NCBI GenBank assembly: GCA_017527675.1
Contig: JAFXPU010000021.1
Location: 1 to 49,889 of the forward strand
Source of the DNA: Bacilli bacterium
GTDB taxonomy: Bacteria; Bacillota_I; Bacilli_A; RF39; UBA660
DNA: 49,889 nucleotides
Direction: 5' to 3'
Shown: in pieces, positions 1-49,889 of the stretch
Layout: each line of letters begins with the position of its first letter
Position numbering within the stretch: the first letter of the stretch is position 1
Position numbers and translations under genes: made by a program
Notes under the pieces: generated by a model
Database searches by the model: none
Seen by the model: the letters and a program-made list of their open reading frames with translations, nothing else
What the model was told of the DNA's origin: nothing

Positions 1-1
1 A

Positions 2-157
2 CAAATACATATCTATATGAATTATATAGACTGTAATTTAAAAAAGATAAATCAAGATAAGACAATAGGTATCATTTTAGTAAAAAAAGATAATAAATTT
101 ATTATGGAATATTCATCTGATGATAGAATAATGGCAAGAACCTATGAATTAGTTTAG
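2..157 (+). CDS. C-terminal end of a DUF1016 (YhcG-type) PD-(D/E)XK nuclease, cut by the window edge
   Basis: An open frame enters from the left edge and stops at 155-157. Its 51 residues include a stretch reading IGIILVKKDNKFIMEY, which parallels VGIILCSSKDKDIVEY in the minus-strand DUF1016 gene at 5692-6555. The residues before it (YMNYIDCNLKK against YLKALDRDIKK) align too. This is the last beta-strand region of the DUF1016 C-terminal nuclease domain, after the catalytic D...E-x-K residues, which lie outside the window. It ends shortly after the motif, without the charged tail seen in the other copy. DUF1016 proteins are predicted nucleases often found in defence or restriction neighbourhoods. 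Whether the upstream part is intact cannot be seen. Confidence 0.6.
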   Translation, partial: QIHIYMNYIDCNLKKINQDKTIGIILVKKDNKFIMEYSSDDRIMARTYELV

Positions 158-183
158 GGTTTACATTAAAATAATAATCATTG

Positions 184-212
184 TTGACTTTCAAACAAAT
201 GTTTGATATATT
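184..212 (+). promoter_or_regulatory. Sigma-A-type promoter of the ruvA-tdk-ruvB operon
   Basis: TTGACT (184-189) and TATATT (207-212) are separated by 17 bases and lie just ahead of the AAGGTGGT ribosome site of ruvA (225-232). Confidence 0.7.
191..206. promoter_or_regulatory. Candidate LexA (SOS) operator inside the ruvA promoter
   Basis: TCAAAC-AAAT-GTTTGA is a perfect 6-base inverted repeat with a 4-base centre, filling the spacer between the -35 and -10 boxes. It has the architecture of the Gram-positive SOS box (CGAAC-N4-GTTCG) with G-to-A changes in both arms. ruvAB is a classic SOS operon, so LexA control is the natural reading. The mapping to LexA is inference. Confidence 0.5.
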
Positions 213-235
213 TTATATAGTGTGAAGGTGGTATT

Positions 236-787
236 GTGTACGAATATATTGAGGGTATTATTAAGGATATTGAAAGTACTTATGTAGTATTAGATAATAA
301 TGGTATTGGTTACTTAATAAATGTTGCTAATCCCTATTCTTATAATTTAAATGATAAAATTAAAATATATATTTATCAACAAATAAGAGAAGATGAAAAT
401 AGTTTATATGGTTTTAAAGATAAAGAAGAAAAAGAATTATTCTTAAAACTAATTAATGTTAAAGGTTTAGGACCTAAGATGGCATTACCTTTATTTGCAA
501 CTGGTTCAACTGATGGTATTAAGGATGCTATTGAAAGAGAAAATATTTTATATTTAAAGAAATTTCCTAAAATTGGTGATAAAGTAGCTCGCCAAATTAT
601 TCTTGATTTAAAAGGAAAATTAGTTGAAAATAAAGTTAGCAATGTTAAAACTAATGATGAATTAACCGAAGCTTTAAAAGGATTGGGTTATAAACCACAA
701 GACATTAATAAAATTATTCCATCTATTAAAGCAGATGATCCAATTGAAATTCAAATTAAAGAAGCTTTAAAATTATTATTGAAGTAG
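236..787 (+). CDS. ruvA: Holliday junction branch migration protein RuvA
   Basis: The 183-residue product matches RuvA in length and order: an N-terminal OB-fold opening MYEYIEGIIKDIESTYVVL, then the helix-hairpin-helix pair (VKGLGPKMAL near residue 77 and FPKIGDKVARQIILDLKGKL near 110) that grips junction DNA, and a C-terminal three-helix domain that contacts RuvB. RuvA tetramers hold four-way junctions while RuvB rings pump DNA through. The start is GTG at 236, chosen from AAGGTGGT at 225-232. ruvB follows in the same operon after an inserted tdk gene. The promoter carries an SOS-box-like palindrome. Confidence 0.97.
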   Translation: MYEYIEGIIKDIESTYVVLDNNGIGYLINVANPYSYNLNDKIKIYIYQQIREDENSLYGFKDKEEKELFLKLINVKGLGPKMALPLFATGSTDGIKDAIERENILYLKKFPKIGDKVARQIILDLKGKLVENKVSNVKTNDELTEALKGLGYKPQDINKIIPSIKADDPIEIQIKEALKLLLK

Positions 788-794
788 GTGTTAT

Positions 795-1421
795 ATGGCT
801 AAGTTAAATTTTAAATATGCGACTATGAATTCTGGTAAAACACTAGATTTATTAAGAACTGTTAATAATTATGAGGAAAATGGTTTTAAGGCTTTAGTAG
901 TTAAACCTGCTATTGATAGCAAAGGAGAAGACTATATAGTTTCTCGTGTTGGTTTAAAAAGAAAAGTTGATTATTTAATTGCTAGTGATGATAGTGTTAT
1001 TATGAAATTAAAGGATGAATTAAAAGAAACTAAAGCAATCTTTATTGATGAAGCACAATTTCTAACTAAAGAACAAGTAGACGAGTTTTATTATATTACT
1101 AAAAAGTTTGATGTTGATGTTATTTGTTATGGTTTAAGATTAAATTTTAAAATGGAAGCATTTGAAGGAAGTATGCGTTTACTTGAAATTGCGGAAGAAC
1201 TAGATGAATTAAAAACGATGTGTGGATGTGGTAATATAGCCCGTTATGTAGGAAGAAAAGTTGATGGTAAATATGTTTTAGATGGTAGTGAAGTTGTTAT
1301 TGATGGTACTGCTAATGTTGAATATATACCTCTATGTGGAAAATGTTATTTAGAAAAAGTTAAAAATATTGATTTAAGTAATGATGAAGAAGTAACTAAA
1401 ATAAAATATATCCATAAATAG
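795..1421 (+). CDS. tdk: Thymidine kinase (type II)
   Basis: This 208-residue protein phosphorylates thymidine to dTMP for nucleoside salvage. It has the P-loop TMNSGKT (residues 10-16), the Walker B-like FIDEAQFL and a C-terminal zinc site built from CGC and CGKC pairs (near residues 142-185). These are the hallmarks of the tetrameric, dTTP-inhibited type II enzymes. The lasso region ends near YIPLCGKCY. The gene starts seven bases after the ruvA stop and ends eleven before ruvB, so it is co-transcribed with the branch-migration genes. Having tdk between ruvA and ruvB is unusual, since those two are normally adjacent; no functional link is implied. Confidence 0.95.
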
Positions 1422-1432
1422 AAAGGATCCTT

Positions 1433-2437
1433 ATGAACGAAGAATTAGATAAAAAACAAAAAAAAGAGGAAGAATCATATGAAAAAACCATTCGTCCTTT
1501 AACTTTAGATGAGTATGTAGGTCAAAGTGAAGTAAAAGAAAATTTAGCTATATTTATTAAAGCTGCTATTATGCGTGATGAACCTTTAGATCATACCTTG
1601 TTATATGGTCCTCCAGGACTTGGTAAAACCACTTTAGCAAACATTATAGCTAATGAACTTGGTTCAAATATTAAAACTAGTAGTGGTCCGGCTATTGAAA
1701 AAGCTGGAGATTTAGCAGCCTTATTGTCTTCCTTAGAACCAGGTGATGTATTATTTATTGATGAAATCCATCGTATACCTCGTTTTATTGAAGAAATATT
1801 ATATAGTGCTATGGAAGATTTCACCTTAGATATTATTATTGGAACGGATGCTACATCTCATAGTGTTAAAATCGATTTACCTCCATTTACTTTAATTGGT
1901 GCAACAACACGTGCCGGCGATTTAACTAGTCCACTTCGTGATCGTTTTGGTATTATTAATAAATTAAACTATTATACCGAAGAAGAACTTCGTGATATAG
2001 CTAAACGTACTGGACGTGTACTTGGTGTTTCAATTACAGAAGATGCTGCTTTGGAACTTGCTCGTCGTTCACGTGGTACACCAAGAATTGTTAATCGTTT
2101 ATTTAGACGTGTTAGAGACTTTGCACTTGTATCTGGTAAAAGCGAAATAGATGAAGAAATAACTAAATATGCTTTAGATAAATTAAAAGTAGATAGTTTA
2201 GGACTTGATCAAACAGATTACAATCTTTTAAAATCTATTATTGAAAAATTTAATGGTGGTCCTGTTGGTATAGAAGCAATTGCATCATCAATAGGTGAAG
2301 AACAAACAACTATAGAAGATGTTTATGAACCATACTTATTACAAACGGGATTACTAAAAAGAACTGCACGTGGTCGTATGGTTACTAAAAAGGCTTATGA
2401 TCACTTAGGCATACCTTATAATGATAAAATGCAATAA
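1433..2437 (+). CDS. ruvB: Holliday junction helicase motor RuvB
   Basis: This 334-residue AAA+ ATPase drives branch migration with RuvA. It shows Walker A GPPGLGKT (residues 59-66), Walker B LFIDEIHR, the sensor 1 region GATTRAG, the arginine finger segment after SPLRDRFG, and a C-terminal winged helix ending in [14 protein letters not shown]. Length and domain order are normal apart from a lysine/glutamate-rich N-terminal extension of about 18 residues. GAAAGGA sits just upstream of the ATG. The stop codon lies inside the left arm and loop of a terminator hairpin, so the ruvA-tdk-ruvB unit ends here. Confidence 0.97.
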
Positions 2438-2452
2438 AATTGCATTTTTTTT
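2427..2452 (+). terminator. Rho-independent terminator of the ruvA-tdk-ruvB operon
   Basis: AAATGCAA (2427-2434) and TTGCATTT (2440-2447) form an 8-base stem with a 5-base loop, followed by a T run. The hairpin overlaps the ruvB stop codon. Confidence 0.75.
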
Positions 2453-2537
2453 ATGACTATGATAAGATAAAAAACGTAAAAAAAGATTTTAAAAAATAGA
2501 TATTTATGATAAAATTAATAAAGAAGATGGTGATTTA

Positions 2538-3167
2538 ATGTTTATAGGTAAATTTAATAGAACAGTTATTGTAACATATTTAAGTATAGTTGCTTTTTTA
2601 GTGGGTGCTTACTTTGCTTTATTTGAAGGTAATATAGCTGCCGCTATTATATGTTTAGTTGTATCAGGTATCTGTGATACGTTTGATGGTAAAATTGCGA
2701 GAATGGTTAAAAATAGAACAGAAGAAGATAAACAATTTGGTATTCAAATTGATTCACTAGCTGATGTAATTGCTTTTACTGTTTCACCATTAACAATATT
2801 TTTTGGATATATTTTAAAATATGATGTTGATATTAATCCAGTACTATTAATTACAGCTTCATCTGCTTTAATAGTATGTGGAATTACAAGACTTGCATAT
2901 TTTAATGTTGTTACTGCTGCTGGACCAGTTAAATACTATAGTGGTTTACCAGTTACTTTGACATCAGCAATATTTCCAATATTATATTTATTAGATAACT
3001 GTTTATCACATGTAGCTTTTGTTTATACATATTTAGTAGCTATATTTGTGGTATCATTCTTATTTGTTTTAAATTTTAAAATTAAAAAACAAACAAGTGC
3101 ATTATTTTATATATTAATTCCAATTATTGGTTTAATATTTACTGTATTCTTTATTTTAATGATGTAG
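2538..3167 (+). CDS. pssA: CDP-diacylglycerol-serine O-phosphatidyltransferase
   Basis: The 209-residue integral membrane protein carries the CDP-alcohol phosphatidyltransferase signature D-x2-D-G-x2-A-R...G-x3-D-x3-D, here CDTFDGKIARM followed by FGIQIDSLAD (about residues 48-76). Several hydrophobic helices surround it. It joins serine to CDP-diacylglycerol to make phosphatidylserine. The next gene encodes phosphatidylserine decarboxylase, starting eight bases after the stop, so the pair forms a phosphatidylethanolamine pathway. That context and the length favour serine over glycerol phosphate as the acceptor. GATGGTGATTTA precedes the ATG. No convincing promoter was found in the AT-rich gap after ruvB. 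Confidence 0.9.
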   Translation: MFIGKFNRTVIVTYLSIVAFLVGAYFALFEGNIAAAIICLVVSGICDTFDGKIARMVKNRTEEDKQFGIQIDSLADVIAFTVSPLTIFFGYILKYDVDINPVLLITASSALIVCGITRLAYFNVVTAAGPVKYYSGLPVTLTSAIFPILYLLDNCLSHVAFVYTYLVAIFVVSFLFVLNFKIKKQTSALFYILIPIIGLIFTVFFILMM

Positions 3168-3175
3168 GAGAGTTT

Positions 3176-4036
3176 ATGATATATAGTCGAGAAGAAGATT
3201 GTTATATAAAAGATAAACCTAATAAGTCTTTATACTTTTTATATCGTACTATTCCTGGACGTGTAATTCTTAAAGTGGCTATTTCAAAACCCGTTTCTAA
3301 ATTAGGCGGGCTTTATATGAATAGCCCTTTTTCTAAGTATAAAATAAAAAGGTTTATTAAAAAGAACAAAATTAATATGGATGATTATCCTAAAATTAAA
3401 TATAAATCATTTAATCAATTTTTTGTAAGAGAAATAATGGATGGTAAAAGAACATTTAAGGGTAAAAAAACTGATCTATTATCACCAGCAGATTCTAAAG
3501 TTACAGCATATACAATAGATGAAAATACTGTTTTAAATGTTAAAAATAGTAAGTATACTATTGCTGAGATAATTAAAAATAAAAAAATAGCAGAAGAATA
3601 CAAAAATGGATTATGCTTAGTATTTAGATTATCTGTAGATGACTATCATCATTATCACTTTATTGATGATGGTAAGATTATTGAATCTCATAAGATAAGA
3701 GGCGTTTTGCATACTGTTAATCCAATTACTTATAAAAGTCATAAAGTTTTTTCTGAAAATGCCCGTGAATATTCGATTTTAGAAACTAAAACCTTTGGTA
3801 AAGTTATTCAAATTGAAGTTGGAGCCTTAATGGTAGGTAAGATTAAAAACATTCCCAGCATTGAAAACTTTAAACGTGGTGATGAAAAAGGATATTTCTG
3901 CTTTGGCGGTTCAACCGTTATTATGCTGTTTAAAGAAAATACTATTAAATTAGATGATGATATAGTTAAAAATTCTAAAGAAAATATTGAAACTAAAGTT
4001 AAATTAGGAGAACATATTGGTATTAAAATAAAATAG
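3176..4036 (+). CDS. psd: Phosphatidylserine decarboxylase proenzyme
   Basis: The 286-residue protein makes phosphatidylethanolamine from phosphatidylserine. The C-terminal FCFGGSTVIMLF holds the GGST self-cleavage site, where the serine becomes the pyruvoyl group on the small alpha chain. DYHHYHFIDDG (near residue 155) and the SPADSK segment (near 103) are other family landmarks. The length and the GGST sequence fit the Firmicutes type of Psd. It sits directly behind pssA and is probably co-transcribed with it. The following gene starts after AGGAGGC, so the operon may continue into the DUF362 protein. Confidence 0.93.
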   Translation: MIYSREEDCYIKDKPNKSLYFLYRTIPGRVILKVAISKPVSKLGGLYMNSPFSKYKIKRFIKKNKINMDDYPKIKYKSFNQFFVREIMDGKRTFKGKKTDLLSPADSKVTAYTIDENTVLNVKNSKYTIAEIIKNKKIAEEYKNGLCLVFRLSVDDYHHYHFIDDGKIIESHKIRGVLHTVNPITYKSHKVFSENAREYSILETKTFGKVIQIEVGALMVGKIKNIPSIENFKRGDEKGYFCFGGSTVIMLFKENTIKLDDDIVKNSKENIETKVKLGEHIGIKIK

Positions 4037-4044
4037 GAGGCAAT

Positions 4045-4935
4045 ATGAGTTCAAAAGTTTATTTTACTAAAAATATAACAAGTGATAATTTAATTAAAAT
4101 ATATGATATGTTAGGTATTAATCTAACTGGTAATATTGGTATTAAAGTTTCAACTGGTGAAGCTGGTTCTAAAGGTTATTTAAAAGCTGATTTAATAAAA
4201 CCATTAGTTAATAAATTAAATGGAACGATTATAGAATGTAATACAGCTTATCCAGGCAAAAGAAATACTGTTGAAGAGCATTTAACAGTTGCTAAGGAAC
4301 ATGGTTTTGCCGATATGGGTAAAGGTATTGATATTATGGACGCTCAAGGTGAATTTAAAATACCAGTTAATAAAGGAAAACATCTCGAATATGATTTAAT
4401 AGGCGAGAACTTTAAAAACTATGATTCTATTTTAAATCTTGCTCATGGTAAAGGTCATGCCATGGGTGGCTTTGGTGCTAATTTAAAAAATCAGTCTATT
4501 GGTATAGCCTCTAGAAATGGAAAAGCTTATATTCATAGTTGTGGTAAAACTGAAAGTCCAGAATTATGCTGGACAACTCCTTATGAACAAGTAGAATTTA
4601 TTGAATCCATGGCTGAAGCTGCTACAGCAGTAGCTGATTATTTAAAAGAGAATAATAAGCCAATTGTTTATATAACAGTTGCAAATGCTATTAGTCTTGA
4701 TTGTGACTGTGATGCTCATCAAGGTGATCCAGTAATTGCAGATATTGGTATATTTGCATCACTAGATCCCGTTGCTAATGATCAAGCATTTATTGATGCT
4801 ATATGGGCAACACATGAGGCTGGTACTAAAGATATTCAAGAAAGAATAGATACAAGAAATGGTAGACATATAACAGAATATGCTGAAAGTTTAGGATTAG
4901 GTACAACTGAGTATGAACTTATAAATATTGATTAA
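4045..4935 (+). CDS. DUF362 family protein
   Basis: This 296-residue cytoplasmic protein resembles the DUF362 family, which in other bacteria is often fused to or neighbours ferredoxin domains. Visible landmarks are the opening SSKVYFTKN, KVSTGEAGSKGYLK, a histidine/glycine-rich LNLAHGKGHAMGGFGANLKN (near residue 131), SLDCDCDAHQGDP (near 217) and ASLDPVANDQAFIDAIW. No CxxCxxC ferredoxin motif is present; the clustered cysteines are C-D-C-D and an isolated HSCGK. The biochemical role of the family is unclear. The strong AGGAGGC site and nine-base gap to psd indicate co-transcription with the phospholipid genes. Confidence 0.75.
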   Translation: MSSKVYFTKNITSDNLIKIYDMLGINLTGNIGIKVSTGEAGSKGYLKADLIKPLVNKLNGTIIECNTAYPGKRNTVEEHLTVAKEHGFADMGKGIDIMDAQGEFKIPVNKGKHLEYDLIGENFKNYDSILNLAHGKGHAMGGFGANLKNQSIGIASRNGKAYIHSCGKTESPELCWTTPYEQVEFIESMAEAATAVADYLKENNKPIVYITVANAISLDCDCDAHQGDPVIADIGIFASLDPVANDQAFIDAIWATHEAGTKDIQERIDTRNGRHITEYAESLGLGTTEYELINID

Positions 4936-4944
4936 GGTGATTAG

Positions 4945-5664
4945 ATGATTATAGGTAGAAAAGCTGTTTTAATAATTCATGGATTTGTTGGTACAACTAA
5001 AGATGAAGAAGCATTATTTTATTATTTAAACCATTATCGAAAATATGATGTTTATAATTTTGTATTAAAAGGTCATGATCGTTTAACTAATGATATATCC
5101 TATCAAGATTGGATAGATGATGCTACTACTCATTTAAATAAACTAATTAGTTATGGTTATAAAAAAATCATTGTTATTGGTCATTCTATGGGTGGAGTAC
5201 TTGCAAGTTATCTTGCTGCTAATTATCCCAAATACGTTAAAAAATTAGTATTATTAGCACCAGCTTTTGATTATCTAGCATATGGAAAAGGAAATTTATT
5301 TGAAAATATAAAAACAAGTTTTAAAATTGTTAAAGATTATTCAATGGCAGAAGTTGTTGGAAGAACAATTAAAACTTCTCCAGTTATGCTAACTCAATTT
5401 ATGAAATTAGTTAACAATTATCAAGATATTCTAAGTAAAGTTAAATGTCCTTTGTTAATAATGCATGGTAATAATGATGCTATTGTTCCTTGTAAATCAT
5501 CTGAAGAAGTCTTTAAGATTGCTTTATCTAAATATAAATATTTAATTATTCTAGATAATGTTGATCATGATATATTTAGATCTGATAAAACAGATATTAT
5601 TGTTAAAACTATATATAGTTTTTTAAAAAATAAACAAAGTATAAAGAAAATAAACAAGTTGTAA
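4945..5664 (+). CDS. Alpha/beta hydrolase (carboxylesterase or monoacylglycerol lipase type)
   Basis: The 239-residue cytoplasmic enzyme has the full catalytic set of the fold: oxyanion-region IHGFVGTTKD near the N-terminus, nucleophile elbow GHSMGG (serine near residue 80), acid MHGNNDAIVP (aspartate near 178) and base VDHDIF (histidine near 209). A small lid region between the nucleophile and acid fits Est30-like carboxylesterases and bacterial monoglyceride lipases. The substrate cannot be read from sequence. Its position after pssA, psd and the DUF362 gene leaves lipid ester hydrolysis plausible. Its stop codon is embedded in a strong terminator. Confidence 0.85.
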   Translation: MIIGRKAVLIIHGFVGTTKDEEALFYYLNHYRKYDVYNFVLKGHDRLTNDISYQDWIDDATTHLNKLISYGYKKIIVIGHSMGGVLASYLAANYPKYVKKLVLLAPAFDYLAYGKGNLFENIKTSFKIVKDYSMAEVVGRTIKTSPVMLTQFMKLVNNYQDILSKVKCPLLIMHGNNDAIVPCKSSEEVFKIALSKYKYLIILDNVDHDIFRSDKTDIIVKTIYSFLKNKQSIKKINKL

Positions 5665-5678
5665 AACTTGTTTATTTT
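5648..5678. terminator. Bidirectional terminator between the hydrolase and the converging DUF1016 gene
   Basis: A perfect 13-base stem (5648-5660 with 5665-5677) and a GTAA loop is flanked by A and T runs, so it can stop transcription from either side. Confidence 0.8.
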
Positions 5679-5691
5679 TGTATTAATTTAT

Positions 5692-6555
5692 TTATATTTT
5701 TTCTAGTTCTTTTATACTTTTTTCTGGTGTAGGTAGATTATCATTGTTGTCTATGATCTTTTTTACCTCTTTTAGTTTATTTTCAAGCAGTTTTTTATCA
5801 ATTAATTTTAATTTATATTCGGCTATCATCGTTTGTGTCATACTGCTATCCAAAGAATACTCAACTATATCTTTATCTTTAGAACTGCATAATATAATTC
5901 CTACACTAGGATTTTCATTTTCTTTTTTTATATCTCTGTCTAAGGCCTTTAAATATAAATTCATTTTTCCTAAATATTCTGCTTTAAATTCACCTAATTT
6001 TAATTCAAATGCAACTAAACAAGATAATTCTCGATTATAAAACAATAAATCAATATAAAAATCATGTTTTCCTATTTGTATTCTATATTCATCCCCTATA
6101 AAAGTAAAATCTTTGCCAACTTCTAAGATAAAGTTTTTAATATTATTAATAATTGATTTTCTTAAATCGTTTTCAGAAAAATTGTTTGGTAAATCCAAAA
6201 ATTCTAAGCTATATATATCTAATATTCTGGTATTAGGATAATCATCTTCATCAATTGTTTTTTTGTAAGTTGGTAACTGATTGCCATCTGATAGCAAATA
6301 TCTTTCATAATATGATGACGATATTTGTCTATCTAATTCCCTTTTAGAATAGTTGTTTTTAATAGCTAATTTAAGGTAGAAATGTCGTTCTTCTTGCGAT
6401 TTAGCTCCGCTTATTATTAATAAATTATTTGTCCAAGATATTTGCGTCACCAGTGGTGTCGCAATTTTATCATTTTTGTAAATTTTATAAAATTGAATCA
6501 TTCGCTCTATATTTCTTTTAGTAAAGCCTTTGATATTTTGGTAATTGTTTTTCAT
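5692..6555 (-). CDS. DUF1016 (YhcG-type) PD-(D/E)XK nuclease, cut off from its N-terminus by a nonsense codon
   Basis: The intact 287-codon frame begins within the DUF1016 N-terminal domain (NIKGFTKRNIERMIQFYKIY, the usual GFSRRNLYRMRQFY region). It continues into the nuclease domain: DFYIDLLFYNRELSCLVAFELKLGEFKAEYLGKMNLYL shows the D...E-L-K catalytic spacing, in two blocks here only split for reading: DFYIDLLFYNREL and then VAFELKLGEF. VGIILCSSKD and IVEYSL follow. Reading upstream in the same frame restores the missing N-terminus up to an ATG at 6735, interrupted only by TAA at 6622-6624. The gene is therefore probably a recent pseudogene, or makes a shortened protein by internal initiation at 6555, which has no clear ribosome site. 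It is one of three minus-strand genes in the window. Confidence 0.75.
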   Translation of the reverse strand: MKNNYQNIKGFTKRNIERMIQFYKIYKNDKIATPLVTQISWTNNLLIISGAKSQEERHFYLKLAIKNNYSKRELDRQISSSYYERYLLSDGNQLPTYKKTIDEDDYPNTRILDIYSLEFLDLPNNFSENDLRKSIINNIKNFILEVGKDFTFIGDEYRIQIGKHDFYIDLLFYNRELSCLVAFELKLGEFKAEYLGKMNLYLKALDRDIKKENENPSVGIILCSSKDKDIVEYSLDSSMTQTMIAEYKLKLIDKKLLENKLKEVKKIIDNNDNLPTPEKSIKELEKI

Positions 6556-6735
6556 AAAGTCTGCTGCTTTTAATGTAATTTTGTCACCAAATTTGCTGTT
6601 TTTCTGTAATTCATATAAATATTATCCTACGTCTAAATATAGTAGAATTAATTCTTCATTTACTTTTTTGTAAGCATTATTCTTTCTAATTTCAATTAAT
6701 TCAATTATTTTGCTAAAACTTGTATCTAACACCAT
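6556..6735 (-). pseudogene. Disconnected 5' part of the DUF1016 gene (nonsense mutation at codon 38)
   Basis: Starting at ATG 6735 with GGAG seven bases upstream, the frame reads MVLDTSFSKIIELIEIRKN..., then LLYLDVG, a TAA stop (6622-6624), then YLYELQKNSKFGDK and on into the intact frame at 6555. DUF1016 proteins normally read LYWEIGKYI at this point, so AAA (Lys) to TAA is the simplest explanation. With that one codon restored the product would be 347 residues, the usual family length. The preserved ribosome site and otherwise clean frame suggest the mutation is recent. Confidence 0.7.
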
Positions 6736-6870
6736 ATATCATCTCCAGTTGCTTTTTTATAAAATTTTTCTGAACCAATACCAACCATTTTGTCGGTGTC
6801 GGCAAAATGGTCTAAAGTATTATAATTACCTTTTGTAGATAATTGTATAACTAATTACTCCCTTTTTGCT
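6726..6870 (-). pseudogene. Possible decayed coding remnant upstream of the DUF1016 gene
   Basis: On the minus strand a short frame ends at 6726-6728, overlapping the DUF1016 start by a few bases. It includes DHFADTDKMVGIGS. This faintly recalls the HF-x4-KMV-x-IGS block of DinD/BRO-type proteins, but the residues on either side do not fit well. Going upstream the frame meets a TAA followed by more codons without a start. The same DNA holds an ACCATTTTG...CAAAATGGT inverted repeat (about 6783-6810). I list it as a vestige only. Confidence 0.25.
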
Positions 6871-7049
6871 GAATATAACATTTATTATTTAATAAGTAAA
6901 AGTGCAAAAATTGGATTTTGTATATTGTTATTTTATAATAATTTAATTTTGGTATATATAAAAATTAATTTTTGCATAAATCAATTGCAGTTTTTTAAAT
7001 TTAGTATAATTAAAAGTTTATATATGCTATAATTTAATTAGGTGGTATT
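6736..7049. other. 314-base gene-poor gap between the DUF1016 gene and queA
   Basis: Besides the possible coding remnant, this stretch has a 10-base perfect inverted repeat (TGCAAAAATT at 6903-6912, AATTTTTGCA at 6967-6976) and two TATAAT hexamers (7005-7010 and 7028-7033) before queA. It is more AT-rich than the genes around it. I see no RNA gene. Confidence 0.5.
7023..7033 (+). promoter_or_regulatory. Extended -10 promoter of queA
   Basis: TATGCTATAAT contains a TG-N-TATAAT extended -10 box. No good -35 box is placed 17 bases upstream, which extended -10 promoters can tolerate. AGGTGG and the queA ATG follow. Confidence 0.5.
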
Positions 7050-8087
7050 ATGCAAACAGAAGATTTTAATTATGAATTACCAGAAGAATTAATAGCTCAA
7101 ACACCTCTTGAAAATAGAAGTGATTCTAAGCTATTAATTTTAAATAAAGATAGTGGTAAAACTAAACATGAAATATTTAAAAATATTATTAATTATTTAA
7201 ATCCAGGAGATGTTTTAGTTTTAAATGATACGAAGGTTATTCCAGCTCGTTTAATAGGTGAAAAAGAAGATACGAAAGCTCATATTGAAATTCTTTTATT
7301 AAATGATTTAGGTTCTGATAATTGGGAATGTTTATCACGTCCTCAAAAAAGATTAAAAGTAGGTACTATTGTCACTTTTGGTGATGGTTTATTAAAAGCT
7401 GAAATAACGGAAATACTAGAAGATGGTATTTGCCATATTAAATTAATCTATAAAGGTATTTTAATGGAAATATTGGATAAATTAGGTGAAATGCCTCTTC
7501 CACCTTATATTCATGCTAAATTAAAAGAAAAAGACCGTTATAATACAGTCTATGCTAAAATTGAAGGTTCTGCGGCAGCTCCAACAGCTGGACTTCATTT
7601 TACTAAAGAATTACTTAGTGATATTGAAAAAAAAGGTGTTATTGTAACTTATGTAACCTTACATGTAGGACTAGGGACTTTTAGACCAGTTGAGGTTGAT
7701 AATATATTAGAACATAAAATGCATTCAGAATTTTATATGATGAGTAAAACTACTGCTGATATTTTAAATAAAGCTAAATTAGAAAATAGAAGAATTATTT
7801 CTGTTGGTACAACTAGTTGTCGTACTTTGGAATCTGTAATGCAAAAATATGGTGAATTTAGGGAGTGTTCAGGTAATACAGATATCTTTATATATCCAGG
7901 ATATGAATTTAAAGCTATAGATTGTTTAATAACTAACTTCCATTTACCAAAATCTACTTTAGTAATGTTAGTTAGTGCTTTAGCTAAAAAAGAAAATATT
8001 TTAGCAGCATATAAGGAAGCTATTGCTAATAAATATCGATTCTTTTCTTTTGGTGATTCTATGTTTATAACCAATGAAGATATTTAG
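7050..8087 (+). CDS. queA: S-adenosylmethionine:tRNA ribosyltransferase-isomerase
   Basis: This 345-residue enzyme moves the ribosyl part of SAM to preQ1 in tRNA, forming epoxyqueuosine at the wobble position. The start [19 protein letters not shown], the block [11 protein letters not shown] (near residue 59), [10 protein letters not shown] (near 177) and [11 protein letters not shown]-like [13 protein letters not shown] (near 202) are all family signatures, ending in [15 protein letters not shown]. In many Firmicutes queA directly follows ruvAB; here several genes separate them on the same strand, perhaps a remnant of that order. No tgt gene follows within the window. Length and motifs are normal. 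Confidence 0.96.
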
Positions 8088-8095
8088 GAGGCTTT

Positions 8096-9205
8096 ATGAG
8101 TGAAGAGTTAGAAAAAGCTTATAAGGAAATACAAGTTCAAAATATTGTTAGTTTAGAAAGAGATATTTTAGAAAAAGAAGAACTAATTAACGAGCTTTTA
8201 ACTGATTTTTCTTTTAAGTTTTTATATGATGATGAAGGAAACTATGATCCAAATAGAATTACTATCTTAAAACAAATAATGGATTTATATGGTGATACTT
8301 ATAAAGATTATGAAATGCCTAAATATAAAAAAGTATTTAAAGCATCAGCATCATGCCGTTATGCTAAAGAATTTTTAGCTGAATTAGGCCCTAAATATTT
8401 AAATACCTTAGAACAGGCTGAGGCTGATAATACAGTTTTATATTATACATATCGTGATGTTATTAATTATGATTTAATTGGAATATCCCATTTTTATTAT
8501 CAAGATGGTAAAAATTACATTGGTATATTATGTGATTTTAATGCTGCTGATATCTATTCCATTATTCATGAAACAGTTCATGCAACTAATGCTTATGAAA
8601 AAGAAATGGGAATGTATGAACCAGAAGATATGGATGATAAATCTTTCTATACCTGGGATTTATTTACTGAGACTATGTCATATTTTGCTACTCGTTTAGC
8701 TCGTATGTACTTTAAAGATAAATATCCTGATGATAAAGAATTACCAAAAGAATACTATGAAGAAGAAGATGGCTTTAATAGAGTATATTACAAAACTGAA
8801 TTTTTACTTAAACTATTAGATATTTATCTTGAAAAAGGTCAAGTAACTAATCGTGATTTAGTTGAAATTTTATCTGGTGAAGATGATGATATGGTTTTAA
8901 GAGCCTACGATCAATTAGTAGAATTATATGATCGTGAATATTTTGTTATTATAAATAATATATCTTATTTATTAGGTAATATTGTAGTTAAACATATTTT
9001 AGCTAATAATGATTATAATAGTGCTAAACAAATATTTTATGATATGAATCAAATGGTTAAAGAAGGTAATTCTGTTACAGACATCTTTAAATATCTTGAT
9101 CTAGATGTTGAAGAATTAGATAAATGGTTTGTATCTGTTAAAACTAAAGAACTAAATAAACTAGGTGATTATAATGTTAAAAGACCTAAATATTTTTTTT
9201 GCTAA
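8096..9205 (+). CDS. HExxH metallopeptidase-like protein, first of three tandem paralogues
   Basis: I cannot name the 369-residue family. It has IIHETVHATN (zinc-binding HExxH at residues 158-162) and, 20 residues after the second histidine, FTETMSYFAT whose glutamate is well placed as a third zinc ligand. That spacing is the thermolysin-like (gluzincin) arrangement. There is no signal peptide or membrane segment, so it should be cytoplasmic. The conserved end pattern FKYLDLDVEELDKWF is shared with the downstream copies. The gene begins nine bases after queA with AGGAGGC, and its last 32 bases overlap the start of the second copy in another frame. Confidence 0.75.
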   Translation: MSEELEKAYKEIQVQNIVSLERDILEKEELINELLTDFSFKFLYDDEGNYDPNRITILKQIMDLYGDTYKDYEMPKYKKVFKASASCRYAKEFLAELGPKYLNTLEQAEADNTVLYYTYRDVINYDLIGISHFYYQDGKNYIGILCDFNAADIYSIIHETVHATNAYEKEMGMYEPEDMDDKSFYTWDLFTETMSYFATRLARMYFKDKYPDDKELPKEYYEEEDGFNRVYYKTEFLLKLLDIYLEKGQVTNRDLVEILSGEDDDMVLRAYDQLVELYDREYFVIINNISYLLGNIVVKHILANNDYNSAKQIFYDMNQMVKEGNSVTDIFKYLDLDVEELDKWFVSVKTKELNKLGDYNVKRPKYFFC

Positions 9206-9266
9206 ATATGTTGATGAGTATTCCTTAAAATATCATCCAGAATTAATTAATTATGTTAGAAAATAA
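9174..9266 (+). pseudogene. N-terminal segment of the second HExxH paralogue, separated by a frameshift
   Basis: ATG at 9174 is preceded by AGGTGATT and opens a 30-codon frame (MLKDLNIFFAKYVDEYSLKY and on) that ends at TAA 9264-9266. This matches the position and style of the paralogues' N-termini. The main body of the second copy lies in the -1 frame from 9263 onward. Slipping back one base on the run AAAA (9260-9263) just before the stop would join them. It may be a mutation, an assembly error or programmed frameshifting. Confidence 0.55.
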
Positions 9267-9271
9267 CGGAT

Positions 9272-10114
9272 TTGGTATTAGAAAATCCCCCAATATTTGA
9301 AGAAAAAGAATATTTATTAGATGTTAAATTACAAACTAGTCAAAAATTAGCTTTTGAATTTTTAGAAACTATAGGGGTTAAATTTAATGATTTAATGTTA
9401 ACTGATTTAGGAACTTTAAATCTTAATTTTAAAAATTATATAGATTTAAAAGATAATGAATTAATGTCTTATTCAGAATATAAGGATGGAAGCTTAGATG
9501 TTAATATAGTTTATTATAATGATCTATCTGATTGTTATACGATTATTCATGAACTATTACATGCTTTAAATACGGTTATTGAAGATGATTTATCTAAGAA
9601 GTATCGTCGTGATATATTGACTGAAACAATATCTTTGTTAGGTACTGTAGAAGCTGAAAAATATTTTTTGAAAACTAGATTAAATGATGAATTTACGATT
9701 AATAAAATGGATGATTATTATGGTATTTATGAAAATGCTTTAAAGACTAAAGATACTTTAAATTTATTAGATACTTATTTAGAAAAGGGTCAAATAGATG
9801 ATAATGATTTAAGATATGTTGATGAAGATACTGTAAATGAAATCCTAACTTTAGAAGAGATTCAAATACCTTTTTATGAAAGATATATATTAGCTTATGT
9901 ATTAGTTAATTATATAGAAGCTAATTACAATGGTAAAGATATCTTAATAAGATTAATGGATATGATTAAAAATAATACTTTAGAAGAAATATTTAGTTAC
10001 TTAAATCTTGATTTTAATATTATTAAAGTCAACAATAATATAGAATTTATAACTGATATAAGTGATAATAGTTTAGAAAGATTAAGAAAAGCTTTAAATA
10101 GTAAAACAAAATAG
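9272..10114 (+). CDS. HExxH metallopeptidase-like protein, second paralogue (main frame)
   Basis: The open frame gives 280 residues with IIHELLHALN (H93, E94, H97) and LTETISLLGT (E118), the same putative zinc site as its neighbours, and the end pattern FSYLNLDF. The only in-frame start is TTG at 9272 without a ribosome site. A frame with a proper start and ribosome site begins at 9174 and stops at 9264. The natural protein is therefore probably about 313 residues, made by joining 9174-9263 to this frame. It lacks part of the loop between the N-terminal region and the active site found in the first copy. Function unknown. Confidence 0.65.
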   Translation: MVLENPPIFEEKEYLLDVKLQTSQKLAFEFLETIGVKFNDLMLTDLGTLNLNFKNYIDLKDNELMSYSEYKDGSLDVNIVYYNDLSDCYTIIHELLHALNTVIEDDLSKKYRRDILTETISLLGTVEAEKYFLKTRLNDEFTINKMDDYYGIYENALKTKDTLNLLDTYLEKGQIDDNDLRYVDEDTVNEILTLEEIQIPFYERYILAYVLVNYIEANYNGKDILIRLMDMIKNNTLEEIFSYLNLDFNIIKVNNNIEFITDISDNSLERLRKALNSKTK

Positions 10115-10128
10115 AAAGGAGTATATAT

Positions 10129-11148
10129 ATGCATAAGAATTTAAAAGAAATAAATAATAGAATTGATAAATATGTTAATTATTTCTTAAGAGATAATAAT
10201 TATGAAGCACATATTGAAAGATTAAATCATTTTAAATCTTTTACTAAAATTCTTATAGATAATATTCCTTTTGTGGATGATGTAAGTTATAAAAACAGAG
10301 TTTCAAAAGAAGAATGTATTAATTATGCATATGAATTTTTAGAATCTATATCTCCTAAATATGGTTTATATTTATTTAAAAAATTAGATAATAATCAAAT
10401 TGAATTTGTAACTCTAAATGAGGCATATCATAAGAATTTACCATTATGTTCTTATTATGAAAATGGATTTATATATATAGTCTTAACAAACGATATAAGC
10501 GATACATATGATATTATTCATGAACTTATGCATGATACTAATAATATAGAAGATCTAGATAATCCTAATTTTAATCCTGAAACAAGAGATTATTTTACTG
10601 AGACAATATCTTTTTTAGCAACAACAATTGCTCAAGATTTTTTTGCTAAAAAATATCCAAATAATAAAGAATTTAAATATGATATCAACTCCGATTATTA
10701 TGGCTTATATAAAAGAGTAGCTGGTATTGATTATGTTTTACAATTAATAGATGCTTATTTAATAAATAATAATATAAATCAAAATGATATAGAATTAATT
10801 GAAAAAGATAAATCTCCTTTTTATATTAATTCAGCAGAAGAATATATAGATGAAGCTTTAAACTATGAAGCAGTATATGATGAAGATTCTTTTGATTTAT
10901 TATTTAATGAAGGTTATTTACTTGCAGGATTACTTACTAACTATATTTTAAATACATATCCTGAGTATGAAGATAGAGTAAAAGTATTAAAAGATTTAAA
11001 TGAATTAATTATGGTAAAAGATTATAAAGCAATATTTAATTATTTAGATTTAGATGTTTATGAATTAGATGATTGGTTTATTAATTTAACTGATGATTCG
11101 TTAGCTAAATTAGAAAAATCATTTAAAGAAGAGAGTAAAAAAATATAA
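10129..11148 (+). CDS. HExxH metallopeptidase-like protein, third paralogue
   Basis: The 339-residue product repeats the family pattern: IIHELMHDTNN (H131, E132, H135), FTETISFLAT (E158) 23 residues on, and a C-terminal FNYLDLDVYELDDWF block nearly identical in style to the first copy. Outside these blocks the three copies have diverged widely, especially in the first 60 residues. They are ancient duplicates rather than recent copies. GAAAGGAG precedes the ATG. A terminator follows directly, so the three-gene run, possibly led by queA, ends here. It lacks secretion signals. No substrate can be proposed. Confidence 0.72.
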   Translation: MHKNLKEINNRIDKYVNYFLRDNNYEAHIERLNHFKSFTKILIDNIPFVDDVSYKNRVSKEECINYAYEFLESISPKYGLYLFKKLDNNQIEFVTLNEAYHKNLPLCSYYENGFIYIVLTNDISDTYDIIHELMHDTNNIEDLDNPNFNPETRDYFTETISFLATTIAQDFFAKKYPNNKEFKYDINSDYYGLYKRVAGIDYVLQLIDAYLINNNINQNDIELIEKDKSPFYINSAEEYIDEALNYEAVYDEDSFDLLFNEGYLLAGLLTNYILNTYPEYEDRVKVLKDLNELIMVKDYKAIFNYLDLDVYELDDWFINLTDDSLAKLEKSFKEESKKI

Positions 11149-11165
11149 TTTTTACTCTTTTTATT
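11132..11165 (+). terminator. Terminator after the metallopeptidase-like cluster
   Basis: AGAGTAAAAA (11132-11141) pairs with TTTTTACTCT (11149-11158), followed by a T run. The stop codon of the third paralogue lies in the loop. Confidence 0.7.
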
Positions 11166-11187
11166 TATATAGTAATGATTATCAACT

Positions 11188-11212
11188 AAAAAAACAGCAA
11201 ATACTGTTTTTA
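11188..11212 (-). terminator. Terminator of the minus-strand AbiE pair
   Basis: AAAAACAG (11190-11197) pairs with CTGTTTTT (11204-11211). Read on the minus strand the hairpin is followed by a seven-base T run. Confidence 0.65.
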
Positions 11213-11217
11213 ATAAT

Positions 11218-12039
11218 TTAAATATTTACTGTTTCAATGCTAGCTAGAAATTTTATTATTTTATTTAAGACTTCATCTATATTTTTGTTAAGCCAATTAT
11301 ATTTTGGGTTATTTAAATTATATTTATAATATTTTGAATTTACTATTTTTGAAAAATCGTTAACTAAGTCTTTAATATTATTTATTTGTAAAGTTTTATC
11401 GTCATATATTAATATTTTAAAACATTTTTCTAAATTTTCTTTATCTAATAAATCATTATCTATTAAATAGTAAAAATCAAATATATCTTTATATCTAGTA
11501 GATCTAATATTAAATTTTAGTAATGATTTTAATTTTTCAACAAATATTTGTTCTGGAGAATTGATTAATAAATTAGCCTCTAAATTAATTATATTAAAAT
11601 TAAATATATGTTGTACTTGTTCCAATTCGAATAAGCTGTGAACTCCAATGTCTAACTTTGTGTTTATTTCATTATTAAATGTATCTTTAATTTTTAAAAA
11701 CACTCTTTTACCACTATAATCTTGGTGATGTAATGTTATAATATCATCAATTATTTCAAAACTTATATTTTTGATAGATTTATTTAACTCATTAATAAAC
11801 TGCCTAATGGAATTATCGTCTAATGAATATTTAATAAAATCTAAATCTAAATCAAGCGTTGCTCTACGAATATCGTTAGATAGATTATGCATAACAACTC
11901 CACCTTTTATAGTAATGTTTTTAAAATATTTACTATTTGAAATTGCTGTTAATACCAAATCCTGACATACTTTAGCTGATGCATCATCATCAGTATATCC
12001 TGCCTTAATGTATTTTTGTATTAACTTTTGCAAATTCAT
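11218..12039 (-). CDS. AbiEii-type nucleotidyltransferase toxin
   Basis: The 273-residue protein has the AbiEii signature blocks: ITIKGGVVMHNL followed by RRATLDLDLDF (residues 45-70, nucleotidyltransferase motif), TKLDIGVH (second acidic motif), SPEQIFVEKLKSLL and TRYKDIFDFYYL. AbiE systems are type IV toxin-antitoxin pairs in which the toxin is a nucleotidyltransferase that can modify tRNA and cause abortive phage infection. I place the start at ATG 12039, preceded by AGGAGG inside the antitoxin gene, rather than TTG three bases earlier. TGATG links the two genes, so they are translationally coupled. All recognisable motifs are intact. Confidence 0.85.
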   Translation of the reverse strand: MNLQKLIQKYIKAGYTDDDASAKVCQDLVLTAISNSKYFKNITIKGGVVMHNLSNDIRRATLDLDLDFIKYSLDDNSIRQFINELNKSIKNISFEIIDDIITLHHQDYSGKRVFLKIKDTFNNEINTKLDIGVHSLFELEQVQHIFNFNIINLEANLLINSPEQIFVEKLKSLLKFNIRSTRYKDIFDFYYLIDNDLLDKENLEKCFKILIYDDKTLQINNIKDLVNDFSKIVNSKYYKYNLNNPKYNWLNKNIDEVLNKIIKFLASIETVNI

Positions 12040-12581
12040 CAAAAAACCTCCTTTTGTATTTTTAAAAATATATCAATATTATTTTTATAATAACCTAAAT
12101 AACTAGATAATTTGTTCATATCAATTTTATTACTTATTAATCTATAATTATTAATTATTTCTTTATAGTAATCAAATGGAATTTTTTTATTGTTTTTAAT
12201 AAGTTCAATTAGCATTTTTTCCTTGTCATAAATTTTTATACTCGTTCCATTAACCTTTATAGTTGTTATTCCTAATTTTAATTTATCTTCAGGTACGTAT
12301 ATTTGTTTAACTTTATTATTGGTTATTTTAGCTGCTTTTCTATGAGTAGCAAGAAAATAATATTGGGGAATAATGTCTGTTAAATTATGATAATAGTATG
12401 CACTATCAGAAGTAAATACGGCATTTGGATATTTCTTATTCAAAACTAATAAATAATTAATAAATTCGTTTTCAGAGTACAATCCAGTATCAATTTTAAA
12501 AATTTTTTTATCTTTAATTGCTTTATTTAACTTGTAATTTGTTTTATATTTGGAAATTATTTCTTTATAATTGTAAATCAT
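12039..12581 (-). CDS. AbiEi-type antitoxin and autorepressor
   Basis: The 180-residue protein precedes the toxin gene, as antitoxins of AbiE pairs do. Its N-terminal part, with KDKKIFKIDTGLYSENEF, resembles the winged-helix end of AbiEi proteins; TSDSAYYYHNLTDIIP and FLATHRKAAKI are typical of the middle. The ATG at 12581 has GGTG six bases upstream and is preferred to the TTG at 12593. Upstream lies a near-consensus promoter overlapped by an inverted repeat, fitting autoregulation. The family call rests on partial motifs and gene order. Confidence 0.72.
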   Translation of the reverse strand: MIYNYKEIISKYKTNYKLNKAIKDKKIFKIDTGLYSENEFINYLLVLNKKYPNAVFTSDSAYYYHNLTDIIPQYYFLATHRKAAKITNNKVKQIYVPEDKLKLGITTIKVNGTSIKIYDKEKMLIELIKNNKKIPFDYYKEIINNYRLISNKIDMNKLSSYLGYYKNNIDIFLKIQKEVF

Positions 12582-12598
12582 TTCAATCACCAAAAATT

Positions 12599-12627
12599 AT
12601 TTTAAAGTAATTATCGGCAAAAGTCAA
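12599..12627 (-). promoter_or_regulatory. Promoter of the AbiE pair
   Basis: On the minus strand TTGACT (12622-12627) and TAAAAT (12599-12604) are 17 bases apart, ahead of GGTGATTGAAATG. Confidence 0.7.
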
Positions 12628-12638
12628 TAAAATGCCGA
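12614..12638. promoter_or_regulatory. Likely AbiEi operator
   Basis: TCGGCA (12614-12619) and TGCCGA (12633-12638) form an inverted repeat 13 bases apart that brackets the -35 box. Its GC content stands out in this AT-rich gap. AbiEi proteins are known to bind inverted repeats at their own promoters; assignment here is inference. Confidence 0.55.
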
Positions 12639-12831
12639 GAATTAATAAAATTTATTTAAATAAATACAAATAAATTCCAATTAAAAAAATGAATTTAGTA
12701 CATTATATTATAAAAATACTAAAGAAAATGTAGAATATTGTCATAGTTAATTAATTTATATAATTTGAATCAAGATTAAGTGTATATATTTAATTATTTG
12801 TGTTAAAATTATCATATAAAGAAGGAATAAT

Positions 12832-13710
12832 ATGAAATTAATATGTATTGTAGGACCAACTGGAGTTGGTAAAACTAAACTAAGTATTATGTTAGCTAAA
12901 TATTTAGATGCTGATATTTTAAATGCTGATTCTACTCAAGTATATAAAGAATTAAATATAGCTACGGCTAAAATATCTGAAGAAGAAAAAGAAGGCATTA
13001 AACATTATCTTTTAGATATAAAAAATATAGATGAAGATTATACCGTTTTTGATTATCAAAAAGATGGTAGACAAGTAATAGATGAACATATTAAAAATAA
13101 TAAAGATTTAATAATAGTAGGTGGAACTGGTTTATATATAAAAGCTTTGTTATATGATTATCAATTTAATAATTTAGATAATTCTAATCAATATGAAGAA
13201 TTATCTAATGAAGAATTATATCAAAAACTACTTAAATTAGATCCTAATACCGATATTCATATTAATAATAGAAAAAGAGTTATAAAAGCTATTAATTACT
13301 TTTTAGCTAATAATAAACCTTATTCTGAAAAAGAAAAAACTGATAAATTACTATATGATGTATCTTTTATAGGCTTAACTTGCCCAAGAGATATATTATA
13401 TAAAAATATTGATTTAAGAGTCGATAATATGTTTAAGCAAGGTTTAGAAAAAGAAGCTTTAAATATCTATAAAACAGGTATAAGAACTAAAGCTGTATTA
13501 ACACCTATAGGCTATAAAGAACTATTTTCATATTTTGATAAAGAAATATCTTTAGATGATGCTAAAGAATTAATAAAAAGAAGAAGTAGACATTATGCTA
13601 AAAGACAATATACGTGGTTTTTAAATCAAATGAAAGTTACTTGGTTTAATGTAGATTTTACTAATTTTAATAATACTTATAATGAAATAATTAAATACCT
13701 AAATATTTAA
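12832..13710 (+). CDS. miaA: tRNA dimethylallyltransferase
   Basis: The 292-residue enzyme adds the isopentenyl group to A37 of tRNAs reading UNN codons. It shows P-loop GPTGVGKT (residues 7-14), NADSTQVYKELNIATAK (DSxQVY-type, near 32), VGGTGLYIKALL (near 100) and the C-terminal RRSRHYAKRQYTWF tRNA-binding helix. Length is slightly short but normal for low-GC relatives. GAAGGA precedes the ATG. A weak promoter (TTGAAT at 12765, TTTAAT at 12789, 18-base spacer) lies in the 190-base AT-rich gap upstream. It forms the left boundary of the large secretion locus. Confidence 0.95.
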   Translation: MKLICIVGPTGVGKTKLSIMLAKYLDADILNADSTQVYKELNIATAKISEEEKEGIKHYLLDIKNIDEDYTVFDYQKDGRQVIDEHIKNNKDLIIVGGTGLYIKALLYDYQFNNLDNSNQYEELSNEELYQKLLKLDPNTDIHINNRKRVIKAINYFLANNKPYSEKEKTDKLLYDVSFIGLTCPRDILYKNIDLRVDNMFKQGLEKEALNIYKTGIRTKAVLTPIGYKELFSYFDKEISLDDAKELIKRRSRHYAKRQYTWFLNQMKVTWFNVDFTNFNNTYNEIIKYLNI

Positions 13711-13744
13711 TTATTTTTTTTGACAAATATTTACAAAAATACAT

Positions 13745-13758
13745 GTCAATACATTGAC
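13745..13758. promoter_or_regulatory. Palindromic candidate operator at the head of the secretion locus
   Basis: GTCAAT-AC-ATTGAC is a perfect 6-base inverted repeat overlapping the -35 box of the promoter at 13754-13782. A further TTGACA (13720-13725) and TGTCAA (13744-13749) pair lies just upstream. The regulator is unknown. Confidence 0.4.
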
Positions 13759-13782
13759 TTTTTTGTAAAAAACATCTAAAAT
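13754..13782 (+). promoter_or_regulatory. Promoter of the lipoprotein and thioester-adhesin genes
   Basis: TTGACT (13754-13759) and TAAAAT (13777-13782) with a 17-base spacer lie ahead of AGGGAGG and the ATG at 13806. Confidence 0.75.
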
Positions 13783-13805
13783 ATGAATTAATTAGGGAGG
13801 ATTTT

Positions 13806-14705
13806 ATGAAAAACGTAAAAACATATGAAAATTTTAAAAAATTAATAGGAGGATCTAAGTTAGTATTTGCTGGTGCAGGACTTGGTGCAACATTATTAAT
13901 GACTGGATGCTCAGGATGTTCTGTTGAACCAGAACCAGCTTCAGAAGTAGTTGTAGATGTAACTTCTGAAACACCATCTCAAATAGAGATTATTGAAACT
14001 AGCGAACAACCAAGTGAAGAGATTAGTGAAGAACCTGTAGTTGAAGAAGCTGAACTACCAGAATTACCAATTTTAGATGAAAATGGTAATGTATATGTAC
14101 CAAATGAAATAACATTAGATCAAGTATATGCTAAAATCGATAAAATGGTTGAAGAAAATGAATTTGAAAGCGACTTAGAAAGAGATAAAGCTATAGCTGT
14201 TATGATTTATATTAACAGTCCATATATTAGTAAGGATACATTTATGGCTGTAAAAGAGGATTATTTAGGTAATATGTTAGATGGTGATATTCTTACTCTT
14301 AGTCAAGTTTATTTTGATAAACATGCAATTCCACTTAATTACTTATTTTTAGATGACAAACAGGCTGATGCTGTTTCACAAATTATGAATTATCGTCGTC
14401 AAAATAAGGATTCAGAGGAATATTATAATTTGGCTTTAGATTATATTTTATTTTCATCAGAAAATATTGGTTATAATCCAATAAATTATTATTTTTATGG
14501 AACTGATCCTAAACGTGTTTTAATAAAAGAATTAAAAGCAAATCTAGATATTGATACTATTGATGCTATTTGTGGAGGTTGCAAAGAAGTGGATGGTTCT
14601 ATAGAAAAGACGTTTGCTGATGGTAAATCCTATACTTTTGAAGGTATTAGTAATTATTTTGAAAATTATCAAAGTTCTCATATTGAAAAAAGTTTAACTA
14701 AGTAA
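13806..14705 (+). CDS. Putative lipoprotein at the head of the secretion locus
   Basis: I do not recognise the family of this 299-residue protein. The N-terminus has a hydrophobic stretch (residues 18-33) ending LLMTGC, a lipobox with the modified cysteine at 35, so membrane anchoring on the outer face is likely. Residues 40-85 are an acidic, proline-rich linker (VEPEPASE, EEISEEPVVEEAE). A helical domain of about 200 residues follows, including DLERDKAIAVMIYINSPYIS. The long polar N-region before the hydrophobic core is unusual for a lipoprotein. It has its own strong promoter and precedes the adhesin-like gene by 21 bases, so the two are probably co-expressed. Confidence 0.65.
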   Translation: MKNVKTYENFKKLIGGSKLVFAGAGLGATLLMTGCSGCSVEPEPASEVVVDVTSETPSQIEIIETSEQPSEEISEEPVVEEAELPELPILDENGNVYVPNEITLDQVYAKIDKMVEENEFESDLERDKAIAVMIYINSPYISKDTFMAVKEDYLGNMLDGDILTLSQVYFDKHAIPLNYLFLDDKQADAVSQIMNYRRQNKDSEEYYNLALDYILFSSENIGYNPINYYFYGTDPKRVLIKELKANLDIDTIDAICGGCKEVDGSIEKTFADGKSYTFEGISNYFENYQSSHIEKSLTK

Positions 14706-14726
14706 TTAATTAAATGGAGGTATATT

Positions 14727-17700
14727 ATGAAAAAAAATATATTTACCACATTATTATTTTTAACCGTTTTGTTTATAATTAATAATTGTAATGCAGCTAA
14801 CACAGATTATATTATTGGTAGTGGAGAAAAAATAAATACAGCAACTATTACTAGTACTGGAACAACAAAAACATTTAAAGATACCTATAAGGTCGACAAT
14901 GGATATATTGTTGAAGATAATCAATACTATCAAATAAAATTAAATGGTCAAGATGCATTATGCCTTGACCATCAAAAACCATATGGTTTTGGAGATTTTT
15001 ATTATGCTCCTATGACTGTAAATAATTTGGCAGTTAGAAAGATATATTCGTATGCAACTAAAGGCCCAGATGAAAACTTTTTTGCTCAAATTCTGCTATG
15101 GTATCTTTCAGATCAAGGCTTGCTATATGAAGATAATCTTGTAAAGGAACATGGCTCTATAAATTATTTTAATACTATTCGTAACAATATTGCTGATTTC
15201 ACAGCATATTATATGCTTGTTGCAAATGGTAGTTTTGATCAATATGCAAAATATCTTGATGAGGATTATAAATGTTTAAATATTGATAATGAAAAATTAT
15301 ATAAAGTATGTGTAAATATAAAACAAAAGCCAAGTTTTTATGATAAAACTTACTATCTTTTAAATGAACTGGTACCAAATGCTACAAGTGTTTTTAATGC
15401 AAATAAAAGTCAAATTTTGACTAAGATTTCAGATATTGAAGAAGGCAATGCTACAAGTGTTTATTTATATAAACCAAGTAATGCTCAAAAACAAAATATA
15501 ATTTCTGCTAATCCAAATGATTTAAATGAAACATGTGTAAGTGTTCTTCGTGCATATTCTTTAAAAGAAAATGGTAACGTTAAAAGTTCAGCAGAAGCTG
15601 TAAAATATTTAAAAGAGCATTTTCCAACTCAATTTAATGAAAAAGATGGTACGTGTGGGCAACCTAATGATGCATGCTATGTTAAAATAGTACAACCAAC
15701 TTCATATAGATTTCCTGCACGTTTAGCTAACCGTAAAGCGGGAATAGGTGCACGTGCTTCTTATACAGGAACAATTAAGAAAATAATTGGTACTTATTAT
15801 GCTTGCGCTGGTAAAACTTGTACTACTGAAGAACCAAAGAAAGAAGATTATAAGACATGTAAATTGTTTAAAGAAGCAATATCTGATCCAAAAAATGTTA
15901 TATGTACAGATGATGGTAATAAAATAACTTACTTGAAATGTAAACCTGGTGGTGGCGGTGGTGGATCTAAAACATGTAAGGAATTGCTTCCATCATATTC
16001 TGGTGTACAAACAAATAAAAATTTTGAAGAATTTAAGAAAAAAATAACTGATCCTGAAAAAGCTACTCATTTAGCTGATGGTACTATTTCATGTGAACCT
16101 TGCAAACCTGATGTTAAAGTACCACCTGCAATTTGTGATGTTCAAGGAAAAGTTCGTTCAAACTTTACTTTAAGTGATGCTGTTGATGAGTATGGCAATC
16201 GTAATGAAACATGCTATCATAATAATATATCATATCAAATAGATGGTAAACCAGCTAGGGCATCAATAGATGAAAATTTTTCTGAGTCACCTTATTGTGA
16301 CGTTTATTGTTGGGAATCTGTATTTGTAGATTTACCAAACTCACCAAGCGCAATGGGAAATATTATTGCTGGTTCATTATTCTATTGGGGAATTAATCAA
16401 CCAGAACATATTTTTGCAGAATTGCAAACTAGGCGTGTTTGTTGGACAAAACCTGACTATGATACATTTACAGATGTTTGGAATACAAATGAAAATGCAA
16501 TATCTCAAGCATATGCTGATTATATGGCAGAGGTCGAATATAATAAACAAGGCGATAGTGATGTAACGGTAGATAACGATAAATGTTGCATTGGTAAAGA
16601 GGTACCACCTGAACCTGATACATGGAGTGATCCTGTAAATAGTTGCGGTAGCGGTGATTTTGCTTGTGCCTGCAATAACGGATGCGGATGTGATGGAAAT
16701 AATAATGCACCTTGTTCATATATTGATGGTGCTTGGAGACATAAAAATAGTGGTAGAGCAGGATATTGTGATGGTACAGAAGGTAAAACATATAAATTAC
16801 CATCAAAAGATTATACAATTCCTGGTACAACTATAAAAGGTACATCTAATAGTAAAACATCTGGTTGTACAACAAGTAAACCAAGTGCAGATGATTTAAA
16901 AGATACTAAAGAAGAAGAAAAAAGAAAGGCTGCTGTTGCGAGAAAAGTTGGAGATCGATATACTTTAAGAGAACAACTTCTTGTTTGCCAAAGTAAGAAA
17001 AATATCAATGAATCAAGTATGTATGATTATTCTAAAGCATCAATTAAATTTACAACAGATACTAAAACTAATTTAGGATTATCTAGATATGGCGTTGGGG
17101 ATGCTAATTTAGTTGGTGATGTTAAACCAGGTACTGTAAAAGTTGAAACAAATTCGGCTAAAGATGCAACTGCCAAAACATTCAATTGCTCCGGTATAAA
17201 TGGTGAAATTGGTAATTCAACTGATCCAGATAACAGTGTAAGTAATATTTGTCAAGGACAAACATATATAAGCGTAGATAACTACGAAACTAAAGGTTAT
17301 GAATGGGATTATAGTGGCGTGTATGCATTTTATTATCCAGACGATTATTTATTCTTATCTAAAAAAATAACTGCTACAACAACAAATGATGTTAATGATC
17401 AATTTAAACCAACTGGATACGAAAAAGAAAAGAATTTATATTATATCGAAGGATATGGATTCCCAGTTGGATTTACAACAACTGAAGGATATTTCTTTGC
17501 AAAAGTTGAAATATCTGGATTAGGACATAAAGGACATTTTGATGATATATTAAATCAAACTGACTCTAAAGAAAAATATGGTTATAATTTCAAAGATGGT
17601 TATAGTTGCCCATATTATGTTTATAATCCATTATATCAACATCAATGTCATTATGAATGTGATCCAAATACTATGAAATGTAAAAAAACTGCTGATTCAC

Positions 17701-18224
17701 CAGCTGATTGTTGCGATCCGCAAACTACTACTTGTGATAAAGGTAAATTAGCTGTTGTATATCGTTTAATTGATATGGCCGAAGGAAACACTAAGAAAAT
17801 TTTCCCAAGTATTGATGGTGATGGTAGAAATCCTGGTAGCAACTGGGCATCTTTTATCAACTTGAAGGGAACAGCATATAAAAATATAACAACAACAGGA
17901 GTTATTTATGATAATACACCAATGTACACAATTGAATTAACTCCAACAAATATTGGTAAGATTAGAAAAGATAACACTGAATTAAGGAAAAATAATAAGG
18001 ATCCATATACAAGTTATACAGATGCTAAAGATAAGTTAAAAATTACTTGTGATGAATATCAAGATGAAACTAAGTCTTGCGTATCAAATTATATTACAAC
18101 ATTAATGAATGGAAATTATAAAGTAATAACTGGTGGTTCATTTAAAATAACTAATGAATCTCAAAGACTTAAAGCATTAAGAAACTATAAAACTTGTTAT
18201 GATAATTCTAATCCAAATTGTTAA
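14727..18224 (+). CDS. Large secreted cysteine-rich protein with an N-terminal thioester (adhesin) domain
   Basis: The 1165-residue protein begins with a signal peptide ending near residue 24 (NCNAAN). Residues 60-130 resemble thioester domains of Gram-positive adhesins: ALCLDHQKP carries the C-x-D motif (Cys79), followed by a kIYSYA segment and FAQILLWYLSDQG, where Gln121 fits the (T)Q-x-x-x-W motif. In that family the Cys and Gln side chains form an internal thioester that bonds covalently to host targets. The rest has over 40 cysteines, including a dense cluster (CACNNGCGC, near residue 649) and two related K-x-C-rich repeats around 380-460 joined by a six-glycine linker. There is no LPXTG motif or C-terminal membrane anchor, so retention must depend on partners, perhaps the pilus made downstream. 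A terminator follows. Confidence 0.7.
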   Translation: MKKNIFTTLLFLTVLFIINNCNAANTDYIIGSGEKINTATITSTGTTKTFKDTYKVDNGYIVEDNQYYQIKLNGQDALCLDHQKPYGFGDFYYAPMTVNNLAVRKIYSYATKGPDENFFAQILLWYLSDQGLLYEDNLVKEHGSINYFNTIRNNIADFTAYYMLVANGSFDQYAKYLDEDYKCLNIDNEKLYKVCVNIKQKPSFYDKTYYLLNELVPNATSVFNANKSQILTKISDIEEGNATSVYLYKPSNAQKQNIISANPNDLNETCVSVLRAYSLKENGNVKSSAEAVKYLKEHFPTQFNEKDGTCGQPNDACYVKIVQPTSYRFPARLANRKAGIGARASYTGTIKKIIGTYYACAGKTCTTEEPKKEDYKTCKLFKEAISDPKNVICTDDGNKITYLKCKPGGGGGGSKTCKELLPSYSGVQTNKNFEEFKKKITDPEKATHLADGTISCEPCKPDVKVPPAICDVQGKVRSNFTLSDAVDEYGNRNETCYHNNISYQIDGKPARASIDENFSESPYCDVYCWESVFVDLPNSPSAMGNIIAGSLFYWGINQPEHIFAELQTRRVCWTKPDYDTFTDVWNTNENAISQAYADYMAEVEYNKQGDSDVTVDNDKCCIGKEVPPEPDTWSDPVNSCGSGDFACACNNGCGCDGNNNAPCSYIDGAWRHKNSGRAGYCDGTEGKTYKLPSKDYTIPGTTIKGTSNSKTSGCTTSKPSADDLKDTKEEEKRKAAVARKVGDRYTLREQLLVCQSKKNINESSMYDYSKASIKFTTDTKTNLGLSRYGVGDANLVGDVKPGTVKVETNSAKDATAKTFNCSGINGEIGNSTDPDNSVSNICQGQTYISVDNYETKGYEWDYSGVYAFYYPDDYLFLSKKITATTTNDVNDQFKPTGYEKEKNLYYIEGYGFPVGFTTTEGYFFAKVEISGLGHKGHFDDILNQTDSKEKYGYNFKDGYSCPYYVYNPLYQHQCHYECDPNTMKCKKTADSPADCCDPQTTTCDKGKLAVVYRLIDMAEGNTKKIFPSIDGDGRNPGSNWASFINLKGTAYKNITTTGVIYDNTPMYTIELTPTNIGKIRKDNTELRKNNKDPYTSYTDAKDKLKITCDEYQDETKSCVSNYITTLMNGNYKVITGGSFKITNESQRLKALRNYKTCYDNSNPNC

Positions 18225-18225
18225 T

Positions 18226-18260
18226 AAAAAAGTGAAGAATTTTTCTTCACTTTTTTTTGT
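18226..18260 (+). terminator. Strong terminator after the thioester-protein gene
   Basis: A 14-base stem (18226-18239 with 18243-18256), including AGTGAAGAA and TTCTTCACT, has a TTT loop and a long T run. It separates the adhesin unit from the pilus genes. Confidence 0.85.
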
Positions 18261-18292
18261 TTGACAATTATTAATTATTTTTGCAATACTAC

Positions 18293-18321
18293 TTGAAAAA
18301 AAGGGAAAAAAAATATATAAT
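18293..18321 (+). promoter_or_regulatory. Promoter of the Tad pilus operon
   Basis: TTGAAA (18293-18298) and a perfect TATAAT (18316-18321) are 17 bases apart, followed by AAGGAGG and the TTG start at 18375. A second TTGACA at 18261 with a poorer AATACT at 18285 could be an additional start. Confidence 0.65.
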
Positions 18322-18374
18322 TACATTAGGTGTTAATATAATAAGACACGACATTAGTTTAAAGGAGGTTATAC

Positions 18375-18785
18375 TTGAAAGAGTCATTTTGGGGTGTAAT
18401 GATTTTGTTACTTGGTGTTGTATCTATTTTCTTAATTTATTTCTTTCAAAATGTTACAAACACGAGTGAACATAATTATGAATTATTAAAGGAAACAACT
18501 GAAGCGGCTATGTATGATTCCCTAGACTTAGCAGCGTATCGTAAAAATGGAATAATTAAAATTGATACTGAAAGATTTTTAGAGAGTTTTATCAGAAGAT
18601 TTGCTCAAAATGCTAGTTTATCTCATACATATCACATTGATATTTATGATGTAAATGAAATACCACCAAAAGTTAGTTTAAAACTTAGGGTAGGTGGTAG
18701 TGAAACATCTACGACTTTAACAGGAGAAAAAATACAATATAACATCACAAATCAAATTGATGCTATATTAGAAACAAAATATTAG
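18375..18785 (+). CDS. Small TadE-like pseudopilin or membrane-anchored pilus component
   Basis: The 136-residue product starts at TTG 18375, chosen from AAAGGAGG at 18361-18368. It opens M-K-E-S-F-W-G followed by one hydrophobic helix (residues 8-26) and an extracellular domain of about 105 residues. The short leader ending in glycine resembles those of the major pilin candidate and two pseudopilin-like proteins encoded downstream (M-K/R-E-A/S-x-G), so all may be handled by one prepilin peptidase. The gene is the first of the Tad operon, 18 bases ahead of the cpaB-like gene. It could be a TadE/F-type minor pilin; the family is not certain. Confidence 0.55.
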   Translation: MKESFWGVMILLLGVVSIFLIYFFQNVTNTSEHNYELLKETTEAAMYDSLDLAAYRKNGIIKIDTERFLESFIRRFAQNASLSHTYHIDIYDVNEIPPKVSLKLRVGGSETSTTLTGEKIQYNITNQIDAILETKY

Positions 18786-18803
18786 AATAATAGGAGGAAA
18801 TAT

Positions 18804-19640
18804 ATGAATAATTTTATGATGTCAATGAAAAGATTCTTTTCAAACAAAAATGTTGTTACAATAATTGGTGTAGTTATTGTGCTTGCTTTATTATATTGGG
18901 AATATAATAGCAAAATTACGAAAGCTGTAAATCCAACTAGGGTTCCAGTTGCAGCTTCAGATTTATTACCACAACAAGAAATTACAAATACTGATGTTGT
19001 ATGGATTGACGTACCAAGTGTTGCTATAGATAAAGATGCTTTAACAAATTCAAGTTCTATCGTTGGTAAATATGTTGGTGTTAATTCTATGATTCCAAAA
19101 GGAAGTATGTTCTATAAAAGTGCAATTGTAGAAAAAAGTGATTTACCAGGCAACTGGTTAACTGAGTTAAAGGAAGACGAAATTCCAGCATACATTAAAG
19201 TTGATATGGTAACAACTTATAGTAACTCTATTGAACCTGATGATTATGTTGATGTATGGATGAAAGCTGAAGATGAAGAAGGCTTAGTAATGTTTGGTAA
19301 ACTTATTGAAAATATCAAAATTGTTGCTGTTAAAGATTCAAGTGGACAAGATGTATTCAAAAGTTCAAATGAAGTTGGTACTCCAGCATTCTTATACTAT
19401 GGTCTAGAATCAGATTACTTTGTAATGTTAATGAAAGCTCCATACATTGATGGCGTTGAATTAGCAATAATTCCACATGGTGGTGCTGTTCCTAAAATGG
19501 GTGATGTAGAAGTTGCCAGTGATTACTTAAGAGACTATATTGATGCTAGTACATTAGCAATCCCTGAAAATGAAGATAACGGTATCGACGTAACTGATAA
19601 AGATAAAAAAGATAAAGAAGACAAAAAGGAAAATAATTAA
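18804..19640 (+). CDS. cpaB: CpaB/RcpC-like pilus assembly protein with SAF domain
   Basis: The 278-residue protein has one N-terminal membrane helix (residues 18-32), then an SAF domain beginning VPVAASDLLPQQEITNTDVV and continuing through VGKYVGVNSMIPKGSMF, followed by an RcpC-like segment (PAYIKVDMVTT and YVDVWMKAEDE). The C-terminal 25 residues are almost all Asp, Lys and Glu. CpaB/RcpC proteins belong to Tad pilus systems and sit between membrane and cell surface; SAF domains bind carbohydrate. It directly precedes the ATPase gene with a one-base overlap of stop and start, the expected Tad order. Confidence 0.82.
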   Translation: MNNFMMSMKRFFSNKNVVTIIGVVIVLALLYWEYNSKITKAVNPTRVPVAASDLLPQQEITNTDVVWIDVPSVAIDKDALTNSSSIVGKYVGVNSMIPKGSMFYKSAIVEKSDLPGNWLTELKEDEIPAYIKVDMVTTYSNSIEPDDYVDVWMKAEDEEGLVMFGKLIENIKIVAVKDSSGQDVFKSSNEVGTPAFLYYGLESDYFVMLMKAPYIDGVELAIIPHGGAVPKMGDVEVASDYLRDYIDASTLAIPENEDNGIDVTDKDKKDKEDKKENN

Positions 19641-20863
19641 TGGAAGAAAATATTTTTGATCAAGTCGACTTTGGCCCATTACAAGAATATCTTGATAATG
19701 ATGATGTTACCGATATTTCTTATAGTAATGGTGGTCAACTTTGGTTAAAAACTTTATCACATGGTATTTTTAGAATTGAAAATCCGTTAGTTAATAATAT
19801 TTTCATGGAAAAGTTAGCCTTTCAATGTGCTAACGTTGTTGGTCACAGTTTTAACGCTGCCCATCCATTTCTAGACTCAGAATCTGCCGAGTTACGTATG
19901 AACTTCGTACATGATTCAATAGCTCGTAATGGTATTGCATGCGTTATTCGTAAAACTCCAGCAAAAATTAGACTTGAAAAGGGAAAATTATTAGAAGAAA
20001 AATATGTTACAGAAGATATTCATGATTTACTTATGAAATGCGTTGAAGGACACTGTAACATAATAGTTTGTGGAGAAACTGGTTCTGGTAAAACTGAGTT
20101 TGTTAAATATCTAGCTTCTCATACAAAAGAAAATGAAAAAATAATTACTATCGAGGATACATTGGAACTTCACCTTGATAGAATTTATCCTACACGTGAT
20201 ATAGTAGCAATGAAAACAAATAACATTGCATCATATTCTGATGTTCTTGTTACCTGCATGCGTCAGAACCCAAAATGGATATTACTATCAGAGGTTCGTA
20301 GTGCTGAGGCTGTTATGGCTGTACGTAACTCTATATCATCTGGACACTACATTTTATCAACAATACATGCAGATAAAGCAACTTCTATTCCTAACCGTAT
20401 GTACTCACTACTTGAAACAAATCAAGATATAGCTCAGTTCTTGAAGTCTATATATCGTTATATTCAAATTGGTGTATATATAAGAGGTTATCAAGATAAA
20501 GAAACTCATCGTTTCATTCGTGAAATTGCTGAAGTTTGTGAATTCTATGTAACTGAAAATAATGATGCAAAATATAATATTTTATATCGTAAAACACCAG
20601 ATGGTAAGGTAACAATGCGTAATCCAAGTTCTTATTTACTTGATTATTTGGAAGCACAAGGCGTTGAATTACCAGAACATTTAAAGAATATTGCTAATAG
20701 TGAAGAGGCATATGAACCTGGCGTTGATGCAATTGAAGAAATGCAAAATCAAAAGTCGGAATTAGAAATTGCCTTTGAAGAGGAAAATAATAAAGAAGAA
20801 AATGCTGATAATAATAGTACTAGTGCAAGTACTAATAATAGTCAGCAAATAATATTTGAATAG
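19640..20863 (+). CDS. cpaF: CpaF/TadA-type secretion ATPase
   Basis: The 407-residue cytoplasmic ATPase powers pilus extrusion. It shows an N-terminal domain with DNDDVTDISYSNGGQLWL, Walker A GETGSGKT (residues 145-152), the Asp box IITIEDTLELHL (near 168), Walker B-like PKWILLSEVRSAEA (211-224; families usually read GEVRG, here SEVRS) and the His box STIHADKA (240-247). These place it in the TadA/VirB11/GspE superfamily, TadA branch. The last 45 residues are an acidic, Asn/Ser-rich tail. Platform genes tadB and tadC follow, completing the core motor. The locus has no separate VirB11, so this ATPase might also serve the T4SS half. Confidence 0.92.
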   Translation: MEENIFDQVDFGPLQEYLDNDDVTDISYSNGGQLWLKTLSHGIFRIENPLVNNIFMEKLAFQCANVVGHSFNAAHPFLDSESAELRMNFVHDSIARNGIACVIRKTPAKIRLEKGKLLEEKYVTEDIHDLLMKCVEGHCNIIVCGETGSGKTEFVKYLASHTKENEKIITIEDTLELHLDRIYPTRDIVAMKTNNIASYSDVLVTCMRQNPKWILLSEVRSAEAVMAVRNSISSGHYILSTIHADKATSIPNRMYSLLETNQDIAQFLKSIYRYIQIGVYIRGYQDKETHRFIREIAEVCEFYVTENNDAKYNILYRKTPDGKVTMRNPSSYLLDYLEAQGVELPEHLKNIANSEEAYEPGVDAIEEMQNQKSELEIAFEEENNKEENADNNSTSASTNNSQQIIFE

Positions 20864-20872
20864 GAGGTAAAT

Positions 20873-21778
20873 ATGGGTGTAGCTTTAGTATTTATAATTG
20901 TTACGTTAATAATTATATTTATATTTATTTATCGTAGTGCTAATGGTGAAAACGTATATAAATATGTTTCAGATAAAACAAGTTTTATATATGAAAAAGT
21001 AGCTCCATATTCATTTAAAACAATACGTGAAAAAGTTAAGGAGTTAGGCCAAGAATATACAACTAGACAATATATTATTGAGATAGTTGGCTTTGCAACT
21101 ATAGCAGCAGTTATAACTTATTTATATTTTTATAATCTATTAATTTCAGTTATTTATGCATTAGCTGCTGTAGCAGCTATTCCATATTTAACTTACTTAA
21201 GATGTAAAAGAATTTATAGTGAATTTATATTTGAACAAGTACAAGTATATACAACGAATACTATAATGGAATTTGCAACAACACAAAGTTTTGTTAAAGC
21301 GTTGGAAGGTGTATATGAATCAGGTGTACTTGAAGATCCAGTAAAATCAGATGTTAAAGTTATGATTGATATGGCTTATGAAAATGGTACGATTGATCAA
21401 TCTTTATCATTTATGGATGCTAAATATGATTTCTATATGATTAAGAATATGCATCAATTGTTCTTACAAATTACTAATGAAGGTGCTCAAGATACTGCAG
21501 AGTCACTTGAAAACATGTCACAAGATATTGATATGCTTGTTGAAGGTGTATATCGTGACCGTATCGATCGTGCATCATTCCACAAAAAGTTCTTGCAATT
21601 TGGTATAATTTTGTATTTTATGGTTATGTTAGTTCAATTCTTATTAGGATCAGAAAGATATATGGAAATGCTAAAGATTTGGTATATTCAATTATTACTT
21701 CACGGCATTGTTCTTTTAAATACATACTTCTTGCTTAAAGGTGAGAAATATTATAATGAGAATGTGGGGGCTGAGTAA
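20873..21778 (+). CDS. tadB: TadB-like inner membrane platform protein
   Basis: The 301-residue protein belongs by context and shape to the GspF/TadB platform family. It has a first membrane helix (residues 2-20), a central pair (66-102), a cytoplasmic helical domain with the typical FVKALEGVYESGVLEDP and NEGAQDTAESLENM segments, then two C-terminal helices (240-290). Platform proteins sit over the ATPase and feed pilin subunits into the fibre. It lies between cpaF and a second platform gene, the normal Tad layout, two bases from the latter. Sequence identity to well-studied TadB looks low. Confidence 0.82.
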   Translation: MGVALVFIIVTLIIIFIFIYRSANGENVYKYVSDKTSFIYEKVAPYSFKTIREKVKELGQEYTTRQYIIEIVGFATIAAVITYLYFYNLLISVIYALAAVAAIPYLTYLRCKRIYSEFIFEQVQVYTTNTIMEFATTQSFVKALEGVYESGVLEDPVKSDVKVMIDMAYENGTIDQSLSFMDAKYDFYMIKNMHQLFLQITNEGAQDTAESLENMSQDIDMLVEGVYRDRIDRASFHKKFLQFGIILYFMVMLVQFLLGSERYMEMLKIWYIQLLLHGIVLLNTYFLLKGEKYYNENVGAE

Positions 21779-21780
21779 TA

Positions 21781-22566
21781 ATGATATATATAATTATAGG
21801 TGTTATCTTAATATTCGTATTGAACTATAATCGTGTAATTGATACAAATAAATTTGTTCAAGACACTGAACCATATTTTAGATTGTTAATGGAAGATGAT
21901 TATGAATTCTTACTTAACATAAAATATCCAGGTCGTGATTTGGATATTGGTGCATTATTTGGTCAACGTGTAAGAAATGGATTACTTACAATAATCGTTG
22001 TAATATTCTTTTTCTTAAATAAGTTATCATTTATGTACATATTAATTGCTTTTGTAGCTGGTTATTTAGTATTTAAATCAGGTTACAATAGTTTAAAAAA
22101 TTATTATAAAGCAAATTTACATTATATAAATCAAATGCTTCCATACTACTTAAAGAGTTTGGAAATCTTGGTTCAACACTATACTGTTCCAGTAGCATTA
22201 TCAAGATCAATTGAAAGTGCTCCAGAAGTATTTAGACCGGGATTAAGAAGAATAGTTGCACGTATTGATGCCGGTGATTCTTCTATTCAACCATATGTGG
22301 ATTTTGCTAATGAGTATCCAGTTCGTGATTCTATGCGTATGATGCGTCTTTTGTATCGTTTAGGTTTAGGATCTCAACAAGATAAACATGAACAAGTTAT
22401 GATGTTCTCTCGTACTGTTTCAGCTTTACAAAATAAAGCTCGTGAACAAAAATATAAAGAACGTCTTGAAAAAATGGAAAGTATGACATTAACAATGTTA
22501 ATTTGTACTGGTGGTGGTATCATGGGACTTATGATGCTATCAATGATGATGATGATGAATTTCTAA
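21781..22566 (+). CDS. tadC: TadC-like inner membrane platform protein
   Basis: The 261-residue protein has an N-terminal helix (1-16), a helical pair (about 66-100), a cytoplasmic domain including LPYYLKSLEILVQHYTVP-type residues and SIESAPEVFRPGLRRIV, and a C-terminal hydrophobic helix rich in methionine (MGLMMLSMMMMMNF). This is the arrangement of TadC platform subunits, which pair with TadB. The run of six ATG codons at the 3' end is a local ATG microrepeat. A new promoter lies just downstream, so the tad core operon may end here despite no clear terminator. Confidence 0.78.
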   Translation: MIYIIIGVILIFVLNYNRVIDTNKFVQDTEPYFRLLMEDDYEFLLNIKYPGRDLDIGALFGQRVRNGLLTIIVVIFFFLNKLSFMYILIAFVAGYLVFKSGYNSLKNYYKANLHYINQMLPYYLKSLEILVQHYTVPVALSRSIESAPEVFRPGLRRIVARIDAGDSSIQPYVDFANEYPVRDSMRMMRLLYRLGLGSQQDKHEQVMMFSRTVSALQNKAREQKYKERLEKMESMTLTMLICTGGGIMGLMMLSMMMMMNF

Positions 22567-22591
22567 TAAATGTAAAGTAATTTTAAAAAAA

Positions 22592-22621
22592 TTGACTAAA
22601 AAAGTTATATTGTGATATAAT
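22592..22621 (+). promoter_or_regulatory. Strong promoter of the pilin gene
   Basis: TTGACT (22592-22597), an 18-base spacer, then perfect TATAAT (22616-22621). GGGAAGGTGAGG and the pilin ATG follow. Confidence 0.75.
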
Positions 22622-22654
22622 ATTTTTAGATAGAGTAAAGGGAAGGTGAGGTAA

Positions 22655-22918
22655 ATGAAAGAAGCAGCAGGTGAAGCAAACTTAACTGTTGTTGCAATTA
22701 TCTTAATCGCTGTTGTTGTTGCTGTTGCAACTCCATTAATCAATAGTTTAATGAAGACAAGTGCTAACAAGGCATGCTGTACAGATGCTGGTGGTGTTTG
22801 GAGTAATGGAACATGTAATAAACCAAAAGGTGATACAACAGGACAATATAGAGAAGAAGATTATAAAGCGTGCGTATCTGGAGCTAATTCAGAAGTAAAA
22901 TCAAATTCAAATTCTTAA
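22655..22918 (+). CDS. Candidate major pilin of the Tad system
   Basis: The 87-residue product has a six-residue leader ending in glycine (MKEAAG), then EANLTVVAIILIAVVVAVA, a long hydrophobic helix as in Flp-type pilins. A short polar domain with CC...C...C cysteines follows (KACCTDAGGVW, NGTCNK, KACVSG). Small size and a Gly-Glu cleavage context fit class IVc pilins, though the Flp E-Y pair is absent. It is transcribed alone: a near-consensus promoter is upstream and a 13-base-stem terminator downstream, as expected for an abundant structural subunit placed among assembly genes. No prepilin peptidase gene is in the window. Confidence 0.68.
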   Translation: MKEAAGEANLTVVAIILIAVVVAVATPLINSLMKTSANKACCTDAGGVWSNGTCNKPKGDTTGQYREEDYKACVSGANSEVKSNSNS

Positions 22919-22926
22919 TAGAATAT

Positions 22927-22960
22927 AATAAAGTCCCATTATTTTTATGGGACTTTATTA
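22927..22960 (+). terminator. Terminator of the pilin gene
   Basis: AATAAAGTCCCAT (22927-22939) pairs perfectly with ATGGGACTTTATT (22947-22959). The T tail is weak, but the CCC/GGG core makes this one of the most stable hairpins here. Confidence 0.75.
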
Positions 22961-22969
22961 ATTTTAATA

Positions 22970-22998
22970 TTGAAAAAATATAAATAATATGCTAGAAT
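22970..22998 (+). promoter_or_regulatory. Promoter of the pseudopilin and TadZ genes
   Basis: TTGAAA (22970-22975) and TAGAAT (22993-22998) are 17 bases apart, with a TG-C extension before the -10 box. AAGGAGG follows. Confidence 0.65.
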
Positions 22999-23022
22999 TG
23001 TTTTATAAGGAGGTAATAGCTT

Positions 23023-23538
23023 ATGAGAGAAAGTATAGGAACGTCATTTTTGTTAAATTTTATAGTTATTTTTATAGTTTTTATCATGGCGTTTCTTGCT
23101 GCTACTCTAAGTTATTACAAGGCCTATAAAGTAAATAATGCTATTTTGCATTCAATTGAACAATTTGAAGGATACAATTCTTTCGCTAAAGAAGAAATAG
23201 ATGATAGATTAGAATCATTGGGTTATCAGAAAATTCCCGTAGATTGTCCTAAAACTCGTTTTGCTAAAGGAAGCGATGTTAAAGGTGTTTTAATGGGCAA
23301 TGGTGGCGATGGCTCAGAGGGTTATTGTATTTATGTTTACTTCAATGAGAATGCAAAACCAAAAGCTGGTGGTGGTAAATCCACAACAGATATTTACTAC
23401 AGTTTTGGTGTTGTAAGTTACATGAGAATGGAAATACCAATTTTAGGTAAAGTAATTAAAATGCCAGTATATTCTAAGACTTATAATATTTACTATTTTA
23501 CCGGGTCTGCAGTAGATCCTAGTAAATATCAAGCATAA
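23023..23538 (+). CDS. Pseudopilin-like membrane-anchored protein A
   Basis: The 171-residue protein opens MRESIG, then a hydrophobic helix (LLNFIVIFIVFIMAFLAATL) and SYYKAYKVNNAILHSIEQF. The exposed domain has two cysteines and the phrase YMRMEIPILGKVIKMPVYSKT. The neighbour at 23597 has the same plan (SYSKAYKIKDRIIYTIEKYDG and TFDIPLIGGLLQFPVSGET), so they are paralogues. The leader, single helix and setting suggest TadE/TadF-like minor pilins that sit at the base or tip of the fibre. No named family is claimed. Confidence 0.58.
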   Translation: MRESIGTSFLLNFIVIFIVFIMAFLAATLSYYKAYKVNNAILHSIEQFEGYNSFAKEEIDDRLESLGYQKIPVDCPKTRFAKGSDVKGVLMGNGGDGSEGYCIYVYFNENAKPKAGGGKSTTDIYYSFGVVSYMRMEIPILGKVIKMPVYSKTYNIYYFTGSAVDPSKYQA

Positions 23539-23596
23539 AAAAAATATATTTTATATTTTTTTTAATGATTTATAAATTAGTTAATGAGGTGATTTT

Positions 23597-24067
23597 ATGC
23601 GTGAGGCTGTTGGTAGTGCCTTTATTGTTAATTTAATACTTATATTCATAGGGGTTATTTCTGCCTTATTAATTGGATCTATAAGTTATTCAAAAGCATA
23701 TAAAATTAAAGATAGAATTATATATACAATTGAAAAATATGATGGCTGGAGTGATGCCACAAAGAATGAAATTGATAAGCAAATTAATGCTATTGGTTAT
23801 AAATTAAATGATGGTAATAGCTCTAAATGCCCAAGTATTTTATCAAGAAAATATGGTAACTATGATTCAAAAAAATTAGTTCATGGTGCAAATTTAGGCG
23901 TTAATCAATACAATTATTGTGTTTATGAAAATGATTATGAATCAGCTCCAGGTAAGTATTATACAGTTATAACATTTATGACATTTGATATTCCATTAAT
24001 TGGTGGATTATTACAATTCCCTGTTAGTGGTGAAACTTCAGTAATCTATGAAGTTATTGATAATTAG
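23597..24067 (+). CDS. Pseudopilin-like membrane-anchored protein B
   Basis: The 156-residue protein opens MREAVG, followed by one hydrophobic helix and SYSKAYKIKDRI. It is a diverged paralogue of the preceding gene: both share the leader, a YxKAYK turn after the helix, an x-I-x-YD/EG motif and a C-terminal IPxxGxxxxxPV pattern. Two cysteines (KCPS and NYCVY) are kept near those in protein A. An A/T-only hairpin at 23537-23565 separates the two genes and may act as a partial terminator. TGAGGTGATTTT precedes the ATG. Likely role: minor pilin. Confidence 0.56.
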   Translation: MREAVGSAFIVNLILIFIGVISALLIGSISYSKAYKIKDRIIYTIEKYDGWSDATKNEIDKQINAIGYKLNDGNSSKCPSILSRKYGNYDSKKLVHGANLGVNQYNYCVYENDYESAPGKYYTVITFMTFDIPLIGGLLQFPVSGETSVIYEVIDN

Positions 24068-24086
24068 ATTTTAAAGGGGTGCAAAT

Positions 24087-25076
24087 ATGAATGTAATAGT
24101 TTCTAACAAGTATCAATATATGCTTGAAAACTTAGGCATTGATATTATTAAGAATTTAAATGGTGAATATACTGTTGATGAAATTATTTCAACTTTTCAA
24201 AACTTCTTTTATCAAAGAATGATTTTGGATATAACTGCTATTAAAGGTTATAAAGATATTAAGAATTTACAAAAGTTATCAATTTCATTAGATATGGATA
24301 AGGTAATTTTATTACTTGATGATGATCCTGAATCAACATCACCTAGTTATTTGTCTAAGTTAATATCTATGGGAATTTATAATTTCACGCGTAATTTAGA
24401 TGGTATTCAATATTTGTATAATCATCCAAATTCATATCGTGATGTTGCTCAATTTCATCAATTAGAAGAACCTCAACCAGTTGCTCAATCACAATCTCCT
24501 GCAACAATTATTAAGGAGAAAATTGTATATAAGGAAGCTAAACAACCTGAAATACATGTTAAAAGAGTTATTGGTATTAAAGATGTTACTAAACAAGCAG
24601 GTGCTACAACTTTAACTTATATGATGAGAAATGAGTTAGCTAAAAAGTATAATGTTGTTGCAATTGAGTTAGATAAAACAGATTTTACTTATTTTAAGGA
24701 CCGCAACCTAGTATCTGCAAACAATGGTACTTTTATGACTGAATTAAATAAATATGGTAATTCTGATGTTATCTTAATTGATGTTAATAATAATCAACAA
24801 GCTATTAGTAGATGTGATGAAATAATCTATTTACTAGAGCCATCAATGATTAAATTAAATAAATTAATGATGACTATGCCACAAACTTTGAAAGATATTA
24901 AAGATAAAAAGATTATTTTAAATCAAAGTTTATTAAGTTCAAAAGATGTATTAGATTTTGAATATGAATCAAAATTAAAGATTTATTATAATTTACCACC
25001 TCTTGATGAAAGAGAAAAAAATATTCAAGCTTTAAAGACTTTCTTAGTTAAATTAGGTTTTGATAAATTAAAGTAG
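24087..25076 (+). CDS. TadZ/CpaE-like protein with degenerate MinD-type ATPase fold
   Basis: The 329-residue cytoplasmic protein has an N-terminal domain of about 120 residues, a Gln/Pro-rich linker (PQPVAQSQSPAT) and a MinD-like domain from residue 158. The Walker A position reads VIGIKDVTKQAGATTLTYMM: the small residues and TT are kept, but the usual K-G-G-x-G-K-T is changed. YNVVAIELD and VILIDVNNN match the A' and Walker B strands. TadZ/CpaE proteins place Tad systems at a cell pole, and many have imperfect ATP sites. Membership rests on fold pattern and context. A terminator ends this transcription unit. Confidence 0.62.
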   Translation: MNVIVSNKYQYMLENLGIDIIKNLNGEYTVDEIISTFQNFFYQRMILDITAIKGYKDIKNLQKLSISLDMDKVILLLDDDPESTSPSYLSKLISMGIYNFTRNLDGIQYLYNHPNSYRDVAQFHQLEEPQPVAQSQSPATIIKEKIVYKEAKQPEIHVKRVIGIKDVTKQAGATTLTYMMRNELAKKYNVVAIELDKTDFTYFKDRNLVSANNGTFMTELNKYGNSDVILIDVNNNQQAISRCDEIIYLLEPSMIKLNKLMMTMPQTLKDIKDKKIILNQSLLSSKDVLDFEYESKLKIYYNLPPLDEREKNIQALKTFLVKLGFDKLK

Positions 25077-25093
25077 TTCATACTACTTTTTTT
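25070..25093 (+). terminator. Terminator after the TadZ-like gene
   Basis: AAAGTAGT (25070-25077) and ACTACTTT (25082-25089) with a TCAT loop are followed by TTTT. The stop codon lies in the stem. It marks the border between the Tad half and the T4SS half. Confidence 0.75.
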
Positions 25094-25147
25094 GATTGAT
25101 AAAAAAATAATTATTTTGTCAATAATGTATATAATTTCTTAATTTAA

Positions 25148-25176
25148 TTGCAAGTTTTGCTATAATTTGCTATAAT
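25148..25176 (+). promoter_or_regulatory. Promoter of the first VirB2-like genes, with duplicated -10 box
   Basis: TTGCAA (25148-25153) and TATAAT (25171-25176) are 17 bases apart with a TGC extension. The 10-mer TTGCTATAAT occurs twice in tandem (25157-25166 and 25167-25176), giving two possible extended -10 boxes. Confidence 0.65.
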
Positions 25177-25202
25177 AAAATCAGTTATGGGAGTGTAATT
25201 AT

Positions 25203-25682
25203 ATGAGAAAAATAATTATATGTTTATGTTTAGTAATGCTAATGGTATTTGCATTTAGTCCAACAATTGTTCATGCAGATCCTCATACTAAGGGTGGTAC
25301 GGAAGTAAAAGTTAATGGTGAAGATAATGAAGTACCAGAATATTTAGAAAATCAGGATGTTGTTTCTTGTGGTAATTTAAGTAATATCCCCGATTATATA
25401 CCATTTATTACTAGTCTTACAATTACTATATTAACAATTATATCTATGGGTATGTTAGTTGTAATGGGAACTATTGATTTATTTAAAGGAATTAACTCAG
25501 GTAAGCCAGATGAAATGAAAAAATGTCAGAAAGCCTTCTATAGTAGAATTGGATCAGCTGTATTTTTATTCTTTATAGTTGCTTTAACAAAATTATTAGT
25601 TAGTTTCTTTTTGAGTATGAGTGGTGGCTCAAATAATATTATTGATTGTATAGGTTGCTTTATAAATAATAGTTGTAGATAG
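25203..25682 (+). CDS. VirB2-like pilin or channel protein 1
   Basis: The 159-residue protein has a signal peptide cut near VHA-DP (residue 26) and two hydrophobic helices (about 67-92 and 112-136) separated by a charged loop, the plan of VirB2/TrbC proteins. The first helix ends GTIDLFKGI. A VSCGNL motif lies before the helices and DCIGCFINNSC after them. The same pattern, C-G, I-D-L-x-K-x-(I/V), a K/Q/F-rich loop and D-C-x-x-C-F, recurs in the proteins encoded at 25692 and 27426, and in part at 27951. VirB2 proteins form the T4SS pilus; that role here is inferred from topology and neighbours. Confidence 0.62.
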   Translation: MRKIIICLCLVMLMVFAFSPTIVHADPHTKGGTEVKVNGEDNEVPEYLENQDVVSCGNLSNIPDYIPFITSLTITILTIISMGMLVVMGTIDLFKGINSGKPDEMKKCQKAFYSRIGSAVFLFFIVALTKLLVSFFLSMSGGSNNIIDCIGCFINNSCR

Positions 25683-25691
25683 AGGGAAAAT

Positions 25692-26276
25692 ATGAAAAAT
25701 ATATTAAAATTATTAATAGTTTTTGTTATTGGAATAATTATTTATATTCCTAATGTTAAAGCTGATGATTGCACACTTCATGGTGTAAGCGATTGCACAA
25801 AGTACACTTATGGTTCAGATAAAAAACATTGTGTTGTAAAATCAGTTGGTGAATCAGGAAAAGGTACTTCACCATGTTGTACAACTCAAGATGGATATTG
25901 CAGTGGTAAAACTGCTGTAGATTCTGATGGCTATGAGAATTATGAAGTTAATAGTGATGTTACTTGTGGTAATGGTTTAACATTTAATAAATCTATTGCT
26001 AATGTTGTTTATTATTTTGTTTTAGCATTTCAAATATTTGGACCAGTTGCTCTGATTATTTGGGGTATGATTGATTTATTTAAAGGAGTAGTTTCAAATA
26101 AAGATGATAAAATAAAAGAAGGACAAGCAACATTTGTTAAAAGATTAATAACAGCTTTAATTATGTTTTTAGTTATAACTATTGTTAGATTCCTGATTAA
26201 TATATTATCAACTGATACAATACTAGATTGCTTTAATTGCTTTGTTAACGGAGCAAGAAGTTGTAGTAAGCAATAG
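25692..26276 (+). CDS. VirB2-like pilin or channel protein 2, with cysteine-rich ectodomain
   Basis: The 194-residue protein has a signal peptide ending VKA-DD (residue 25), then an 80-residue exposed region with nine or so cysteines (including SPCCTTQDGYC). The shared two-helix module follows: VTCGNGLTF, GPVALIIWGMIDLFKGVVSN, a KDDKIKEGQATFVKRL loop, a second helix and DCFNCFVNGARSC. It differs from the first protein mainly by the inserted ectodomain. It starts nine bases after the preceding gene. Disulphide-stabilised, surface-exposed subunits are the likely reading. Confidence 0.62.
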   Translation: MKNILKLLIVFVIGIIIYIPNVKADDCTLHGVSDCTKYTYGSDKKHCVVKSVGESGKGTSPCCTTQDGYCSGKTAVDSDGYENYEVNSDVTCGNGLTFNKSIANVVYYFVLAFQIFGPVALIIWGMIDLFKGVVSNKDDKIKEGQATFVKRLITALIMFLVITIVRFLINILSTDTILDCFNCFVNGARSCSKQ

Positions 26277-26285
26277 GGAGGTTTT

Positions 26286-27350
26286 ATGAACGAGAATAAG
26301 AAATATTATATGATGGGTGGAAGTATAATTGCTGTTATACTTGTGCTTCTATTAAGCATAATGCTACTAAGTTCTTGTAGTAGCAAAGCTAATTATCAAA
26401 AAATAGAGAAAAAATTAATAAAAGCTGCCGAAAAAGCAGTAACCAATGGTGATGTTGTTGTTGTTGAGGGAAGTTCAATGATTGTTACTTCTGATCAATT
26501 AGAAGAGGCTGGCCATTTAAAATCATTAGCTAAAATGAATAAAGATGATTGCTCTGCTACTGTAACAATTATGAATAATGGTGAATCATATAACTATTTA
26601 CCTAATTTGATTTGCACTAATTATCAAACAAAAACATTAAAATCTAAAATAATTGATGATAGTTTGACTACTAAAGATGCTGGCCTATATTATGATAATG
26701 GCGAATATATATTTAAGGGAACAAATCCAAACAATATTGTTTCTTTTGGTGGATCTTTATGGTTTATATTAAAAATTGATGCAAGTGGTAATTTAAAATT
26801 ACTTAATACTGAACAATCAGCTCAATATACTAGTTGGGATTCTAAATTTAATACTGATACTAATGACAGATCTGGTGAAAATGTATATGAGAATAGTGAT
26901 ATACATGAAGTATTGAAAGCTAAATATGATGGCTATAAAATTAACGAGAGAAAGCATTTAATACCATTTGGTGTTTGTATAGGGAAAAGAACACCTGATA
27001 ATATTGCTAAAACAGCTTATGTTGATTGTGGTGAAAAATTAGAAGGACAATATTTAGGATTAATGAGTCCAAGCGATTATGCCTTAGCATCTTATGATCC
27101 TGATTGCGAAAACATTTTATCAGGTAGTTGCACAAATTATAATTATATATATAAGAATATTACATCTGATACATGGACATCAAATGCTATGGCTGATAAT
27201 TCATATGAAGTTATGATTTATAGTCCAGGACGTATTAGAAGAGCTACTGCTAATGAAATGTATTATTACAATTTAGTTGTTTATGTAAGTGGTGATGAAT
27301 TGTATACTGAAGGTGATGGTTCAGTTGATAATCCATACGTTATAAAATAG
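26286..27350 (+). CDS. Surface lipoprotein or minor pilin-like protein
   Basis: The 354-residue protein has an N-terminal membrane segment (residues 11-28) ending LLSSCSS, which could be a lipobox. A helical segment follows (YQKIEKKLIKAAEKAV) with a small domain containing IVTSDQLEEAGHL and two cysteines; this resembles the stem and head of minor pilins in related low-GC bacteria. The C-terminal half (LWFILKIDASGNLKLLN, YENSDIHEVL, LMSPSDYALASYD, ending GDGSVDNPYVIK) looks like a repeated secreted-domain type seen in such pilins. It lies between VirB2-like genes 2 and 3. Function is inferred as adhesion or tip decoration. Confidence 0.5.
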   Translation: MNENKKYYMMGGSIIAVILVLLLSIMLLSSCSSKANYQKIEKKLIKAAEKAVTNGDVVVVEGSSMIVTSDQLEEAGHLKSLAKMNKDDCSATVTIMNNGESYNYLPNLICTNYQTKTLKSKIIDDSLTTKDAGLYYDNGEYIFKGTNPNNIVSFGGSLWFILKIDASGNLKLLNTEQSAQYTSWDSKFNTDTNDRSGENVYENSDIHEVLKAKYDGYKINERKHLIPFGVCIGKRTPDNIAKTAYVDCGEKLEGQYLGLMSPSDYALASYDPDCENILSGSCTNYNYIYKNITSDTWTSNAMADNSYEVMIYSPGRIRRATANEMYYYNLVVYVSGDELYTEGDGSVDNPYVIK

Positions 27351-27371
27351 TGTCAAGTAGTATAAAATTAA

Positions 27372-27400
27372 TTGACATTTTAGATGTTATATAGTATAAT
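27372..27400 (+). promoter_or_regulatory. Perfect consensus promoter of VirB2-like gene 3
   Basis: TTGACA (27372-27377), exactly 17 bases, TATAAT (27395-27400). This is the best promoter in the window and shows that translation begins at ATG 27426 rather than further upstream. Confidence 0.88.
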
Positions 27401-27425
27401 TTTCTTATCGAGGGAGGAATTGTGT

Positions 27426-27821
27426 ATGTTAGAATTATTAAAGTTAAGTAGAGGAGTTACATATACTTGTGGTAGTGGAGAATTAAAATTTGATGGATTA
27501 ATTCCAACAGTTACTTCTACAATTGTATTAATTATTCAAATAGGTGTTCCTGTATTATTAATTATTTTCGGTATGTTTGATTTGGGTAAAGCTGTAATTG
27601 CTCAAAAAGAAGATGAAATTAAAAAAGGACAATCAACTTTCTTCAAAAGACTTATTGCTGCAATTTTAGTATTCTTTGTAGTAACAATTGTTAAATTAGT
27701 AGTAGGTTTTGCTGCTGATAGAACTGATGCTGTTACTTGTATTGATTGCTTTATTAAAGGTAATGCAGATAGTTGCCAATTAAGTAACAATGGTGCACCA
27801 TCAACAGTTATTGGTAGATAA
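27426..27821 (+). CDS. VirB2-like protein 3, candidate major T4SS pilin
   Basis: Starting at ATG 27426 (ribosome site GAGGGAGG at 27410-27417) the product is 131 residues. It has no signal peptide, only the shared module: YTCGSGELKFDG, a helix with PVLLIIFGMFDLGKAV, a QKEDEIKKGQSTFFKRL loop, a second helix and CIDCFIKGNADSC. A longer frame from 27384 is excluded because it would start inside the promoter. Monocistronic transcription from a perfect promoter and a strong terminator downstream parallels the major Tad pilin gene at 22655. I infer that this is the abundant subunit of the VirB2-like set. Confidence 0.66.
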   Translation: MLELLKLSRGVTYTCGSGELKFDGLIPTVTSTIVLIIQIGVPVLLIIFGMFDLGKAVIAQKEDEIKKGQSTFFKRLIAAILVFFVVTIVKLVVGFAADRTDAVTCIDCFIKGNADSCQLSNNGAPSTVIGR

Positions 27822-27841
27822 TAAAATATATGTAAAATAAC

Positions 27842-27872
27842 AAAAAAACTATTTTAATAATAGTTTTTTTTT
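27842..27872 (+). terminator. Terminator of VirB2-like gene 3
   Basis: AAAAAAACTATT (27842-27853) and AATAGTTTTTTT (27859-27870), a 12-base stem with a 5-base loop, run into further T residues. Confidence 0.75.
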
Positions 27873-27950
27873 GGTATAATTATGATAGTATGGAATTTTA
27901 TACATAAAAATATAGGATTGATAATAATTGGGTAAAGGTGGAGAGTATTA

Positions 27951-29282
27951 ATGAATAAAAAAAGATACATTTATATTGCTTTAATATTTGCGTTTACACT
28001 ATTAACATTTAGCAATGTTAAAGCAGTTGATTATGGTTGGATTGAATGTGATGGACATCGCTGGACACCAGAAAGTGATTGCCGTGTTGAAACAACTGAT
28101 GAAAATGGTAATAAAGTCTATAAATTAAAAGATAACGCTACCACTAAACCTGGTCAACTAAAAATAAATTTTGATGCTAACGGTAAGGTAACAGGTGTTG
28201 AAACGGATCCATTTCCAGGTAATGGTGTATGGATTTCTCCTAAAGGCGATGGTGTTTGGGTTAGAGTAAATACTAATAGATTAACTCCTATTGGTGAAAT
28301 TAAAGATTTCTTTAGTTATATAACACAATATGGATTAAAAGATGGTATTGCAAATTTGATTAGAGATTCTATATCAACATTTACCATATATTGCGTGAAT
28401 TTCAGTCCATTAGAACAATATTATCAGGAAACTGGTCATGCACCAAAAACAGTTGTTGCTGAAAAATTAGGAACTGAAATATCACTTTTTGATGCATTAA
28501 GTGGTGGCTTTCAAGCATATGTTTATCATGCATCTGATTTAGATGTTAGAGATAAAAGCGTTGCAGTTGTTAATATTGCTAGCCCTATACACTTGCTGGC
28601 TCATTTTTATGATGCTGAACAATTTTGGGAACAATTTGACTTTTTTAAAGGTGTAGGTATTGCTAACTTTATGTTATCTGGTAGTGGTTTACTTAATCCA
28701 GTTCAAGCAAATGGTGGTTGGACTACTCGCGAGGTATATTATTTTTCGTCAGATTTATCTGATAATGCTGATATTAATACATGTGATGATTTAGACATGT
28801 GGATTGAAAAGTTTAAAAAATATAAAGAAGAATATGGTAATACTAGTACAGAATATAAAGAATTATTTGTTAAAATAAATGAAAAATGTGAAGCTTATTT
28901 AGGTAAAAAACATAAAACTGGTAAATCAGATTGCTTTGAAAAATGTTCTAGCCTACAAGATATTCTTTCAGAAATTGATCCAACGGTTTATGGTGAAACC
29001 AATGAATGTGGCTTTGGCCAAGATATGATTGGATGGCTAATAAGAATTTTTAAAATAATTAGATATATTGTTCCAATTATTGTTATTGTTACAAGTACAA
29101 TCGATTATATTGGAGCTTTAGCATCTGAATCAGATGATGCAATGAAAAAAGCAGGTAGTCGTTTTTCTAAGAGATTATTAATAATGATTATAATTTTCTT
29201 AGTTCCAGCGTTATTACAATTTATCTTTAATATATTTAAAATACCTGGATTAAATAGTAGTAATCCATATTGTTTAAAATAA
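27951..29282 (+). CDS. VirB2-like protein 4 with large extracellular domain
   Basis: The 443-residue protein has a signal peptide ending VKA-VD (residue 26), an ectodomain of about 320 residues, then a C-terminal membrane module: NECGFGQDM, a helix with VPIIVIVTSTIDYIGAL, a SDDAMKKAGSRFSKRL loop, a second helix and a final cysteine (NPYCLK). The module follows the VirB2-like proteins encoded upstream, so this looks like the same domain with a large cap. The ectodomain (GNGVWISPKGDGVWVRV near residue 90) is not one I recognise. Transcription probably restarts here after the terminator at 27842; TGGTATAAT at 27872-27880 is a possible extended -10 box. Confidence 0.58.
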   Translation: MNKKRYIYIALIFAFTLLTFSNVKAVDYGWIECDGHRWTPESDCRVETTDENGNKVYKLKDNATTKPGQLKINFDANGKVTGVETDPFPGNGVWISPKGDGVWVRVNTNRLTPIGEIKDFFSYITQYGLKDGIANLIRDSISTFTIYCVNFSPLEQYYQETGHAPKTVVAEKLGTEISLFDALSGGFQAYVYHASDLDVRDKSVAVVNIASPIHLLAHFYDAEQFWEQFDFFKGVGIANFMLSGSGLLNPVQANGGWTTREVYYFSSDLSDNADINTCDDLDMWIEKFKKYKEEYGNTSTEYKELFVKINEKCEAYLGKKHKTGKSDCFEKCSSLQDILSEIDPTVYGETNECGFGQDMIGWLIRIFKIIRYIVPIIVIVTSTIDYIGALASESDDAMKKAGSRFSKRLLIMIIIFLVPALLQFIFNIFKIPGLNSSNPYCLK

Positions 29283-29298
29283 TTAAAGGGGGATTGTT

Positions 29299-29358
29299 AT
29301 GAAGGGAATTTTATATTACCTTACATATTTAAATAAAAATAAGGAGGTGAACAAATGA
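29299..29358 (+). CDS. 19-codon mini-gene coupled to the VirB6-like gene
   Basis: A short frame opens at ATG 29299 behind AAAGGGGGA (29285-29293), reads MKGILYYLTYLNKNKEVNK and stops at TGA 29356-29358, overlapping the next ATG (29355) as ATGA. The next gene's own AAGGAGG site lies within it. It may be a leader peptide that couples or tunes translation of the large membrane protein. No homologue is known to me. Confidence 0.4.
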   Translation: MKGILYYLTYLNKNKEVNK

Positions 29359-31829
29359 ATACAGCATTAGCTAATTTGCTTGAGGTATTCTTATCATTAG
29401 ATAAAGTAGTATATAACTTAATAGCAGTAATATATAAATTAATTGTTGACTTAGCAGAGTATCAAGTATTTGATGCAGAAGATATTGAAGAATTTTCAAA
29501 TCGTGTGTATGCATTAGTAGGTATATTTATGTTATTCAAAATAACTTTCTCAATGATTGTTTACCTTGTTAATCCTGATGAATTTTCTGATAAATCAAAA
29601 GGATTTGGTAGTTTAATAAAGAATGTAATAATATCAATGGTATTAATAGTAGCTGTTCCATATATTTTTAATGAAGCATTTTATGTGCAAAGAATGATTT
29701 TACATGATGGAACAATAGCTAAAATAGTATTTGGTAATGGTATTAAAGATTCTTCAACTAATATTGATCAACCTGGTAAAGAATTAAAATTCATTTTGTT
29801 CTCTCAATTTGTAAAACCTAATAGTGATGATTATGCTCAATTAGCTGTGTGTGATGAATTATTTACATATGATGCAGATGGAAAAATAAGTAATTCTGAA
29901 GAATCAACAGAAGAAGGGGAAGAAACAAGTAAAACTGTTAAACATCATGAAATAAATGAAACTTGTAAAAATGCTTTAAAATGTGCTTTTGATGGTAATA
30001 AAGAGGGTGACAGTTGTGAAGAAACTGATAATTATCTTTATTATGTAAAAGGTATGGAAAACAGTGAGTTTGGTCTATTAACTTCTGATTCAGATGTTTT
30101 CACATATTCAGCAAATACAAAAAATAAAAGTCAATCAAACTATAAACAACCTGTAATCGCTTATCGTTGGGGTGTTTCAACAATTATTGGTATTGTTGTT
30201 ACATTAATTTTAATAACAATATGTTTAGATGTTGCAGTACGTAGTATTAAATTAGGATTCTATCAAATAATAGCTCCTATTCCAATATTATCTAACTGCG
30301 ATCCAAAAGCTAGTAAAAATGGTATGCTTCAAAAATGGGCAAAAGCTTGTGTTGAAACATATTTAGATTTGTTTATTAGATTGTTAGGATTATTCCTAGG
30401 AATGAAGCTGATAGTTGCCTTAACTGATAATACTAAATTCCAAGGATTTGCTTCTGTTGTAATTGTTATTGGTGCATTAATGTTTGCAAAACAATTACCA
30501 AAAATATTACAAGATTTAACTGGATTAAAATTAGATGGTAAATTTACATTAAATCCATTTAAAAAAATTAAAAATGAAATTCCTGAGGGTATTTCTAAAG
30601 GACTAGAAAAAGCAAGAATGCGTGCTACTGGTGCTGCTGGTGGATTCTTAGCTGGTGTTGTTGGCGGCGGTAACAAATTTGGTGAAAAGATGTTCTCTGG
30701 AGCCTTAGGTACTGTAAGAGGTGCTGCTATTGGTAAGGGCTTTGGCGCTGGTTTAAATGCTCAAGCTGATGTTAACCGTAAAATAAGAGATGCAAGAATT
30801 AATGGTGCAACATTTATGGGCAGCGTCGGTGCAGGTTTAGCATCAACATTTGGAGCTGATGGTGCTGAATTAGAGACACGTGCAAAACGATTAAGAGAAA
30901 CTGAAGATAAAATTGCTGCAAAAAGAAGAGAAATCGATGAAAAGAATAAACCAAATGATTTAAAAATTAAGTCTAATGAACGTAAGATTGCCCCAATTCA
31001 ATCAGTTATAGCTAAACAAAAAGAATTTGTAAGTTCTGCTGATGCAGCAGATAAAACGTATACTAGTTATATTGAAGGACATAAGGCAGGAGCCTTTTCA
31101 AAACAACTTGATAAGTTACGTGGTTATCAAAAACAAGCTGCTAATTTAAAAGTTGGCGATACAGTTGGATTTGATATGCCTGAATTAGGAATTACAGCTG
31201 ATATGACAGTTACTGGTGATATGCTTGGACAAATTGAAAATGCTGCAGGTAACTGGTCTGGAAAAGAAGGAAGAAATCAGTTGCGCGAATTGATGTATGC
31301 TCATGCTATGAGCCATACTTATGAAAATATGACTGATTTAACAGATGCTTCAGGAGCTGTAATTGTTAATAAAGCTGATATGCAAGCATATAAAACAAAA
31401 CTTGATGAAGCTGAGTCAAAACGTAAAATTGCTAATGAAGCAACTGTTTATTATAATGATCATGGCGGTGAAGATGGTACACCTGCTACTGAAAAGATTA
31501 AACTTATTACTCAAATGCATACTGGTAGTGGTTACCATGATCTTATTGGCGAGGTTAGTAATAGAACATCTTACGAACAAGAGAGTATTTCTGAGATTCT
31601 ATTTGAAAATGAAAATCTTAAAAGAGAAAATCAAGCTAATGAAGTTGATGCTACAATTGATTATGAAGATGATAAAAATGGTAAGACTATTACAGGCGCA
31701 AAATTAATTGACGTTGAACAAGCTGTTAAGACTAGAAAAGAAGAAATTGAAAGACTTAAGAAAGAATTTAGTAACAATTTAGAGAATTCTAAAGCTAATA
31801 CTAGTCATATATTTAATAATAAAAATTAA
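29355..31829 (+). CDS. VirB6/TrbL-like polytopic channel protein
   Basis: The 824-residue protein has three hydrophobic stretches in the first 110 residues, an exposed region (about 125-270) rich in Asp, Glu and Ser, and further helices from 272 to 395 (including ITICLDVAVRSIKLGFYQII and YLDLFIRLLGLFLGMKLIV). A Gly/Ala-rich segment (GAAGGFLAGVVGGG, near 430) leads to a long charged coiled-coil tail. VirB6 relatives in Gram-positive T4SS have this shape and form the membrane channel. The gene sits just before the prgI-like and virB4 genes, its usual position. A 19-codon frame overlaps its start. The long cytoplasmic tail is larger than typical. Confidence 0.68.
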   Translation: MNTALANLLEVFLSLDKVVYNLIAVIYKLIVDLAEYQVFDAEDIEEFSNRVYALVGIFMLFKITFSMIVYLVNPDEFSDKSKGFGSLIKNVIISMVLIVAVPYIFNEAFYVQRMILHDGTIAKIVFGNGIKDSSTNIDQPGKELKFILFSQFVKPNSDDYAQLAVCDELFTYDADGKISNSEESTEEGEETSKTVKHHEINETCKNALKCAFDGNKEGDSCEETDNYLYYVKGMENSEFGLLTSDSDVFTYSANTKNKSQSNYKQPVIAYRWGVSTIIGIVVTLILITICLDVAVRSIKLGFYQIIAPIPILSNCDPKASKNGMLQKWAKACVETYLDLFIRLLGLFLGMKLIVALTDNTKFQGFASVVIVIGALMFAKQLPKILQDLTGLKLDGKFTLNPFKKIKNEIPEGISKGLEKARMRATGAAGGFLAGVVGGGNKFGEKMFSGALGTVRGAAIGKGFGAGLNAQADVNRKIRDARINGATFMGSVGAGLASTFGADGAELETRAKRLRETEDKIAAKRREIDEKNKPNDLKIKSNERKIAPIQSVIAKQKEFVSSADAADKTYTSYIEGHKAGAFSKQLDKLRGYQKQAANLKVGDTVGFDMPELGITADMTVTGDMLGQIENAAGNWSGKEGRNQLRELMYAHAMSHTYENMTDLTDASGAVIVNKADMQAYKTKLDEAESKRKIANEATVYYNDHGGEDGTPATEKIKLITQMHTGSGYHDLIGEVSNRTSYEQESISEILFENENLKRENQANEVDATIDYEDDKNGKTITGAKLIDVEQAVKTRKEEIERLKKEFSNNLENSKANTSHIFNNKN

Positions 31830-31851
31830 AGAATAAAAAGGGTGTGATACT

Positions 31852-32181
31852 ATGGAACAAGATGAAAATTTATATTTAATTCCAGCAAACTCAAAAAGAG
31901 GATTATTATATTTTGGTATGTTTACCTTAAATGATTTAATCCTCTTTGGATCCGGAATTGTGCTTACATTTATACTGTTTTATGTACTACCAGTACAGAA
32001 TATATGGTTTGCAATATTAGCCATAGTTCCTGGTTGTATATGTGGTTTTTTGGTAATCCCTGTACCAAATTACCATAATATTAGGACAGTAATAAAAACG
32101 GCATATGAGTTTTATACTACAAGACAAAGATTTGTATGGAAAGGTTGGTGTGCGAAAGATGGCGAAGATAGCAAAAAGTAA
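31852..32181 (+). CDS. PrgI/VirB3-like T4SS membrane protein
   Basis: The 109-residue protein has two close hydrophobic helices (about residues 27-45 and 50-68) after a short polar N-terminus, then a C-terminal stretch with NIRTVIKTAYEFYTTRQRFVW. PrgI family proteins of Gram-positive conjugation systems have this length and layout and precede VirB4. They are thought to do the job of VirB3, helping VirB4 dock at the membrane. The coding region overlaps the start of the next gene by 23 bases, indicating coupled translation. Confidence 0.75.
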   Translation: MEQDENLYLIPANSKRGLLYFGMFTLNDLILFGSGIVLTFILFYVLPVQNIWFAILAIVPGCICGFLVIPVPNYHNIRTVIKTAYEFYTTRQRFVWKGWCAKDGEDSKK

Positions 32182-32704
32182 ATATACTGTTGATGATGTT
32201 CCTGTTAAGAATATCATGAATGGTGTTATTGTTCTTGATAATAATCAAAAAGTAACTGGTGTTAAAATAATGCCAAGAAATATCTTTATTCTTGATCAAC
32301 AAACACAAAATGCTATTATAGCTAATTTGAAAACAGTTTATAATATGATTGATTATGAATTTTGGATTATTGTTGCTGATAAACCTGTTGATATTAATTC
32401 TTATTTATCACAACTGCAAGTTTTATATACCAATACCGGTGATCCAGTAAGAAGAAAAATGATTAATGAAGATATTGAAAAAGCTAATATGTTTATGAAT
32501 AATAATGTAGTTGATACAGAATATTTCATTTTATTTAAGGAAAAGGATCAAGAATTAATTAATAAAAGAATTCGTAATTTAATAACTAATTTACAAGCTG
32601 CAGGTTTAACTGCATTTCAAACTTCTAATGACGATTTAAGAATGGTTTTAGATAACTTCTTAAATGGTGGTCAAACAACAGAATTCGGGGTGACTATGGT
32701 ATGA
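32159..32704 (+). CDS. VirB4 N-terminal domain encoded as a separate protein
   Basis: Starting at ATG 32159, within the end of the PrgI-like gene, the product has 181 residues. It opens with the phrase DDVPVKNIMNGVIVLDNNQKVTG and continues INFIL-like NIFILDQQTQNAIIANLKTV, as do the first 180 residues of Gram-positive VirB4/TrsE ATPases. It has no Walker motifs. The ATPase part follows in another frame, overlapping by four bases (ATGA, 32701-32704), so a normal VirB4 appears split into two co-translated chains. A longer frame from 32105 has no ribosome site. Whether this is a lineage-wide split or a frameshift is open. Confidence 0.65.
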   Translation: MAKIAKSKYTVDDVPVKNIMNGVIVLDNNQKVTGVKIMPRNIFILDQQTQNAIIANLKTVYNMIDYEFWIIVADKPVDINSYLSQLQVLYTNTGDPVRRKMINEDIEKANMFMNNNVVDTEYFILFKEKDQELINKRIRNLITNLQAAGLTAFQTSNDDLRMVLDNFLNGGQTTEFGVTMV

Positions 32705-34476
32705 TAGATATTAAAAGTCAAATAGCTCCTAAAGGTTTGGAATTTAGACCTAGTGAAATTATTATTAGCGATAAACATGCCACAATTTTAACAGTTATAG
32801 GTTATCCTAAATACATTTATCCAGGATATCTATCAACATTAACATCTATGGCTGGAATTAAATTAGTTATTAAACATATACCGCTTCCTTTTTCAGTAAT
32901 TCAAAAGATGATTAATAAAGAGTTAGCTGAATTAAAACAACAATATCAAGATGAAAAAGATAAAACAAATCAAGAAGTAATTCGTCAAAATTATGAATCA
33001 TTGGAACAATTTATTACAATGCTTGCTTCAACTCAAGCTAAAATATATGATTTCCAAATGCATATTATGATTACTGCTAATGATGATGAAGAATTAAATA
33101 TGAAGAAGTTACAAGTTAAAAATTTCTTAGATGCAATGGAAATGCGTGCTATTCCGCTTCGTTTTGAACAAGAAAAGGTATTAAAATCTATCGTTCCAAT
33201 TTATGATAAACAAGATATTGAAGATCGTATTGGTACACCAATGCCTGCTCCAACAATGGCAGCTATGTATCCATTTATCTTTGATAGTGTTAAGGATCCA
33301 GGTTTATCTACTTTACTTGGTGTAGATTTCTCTGGTGGTGTTATATTATTTAACCAATTCTTGTATCAAATTAAAAAGGAAAATAACCGTAATAATGCTA
33401 ACATGGTTATCCTTGGTACATCTGGTTCAGGTAAATCTACAGCTGCCAAGTTATTGATAAGAAGTCATATACGTAATAACCATCAAGTTGTTGTAATTGA
33501 CCCTGAAGGTGAATTTGAAGATATGGCTAGATTATATGGTGGAGATTTCATATCACTTGGCTTAGGTGGAGAATATGGTATGATTAACCCACTTGAAGTT
33601 GTTCTTGATTCCGATGAAGAACAATCTAATTATACGGCTTTAACGCAAACAATTATTTCAGTAAAAGCATTCTTAAAATATTACGATCCATCTATTGAAG
33701 AAGATGTAATTAATATGTTTTCTGATGTTTTACAAGAAACTTATATGCGTTTTAATATTAATCAAAATACAGATTTTACCAAATTAACATCTGCTGATTA
33801 TCCAATTTTTAAGGATGTATATGCTACTGTTCTTGGTAGAATAACAGCTATGCCTGAAAAAACAAAGGAAAGAGATACTTTAGAAAAACTAGAACTAAAA
33901 ATTAGACCAATTGTTAAGGAATTAAAATATTATTTTGATGGTCATACAACAATTTCTCCAAAGAGTGGATTTATTGTGTTTAATATTCGTGAATTGATGA
34001 ATTCATCAGCTAATATTAAAAATGCTTTATTCTTTAATATATTAAAATATGCATGGAGTTTAACATTAAATGTTAATGTTAATACTGTTCTTGCTGTTGA
34101 TGAAGCACACGTTTTATTGAGTAATCAAAATGAATTAGGTGCTGAATTCCTAGCTAATATTCAAAGACGTGCACGTAAGTATAATACTGGTACAATTATT
34201 TTAACTCAACAACCTACAGATTTTGCTGCACCAAGTATTATTACACAAGGTAAAGCTATTTTTGATAATGCTTCATATTACCTAGTTATGGGTCTTAAGA
34301 AGCAGGCAACTGAAGATTTAGCTAAATTAATTGATTTAAATGAATCTGAAATGGATAGTATTAAACGTTATTCACAAGGTGAAGCATTGTTTGTATGTGG
34401 TAACCGTCGTATGCGTATTAATGTTATTGTTACAGATGAAGAATTAGAATCATTTGGTTCTGGTGGAGGTTTATAA
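32701..34476 (+). CDS. virB4: VirB4-type T4SS ATPase (main domain)
   Basis: The 591-residue ATPase energises assembly and substrate transfer in type IV secretion. After a region with GYPKYIYPGYLSTLTSM and a helical segment (about 75-110), it shows Walker A GTSGSGKST (residues 239-247), VVVIDPEGEF (264-272), Walker B VLAVDEAHVLL (463-473) and the LTQQPTD box (501-507). This fits VirB4/TrbE/TraC ATPases minus the N-terminal 180 residues, which the preceding overlapping gene supplies. It ends GSGGGL just before an AGGAGG site for the peptidase gene. Confidence 0.92.
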   Translation: MIDIKSQIAPKGLEFRPSEIIISDKHATILTVIGYPKYIYPGYLSTLTSMAGIKLVIKHIPLPFSVIQKMINKELAELKQQYQDEKDKTNQEVIRQNYESLEQFITMLASTQAKIYDFQMHIMITANDDEELNMKKLQVKNFLDAMEMRAIPLRFEQEKVLKSIVPIYDKQDIEDRIGTPMPAPTMAAMYPFIFDSVKDPGLSTLLGVDFSGGVILFNQFLYQIKKENNRNNANMVILGTSGSGKSTAAKLLIRSHIRNNHQVVVIDPEGEFEDMARLYGGDFISLGLGGEYGMINPLEVVLDSDEEQSNYTALTQTIISVKAFLKYYDPSIEEDVINMFSDVLQETYMRFNINQNTDFTKLTSADYPIFKDVYATVLGRITAMPEKTKERDTLEKLELKIRPIVKELKYYFDGHTTISPKSGFIVFNIRELMNSSANIKNALFFNILKYAWSLTLNVNVNTVLAVDEAHVLLSNQNELGAEFLANIQRRARKYNTGTIILTQQPTDFAAPSIITQGKAIFDNASYYLVMGLKKQATEDLAKLIDLNESEMDSIKRYSQGEALFVCGNRRMRINVIVTDEELESFGSGGGL

Positions 34477-34497
34477 AAAAAGTAGGAGGTGATATTA

Positions 34498-36603
34498 GTG
34501 GATGAGAACAAAGATTCTTTTAAGGCTGCAAGAGAGCAGAGAAAAGAAAAGAAAAATGCTGAAGCAGATCGCACGACGCAAGCTTTGGATAATGCCGCTA
34601 ATGTCGCCCAATTTACACCAATAGGTGGTTATGCTAAAGCATATAAGACATTTAGAGCTATTGATGATAGAGTAACTGGTGGTAAATTAAGTCGTACTTT
34701 ATCAAAAACAGCTAATGCTACTGGTCCAGGTGTAAAATCCTTAAGTAAAGTTGGTAGTTCAGGCTTAGCAAATAATGCTGGTAAGGCCTTGGCTGCTAAA
34801 GAAAAATTATCAGGTAAGGGTGGTGGCCCATCTGCGTCTGGTGGTAATACGCCTGCGATGAAGACAACAACTACTTCATCAAACGTAAGTGGTACTCCGT
34901 CGACTATTGGCGGCAGTAAAAATACTGCCAAATCTAATAAAGATAGTAAAAAAATAAATAAAGAACAAAAGAAAAAAAATAATCAATCAAGCATAAGCAA
35001 TCAGTCTAGTGAAAAAGAAGAACAAACAAATCTTCAATCAAGTTCCTGGGCTATTCTTATAGGTGAAATGACTCCAATGAAGATTATAATTCTTTTAATT
35101 GCTGCATTTGTTGCAATTATTGTATTTCTATTTATTGTTTTATTTAGTACTATTGGAAATAAACTAGAATTTTTTAAATCACAAGCATTTTCTGAAATAT
35201 CTTCTAAGGTTAATAATGTTTCTGCTGGTTTTTCAATTGGAAATATTAATATAATTGATAATGCTATGAACTTTAAAGATGCTGATTATGATTTTAAACA
35301 ATTTAATCAAGATTATGAATCTCCAGGTGAGGGACTTGTTTCTGCTAGCCGTGATAATAGTAAAAGAGATACATTATTGGCTTGGGCTAAAAAATTCTTT
35401 CCAGCTGAAATATATTTAAATTATTTTAATATTGGCAATATTTTTAATACCAGCGATAAAAAGTGTTATGGTGATGAATGTAATGATCGTGCTGAGGTGC
35501 TTTTTTATCAAAAAGTTGCGGACATTTCCTTTAGATACCGTAAATTATATAATATTGAATTAGATTGGCCATTAATTATTTCAACTGTATTAATAAAAAG
35601 TACTGATAAAGAAACAACTTTTGCCAATAATTTAAATGACTATACTGTTTTAGAATTAAATAATTTAGAAGAAGATATGTCTCTAGATTGGGAATATGAT
35701 TATAAAGATATTCAAGGTTATGATTACCTATCTAGCGATTCAAGATATGACTTGCAAATTCTAGCAAAAAATATGGTTAAAAAGAAAACCATCCAAACTT
35801 GTGCATCAGCTGATGGTAAAATAACAAAAAAATTAGAATTAGAAGATATTGAGGATTCTTTAATTGAAAAAAGCAAAAAAGAAGTAACTGCACCAAATTA
35901 TAAACCTGATCCAACAAAGGAAGATGAAGTTTATTATCTAGTTTGTGAAAGCGGAGCAAAATACAATGTGAGTAGCACATATTCCTTAGATAAGGAAAAA
36001 TATAAGAATTTCTTAGAGGAATATGTTGAAAAAAGGTATTTTATTGCTGGAACTAGTAATAATGCTTCTGGCAATGGTGGAGGTGTTGTACCAGGATATG
36101 ATCCAGGTGCATCTACATCTATGGGTACAGCTGATTTTGGTTGGCCATTACCAGAAGGTGTTAATTCCATAAGTTCACATTATGGTCCTAGAGGTAAAGG
36201 ATACCATTATGGTGTTGATTTTGGTGTTGCTGTTGGAACACCAGTATATGCAATTGCGGATGGTGTGGTTGAGGGTGCCGCTGCAGGATGTGTTGCTATA
36301 CCAAATGATGCAAGCTGTGGTGGTGGCTATGGAAATAATGTTAGAATAAATCATGGACCAGACTCAAATGGTAATATTGTTTATGCCATTTATGCTCATG
36401 GTTCTCAAGTTCTTGTTTCTAAAGGTCAAACTGTTCATCGTGGACAATTAATTATGTATTCTGGTAATACTGGACATGTACTACCAGTTCCAACTGCTGA
36501 ACATCCAAATTATGGTCAACATTTACATTTTGAAATTAAATTAAATAATGGAACATGTACTAAGTGTGGTGTTAATCCGGCTTCATATATTGGAGTAAGC
36601 TAA
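34498..36603 (+). CDS. Membrane-anchored M23 peptidoglycan hydrolase of the T4SS
   Basis: Start is GTG 34498, eight bases after AGGAGG; the frame's earlier GTG lies inside that ribosome site. The 701 residues comprise a basic Gly/Ser/Thr-rich cytoplasmic region (1-190), one membrane helix (about 193-217), an extracellular helical region possibly lysozyme-like in position (LDWPLIISTVLIKSTDKET, near 350) and a C-terminal M23 LytM domain. The zinc ligands are kept: H-x3-D in YHYGVDFG (570, 574), YAHGS (634) and HLHFE (675, 677). Such enzymes open the wall for secretion channels, like the cell-wall hydrolases of conjugation systems. The long cytoplasmic N-terminus is unusual. Confidence 0.82.
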   Translation: MDENKDSFKAAREQRKEKKNAEADRTTQALDNAANVAQFTPIGGYAKAYKTFRAIDDRVTGGKLSRTLSKTANATGPGVKSLSKVGSSGLANNAGKALAAKEKLSGKGGGPSASGGNTPAMKTTTTSSNVSGTPSTIGGSKNTAKSNKDSKKINKEQKKKNNQSSISNQSSEKEEQTNLQSSSWAILIGEMTPMKIIILLIAAFVAIIVFLFIVLFSTIGNKLEFFKSQAFSEISSKVNNVSAGFSIGNINIIDNAMNFKDADYDFKQFNQDYESPGEGLVSASRDNSKRDTLLAWAKKFFPAEIYLNYFNIGNIFNTSDKKCYGDECNDRAEVLFYQKVADISFRYRKLYNIELDWPLIISTVLIKSTDKETTFANNLNDYTVLELNNLEEDMSLDWEYDYKDIQGYDYLSSDSRYDLQILAKNMVKKKTIQTCASADGKITKKLELEDIEDSLIEKSKKEVTAPNYKPDPTKEDEVYYLVCESGAKYNVSSTYSLDKEKYKNFLEEYVEKRYFIAGTSNNASGNGGGVVPGYDPGASTSMGTADFGWPLPEGVNSISSHYGPRGKGYHYGVDFGVAVGTPVYAIADGVVEGAAAGCVAIPNDASCGGGYGNNVRINHGPDSNGNIVYAIYAHGSQVLVSKGQTVHRGQLIMYSGNTGHVLPVPTAEHPNYGQHLHFEIKLNNGTCTKCGVNPASYIGVS

Positions 36604-36616
36604 AAATGGTGATAAG

Positions 36617-37300
36617 ATGAAAAAAATATTATTATTACTTACAATTATTTTACTTGTTAGTGGTTGTACTACTAAATATGAAATAAGAATAAAAAATGAT
36701 TCAATTGAAGATACACTTACAATTGATAATTTAATATTTGATGGTTATGATCCTAATGCTGATGATAGCGAAGAATACTACGATTCTAATCGTTTTATAT
36801 ATGATGTTATTACATCAGATGTTTTAGCATTGGATGATACATTGGCTGATAAAAAAGTTTACTATAAAAAAGAAATAAATCAAAATGGTAATAGTTATAA
36901 TCTAAAATTTAATTATGAATATAAATTTGAGGATTTTTCCAAGTCATATGTTATTAATTCATGTTTTGAAAATCGTGATATTAAGATTGTTGATGATAAA
37001 GTATATATTCATTTAAGTGGTCATTTTTATTGTTATTATGATGAACCAATAGATATAGTTATTAAATCAGATAAATATGTAAAAAAATCTAATGGTAAAA
37101 AGAGTGGTTCTGGTTATCATTGGGAAATAAATCAAGATAATTATAATGATATTGATATATTAATAGAAACATCAAATATTTCAAAATCACGTCATTTTAT
37201 TTATTATGCTATTGCTATTATTGCTGGGATAGTTTGTTTATTATTTATTATTCATTTTGTAGGAAAATTATTAGGAAAAGATGATGTAAATAGTATTTAG
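36617..37300 (+). CDS. Lipoprotein with C-terminal membrane helix
   Basis: The 227-residue protein has a classic lipoprotein signal (MKKILLLLTIILLVSGCTTK, Cys17), an exposed domain of about 170 residues with two further cysteines (NSCFEN and FYCYYD) and a hydrophobic C-terminal helix (YYAIAIIAGIVCLLFIIHFV). Being anchored at both ends is uncommon. It starts 13 bases after the M23 gene and ends eight before the next, within the T4SS operon. Its domain family is not one I can name. It may be an outer-face scaffold for the channel. Confidence 0.6.
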   Translation: MKKILLLLTIILLVSGCTTKYEIRIKNDSIEDTLTIDNLIFDGYDPNADDSEEYYDSNRFIYDVITSDVLALDDTLADKKVYYKKEINQNGNSYNLKFNYEYKFEDFSKSYVINSCFENRDIKIVDDKVYIHLSGHFYCYYDEPIDIVIKSDKYVKKSNGKKSGSGYHWEINQDNYNDIDILIETSNISKSRHFIYYAIAIIAGIVCLLFIIHFVGKLLGKDDVNSI

Positions 37301-37308
37301 GAGGCATT

Positions 37309-38733
37309 ATGAAAAAAGTATTAAGTTATGTGCTATCAGTTTTAATATTAGCATCTTTATTTAGTATAAATATTAATGTATTTGCTGCTAAGTATGAATA
37401 TGAATTTGTTGATCCAGCTAATGAGAATGAAGTTCATGAAATAATTGATGATATATATAATATAACTGAAGAGTATTATGCTGTTTACCATAAAGATGAT
37501 GATAATGGTTTTATTGGTGCTTATAATAATAAATTTTGGTGGCCAATAGGTAGTGCTGAGACAACTGAAGAAAATGGTGTAATATTTGCTAAGGGCGATC
37601 CTGAAACAACAAATGTTACTTCACCATTTGGGCCAAGGGTTGTAAATGGTGTTGCTGGTAATCATGGTGGCGTAGATATAGCAGGTGGATCTGGTGAAGG
37701 AAATGTAAATATTATTGCAGCAAAAAGCGGTGTGGTAATATATCCAACAAGTGATTCACAAACGCAATATCCACGAGGATATTATTGTAGTTCTGATGGT
37801 GGTGGATATGGTAATTATGTAATGATTCAACATTCAGATGGAACTATAACTGTATATGCTCATATGTACACTAATTCTATAACAGTACGTGCTGGTGATA
37901 CAGTTTCTCAAGGACAAGTAATTGGTAAGTTAGGAAGTACAGGCTGCTCAACTGGTGGACACTTGCATTTTGAAGTAAGAGTTAATCAACAAAGGGTAGA
38001 CCCATTACTATATATTTCAGCTGATGATCCACGTCCATCTGGATCTGGTGGTCAATTTCCAGTTGCAACAACTACATTAAGTAAAGATGAATTTGTTTAT
38101 ATGGCTAGGGATTATTTAGAAAAGACAGGTAAAGGAAGTAGTCTATTCTATAATGAAATTGAAAATGTGTATGAGTGGTCACTAAAATATGGTGTTAACC
38201 CAGAATTAGTTTTAGTTACGGCTTTAACAGAAAATGGTGTTAATGCACGTAATGATAATAACTATTGGGGAATAGGTTTCTATACAGGTAATCAACATGG
38301 TACTTCATATGCTTCTCTTGAAGAAGGTATACATGCATATGCTGATTTATTAGCAAGTTATAGAAACAATCCTAGTTATGCAAATTCGATTAATAGTCGT
38401 GCACAAGAAAGAGAAGCTGCAGGATGTGACCCATTAGGTTATGGTTCTCCTGATACACTAAGTGGAACTCAATCACTTTATTCAAGTTTTGGTTATAGAT
38501 TTAATCCAGGTAACTGGGGTGCTGGTGGTTGTGTTTATTTAAATGGTCATATGTATGAAAGTGATTATTGTTCAAAGGTTCCAACATGTACAGATTATGG
38601 AACAGATGCCAGTGGAAATTTTTGGCATCATTGTTCACCTGAAACAGCATTAACAGTTATAGAACAATGTGATTATACAAAATGGCAAGTTCAAAAGAAA
38701 ACAAGTGTAAGATTTGCAATATTTGGCTTATAG
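37309..38733 (+). CDS. Secreted bifunctional peptidoglycan hydrolase (M23 plus glucosaminidase-like)
   Basis: The 474-residue protein has a signal peptide ending VFA-AK (residue 26). An M23 domain spans about 95-235 with NHGGVDIAGG (H119, D123), VYAHMY (H185) and GGHLHFEV (H218, H220), so it should cut peptide cross-bridges. A second domain (about 263-380) with YEWSLKYGVNPELVLVTALTENG and NNYWGIGFYTG resembles glucosaminidase or lysozyme-like enzymes, with a glutamate in the expected place. A cysteine-rich tail follows (GCVYLNG, YCSKVPTC). Two wall hydrolases in one locus, one anchored and one free, suggest controlled wall passage. Confidence 0.82.
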   Translation: MKKVLSYVLSVLILASLFSININVFAAKYEYEFVDPANENEVHEIIDDIYNITEEYYAVYHKDDDNGFIGAYNNKFWWPIGSAETTEENGVIFAKGDPETTNVTSPFGPRVVNGVAGNHGGVDIAGGSGEGNVNIIAAKSGVVIYPTSDSQTQYPRGYYCSSDGGGYGNYVMIQHSDGTITVYAHMYTNSITVRAGDTVSQGQVIGKLGSTGCSTGGHLHFEVRVNQQRVDPLLYISADDPRPSGSGGQFPVATTTLSKDEFVYMARDYLEKTGKGSSLFYNEIENVYEWSLKYGVNPELVLVTALTENGVNARNDNNYWGIGFYTGNQHGTSYASLEEGIHAYADLLASYRNNPSYANSINSRAQEREAAGCDPLGYGSPDTLSGTQSLYSSFGYRFNPGNWGAGGCVYLNGHMYESDYCSKVPTCTDYGTDASGNFWHHCSPETALTVIEQCDYTKWQVQKKTSVRFAIFGL

Positions 38734-38741
38734 GTGATAAT

Positions 38742-39224
38742 ATGGATAAAATAAATAAAAAAATGCTTATTTTATTTGTTGTTTTAATTTTAATTATTGG
38801 TTTTATTCTTCATTTTAGTAATAGAAAAAGTAAAGAAAAAATACAAATTGTTAATGATAATAGCACATTTTATACAGTTGCATCATGTGCATCAAAATAC
38901 ATTAGTTATTTATCTGCTAATGATACGGATAATTTACTTATTCTATTAGATAATAAATACAAGAAGAATAATAGTATTGATGCTGGTAGCATTTATAATT
39001 ATGTTGGTATTTTATCAGGTAATTATATGTTTAAAGCTAAAAAAATGTATTTTGAGAAAGTTGGTAAAGCAAGATATAAATATTATGTTTATGGTGTTGT
39101 TATTGAAAACACTATGGATGTTTTTGATACAAATGAAAAAGAATATTATCTTATAGTTTATTTAAATGAAAAAGATATGACATTTTCAATTGAGCCATAT
39201 GATGGCGAAATATTTAACAATTAG
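38742..39224 (+). CDS. Single-pass membrane protein in the VirB8 position (copy 1)
   Basis: The start is ATG 38742 (GGTGATAAT upstream); a longer frame would begin inside the previous gene without a ribosome site. The 160-residue product has one helix (about 9-26) and an external domain starting STFYTVASCASKYISYLSAN, with alternating helix and strand segments like the NTF2-like fold of VirB8/TcpC proteins. The next gene encodes a protein of the same plan. VirB8 relatives are assembly hubs on the outer face. This is a shape and context call, not a sequence match. Confidence 0.48.
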   Translation: MDKINKKMLILFVVLILIIGFILHFSNRKSKEKIQIVNDNSTFYTVASCASKYISYLSANDTDNLLILLDNKYKKNNSIDAGSIYNYVGILSGNYMFKAKKMYFEKVGKARYKYYVYGVVIENTMDVFDTNEKEYYLIVYLNEKDMTFSIEPYDGEIFNN

Positions 39225-39232
39225 GTGGTGCT

Positions 39233-39727
39233 ATGAATAAAAGTAATAAAATGATAATAGTTATTATAATTGTTATGTTAGGGTTGGTCTCATATATCAT
39301 ATATAGTAAAAATTCTAAAAGTAAGGGTGCCGAGTATGAAGAACATAAGGAATATGAGGAACCTGAATATGTTGAAAAAAAATATGGTGTTAATCAATAT
39401 AGCAAGATAAGTGTTGATGATAATCAAATGGCTATTGCATATTTTTCTGATTATCAACAATATTTACTTAATAATATTGATAAAGCATATGAATATGTTG
39501 ACCCTGAGTATGCTAATAGAAAATGTAATGATATATCTTCTTTTAAAATAATTGTTGAAAACAAATTTAAATCATCAAGTGTTAAAAATTATAAAAAGGA
39601 AAAACATGGTGATTACTATTATTATATAATTCAAGATACTGAGAATAATATAATAGTGTTTAAAGTAGATGGTGTTATGAATTATACTGTTTATTTAGAT
39701 AATGAGACAGTGGTGATAGATAGATGA
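39233..39727 (+). CDS. Single-pass membrane protein in the VirB8 position (copy 2)
   Basis: The 164-residue protein has an N-terminal helix (7-22), an acidic tether (EYEEHKEYEEPEYVEKKYG) and an external domain with DNQMAIAYFSDYQQYLLNN and DKAYEYVDPEYANRKC. It shares with the preceding protein the helix-tether-domain plan, one conserved cysteine region and a repeated x-Y-L-x-N/D-N pattern. It could be a diverged duplicate. Its TGA stop overlaps the coupling-protein ATG (ATGA, 39724-39727), so the two are translated together. An NTF2-like, VirB8-type role is inferred. Confidence 0.48.
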   Translation: MNKSNKMIIVIIIVMLGLVSYIIYSKNSKSKGAEYEEHKEYEEPEYVEKKYGVNQYSKISVDDNQMAIAYFSDYQQYLLNNIDKAYEYVDPEYANRKCNDISSFKIIVENKFKSSSVKNYKKEKHGDYYYYIIQDTENNIIVFKVDGVMNYTVYLDNETVVIDR

Positions 39728-41958
39728 AATTAAAATTAAGAGCTGATGCTAAAGATTTAATTATTTTTGGTATATTTGGTCTTGTTCTTTTATATGTTAT
39801 AGCTTTAACTATATCAAATATTGGAACATTTATGCGTGAACAGGAATTTTGTGGTTTAAATCCGTTTCCTGCTTTTCAGCATAATTTCTTATTAACTATT
39901 TTCATATGGATTGCTATTATTGCTGTATTATTTTTAAGTGTTCAAACTAACTTTTTTGAAAGAGAAAGTGGTATTGGTTTTGAAGTAGGAGCTAAAAAAG
40001 AGAAAAACTATTCTCGTTGGGCTAAGAAAAAAGAAATTGAAAAGGGATTGGATGTTGTAGCAGTAGATCCAAAGTCTGATAAGGCAGTTGCTGCTGGTAT
40101 CCCTCTTATTATGAATAAACAACGTGTATGGGTTGATAATGGTGGTTACCATAACCTTGTTATCGGTTCTACTGGTGCTGGTAAAACTCAAACTACCGTT
40201 TTACCAATGGTTAACCTACTTGCTAAGCATGATGAATCAATGGTTATTACTGACCCTAAGGGTGAAATTTATGAAGGTACTGCTGAGTATTTAAAATCTT
40301 TAGGATATAATATCGTTTTACTTAATTTCCGTGATCCTCAACAAGGTAATTCATGGAACCCTATGCATTTACCACATACATTATACCTAAATGGTAATTC
40401 TGATAAAGCAGCCGAGCTATTAGACGACCTTGCTTTAAATATCCTTTATGATGAAAACAATAAAGGACAAGATCCATTCTGGGAGAAAACATCAGCTGAC
40501 TATTTCTCAGGTTTATCAATGGGTTTATTTGAAGATGCAGCAGAAGAAGAAGTTAACTTAAATAGTATAAGTTTAATGACTACTGTTGGTGAAGATAAAC
40601 TTGCAAATACTACTTACATTAAAGAATATTTCAGTTTTAAGGATCCAACAGGAAATGCATATATAAATGCATCAAGTACTATTATGGCACCTAATGATAC
40701 AAGAGCATCTATTTTATCAGTATTTAAACAAAAAATTAAATTATTTGCTTCTCGTGAAAATATTTCTGAGATGCTTGCAAATAATGACTTTGATATGCGT
40801 GATATAGGTAAAAATAAAACTGCCGTTTTCATTGTTATTCAAGATGAAAAGAAAACATATCACTCATTAGTTACAATTTTCTTGAAACAATGTTATGAAA
40901 CATTAATTTCTGTTGCTCAAGAAAATGGTGGTAAACTTAAGTATCGTACTAACTTTATTTTGGATGAGTTTGCTAACATGCCACCACTTAAGGATGTTAC
41001 AACAATGGTTACTGCTGCTCGTTCAAGAAATATTAGATTCACCTTTATCATCCAGAACTTTGCTCAATTGTACGAAGTATATGGTAAAGAAAATGGTGAA
41101 ACAATTAAAGGTAACTGTGGTAATATAGTATACTTAATTTCTACAGAGTTATCTGCCTTGGAAGAAATAAGTAAAATGTGTGGTGAGGTTAAATCAAAAG
41201 AAAAGGAAAAAACATCATCAACACCACTTGTTACAGTATCGGATTTGCAAAGACTAGATCAATGGGAAACTATTATTTTAAGATTACGTACAATGCCATT
41301 TAAAACAAAGCTAACACCTAACTTTCAAATGGATTGGGGTCATCATTTCCCAAAAGCTGCTTATCCACAACGTGAGAAGCAACCAATTAAAGTATTTGAT
41401 TTAAAGAAATTTGTAGAAGCAAAACGTGAAGAAAAAATTAATAATATGTTAAATGGTGGTGGAGATGCACCTGTGGGTGGTCGTGGAATGCCAGGAATAC
41501 CGGGAATTCCGGGTATGCCAAGTTTTCCAGGTATGCCTTCATCAAGACCATCTGGTTCAAGTTCACCATTTGGTGCAAAGAACAATAAGAGGGATAATCA
41601 ACCTCCAATTGATGTTGATGACTTAGTTAAGCGTATAGATGCTAAGATTGCTGAATTAGAGGCTGAAGAAGAAGAAGAAAGAAAGAAATCTAAAGAGCCA
41701 GTTAAGGCTGATAGGAAAACAGTTGAAAAACCAATTGAAAAACCAATTGAAAAACCAGTCTTACAACCTAAGGAAGAAAGAATTATTCCAAAACCAGTTA
41801 GTATTACTCCAAAACCAGCATTAGTAACTGAGGCTCCAAAGCCTGCTCAAACTAAAGTTGATTTAAAACCTGAAGCAAGCGCTCCTAAGGTTACTAGCAA
41901 AACAGATGATATTACTGAAGATCAATTCTTTGATGATTTCTTTAATGACGAAGATTAA
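39724..41958 (+). CDS. virD4: VirD4/TraG-type coupling ATPase
   Basis: The 744-residue protein has two N-terminal membrane helices (about 12-33 and 55-73), Walker A GSTGAGKT (148-155), MVITDPKGE (173-181), Walker B FILDEFANMPPL (411-422) and FIIQNFAQLY (441-450). These are standard for T4SS coupling proteins, which select substrates and pump them to the channel. The C-terminal part differs: a collagen-like Gly-x-Pro run (585-606), then an acidic and proline-rich tail with the unit EKPI repeated (41722-41757 in DNA). No relaxase gene accompanies it, so its substrates may be proteins. It is the last gene of the locus. Confidence 0.93.
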   Translation: MKLKLRADAKDLIIFGIFGLVLLYVIALTISNIGTFMREQEFCGLNPFPAFQHNFLLTIFIWIAIIAVLFLSVQTNFFERESGIGFEVGAKKEKNYSRWAKKKEIEKGLDVVAVDPKSDKAVAAGIPLIMNKQRVWVDNGGYHNLVIGSTGAGKTQTTVLPMVNLLAKHDESMVITDPKGEIYEGTAEYLKSLGYNIVLLNFRDPQQGNSWNPMHLPHTLYLNGNSDKAAELLDDLALNILYDENNKGQDPFWEKTSADYFSGLSMGLFEDAAEEEVNLNSISLMTTVGEDKLANTTYIKEYFSFKDPTGNAYINASSTIMAPNDTRASILSVFKQKIKLFASRENISEMLANNDFDMRDIGKNKTAVFIVIQDEKKTYHSLVTIFLKQCYETLISVAQENGGKLKYRTNFILDEFANMPPLKDVTTMVTAARSRNIRFTFIIQNFAQLYEVYGKENGETIKGNCGNIVYLISTELSALEEISKMCGEVKSKEKEKTSSTPLVTVSDLQRLDQWETIILRLRTMPFKTKLTPNFQMDWGHHFPKAAYPQREKQPIKVFDLKKFVEAKREEKINNMLNGGGDAPVGGRGMPGIPGIPGMPSFPGMPSSRPSGSSSPFGAKNNKRDNQPPIDVDDLVKRIDAKIAELEAEEEEERKKSKEPVKADRKTVEKPIEKPIEKPVLQPKEERIIPKPVSITPKPALVTEAPKPAQTKVDLKPEASAPKVTSKTDDITEDQFFDDFFNDED
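41722..41757 (+). repeat. 12-base tandem repeat encoding Glu-Lys-Pro-Ile units
   Basis: Three copies of a unit like TTGAAAAACCAA lie in the coupling-protein tail. In-frame repeats of this kind vary in number between strains. Confidence 0.6.
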
Positions 41959-41981
41959 GGTATTTAATACCTTAATTTTTT
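41954..41981 (+). terminator. Terminator closing the secretion locus
   Basis: ATTAAGGTAT (41954-41963) and ATACCTTAAT (41967-41976) form a 10-base stem with a 3-base loop, then TTTTT. The stop codon of the coupling-protein gene lies within the stem. Confidence 0.8.
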
Positions 41982-41998
41982 AGAAAGTAGATGATTAA

Positions 41999-43060
41999 AT
42001 GGAATATGTTATTTTAGCTTTATTAGTTGTTATAATTATTTTATTAATGGTTATATTATTAAAGAAACCAACGGATAATACAGCTTTAAAATTAATGGAA
42101 ATTGATCGCAACATAGTAAAAGAACTAAGTGATTTTTCTCATGATATTAATGAAGATTTTGTTAAGTTAAATGAACATATTAATGAAAAATTAAGATTAA
42201 TTAATGATGCTGTTAATGAAAGATTAGATCAAAATTTTGAAAAAACTAATAAAACTTTCCAATCTGTTTTAGAAAGACTTGCTAAGATAGATGAAGCTCA
42301 AAAGAAAATAGATGTTTTATCTTCCGATATAGTATCACTTCAAAGTGTTTTAACGGATAAGAAAACTCGTGGTATTTTTGGTGAAGTTAATCTTGAACAT
42401 ATTATGAGTAATGTTTTTGGTGAGAATAATACTCGTATATTTAAAATGCAATATAGTTTTGATAATGGAACTATTGCTGACTGTTGTTTATTTGCGCCTG
42501 AACCACTAGGTACTATTGCTATTGATTCTAAATTTCCATTAGAACATTATGAAATAATGGTTAATAAAGATAATTCAGAAGATATTAGAAAACAAGCTGA
42601 AAAAGAATTTAAAAATGATATGAAAAAACATATTGATGCTATCTCAAGTAAATATATTATTCCTAATGTTACATCAGATCAGGCAATTATGTTTTTACCA
42701 GCCGAAGCTATATTTGCCGAGGTTAATGCATATTTTCCTGATGTAATTGAATATGCTTATAAAAAGAGAGTATGGATTACTAGTCCAACTACTTTAATAA
42801 GTACTTTAACAACTATTCAAATCATAATTAAAAATATGGAAAGAGATAAATATGCTAGTGTTATTCATGCAGAATTAAATTTACTAGCTGCTGATTTTAA
42901 ACGCTACAAAGATCGTTGGGATAAACTTTCTCGTAGTATTGAAACTGTTTCTGCTGATGTGAAAGATATTCATACAACAACAGAGAAAATATCAAAGCGT
43001 TTTGATAGTATTAATCAAGTTGAAATGGAGAAATTAGATTATTTTGATAAAGAAAATTAA
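41999..43060 (+). CDS. rmuC: RmuC family DNA recombination protein
   Basis: The 353-residue protein opens with a membrane helix (2-20), continues as a coiled coil (about 35-120) and then the RmuC domain with GIFGEVNLEHIMSNVFGEN, AIDSKFPLEHYE (near 178) and VTSDQAIMFLPAEAIFAEV (near 222). RmuC proteins have a restriction-endonuclease-like fold and are linked to limiting DNA inversions or rearrangements. Length is short of the E. coli protein but usual in Firmicutes. It marks the right-hand chromosomal border of the large locus and is followed by a 17-base overlap with the next gene. Confidence 0.92.
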   Translation: MEYVILALLVVIIILLMVILLKKPTDNTALKLMEIDRNIVKELSDFSHDINEDFVKLNEHINEKLRLINDAVNERLDQNFEKTNKTFQSVLERLAKIDEAQKKIDVLSSDIVSLQSVLTDKKTRGIFGEVNLEHIMSNVFGENNTRIFKMQYSFDNGTIADCCLFAPEPLGTIAIDSKFPLEHYEIMVNKDNSEDIRKQAEKEFKNDMKKHIDAISSKYIIPNVTSDQAIMFLPAEAIFAEVNAYFPDVIEYAYKKRVWITSPTTLISTLTTIQIIIKNMERDKYASVIHAELNLLAADFKRYKDRWDKLSRSIETVSADVKDIHTTTEKISKRFDSINQVEMEKLDYFDKEN

Positions 43061-43559
43061 TAAATCTTTAGTCATTATAACATTAATAGGAAGTATGATA
43101 ATGTTATTTAAAACAAAATTAAATGTTGTAAATACATTAAAAATACTTTCTATTTTTTTGTCTATTAATGTTATAAATATTATTAATTATAAATATAAAA
43201 TAAATGATAAAGTTAATTTTATTTATATTGTTTTTATTATTTTAGCTCACTTTTTAGGAGTCATTTTAAACTTTTATGATAAGATTAAATATTATGATAA
43301 ATTTGTTCATTTTTTATTTGGAATTGTTGCTTCATATATATTATCTTTTTTTATAAAGGGTAAGTATAAAATAATAAAGATTATAATTGTTGTAATTTTT
43401 TTAGCAACTATGTGGGAAATATATGAATATATATGTAGTATATTATTCCATATTGATCCCCAAAATAATTTAACAACTGGTGTTAATGATACAATGCAAG
43501 ATATTATAGTAGCTTTTATTGGTTCCATAATTGCACCAATATTATGTAGAAAATTATAA
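43044..43559 (+). CDS. Polytopic membrane protein (DUF2238/YjdF-like)
   Basis: The 171-residue protein has about five hydrophobic helices. YYDKFVHFLFGIVASYIL and a WEIYEY motif followed by TGVNDTMQDIIVAFIGS match the conserved H, E and D positions of the YjdF/DUF2238 membrane family of unknown function. The start is TTG at 43044, overlapping rmuC by 17 bases, so it is probably translated by coupling. A terminator hairpin follows. No role can be assigned. Confidence 0.7.
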   Translation: MIKKINKSLVIITLIGSMIMLFKTKLNVVNTLKILSIFLSINVINIINYKYKINDKVNFIYIVFIILAHFLGVILNFYDKIKYYDKFVHFLFGIVASYILSFFIKGKYKIIKIIIVVIFLATMWEIYEYICSILFHIDPQNNLTTGVNDTMQDIIVAFIGSIIAPILCRKL

Positions 43560-43575
43560 TATCTAAATGTAAAGT

Positions 43576-43601
43576 AAAAAGATATAATATATCTTTTTTT
43601 T
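43576..43601 (+). terminator. Terminator between the membrane-protein gene and rnr
   Basis: AAAAAGATAT (43576-43585) pairs with ATATCTTTTT (43589-43598), loop AAT, then more T residues. Confidence 0.65.
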
Positions 43602-43634
43602 GTTTATTAGGTTATAATTATTATAGGTGATTCT

Positions 43635-45743
43635 ATGAATAAAATAGAGAATTTAATATTAGAAGTATTACATAAAGAAAATAAGGCTTTTAGCGCTCTT
43701 GAAATATGTAGGATTTTAAATTTTAACACTAAGGATGATTTAAAAGCTATTATTCAAGTGTTACATGAAATGGAAAAGAATTTTAAAGTATATGTTACCA
43801 AAAGTGGTAATTATATGCTTTTTGAAAATAGTAATTGTCAAATAGGTATATTACAAACAACAACTAAAGGATTTGGTTTTGTTAGAGTTGATGATAATTT
43901 AGAAATTAAGATACCTTCAGATAAAATTCATGATGCTATAAATAAAGATAAGGTTATGGTTAATATTACCAATAATAAATCTGAACCTATTGAAGGGGAA
44001 ATAGTAAGAGTTGTTGAAAGAAGTAAAGATAATATTGTTGGTACTGTTTTCATAAGAAAAGGTAAGATATTTGTAAAACCAGATGATACTAAATTAAATT
44101 TTGATGTAGAAATATTAGATAATGATTATGCTAATTTAGTTGAGGGACATAAAGTTGTTATTAGTTTGCTTACTGGTATTAAGGGAAATCATTTAGGAAA
44201 TATTGTTAAAGTAATTGGTCATATAAATGATCCAGGTATAGATATTTTATCTATTATGGCCAAATATGATGTTAATGACGAATTTTCTGAGGCCTTAATG
44301 GAAGAAGTACATACATTACCTGATCATGTATTAGATGAGGAAATAAAAAGACGTGCTGATTTGGGACATGATTTAAGAGATAAAATAATTTTTACTATTG
44401 ATGGTGATGATACTAAAGATATAGATGATGCCATATCCGCTGAAATTATGGATAATGGTAATTATTTACTTGGGGTTCATATTGCTGATGTATCACATTA
44501 TGTAAAAGAAGGTCATGAACTTGATAAGGAAGCAATGTCACGTGGTACTAGTGTTTATTTAGCTGATAGGGTTGTACCAATGTTACCTCATGAACTTTCT
44601 AATGGTATATGTTCTTTGAATCCTAATGTTGATAGATTAGCTATGTCATGTATTATGGAAATAGATAATCAAGGTCGTATTGTTCATAGTGATATTTTTG
44701 AAAGTGTTATTAAATCGCGTATTCAAATGACTTATAAAAATGTTAATAAGATATTAGAAGAAGATATTATTCCTGAAGGCTACGAAGATTATGCTGAAAC
44801 ATTAAAATTAATGAATAAGATATCAGATATTTTAAGAACTAAGATGAATAATCGTGGTTATATTGATTTTGATATTGATGAAGGAAAAATTATTGTAGAT
44901 GAAACAGGAAAAGCTATTGATGTTGTATTGCGTAATCGCGGTATTGGAGAAAAACTAATTGAAAACTTTATGATTGCAGCTAATGAAGCAGTAGCTGAAA
45001 CCTTCACTTTTATGGATATGCCACTTATCTATCGTATTCATGGTGAACCAAGTGAAGAAAAATTGCAAAATTTCTTTAGATTACTTAATGTTTTAAATCA
45101 CCGATTAAAAACTAATACTAAGAAATTAACACCTAAAACTATTCAACAAGTACTTGATGAATTAAAAGGTTTAGATGATTTTTATGTATTATCTAATCAA
45201 TTACTTCGTTCTATGCAAAAAGCAGAATATTCACCAAATAATATTGGTCACTTCGGTTTAGCAAGTAAGATGTATTGTCATTTTACTTCACCTATTAGAC
45301 GTTATCCAGATTTAACAGTACATCGCTCTATTAAAAAATGTTTATTAAATAAAGAGTTAAATATGGATGTTATTAATGCATGGCAAAAAAAATTACCAGA
45401 AATGGCAGAGCATTCATCTTTAAAGGAACGTGCTTCTATTGATTGTGAAAGAGAAGTAGATAAGATGAAGATGGCTGAATATATGGAACAGCATATTGGT
45501 GAACAATTTGAAGGTATGATTACAGGTGTTGCTAGTTTTGGTATGTTTGTTGGTCTTCCAAATATGATTGAAGGACTTGTTAAAGTTGAAGATTTAACTG
45601 ATGATTTCTATAGATATGATGAATCAACATTCTCATTAGTTGGTGAACGTACAAAAAAGAGATATACAATTGGTAAAAAAGTTAAAGTTGAGGCTATTTC
45701 AGCTTCAAAATTAACTCAAACTATTGATTTTAAGTTGGTATAA
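43635..45743 (+). CDS. rnr: Ribonuclease R
   Basis: The 702-residue 3'-5' exoribonuclease degrades structured RNA and takes part in trans-translation. Domains in order: winged helix (1-65), cold-shock domains (about 66-195), the RNB catalytic domain with IDGDDTKDIDDAI (255-267, metal-binding aspartates) and GVHIADVSHYV, RIHGEPSEEKL and CHFTSPIRRYPDL, then a C-terminal S1 domain (FEGMITGVASFGMFVGLPN, near 622). No lysine-rich tail follows S1. Its usual partner smpB lies about 3.2 kb downstream on the same strand, with three genes in between. TATAAT at 43613-43618 is a possible -10 box. Confidence 0.96.
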   Translation: MNKIENLILEVLHKENKAFSALEICRILNFNTKDDLKAIIQVLHEMEKNFKVYVTKSGNYMLFENSNCQIGILQTTTKGFGFVRVDDNLEIKIPSDKIHDAINKDKVMVNITNNKSEPIEGEIVRVVERSKDNIVGTVFIRKGKIFVKPDDTKLNFDVEILDNDYANLVEGHKVVISLLTGIKGNHLGNIVKVIGHINDPGIDILSIMAKYDVNDEFSEALMEEVHTLPDHVLDEEIKRRADLGHDLRDKIIFTIDGDDTKDIDDAISAEIMDNGNYLLGVHIADVSHYVKEGHELDKEAMSRGTSVYLADRVVPMLPHELSNGICSLNPNVDRLAMSCIMEIDNQGRIVHSDIFESVIKSRIQMTYKNVNKILEEDIIPEGYEDYAETLKLMNKISDILRTKMNNRGYIDFDIDEGKIIVDETGKAIDVVLRNRGIGEKLIENFMIAANEAVAETFTFMDMPLIYRIHGEPSEEKLQNFFRLLNVLNHRLKTNTKKLTPKTIQQVLDELKGLDDFYVLSNQLLRSMQKAEYSPNNIGHFGLASKMYCHFTSPIRRYPDLTVHRSIKKCLLNKELNMDVINAWQKKLPEMAEHSSLKERASIDCEREVDKMKMAEYMEQHIGEQFEGMITGVASFGMFVGLPNMIEGLVKVEDLTDDFYRYDESTFSLVGERTKKRYTIGKKVKVEAISASKLTQTIDFKLV

Positions 45744-45775
45744 CTATATAATAAATTACTAATTAGGTGATTAAT

Positions 45776-46612
45776 ATGCGTGAAAGTGTAAAAAAGAATC
45801 AGGAAAGAATTAAGCAATTAAGAAAAATTAGGGAATCATGTAAAAACTCTGATGAGGCATTAGATTATTTAGATCAACATTCAGCTGATCCCTTTGGCCG
45901 AATTGTGTATGGTAAAGCATTATTACATGAAGGTAATAGAAAAGAAGCTAAAGAAGTCTTTGAGGAATTATTAGAATTAGGTAATTTTAAACACGTCTTA
46001 AAATATTTGTCTTTTATTGAATTGGTTGAAAAAGATTATATTAATTGTTTAAAACATATAAATATTATTGAAGAATTATTTAAAGAATATTATGATAAAC
46101 GTGATTTTCGTTATATTAAATATCTCTGTATGAGTCAGTTAGGAATGCAACCAGATATAAATAATAATTCAATGGATTATATTGAATACTTAATTTTTAA
46201 TTATAATCGGGAAATGGTAATTAAGCATATTTCAAATCATTTAATAGAATTTCATGAACAAAAATCTGGAATTTTAGGATTTGATGAAAAAGATTTTGAC
46301 GATGCTTTATTTGCTAAAGATACAGATATTGAAAAATTATATGACGAGATGATGGATATTTTAAAACTAGATGAGGTAAAGGATATTACTGATTATGCTG
46401 TTTGTACAAAAATATATTTTAAATATGATAATATTGGTATAAATACAAATGGTAAACAAAATTACTTAGTGGTTATGATTTTAACTGGAACTGATCATAT
46501 TATTTCTATGTATCCAACTATAAGTCCAGAAAGAAATTATTTAATTAATAAAAACCCAGTATTCGATTTTCAGGAAACACTTAAAAAAGCAAGAGAACAA
46601 AGAGCATTATAG
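45776..46612 (+). CDS. TPR-like protein of unknown function
   Basis: The start is ATG 45776; the in-frame GTG at 45767 falls inside the AGGTGA ribosome site. The 278-residue cytoplasmic protein has a basic N-terminal helix and tetratricopeptide-like pairs (PFGRIVYGKALLHEGNRKEA and EVFEELLELGNFKHVLKYL, residues about 42-85), and a C-terminal domain with YFKYDNIGINTNGKQNYLVV and MYPTISPERN. I do not recognise this domain. It lies between rnr and the CapA genes and ends in a terminator whose stem includes its last codons. Confidence 0.6.
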   Translation: MRESVKKNQERIKQLRKIRESCKNSDEALDYLDQHSADPFGRIVYGKALLHEGNRKEAKEVFEELLELGNFKHVLKYLSFIELVEKDYINCLKHINIIEELFKEYYDKRDFRYIKYLCMSQLGMQPDINNNSMDYIEYLIFNYNREMVIKHISNHLIEFHEQKSGILGFDEKDFDDALFAKDTDIEKLYDEMMDILKLDEVKDITDYAVCTKIYFKYDNIGINTNGKQNYLVVMILTGTDHIISMYPTISPERNYLINKNPVFDFQETLKKAREQRAL

Positions 46613-46628
46613 ACAATAATGCTTTTTT
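46603..46628 (+). terminator. Terminator after the TPR-like gene
   Basis: AGCATTAT (46603-46610) pairs with ATAATGCT (46616-46623), loop AGACA, then TTTTTT. Confidence 0.75.
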
Positions 46629-46653
46629 AAGTTATAATTAATATGGTGATAAT

Positions 46654-47829
46654 GTGAATAAAAAAAGAAAAATAAAAAAGGGCCCAATTATTATTTTAGC
46701 TATTATTTTTATAGCTTTAATAGTTGTATCTTTTAAACTATTTAGTAAATCAGATAATAATAAAAAAGATACTAAAAAGGATAATAAAACGGAAGAAAAA
46801 AAGAAACCTCAAAAACCAGATAAACCTGAAAACAAGGATAAAAGAATGTCTGTTTTTATGGTAGGTGATGTATTAATACATCAAGCTATTTTAAATGATG
46901 CTGATTCAGATGGCGATGGTAATTATGAATTTAGATCGATGTTTTCTTATATTGAACCAATGTTAAAAAAATATGATTTAAGATATTGTAATCAGGAGTC
47001 AACTATTGGGGGTAAAAATTTAGGTATATCAGCATATCCAGGATTTAATTCACCTGATGAGATAGGTGATACCTTGGTTGATATGGGATTTAATATGGTA
47101 TCACTTGCAAATAATCATACTCTAGATAGAGGTATTCAAGCCGTTAATTATTCCAATAATTATTGGAAAGGTAAAAATATCATTACAGCAGGTACATATG
47201 CATCAGAAGAGGAAAGAAATACTATAACTATTCATGAGAAAAATGGTATTAAATTTGCTTTTTTATCATATACCACAATATCTAATGCCACGGTTCCAAA
47301 TAATTATATTTTAAATATGTATAGCAATGAAAGAGCATCAGCTGATGTTACTAAGGCTAAAGAATTAGGCGCTGAAGTAATAATTGTAGCTATGCACTGG
47401 GGAACAGAATATACTAATGAAGAAACTAATTCTCAAAAGCAAATAGCAGAGTATTTAGCAAATTTGGGTGTTAATTTAATTATTGGTGCTCATCCACATG
47501 TAGTTGAACCAATTACTTATATTAATGACACATTAGTAATATATTCTTTGGGTAATTTTATTTCTAATCAATTATTTTTAAATGAGAATGCCGGAACAGG
47601 TATGTATGCAACTGTTGATATAGTAGTTGATGAAAATGGAAAAGTTACATTTGAGAATTTAAATTATGAATTATTATTATCTTATATGGAGAATAATAGT
47701 TCAGTTGCTAATAATAGCCGTAATTTTAAGGTAATTCCTTATAGTAAATTAACAAATGAAATGCTACCAAATTATCAAGCATTTCAATCTGAATTAGAAA
47801 GTTATGTAGAAAGGTATCAAGAAATATGA
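46654..47829 (+). CDS. CapA-family metallophosphatase-like protein (first of a tandem pair)
   Basis: The 391-residue protein starts at GTG 46654 after GGTGATAAT. One membrane helix (about 10-28) and a Lys/Asp-rich tether place it on the outer face. The CapA/PgsA domain follows: [50 protein letters not shown] and IIGAHPHVVEPI, ending [12 protein letters not shown]. These Asp, Asn and His blocks bind metals in this calcineurin-like family. CapA proteins belong to poly-gamma-glutamate systems, but no capB or capC gene is nearby, so a different wall-related role is possible. Confidence 0.88.
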   Translation: MNKKRKIKKGPIIILAIIFIALIVVSFKLFSKSDNNKKDTKKDNKTEEKKKPQKPDKPENKDKRMSVFMVGDVLIHQAILNDADSDGDGNYEFRSMFSYIEPMLKKYDLRYCNQESTIGGKNLGISAYPGFNSPDEIGDTLVDMGFNMVSLANNHTLDRGIQAVNYSNNYWKGKNIITAGTYASEEERNTITIHEKNGIKFAFLSYTTISNATVPNNYILNMYSNERASADVTKAKELGAEVIIVAMHWGTEYTNEETNSQKQIAEYLANLGVNLIIGAHPHVVEPITYINDTLVIYSLGNFISNQLFLNENAGTGMYATVDIVVDENGKVTFENLNYELLLSYMENNSSVANNSRNFKVIPYSKLTNEMLPNYQAFQSELESYVERYQEI

Positions 47830-48977
47830 AATTAAGAAAAGAAGTATGGTTTATAATTATATGTTTAGTATTAAGTGTAGGATTATTCCTTGTTTTTAAA
47901 CCTAGTGATGGTACTAAAACTAAAAAAGGAAGTAATGATTCTAAACCAAGTGGTAGTGGGAAAGATAAGCCAACTGAGGAAGTAGTTAAAGATAAAAAAA
48001 TGTCTTTAGTTATGGTTGGTGATACATTAATTCATGGAGCTGTTTATTATGATGCATCTCCTAATTATTCAGGGCAAGCTCCATATGATTTTTCAAAGAT
48101 GTTAACTCATATATCTGAATATATTAAAGATTATGACTTAAAATATTTTAATCAAGAAAGTATTATAGGTGGCAAGGCTATTGGCCTTAGTCACTATCCA
48201 CGTTTAAATTCACCAGAAGAAATAGGTGAGGATATGGTTGCTGCTGGTTTTAATATGGTTAGTCTTGCTAACAACCACTCATTTGATAAAGGTGATGTTG
48301 GTCTTGTTAACTCAATTAATTTTTGGAAAACCCAAAATATTATAACAGCTGGTCAATATGCTTCTGAAGAAGAACAAAAAGAAGTACCAATTCATGAAAA
48401 AAATGGCATTAAATTTGCCTTCTTATCTTATACTACTGTAACAAATGGTTTATCTGCTTCAGAGCCATATTATGTAAATGTTTATAGTAATGAACGTGTT
48501 AAAGAAGATGTTACTAAAGCTCGTCAAAAAGGAGCAGAAGTGGTTATTGTAGCTATGCACTGGGGAGCCGAATATACTCATGAACCTGTTGATGAAGAAG
48601 TTACAATTGCTAAATATTTATCTGAATTAGGTGTTGATTTGGTTATTGGTACTCATCCACATGTTATTCAACCAATTGCTTATGTTGGAAATACTTTAGT
48701 TATTTACTCTTTAGGTAACTTCTTATCAGCTCAACATGAATTAGGTCAAGAAAAGATTATTGGTTTAACAGTTGGTCTTGATATTGTTGTTGATAAGGAT
48801 GGTAAAGTTAAATTTGAAAACATAAAACCAGAATTAAATTATACATATTGTACTTGGCCAAATGGATATCATAATTTCTCAGTTTATCAATTTAGTCAAT
48901 TAGACGATTCAATATTACCAAATTATAAGTCTATTGAAGAAAAATATATGCAAATAGTACATAGTGAAGGTGTATAA
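47826..48977 (+). CDS. CapA-family metallophosphatase-like protein (second of a tandem pair)
   Basis: The 383-residue protein is a close paralogue of the preceding one; blocks such as [15 protein letters not shown], the V[14 protein letters not shown] pattern and VIYSLGNF are shared. It has its own membrane helix (6-23) and Gly/Ser/Lys tether. Its start overlaps the previous stop as ATGA (47826-47829), so the pair is translationally coupled and may form a heteromer. The metal-binding blocks ([28 protein letters not shown]) are complete. It ends on the base where smpB begins. Confidence 0.88.
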
Positions 48978-49414
48978 TGGAAATCTTAAACCGTAAAGCA
49001 AAACATGATTATTTTATTGAAGATGAATATGAGGCTGGAATTGTTTTAACAGGTACGGAAATTAAATCAATTCGTAATGGTAAAGCTAACATCAAAGATA
49101 GTTATGCAATTATCAAAAATGGTGAAGCCTATATTTTAAATATGCATATTAGTAAATATGATGAAGGTAATATTTTTAACCATGAAGAAACTAGAACACG
49201 AAAATTATTATTAAATAAAAGAGAAATATATAAGATGCGTGATGCTATAGAAAAAGCAGGTTATACACTTGTACCTTTAAAGGTTTACTTTAAAGGTAAT
49301 TATGCTAAAGTTTTAATTGGTGTTGCTAAAGGTAAACATAATTATGATAAACGTGAAAGTTTAAAAGAAAAAGATATTAAAAGAGAAATAGAAAAGAATT
49401 TAAAAAGGTCTTAA
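48977..49414 (+). CDS. smpB: SsrA-binding protein SmpB
   Basis: The 145-residue protein binds tmRNA and delivers it to stalled ribosomes. [41 protein letters not shown] (read as two blocks) and HDKRE-like [17 protein letters not shown] at the end are family hallmarks. The start overlaps the stop of the second capA-like gene by one base. tmRNA is often encoded next to smpB, but none is found between here and the window end. Together with rnr it forms a dispersed ribosome-rescue group. Confidence 0.96.
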
Positions 49415-49419
49415 AATGC

Positions 49420-49448
49420 TTGACTAATTTGCTAATTTATTATATATT
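49420..49448 (+). promoter_or_regulatory. Promoter of spoVG
   Basis: TTGACT (49420-49425) and TATATT (49443-49448) are 17 bases apart, followed by GGAAGGAG and the ATG at 49487. Confidence 0.75.
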
Positions 49449-49486
49449 TAAAGTGTACAAACTAGAAGACGGAAGGAGTGTACTTT

Positions 49487-49747
49487 ATGCAAATTACATC
49501 TGTAAATGTAAAGAAAATTGAAAAAGAAGAATCAAGAATGAAAGGAATTGCTTCAGTTCTAATTGACGACTGCTTTGCTATTCGTGATATTAGAATCATT
49601 GAAGGTAATGAAGGCTTATTCATTGCAATGCCTAGTCGTAAAAATGCTGATGGTGAATATCATGATATAGCTCATCCAATTAATGCTGAGACTAGAAAAA
49701 TGTTTGAAGATGCAATTTTTGAAGCTTATGCTAAAGAAGGAGAATAA
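49487..49747 (+). CDS. spoVG: SpoVG family regulatory protein
   Basis: The start ATG 49487 gives the standard opening MQITSVNVKK; an in-frame GTG at 49478 is part of the ribosome site. The 86-residue protein carries the conserved core LIDDCFAIRDIRIIEG and LFIAMPSRK, ending HPINAETRKMFEDAIFEAY. SpoVG is a small nucleic-acid-binding regulator widespread in Firmicutes and spirochaetes, including species that do not sporulate, so it does not imply endospores here. It has its own promoter. No native terminator is seen; instead a likely insertion-sequence end begins about seven bases after the stop. Confidence 0.95.
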   Translation: MQITSVNVKKIEKEESRMKGIASVLIDDCFAIRDIRIIEGNEGLFIAMPSRKNADGEYHDIAHPINAETRKMFEDAIFEAYAKEGE

Positions 49748-49753
49748 TTAAAG

Positions 49754-49889
49754 GTTCTTTGTCAAATAGTGTTGGTAGACAACAAATACGATAAATGAAT
49801 TGATATTGAAGAGTGATTTTTATCACTCTTTTATAATGCCTTTAATTAAAAATATTCTAGATATAAAATGATCAAATTTTCTATAACCA
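49754..49889. mobile_element. Possible end of an ISL3-like insertion sequence, cut by the window edge
   Basis: The sequence from 49754 begins GGTTCTTTGTCAAATAGTG. This resembles my recollection of ISL3-family terminal repeats (GG-x-TCTTTGTCAA). It lies seven bases after the spoVG stop and is followed by a hairpin at 49809-49832, as IS ends often have. No transposase is visible because the window ends. Identification is from memory of the repeat style and is tentative. Confidence 0.4.
49809..49832 (+). terminator. Terminator downstream of spoVG
   Basis: AAGAGTGAT (49809-49817) pairs with ATCACTCTT (49822-49830), loop TTTT, followed by TT. It could end spoVG transcription or shield an inserted element from read-through. 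Confidence 0.75.

Follow-up and report, generated by a model that had tools for sequence, protein, structure and literature searches.

Three neighbouring open reading frames (p1, p2 and p3), all running in one direction in the ORF list of the window (the whole 49,889-nucleotide stretch of DNA that was analysed), encode short M3-type gluzincins descended from the M3 family. Taken as a whole, they are best explained by the triplication, within this lineage, of a half-size peptidase that arose from M3 (PepF-type) zinc oligopeptidases, an explanation that we consider probable. The genes and sites concerned are as follows.

7050..8087, + strand: queA, the gene 5' of p1 and an anchor of the locus (NCBIfam queA, E 3e-144)
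8096..9205, + strand: p1, short M3-like gluzincin of 369 aa (ORF, AF2 model, VIA)
8567..8581, + strand: HETVH zinc motif of p1, His158/Glu159/His162 (invariant alignment columns)
8669..8671, + strand: Glu192 of p1, predicted third zinc ligand (alignment; column invariant in the 60-member set)
8966..8968, + strand: Tyr291 of p1, matching M3 Tyr525 (alignment, near-invariant column; column counts)
9174..9266, + strand: ORF of 30 codons in another frame, which may be the severed 5' end of p2 (length fit; overlaps the 3' end of p1)
9272..10114, + strand: p2, short M3-like gluzincin of 280 aa with an uncertain TTG start (ORF, homology)
9548..9562, + strand: HELLH zinc motif of p2 (sequence and alignments)
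9623..9625, + strand: Glu of p2, predicted third ligand (sequence and alignments)
10129..11148, + strand: p3, short M3-like gluzincin of 339 aa (ORF, AF2 model, VIA)
10519..10533, + strand: HELMH zinc motif of p3, His131/Glu132/His135 (invariant in 60/60; aligned to PepF His389/Glu390/His393)
10600..10602, + strand: Glu158 of p3, predicted third zinc ligand (60/60; aligned to PepF Glu417)
10915..10917, + strand: Tyr263 of p3, matching M3 Tyr525 (Tyr in 53/60 short forms and 21/21 M3)
12832..13710, + strand: miaA, the 3' anchor of the locus in relatives (TIGR00174, E 2.6e-76)

The three genes lie between queA and miaA. An ORF with queA motifs is found immediately 5' of the family in nine named relatives, and an ORF with miaA motifs 3' of it in all nine named loci, where neighbouring genes were identified visually or from short motifs. 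In the window, p1 starts 8 nt past the end of queA with AGGAGG 5' of it, and GAAAGGAG stands 5' of the p3 start. Both p1 and p3 are intact and have their own ribosome-binding-like sites. Promoter-like sites numbered 62 in the promoter scan (64.3 expected); two terminator-like sites (0.7 expected) were found, both within queA.

Judging from the reading frames, p2 may be frameshifted and its start is doubtful. The open frame of p2 starts at 9260, and its similarity to the family begins at profile position 32, exactly at the frame start. The 30-codon ORF in a different frame (ATG 9174, TAA 9264; AGGTG 5' of it) has a length that fits the 31 profile positions missing from p2. Its 30 residues alone gave no match to the family profile (0.7 bits).

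The three proteins are homologous and strongly diverged, with 29.8–30.9% identity over 272–305 columns and BLASTP E values of 7e-18 to 4e-30, and they form a single clade (support 0.999). The triplication with strong divergence described in the initial annotation is upheld, as are the IIHExxH and TETxS motifs and the common C-terminal block (IFxYLxLD), which are present in p1, p2 and p3. The Glu had been placed 20–23 residues past HExxH. Counted from the second His, this holds for p2 (21 residues) and p3 (23 residues) and is wrong for p1, because the distance there is 30. The proteins had also been described as cytoplasmic in appearance and lacking secretion signals. In agreement with this, a hydrophobic N-terminus was found in none of 60 family members (Kyte-Doolittle 1.6 in a 19-residue window starting within the first 40 residues). 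The same hydrophobicity is reached anywhere in the protein by only two of the 60, neither of them from p1–p3.

Kinship to M3 was shown computationally, by profile and by predicted structure. A profile–profile comparison (hhalign) of 60 short forms with 21 full-length M3 sequences gave a probability of 99.1 and an E value of 4.3e-19, placing short-form columns 50–334 on positions 306–598 of an M3 alignment led by the PepF of the same genome. The solved PepF 2qr4 was also matched by sequence profile (E 6.7e-12, positions 56–331). The AF2 model of p3 (pLDDT 92.1, pTM 0.91) found 2h1j_A as its best VIA match, with Z 20.0, rmsd 4.2 and 305 of 339 residues aligned, to chain residues 189..556. Four M3 entries scored Z 19.1–20.0 against p3; the two weakest M3 entries (15.8 and 15.6) barely exceed an M32 enzyme (15.2) and ACE2 (15.4). 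When a model is mostly helical, Z values of 14 can arise without kinship. The p1 model (pLDDT 87.9, pTM 0.88) was best matched by 3ahm_A (Z 19.2, rmsd 4.5, 330 of 369 aligned), and ranks 1–6 were all M3. Foldseek gave modest E values against M3 (best 4.2e-4) and poor superposition. A new, unrelated fold was rejected in view of the profile–profile match and the structure matches of p1 and p3.

The proteins had been assigned to an unknown family, which is correct as far as Pfam and NCBIfam are concerned and incorrect by structure, M3 being the best match. The Pfam M3 profile PF01432 matched two of 60 members at E<=0.01, the best E of 0.00017 corresponding to 21.5 bits, under the curated cut-off of 27 bits. 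TIGR02289 (M3_not_pepF) and TIGR02290 (M3_fam_3) matched weakly in one (best E 2e-7) and two (best E 1.5e-5) of the 60, and neither matched p1, p2 or p3 at E<=1. At E<=0.01, no match to PF08439 or to Pfam M32 was detected among the 60 short forms.

The only invariant columns in 60 diverse relatives are those of p3 His131, Glu132, His135 and Glu158. The downstream Glu falls on the column of the M3 zinc-ligand Glu in all 60, in accordance with the zinc peptidase of HExxH+E type that had been proposed. The models match M3 and the Glu occupies the ligand column, so neither a fold lacking a zinc site nor a Glu distant from the histidines, named beforehand as refuting that proposal, was observed. 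The 60/60 count for HExxH is partly circular because members past the first 36 were taken from an HExxH-filtered list. The 60-member set excludes fragments, the full-length M3 set and forms above 385 aa (L093–L095), as well as short ORFs at L085 (255 aa) and at L089 (245 aa). When no HExxH filter was applied, the motif was found in 68 of 70 distinct frames below 450 aa with profile E of 1e-5 or better, a count that includes pieces of TGA-cut M3 genes from other families. The two frames lacking it (L111 and L132) are such TGA-cut pieces of other-family loci.

Other M3 residues were kept or lost to differing extents, as counted in a single MAFFT merge of short forms and full-length M3. Tyr is present in 53/60 short forms at the Tyr525 column and Gly in 49/60 at the Gly528 column, where p3 has Ala; the same Tyr-x-x-Gly is paired with its M3 counterpart in the hhalign and 2qr4 alignments. 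The +7 Glu (M3 Glu424) is found in 52/60, with Thr in p1, p2 and p3. In contrast, the Gly of HExGH is present in 2/60 short forms versus 21/21 M3, and Tyr521 (numbering of the PepF of the same genome) in 6/60 versus 21/21. The His515 column (same numbering) has His in 1/60 versus 21/21, a loss count that depends on a gap-rich part of the alignment (10/60 gapped). With these two residues, invariant in the 21 full-length M3 sequences, mostly lost, peptidase activity might be altered or missing. The absent N-terminal part amounts to about 190 residues by structure alignment (which begins at chain residue 189) or about 300 by profile alignment (which begins at M3 position 306). Three longer forms (437, 439 and 499 aa) have N-terminal extensions with no clear match to M3 (E values from a four-sequence set) and were rejected as evolutionary intermediates on this ground. 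A split M3 enzyme with a separate N-terminal half was likewise rejected: in 40 genomes no such half scored above the PF08439 cut-off, although weaker matches occurred, some in frames of 41–188 aa.

Among known enzymes, the M3B PepF proteins (2qr4, 2h1j) and Pz peptidase A (3ahm) resemble the short forms in the fold of the C-terminal half and in HExxH plus Glu, and share the Tyr525 and Gly528 columns and the C-terminal block with them. PepF has about 600 aa, whereas the short forms have 280–382 aa, lack the 190–300 N-terminal residues and have mostly lost the HExGH Gly, His515 and Tyr521. The M32 carboxypeptidases and M2 (ACE, ACE2) have an overall fold class in common with p3. Among the matches listed, they scored Z 13.7–15.2 and 11.7–15.4 respectively, under the four best M3 entries and level with the two weakest. 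Thimet oligopeptidase (M3A) belongs to the same named peptidase family, M3. Its His600, which we take from motif spacing rather than direct alignment to be the counterpart of His515, would thus be mostly lost in the short forms. Thimet oligopeptidase is described in part of one paper as a zinc HExxH enzyme (PMC5494303), and a passage of another reports a large impact of His600 on activity (PMC9266445). According to a section of a third, it acts on peptides only, with an optimum of 8–12 residues, and not on proteins (PMC7072564).

All short forms that the searches detected belong to a single taxonomic family. The draft genome containing the window (assembly 1.13 Mb) has five short copies and a separate full PepF at C17. 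At the queA–miaA locus alone, one copy is present in four and two copies in five of nine named relatives. The dN/dS ratio was below 1 in all ten pairs of relatives' copies (0.26–0.75), calculated with our own Nei-Gojobori script at five named loci of relatives and not for p1–p3 themselves. These copies evolve faster than the neighbouring genes, under purifying selection that is weaker. An interrupted copy occurs in six of 16 family genomes with short forms. The surroundings of the paralogues vary, and no constant partner was noticed among neighbours named by eye. Phage origin was rejected: p3 had no match in phages, no viral contig carried p3's own patterns, the A6 subfamily had no confirmed viral contig, and the best E in the viral structure library was only 0.048. 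A defence system was also rejected, as PADLOC gave two weak matches, each to one member of the 60 and neither to p3. Among the open-licence papers listed by the literature searches, none dealt with short M3 forms of this kind.

Most likely, p1, p2 and p3 are zinc peptidases of the cytoplasm whose cleft is more open than in M3. Nearly the whole of each protein corresponds to the C-terminal half of the M3 fold, the half with the zinc site, in which two His and the downstream Glu would hold the metal and the Glu of HExxH would activate water. The N-terminal half, which helps to close M3 enzymes over the substrate, is absent. With this half and two M3-invariant residues missing, catalysis would therefore lean on Tyr263, in a more open cleft. 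Their role is likely to be the cytoplasmic hydrolysis of peptides or of flexible protein segments, the paralogues drifting toward different substrates. It is rather doubtful whether they go further and represent a new subfamily in which an M3 enzyme limited to small peptides shed its substrate-gating half and the two invariant C-terminal residues to become open-cleft intracellular proteases acting on proteins, which then multiplied and diversified by rapid birth and death of genes in one Bacilli family. Within M3, at least thimet oligopeptidase is described as confined to short peptides by its structure (PMC7072564). A natural half-size M3 enzyme with an intact zinc site would reveal how far catalysis and the restriction on substrate size depend on the missing half and on the lost His and Tyr. 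The short forms also represent a fast-evolving gene family of uncultured Bacilli for which Pfam and NCBIfam give no annotation.

The short forms might instead be ordinary oligopeptidases for peptide salvage, several loosely specific copies digesting imported peptides with little consequence of the N-terminal loss. The small assembly with a full PepF besides, the varied surroundings of the paralogues and the weaker purifying selection on relatives' copies are consistent with this somewhat unlikely alternative, although a plain oligopeptidase would not be expected to lose His515 and Tyr521 and no peptide-transport gene was recognized beside the short forms (neighbours named by eye, with no library). 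The same two losses would suit zinc-binding pseudo-peptidases, in which the metal site serves structure, binding or another hydrolysis and peptide cleavage has disappeared. The strong effect on activity of thimet oligopeptidase His600, presumed from motif spacing to correspond to His515, points the same way. However, the general-base Glu, which is dispensable for metal binding, is invariant in 60/60 (a set partly picked for HExxH) and Tyr525 is kept in 53/60, and we regard loss of cleavage as quite unlikely.

Decay of PepF into remnants with no function could account for the interrupted frames, the possible frameshift in p2 and the faster evolution of relatives' copies. It is very improbable given the invariant zinc and catalytic columns, the dN/dS values and the intact p1 and p3 with ribosome-binding-like sites of their own. 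We give equally little credence to p1, p2 and p3 forming one hetero-oligomeric enzyme. A multi-subunit enzyme had been suggested, and the adjacent, co-directional genes would fit it; against it stand the lack of a free-standing M3 N-terminal half above the PF08439 cut-off in the 40 genomes, the grouping of the three in one clade, and the presence of just one or two copies at the locus in relatives.

Three short HExxH proteins (p1, p2 and p3; 369, 280 and 339 aa) are encoded in tandem behind queA (NCBIfam), and the family they represent is a half-size, fast-evolving offshoot of the M3 zinc oligopeptidases that is unannotated in the libraries searched.

8096-9205, +, p1, ORF, first of three co-directional genes behind queA
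9272-10114, +, p2, ORF, listed start TTG 9272, frame open from 9260
10129-11148, +, p3, ORF, third of three co-directional genes

The three tandem, diverged HExxH proteins of the initial annotation are real: the ORFs are co-directional, and their products are mutual homologues with 29.8-30.9% identity (E 7e-18 to 4e-30). queA and p1 are separated by 8 nt, p2 and p3 by 14 nt; purine-rich sites precede p1 and p3. The 5' end of p2 (window 9174-9272) is likely broken by a frame break, because similarity to the family starts at profile position 32, coinciding exactly with the frame opening at 9260, and a 30-codon ORF in another frame lies upstream (ATG 9174 to TAA 9264, preceded by AGGTG). The 30 residues of this ORF alone did not match the family profile (0.7 bits), so p2 could instead be genuinely shorter, with a TTG start.

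The label 'unknown family' held in that none of the three proteins reaches the curated cut-offs of Pfam and NCBIfam, but structure points to M3; PHROGs gave weak matches only (best E 0.07). The AlphaFold2 model of p3 (pLDDT 92.1, pTM 0.91) had as its best VIA match oligoendopeptidase F, 2h1j_A (Z 20.0, rmsd 4.2, 305 aligned, chain residues 189..556), and that of p1 (pLDDT 87.9, pTM 0.88) matched Pz peptidase A, 3ahm_A, best (Z 19.2, rmsd 4.5, 330 aligned). For p3, four M3 entries scored 19.1-20.0 and two 15.6-15.8; ACE2 (Z 15.4) and M32 (Z 15.2) fell barely under these two weakest. M3 also came top when Foldseek was run with p3; the E-values were modest (4.2e-4, 9.1e-4) and the superpositions poor. 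The sequence profile matched the solved PepF 2qr4 at E 6.7e-12, and hhalign of the short forms (half-size relatives of p1-p3) against 21 M3 proteins gave a probability of 99.1, covering M3 positions 306-598. Thus, the short forms are the zinc-carrying half of M3, and descent from M3 with a gluzincin-type site is almost certain.

Only four columns are invariant in an alignment of 60 diverse short forms, some of which were chosen for HExxH: p3 His131, Glu132, His135 and Glu158. Without that filter, the motif occurs in 68 of 70 short frames matching the profile; the other two are fragments of TGA-cut genes from other families. In one merged alignment of the 60 short forms and 21 M3 proteins, numbered by the full-length PepF of the same genome, the zinc-site residues His389, Glu390, His393 and Glu417 are kept in 60/60 short forms. 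These columns and the M3 fold matches agree well with the earlier zinc-peptidase reading, activity being putative. Also frequent are Glu424 (52/60; Thr in p1, p2 and p3), Tyr525 (53/60) and Gly528 (49/60). In contrast, four residues present in 21/21 M3 proteins are rare in the short forms: Gly392 of HExGH (2/60), His396 (1/60, with Asn in 45), His515 (1/60) and Tyr521 (6/60). By motif spacing, we take His515 to be the counterpart of thimet oligopeptidase His600.

According to PMC9266445, activity is strongly affected by His600, and the equivalent residues of related enzymes approach zinc in the closed state; PMC7072564 states a size limit of thimet oligopeptidase. From these papers and the rarity of those four M3 residues, we infer that the short forms, if active, would use a more open cleft and would stabilise the transition state by a different arrangement. 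The short forms are probably active peptidases. That they are pseudo-enzymes is unlikely. As for what they would act on, a putative role as broad peptide-salvage enzymes has perhaps a minority chance, and the predicted open-cleft action on proteins is slightly more doubtful than that. These likelihoods, including that of M3 descent, are judgements and overlap.

Of 386 genomes from this taxonomic family, 44 contained a hit to the three-protein profile with an E-value of 0.01 or lower, and the frames behind the poorest hits are not necessarily relatives; one matched locus, L031, is a full-length M3 oligoendopeptidase (Pfam PF01432 E 4.2e-38). In a set of 37 genomes from the family, 16 hold short forms (frame under 450 aa), counting interrupted copies and setting aside full-length and cut full-length M3; none of 23 genomes that belong to the class but to different families does. 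The maximum, five, occurs in the genome studied here (88.6% complete), where a wider profile found p1-p3, two short copies on contig C9 and a separate full-length PepF on C17. The C9 copies form a second tandem pair, of another subfamily (L123, 3103-5165, -), adjoining a gene resembling DNA polymerase III alpha (named by eye). Three longer relatives (L093, L094 and L095; 437-499 aa) are extended at the N-terminus by sequence that does not clearly match M3. In searches of the class (395 genomes) and phylum (344), the matches listed outside the family were full-length (about 577-668 aa) or TGA-read-through frames, except two class matches, G668 (463 aa) and G723 (448 aa), both possibly truncated where their contigs end. 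A scan of 84,980 species with two short patterns of one subfamily, which distant members would escape, yielded nine titled records of Bacilli, Lactobacillales, Bacillales, Erysipelotrichaceae or Firmicutes MAGs; the names of some refer to animal guts.

In all nine titled relatives, selected by similarity to one subfamily, the queA-miaA interval (both anchors by motif) holds short-form genes, one in four and two in five; the window has three. Elsewhere, no constant partner gene was seen beside the paralogues, the surroundings being varied (neighbours named by eye). In a FastTree tree, p1, p2 and p3 form one clade (support 0.999) that adjoins queA-locus copies from other genomes (0.663), the remaining internal supports being mixed; second copies of some relatives fall in a different subfamily. 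In each of 10 pairs drawn from five titled loci, the first short-form gene had a higher dN/dS (0.26-0.75) than queA (0.14-0.27), miaA (0.17-0.34) and ruvB (0.04-0.17). Interrupted copies occur in 6 of the 16 short-form genomes (p2 here, G010, G013, G015, G030 and G033), part of which may reflect assembly error.

Between p3 and miaA lie a nucleotidyltransferase toxin gene of the AbiEii type (PF08843 E 3.7e-22) and an overlapping upstream ORF (11218-12593, -); this ORF, in the antitoxin position, had no Pfam match, and the insertion is absent in 9/9 titled relatives. Upstream of queA, on the opposite strand, is a YhcG/DUF1016-type PDDEXK nuclease gene (5692-6555, -; PF06250 E 7e-53). A 1165-aa ORF without a Pfam match at E 1e-5 (14727-18224, +) is followed downstream by a type II/IV secretion ATPase gene (19640-20863).

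Follow-up and report, generated by a model that had tools for sequence, protein, structure and literature searches.

The locus analysed here raises the question of whether the large cysteine-rich protein encoded at its head is a thioester-domain (TED) adhesin, which residues would form its internal bond, and which surface machine it would serve. The window, i.e. the whole stretch of DNA that was analysed (49,889 nucleotides), belongs to a low-GC draft genome of 1.13 Mb. The head of the locus contains the following features.

13806..14705, + strand: putative lipoprotein of 299 aa, 21 bp 5' of the TED gene and probably co-transcribed with it
14727..18224, + strand: gene of the predicted TED-headed, Cys-rich secreted protein of 1165 aa (ORF call; orthologs in relatives lie directly 5' of DUF5411)
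14727..14798, + strand: predicted signal peptide of the signal-peptidase-I type, residues 1-24 (MKKNIFTTLLFLTVLFIINNCNAA; sequence and a simple cleavage rule)

The gene is the single ORF at its coordinates, with an ATG start and a good Shine-Dalgarno sequence (GGAGG). The lipoprotein gene is preceded by miaA (IPPT); its product matched no family and had no homolog in the related loci. The 1165-aa protein has 44 cysteines, 43 of them after the predicted signal peptide, at which no lipobox was found. It contains neither an LPXTG signal nor a membrane-like segment beyond residue 40, in agreement with the earlier note, which had described more than 40 cysteines and the lack of LPXTG and of a membrane tail.

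The earlier note had also located Cys79 in a C-x-D motif and Gln121 in an A-Q-x-x-x-W motif, and both are indeed present, as C-L-D and as A-Q-I-L-L-W with Trp125. The proposal that these two residues form the thioester did not hold. In characterised TEDs the TQxxPhiW motif belongs to the central helix, and its Gln, which makes a hydrogen bond to the backbone of the Cys, can be dispensed with; the Gln that forms the thioester comes from a later strand, 129-204 residues past the Cys in the solved structures (PMC4450167, PMC6194298). In view of these motif roles and of the pattern among the orthologs, a Cys79-Gln121 bond is rejected. Gln121 is a helix Gln of the TQxxPhiW type, and the partner of Cys79, as computed from the sequences, should be Gln256. 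The domain and its key residues are located as follows.

14796..15518, + strand: very probable thioester domain, residues 24-264 (profiles, AlphaFold model, fold matches)
14961..14963, + strand: codon of Cys79, the predicted thioester Cys, in the [YFLA]C-phi-zeta motif of strand C (invariant in alignment A3; strand in the model)
15087..15101, + strand: codons of Gln121 to Trp125 (AQILLW, residues 120-125), TQxxPhiW-type central-helix motif with a non-bond Gln (Gln and Trp invariant in A3; helix in the model; role from PMC6194298)
15492..15494, + strand: codon of Gln256, the predicted thioester-forming Gln (VYLYKPSNAQKQNII; invariant in A3; weak profile and model end-point support)

Cys79 stands near the N terminus in the context L-C-L-D, which is the bond-Cys motif expected of a TED. 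The third motif, that of the bond Gln, is plain in the ortholog heads (GKLYVYESITSSGSYQRFI, GVIYVWESIVTPGNKQQMI, GIVVIWEAACEGGRQRMI, GNLYFYHHKNGGYYQRFL); in the window protein it reads ATSVYLYKPSNAQKQNII and leads to Gln256, 177 residues after Cys79. The corresponding spacing is 172-207 residues in 21 Pfam-TED proteins from sister genomes of the same bacterial family. The residues around Gln256 (KQNII) conform to the phi-Q-zeta-phi-phi pattern, with the preceding Lys as a weak fit to phi. The 42 residues that had been considered a short bond spacing are the distance from the Cys to the helix motif, which is 56 and 62 in the two Pfam TEDs of the same genome and 46-58 in other heads. The Ala that replaces the usual Thr before Gln121 is real but not anomalous, being also found in Pfam TEDs of the sister genomes (AAQELIW and AAQLLIW).

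Alignment A3, which comprises the window head and 8 ortholog heads (9 in all), is invariant in the columns of Cys79, Gln121, Trp125 and Gln256; in a first alignment with untrimmed ends (A2), MAFFT had misplaced the bond-Gln strand. When the A3 profile was searched against all PDB chain sequences, the sole match at E<=10 was the SaTIE-TED (E=7.7e-4), in which the Cys motif and the helix motif are both in register. Leaving the window out (A4) did not change this, and the SaTIE-TED was still the sole match (E=0.033). A leave-window-out HMM recovered the window head at E=1.7e-4; only its member sequences and one other head scored better, and all unrelated ORFs ranked lower. A second segment, individually insignificant, weakly placed residues 245-260 on the bond-Gln motif. 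After additional removal of L135, a doubtful member of the head set, the window scored E=0.14, just behind one Pfam TED of its own genome. In the reverse search, an HMM built solely from the 21 Pfam-TED proteins ranked the ortholog head L113 (E=1.7e-4) above every other non-member in a set of 1,780 ORFs, and it did not reach the window head alone. Comparison of the heads with the Pfam-TEDs by hhalign gave a probability of 91-93%.

Scanning 386 family genomes with A3 revealed four heads outside the build set (G160, G010, G333 and G144), all of which keep the Cys, the helix Gln, the Trp and the downstream Gln. Sixteen further matches were tested, the G333 and G144 heads among them, and 14 of these proved to be Pfam TEDs (PF08341). 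The profile matches to TEDs are not fully independent, because the heads were initially chosen by TED-like motifs; the reverse search and the 386-genome scan do add independent support. The earlier note had suggested a profile check against the thioester family, with the absence of a match as refutation. Single-sequence scans of the head-family members against Pfam TED/TED_2 (PF08341/PF20610) and NCBIfam indeed gave no match, but profiles of the ortholog heads do reach TEDs, and this refuting condition is therefore misleading. The window head alone gave only chance-level matches in the 386 family genomes, with no close homolog, and searches of plasmid and phage collections found no homolog.

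The motifs are also rare by chance. When residues 25-330 were shuffled 20,000 times, C.D followed 25-60 residues on by [AT]Q...W came up in 6 of the shuffled sequences, and the complete triple of Cys, helix and bond-Gln motifs, spaced as in TEDs, in 2. In the related loci, 11 of 1,780 ORFs have the triple, and each of these is either a TED head or a Pfam TED protein. The secreted 1165-aa protein very probably carries a thioester domain at residues ~25-264. A second set of orthologs (G007, G012, G026, G033, G034, G036 and G011) has Cys and Q-R-phi-like motifs and no clear helix motif; these are not claimed as TEDs, since hhalign to TEDs was not significant.

The AlphaFold model of residues 24-264 has low overall confidence (mean pLDDT 49.5, pTM 0.49) with an unreliable insert at 136-220; the ten-residue blocks containing Cys79, the helix motif and Gln256 have pLDDT values of 64-82. 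Cys79 is located in a strand of this model and AQILLW on a helix. In a Foldseek search with the model, ranks 1-22 were all TED chains (best E=2.8e-3, probability 0.97). The entries listed by VIA-align were likewise TEDs (11 of 11; Z 7.2-8.2, spanning residues 25-241), with ~100 residues superposed at 2.8-3.7 A. A Z of 7-8 alone would not be decisive; yet no other fold shows up among the matches of the model. In the VIA-align comparison with CpTIE, the model end at 240 falls on 274, and, provided that no gap intervenes at the end, Gln256 would fall on Gln267, the bond Gln of CpTIE. For Gln256 in particular the model gives no independent evidence, because trimming of its alignment had brought this residue into line with the bond-Gln motifs of the orthologs. 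Taken as a whole, the beta-barrel and helical bundle of the TED fold are represented by a low-to-moderate-confidence model that matches TED structures only, and the head very probably has this fold. The N-terminal thioester domain that had been suggested on a secreted protein without LPXTG, beside a pilus or secretion locus, is supported by both profiles and fold.

If the thioester Cys is the only cysteine that is not in a disulfide, an odd number of cysteines is expected in the mature TED-headed proteins. Odd counts were found in 15 of 17 TED-headed orthologs vs 16 of 44 other orthologs (Fisher p=4e-4, in a post hoc test that uses a simple signal-peptide rule and a larger TED set including the unproven second group). 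For the clear TED group alone the count was odd in 8 of 9 (Fisher p=0.007). An odd number implies that one Cys is kept out of disulfides, which may be read as an indirect hint toward a Cys-Gln thioester. The head is likely to be thioester-competent.

Behind the head are two modules that are shared by the orthologs.

16284..16496, + strand: shared middle module YCxxYCxE...AGxxFxWG, residues ~520-590 (A8 consensus; BLAST matches at 516-629 and 523-583)
17439..18101, + strand: conserved, unnamed C-terminal module, residues ~905-1125 (A6 alignment)

The consensus of the C-terminal module is YR...FP..DG.GR.PG.NW...YTI.LTP..I..IR..N. It had no Pfam match and one PDB match, 3o6q, which is weak and not convincing (E=0.036), and its AlphaFold model reached pLDDT 46.6 and pTM 0.32. 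Orthologs at the same locus position have the conserved tail and the YCxxYCxE module with differing N-terminal heads; a frequent alternative head is GxRITxVDxxGN...EP...YYGT. A clear or possible TED head occurs in only ~1 in 4 orthologs; covalent binding as such is therefore not the function that unites the family. A SpaA/CnaB-type stalk was sought in the window protein and none matched; SpaA was present in 14 of the 16 other TED-profile matches tested.

The genes downstream suggest which machine is concerned.

18226..18256, + strand: strong intrinsic-terminator-like hairpin directly 3' of the TED gene (14 pairs, T tail; consensus scan only)
18293..18321, + strand: promoter-like site TTGAAA-17-TATAAT 5' of DUF5411 (consensus scan only)
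18375..18785, + strand: DUF5411 protein (PF17424, E=6.4e-51)
18804-19640, + strand: RcpC/CpaB-like protein, Tad-type core (PF16976, weak, E=2.6e-4)
19640-20863, + strand: CpaF/TadA ATPase, Tad-type core (PF00437, E=5.8e-28)
20873-22566, + strand: two membrane proteins in the TadB/TadC position (position and sequence reading)
23023..24067, + strand: two putative prepilin-like proteins with pseudopilin-like N termini (sequence reading; no Pfam match)
25203..41958, + strand: type IV secretion (conjugation-type) genes, with TrbL-like at 29355, VirB4-type at 32701, M23 peptidases at 34489 and 37309, and the VirD4 coupling protein at 39724

A prepilin peptidase is encoded in the same genome. Two more TED genes are present in the genome, each with a sortase next to it; no sortase is located beside the gene of the 1165-aa protein. 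The relatives come from metagenome assemblies; their labels are Bacilli, Tenericutes, Mollicutes or Erysipelotrichaceae, and one is a Candidatus Faecisoma (Mycoplasmatota per NCBI). Orthologs of the TED gene end 2-31 bp before DUF5411 in 34 of 40 relatives, and the linkage to the CpaF, CpaB and other Tad genes is conserved. The window departs from this arrangement in having the terminator-like hairpin and the promoter-like site between the TED gene and the Tad operon.

The best overall explanation is a Sec-secreted, disulfide-rich TED adhesin that acts at a Tad-type machine (rough probability 0.65). The N-terminal TED of such an adhesin would carry an internal Cys79-Gln256 thioester; once it has docked on a receptor, attack on the thioester by an amine of that receptor, probably from a lysine, would leave the adhesin covalently linked to the receptor via Gln256. 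A sortase signal is absent. The adhesin is inherited together with DUF5411, CpaB and CpaF, the Tad-type pilus module, and it would most likely work at the Tad machine, as a pilus-tip or base-associated head with an N-terminal domain swapped between species. Carriage on the pilus may be envisaged, and Tad-associated display stands at about even odds. More tentative is the picture of a chemical harpoon on an extendable, possibly retractable Tad-type pilus, in which a Tad-linked, disulfide-rich adhesin family would have swappable heads, one of them an irreversibly bonding TED that needs neither a sortase nor a covalent pilus.

The same observations were weighed against other explanations. That the head is not a TED, and is instead an unrelated Cys-rich domain with chance motifs and Cys79 in a disulfide, is largely refuted and very improbable: the lack of a direct Pfam match, the 44 cysteines and the weak model would suit it, but the motif triple is rare in shuffled sequences and found in no non-TED ORF among the 1,780, and the profile, reverse-profile, genome-scan and fold evidence converge on TEDs. 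A decayed or repurposed head, which has the TED fold without a thioester and binds its receptor non-covalently, is unlikely. No head of the group, the four later ones included, has lost the bond residues or the helix motif, and the odd Cys number implies one Cys outside disulfides; on the other side are the fast divergence, with no close head homolog in the 386 family genomes, the ambiguity between Gln254 and Gln256 in AQKQN, and the other heads in most orthologs.

The carrier could also be a different one. The protein might serve the type IV secretion system encoded further along the locus, as an adhesin in mating-pair formation, since genes for TrbL-like, VirB4, M23 and VirD4 proteins lie less than 25 kb downstream and the TED protein p34 of pLS20, which has no sortase signal, is needed for conjugation (PMC8092201). 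This is a minor possibility, because the gene adjoins DUF5411-CpaB and not the secretion genes. Moreover, VirD4, which shares the locus in many genomes, is located away from the Tad module in G007, G019, G033 and G036, and was not found in G001 (a clear TED head) and G035, where absence is not certain in draft assemblies. The adhesin therefore belongs with the Tad/DUF5411 module, as the linkage persists where VirD4 was not found or lies elsewhere. The absence of an anchor of any kind would also suit a protein that is secreted in soluble form or belongs to a matrix and, with no carrier machine, becomes attached through the thioester to its own wall or to neighbours. This is improbable, since the position beside the Tad genes is strongly conserved, and so is the C-terminal module, which is what docking to a partner would lead one to expect. 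The Tad-linked TED adhesin is thus the preferred reading.

Covalent adhesion by TEDs is known from sortase-anchored surface proteins, from pili and from one conjugation operon. What is new here is a very probable TED on a Tad-linked, unanchored, disulfide-rich scaffold. If this is true, thioester chemistry would be extended to another class of surface machine, and covalent adhesion to uncultured, reduced-genome Bacilli, many of them from animal guts. The variable heads on a constant tail provide a testable model for the switching of attachment targets. A practical rule is that current Pfam models miss the TEDs of this group. The novelty claimed in the earlier note holds in part: a literature search for TEDs joined with Tad pili found no such report, but a TED adhesin free of sortase that serves a transfer machine has been described, namely p34 (TIE-pLS20) of Bacillus subtilis (PMC8092201).

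Compared with the PF08341/TED_2 TEDs (Cpa, SfbI, CpTIE, SaTIE and BaTIE), the window head shares the Cys strand motif, the Q..W helix motif, the late-strand bond Gln and the N-terminal position after a signal peptide, and the fold of its model matches only these; it differs in being below Pfam detection and in having Ala for Thr in the helix motif. The window protein also has Cys-rich modules after the head, and it is not a TIE protein, because the tests for a SpaA/CnaB stalk and for LPXTG fail. A TED at the pilus tip is proven for Cpa of S. pyogenes; however, Cpa belongs to a sortase-assembled covalent pilus, whereas the neighbours in the window are genes of the Tad/type IV-filament type. A DUF5411-CpaF operon was predicted in Clostridia by language-model gene embedding in 2022 (PMC9523054). 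DUF5411 and CpaF are common to both loci, and the Clostridia operon includes a PilC/GspF protein and an adhesion/invasion-like protein; it is from a different bacterial class, and no thioester domain is mentioned. Like the window protein, pLS20 p34 is a TED protein without a sortase signal in a secretion or transfer locus; p34 has Cna-type domains and is part of a conjugation operon, whereas the window protein has a Cys-rich tail and is associated with the DUF5411/Tad genes.

The surroundings of the TED gene in the window include the following genes:

11218-12593, minus strand: putative toxin-antitoxin pair, its two ORFs resembling the AbiEi/AbiEii type on reading
13806-14705: 299-aa lipoprotein, encoded upstream of the TED gene
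32105-32704 and 32701-34476: VirB4-type ATPase, apparently split into two overlapping ORFs
46654-48977: two tandem paralogs of the PGA_cap (capsule synthesis) type

No homolog of the 299-aa lipoprotein was found in the related loci, and its place is taken in several relatives by a membrane protein of ~220 aa ending in FDFKV. The apparent VirB4 split (32105-34476) may be a frameshift, a natural split or an assembly error.

In the related ORFs L084, L087, L088, L090, L091, L098, L102, L103 and L130, which occupy the corresponding gene position, the N terminus carries in place of the TED a second type of head, as yet unnamed (GxRITxVDxxGN ... EP ... YYGTxxE). The heads of five relatives (G007, G012, G026, G033 and G036; ORFs L045, L039, L048, L038 and L042, respectively) possibly form a second TED-like group. 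These candidates carry a C-[FIML]-[DA]-P motif, followed 252-324 residues later by a QR-phi-phi motif, and the cysteine count is odd in most of their proteins. No clear helix motif was found in these heads, and their profile comparison with the TEDs gave no significant link.

The window's own genome (G000) also encodes two classical Pfam TED adhesins, at C6:40602-43782 and C14:56493-58248 (L001, L002, L223 and L224). A sortase gene lies close downstream of each, as a dedicated partner.

In several genomes, a VirD4 gene is located ~1-27 kb from Pfam TED adhesins on the same contig (G000:C6, G003:C5, G003:C6, G008:C14, G008:C32, G034:C26 and G037:C22), which suggests that these adhesins are carried on conjugative elements, a likeness to the TED adhesin of the conjugative plasmid pLS20.
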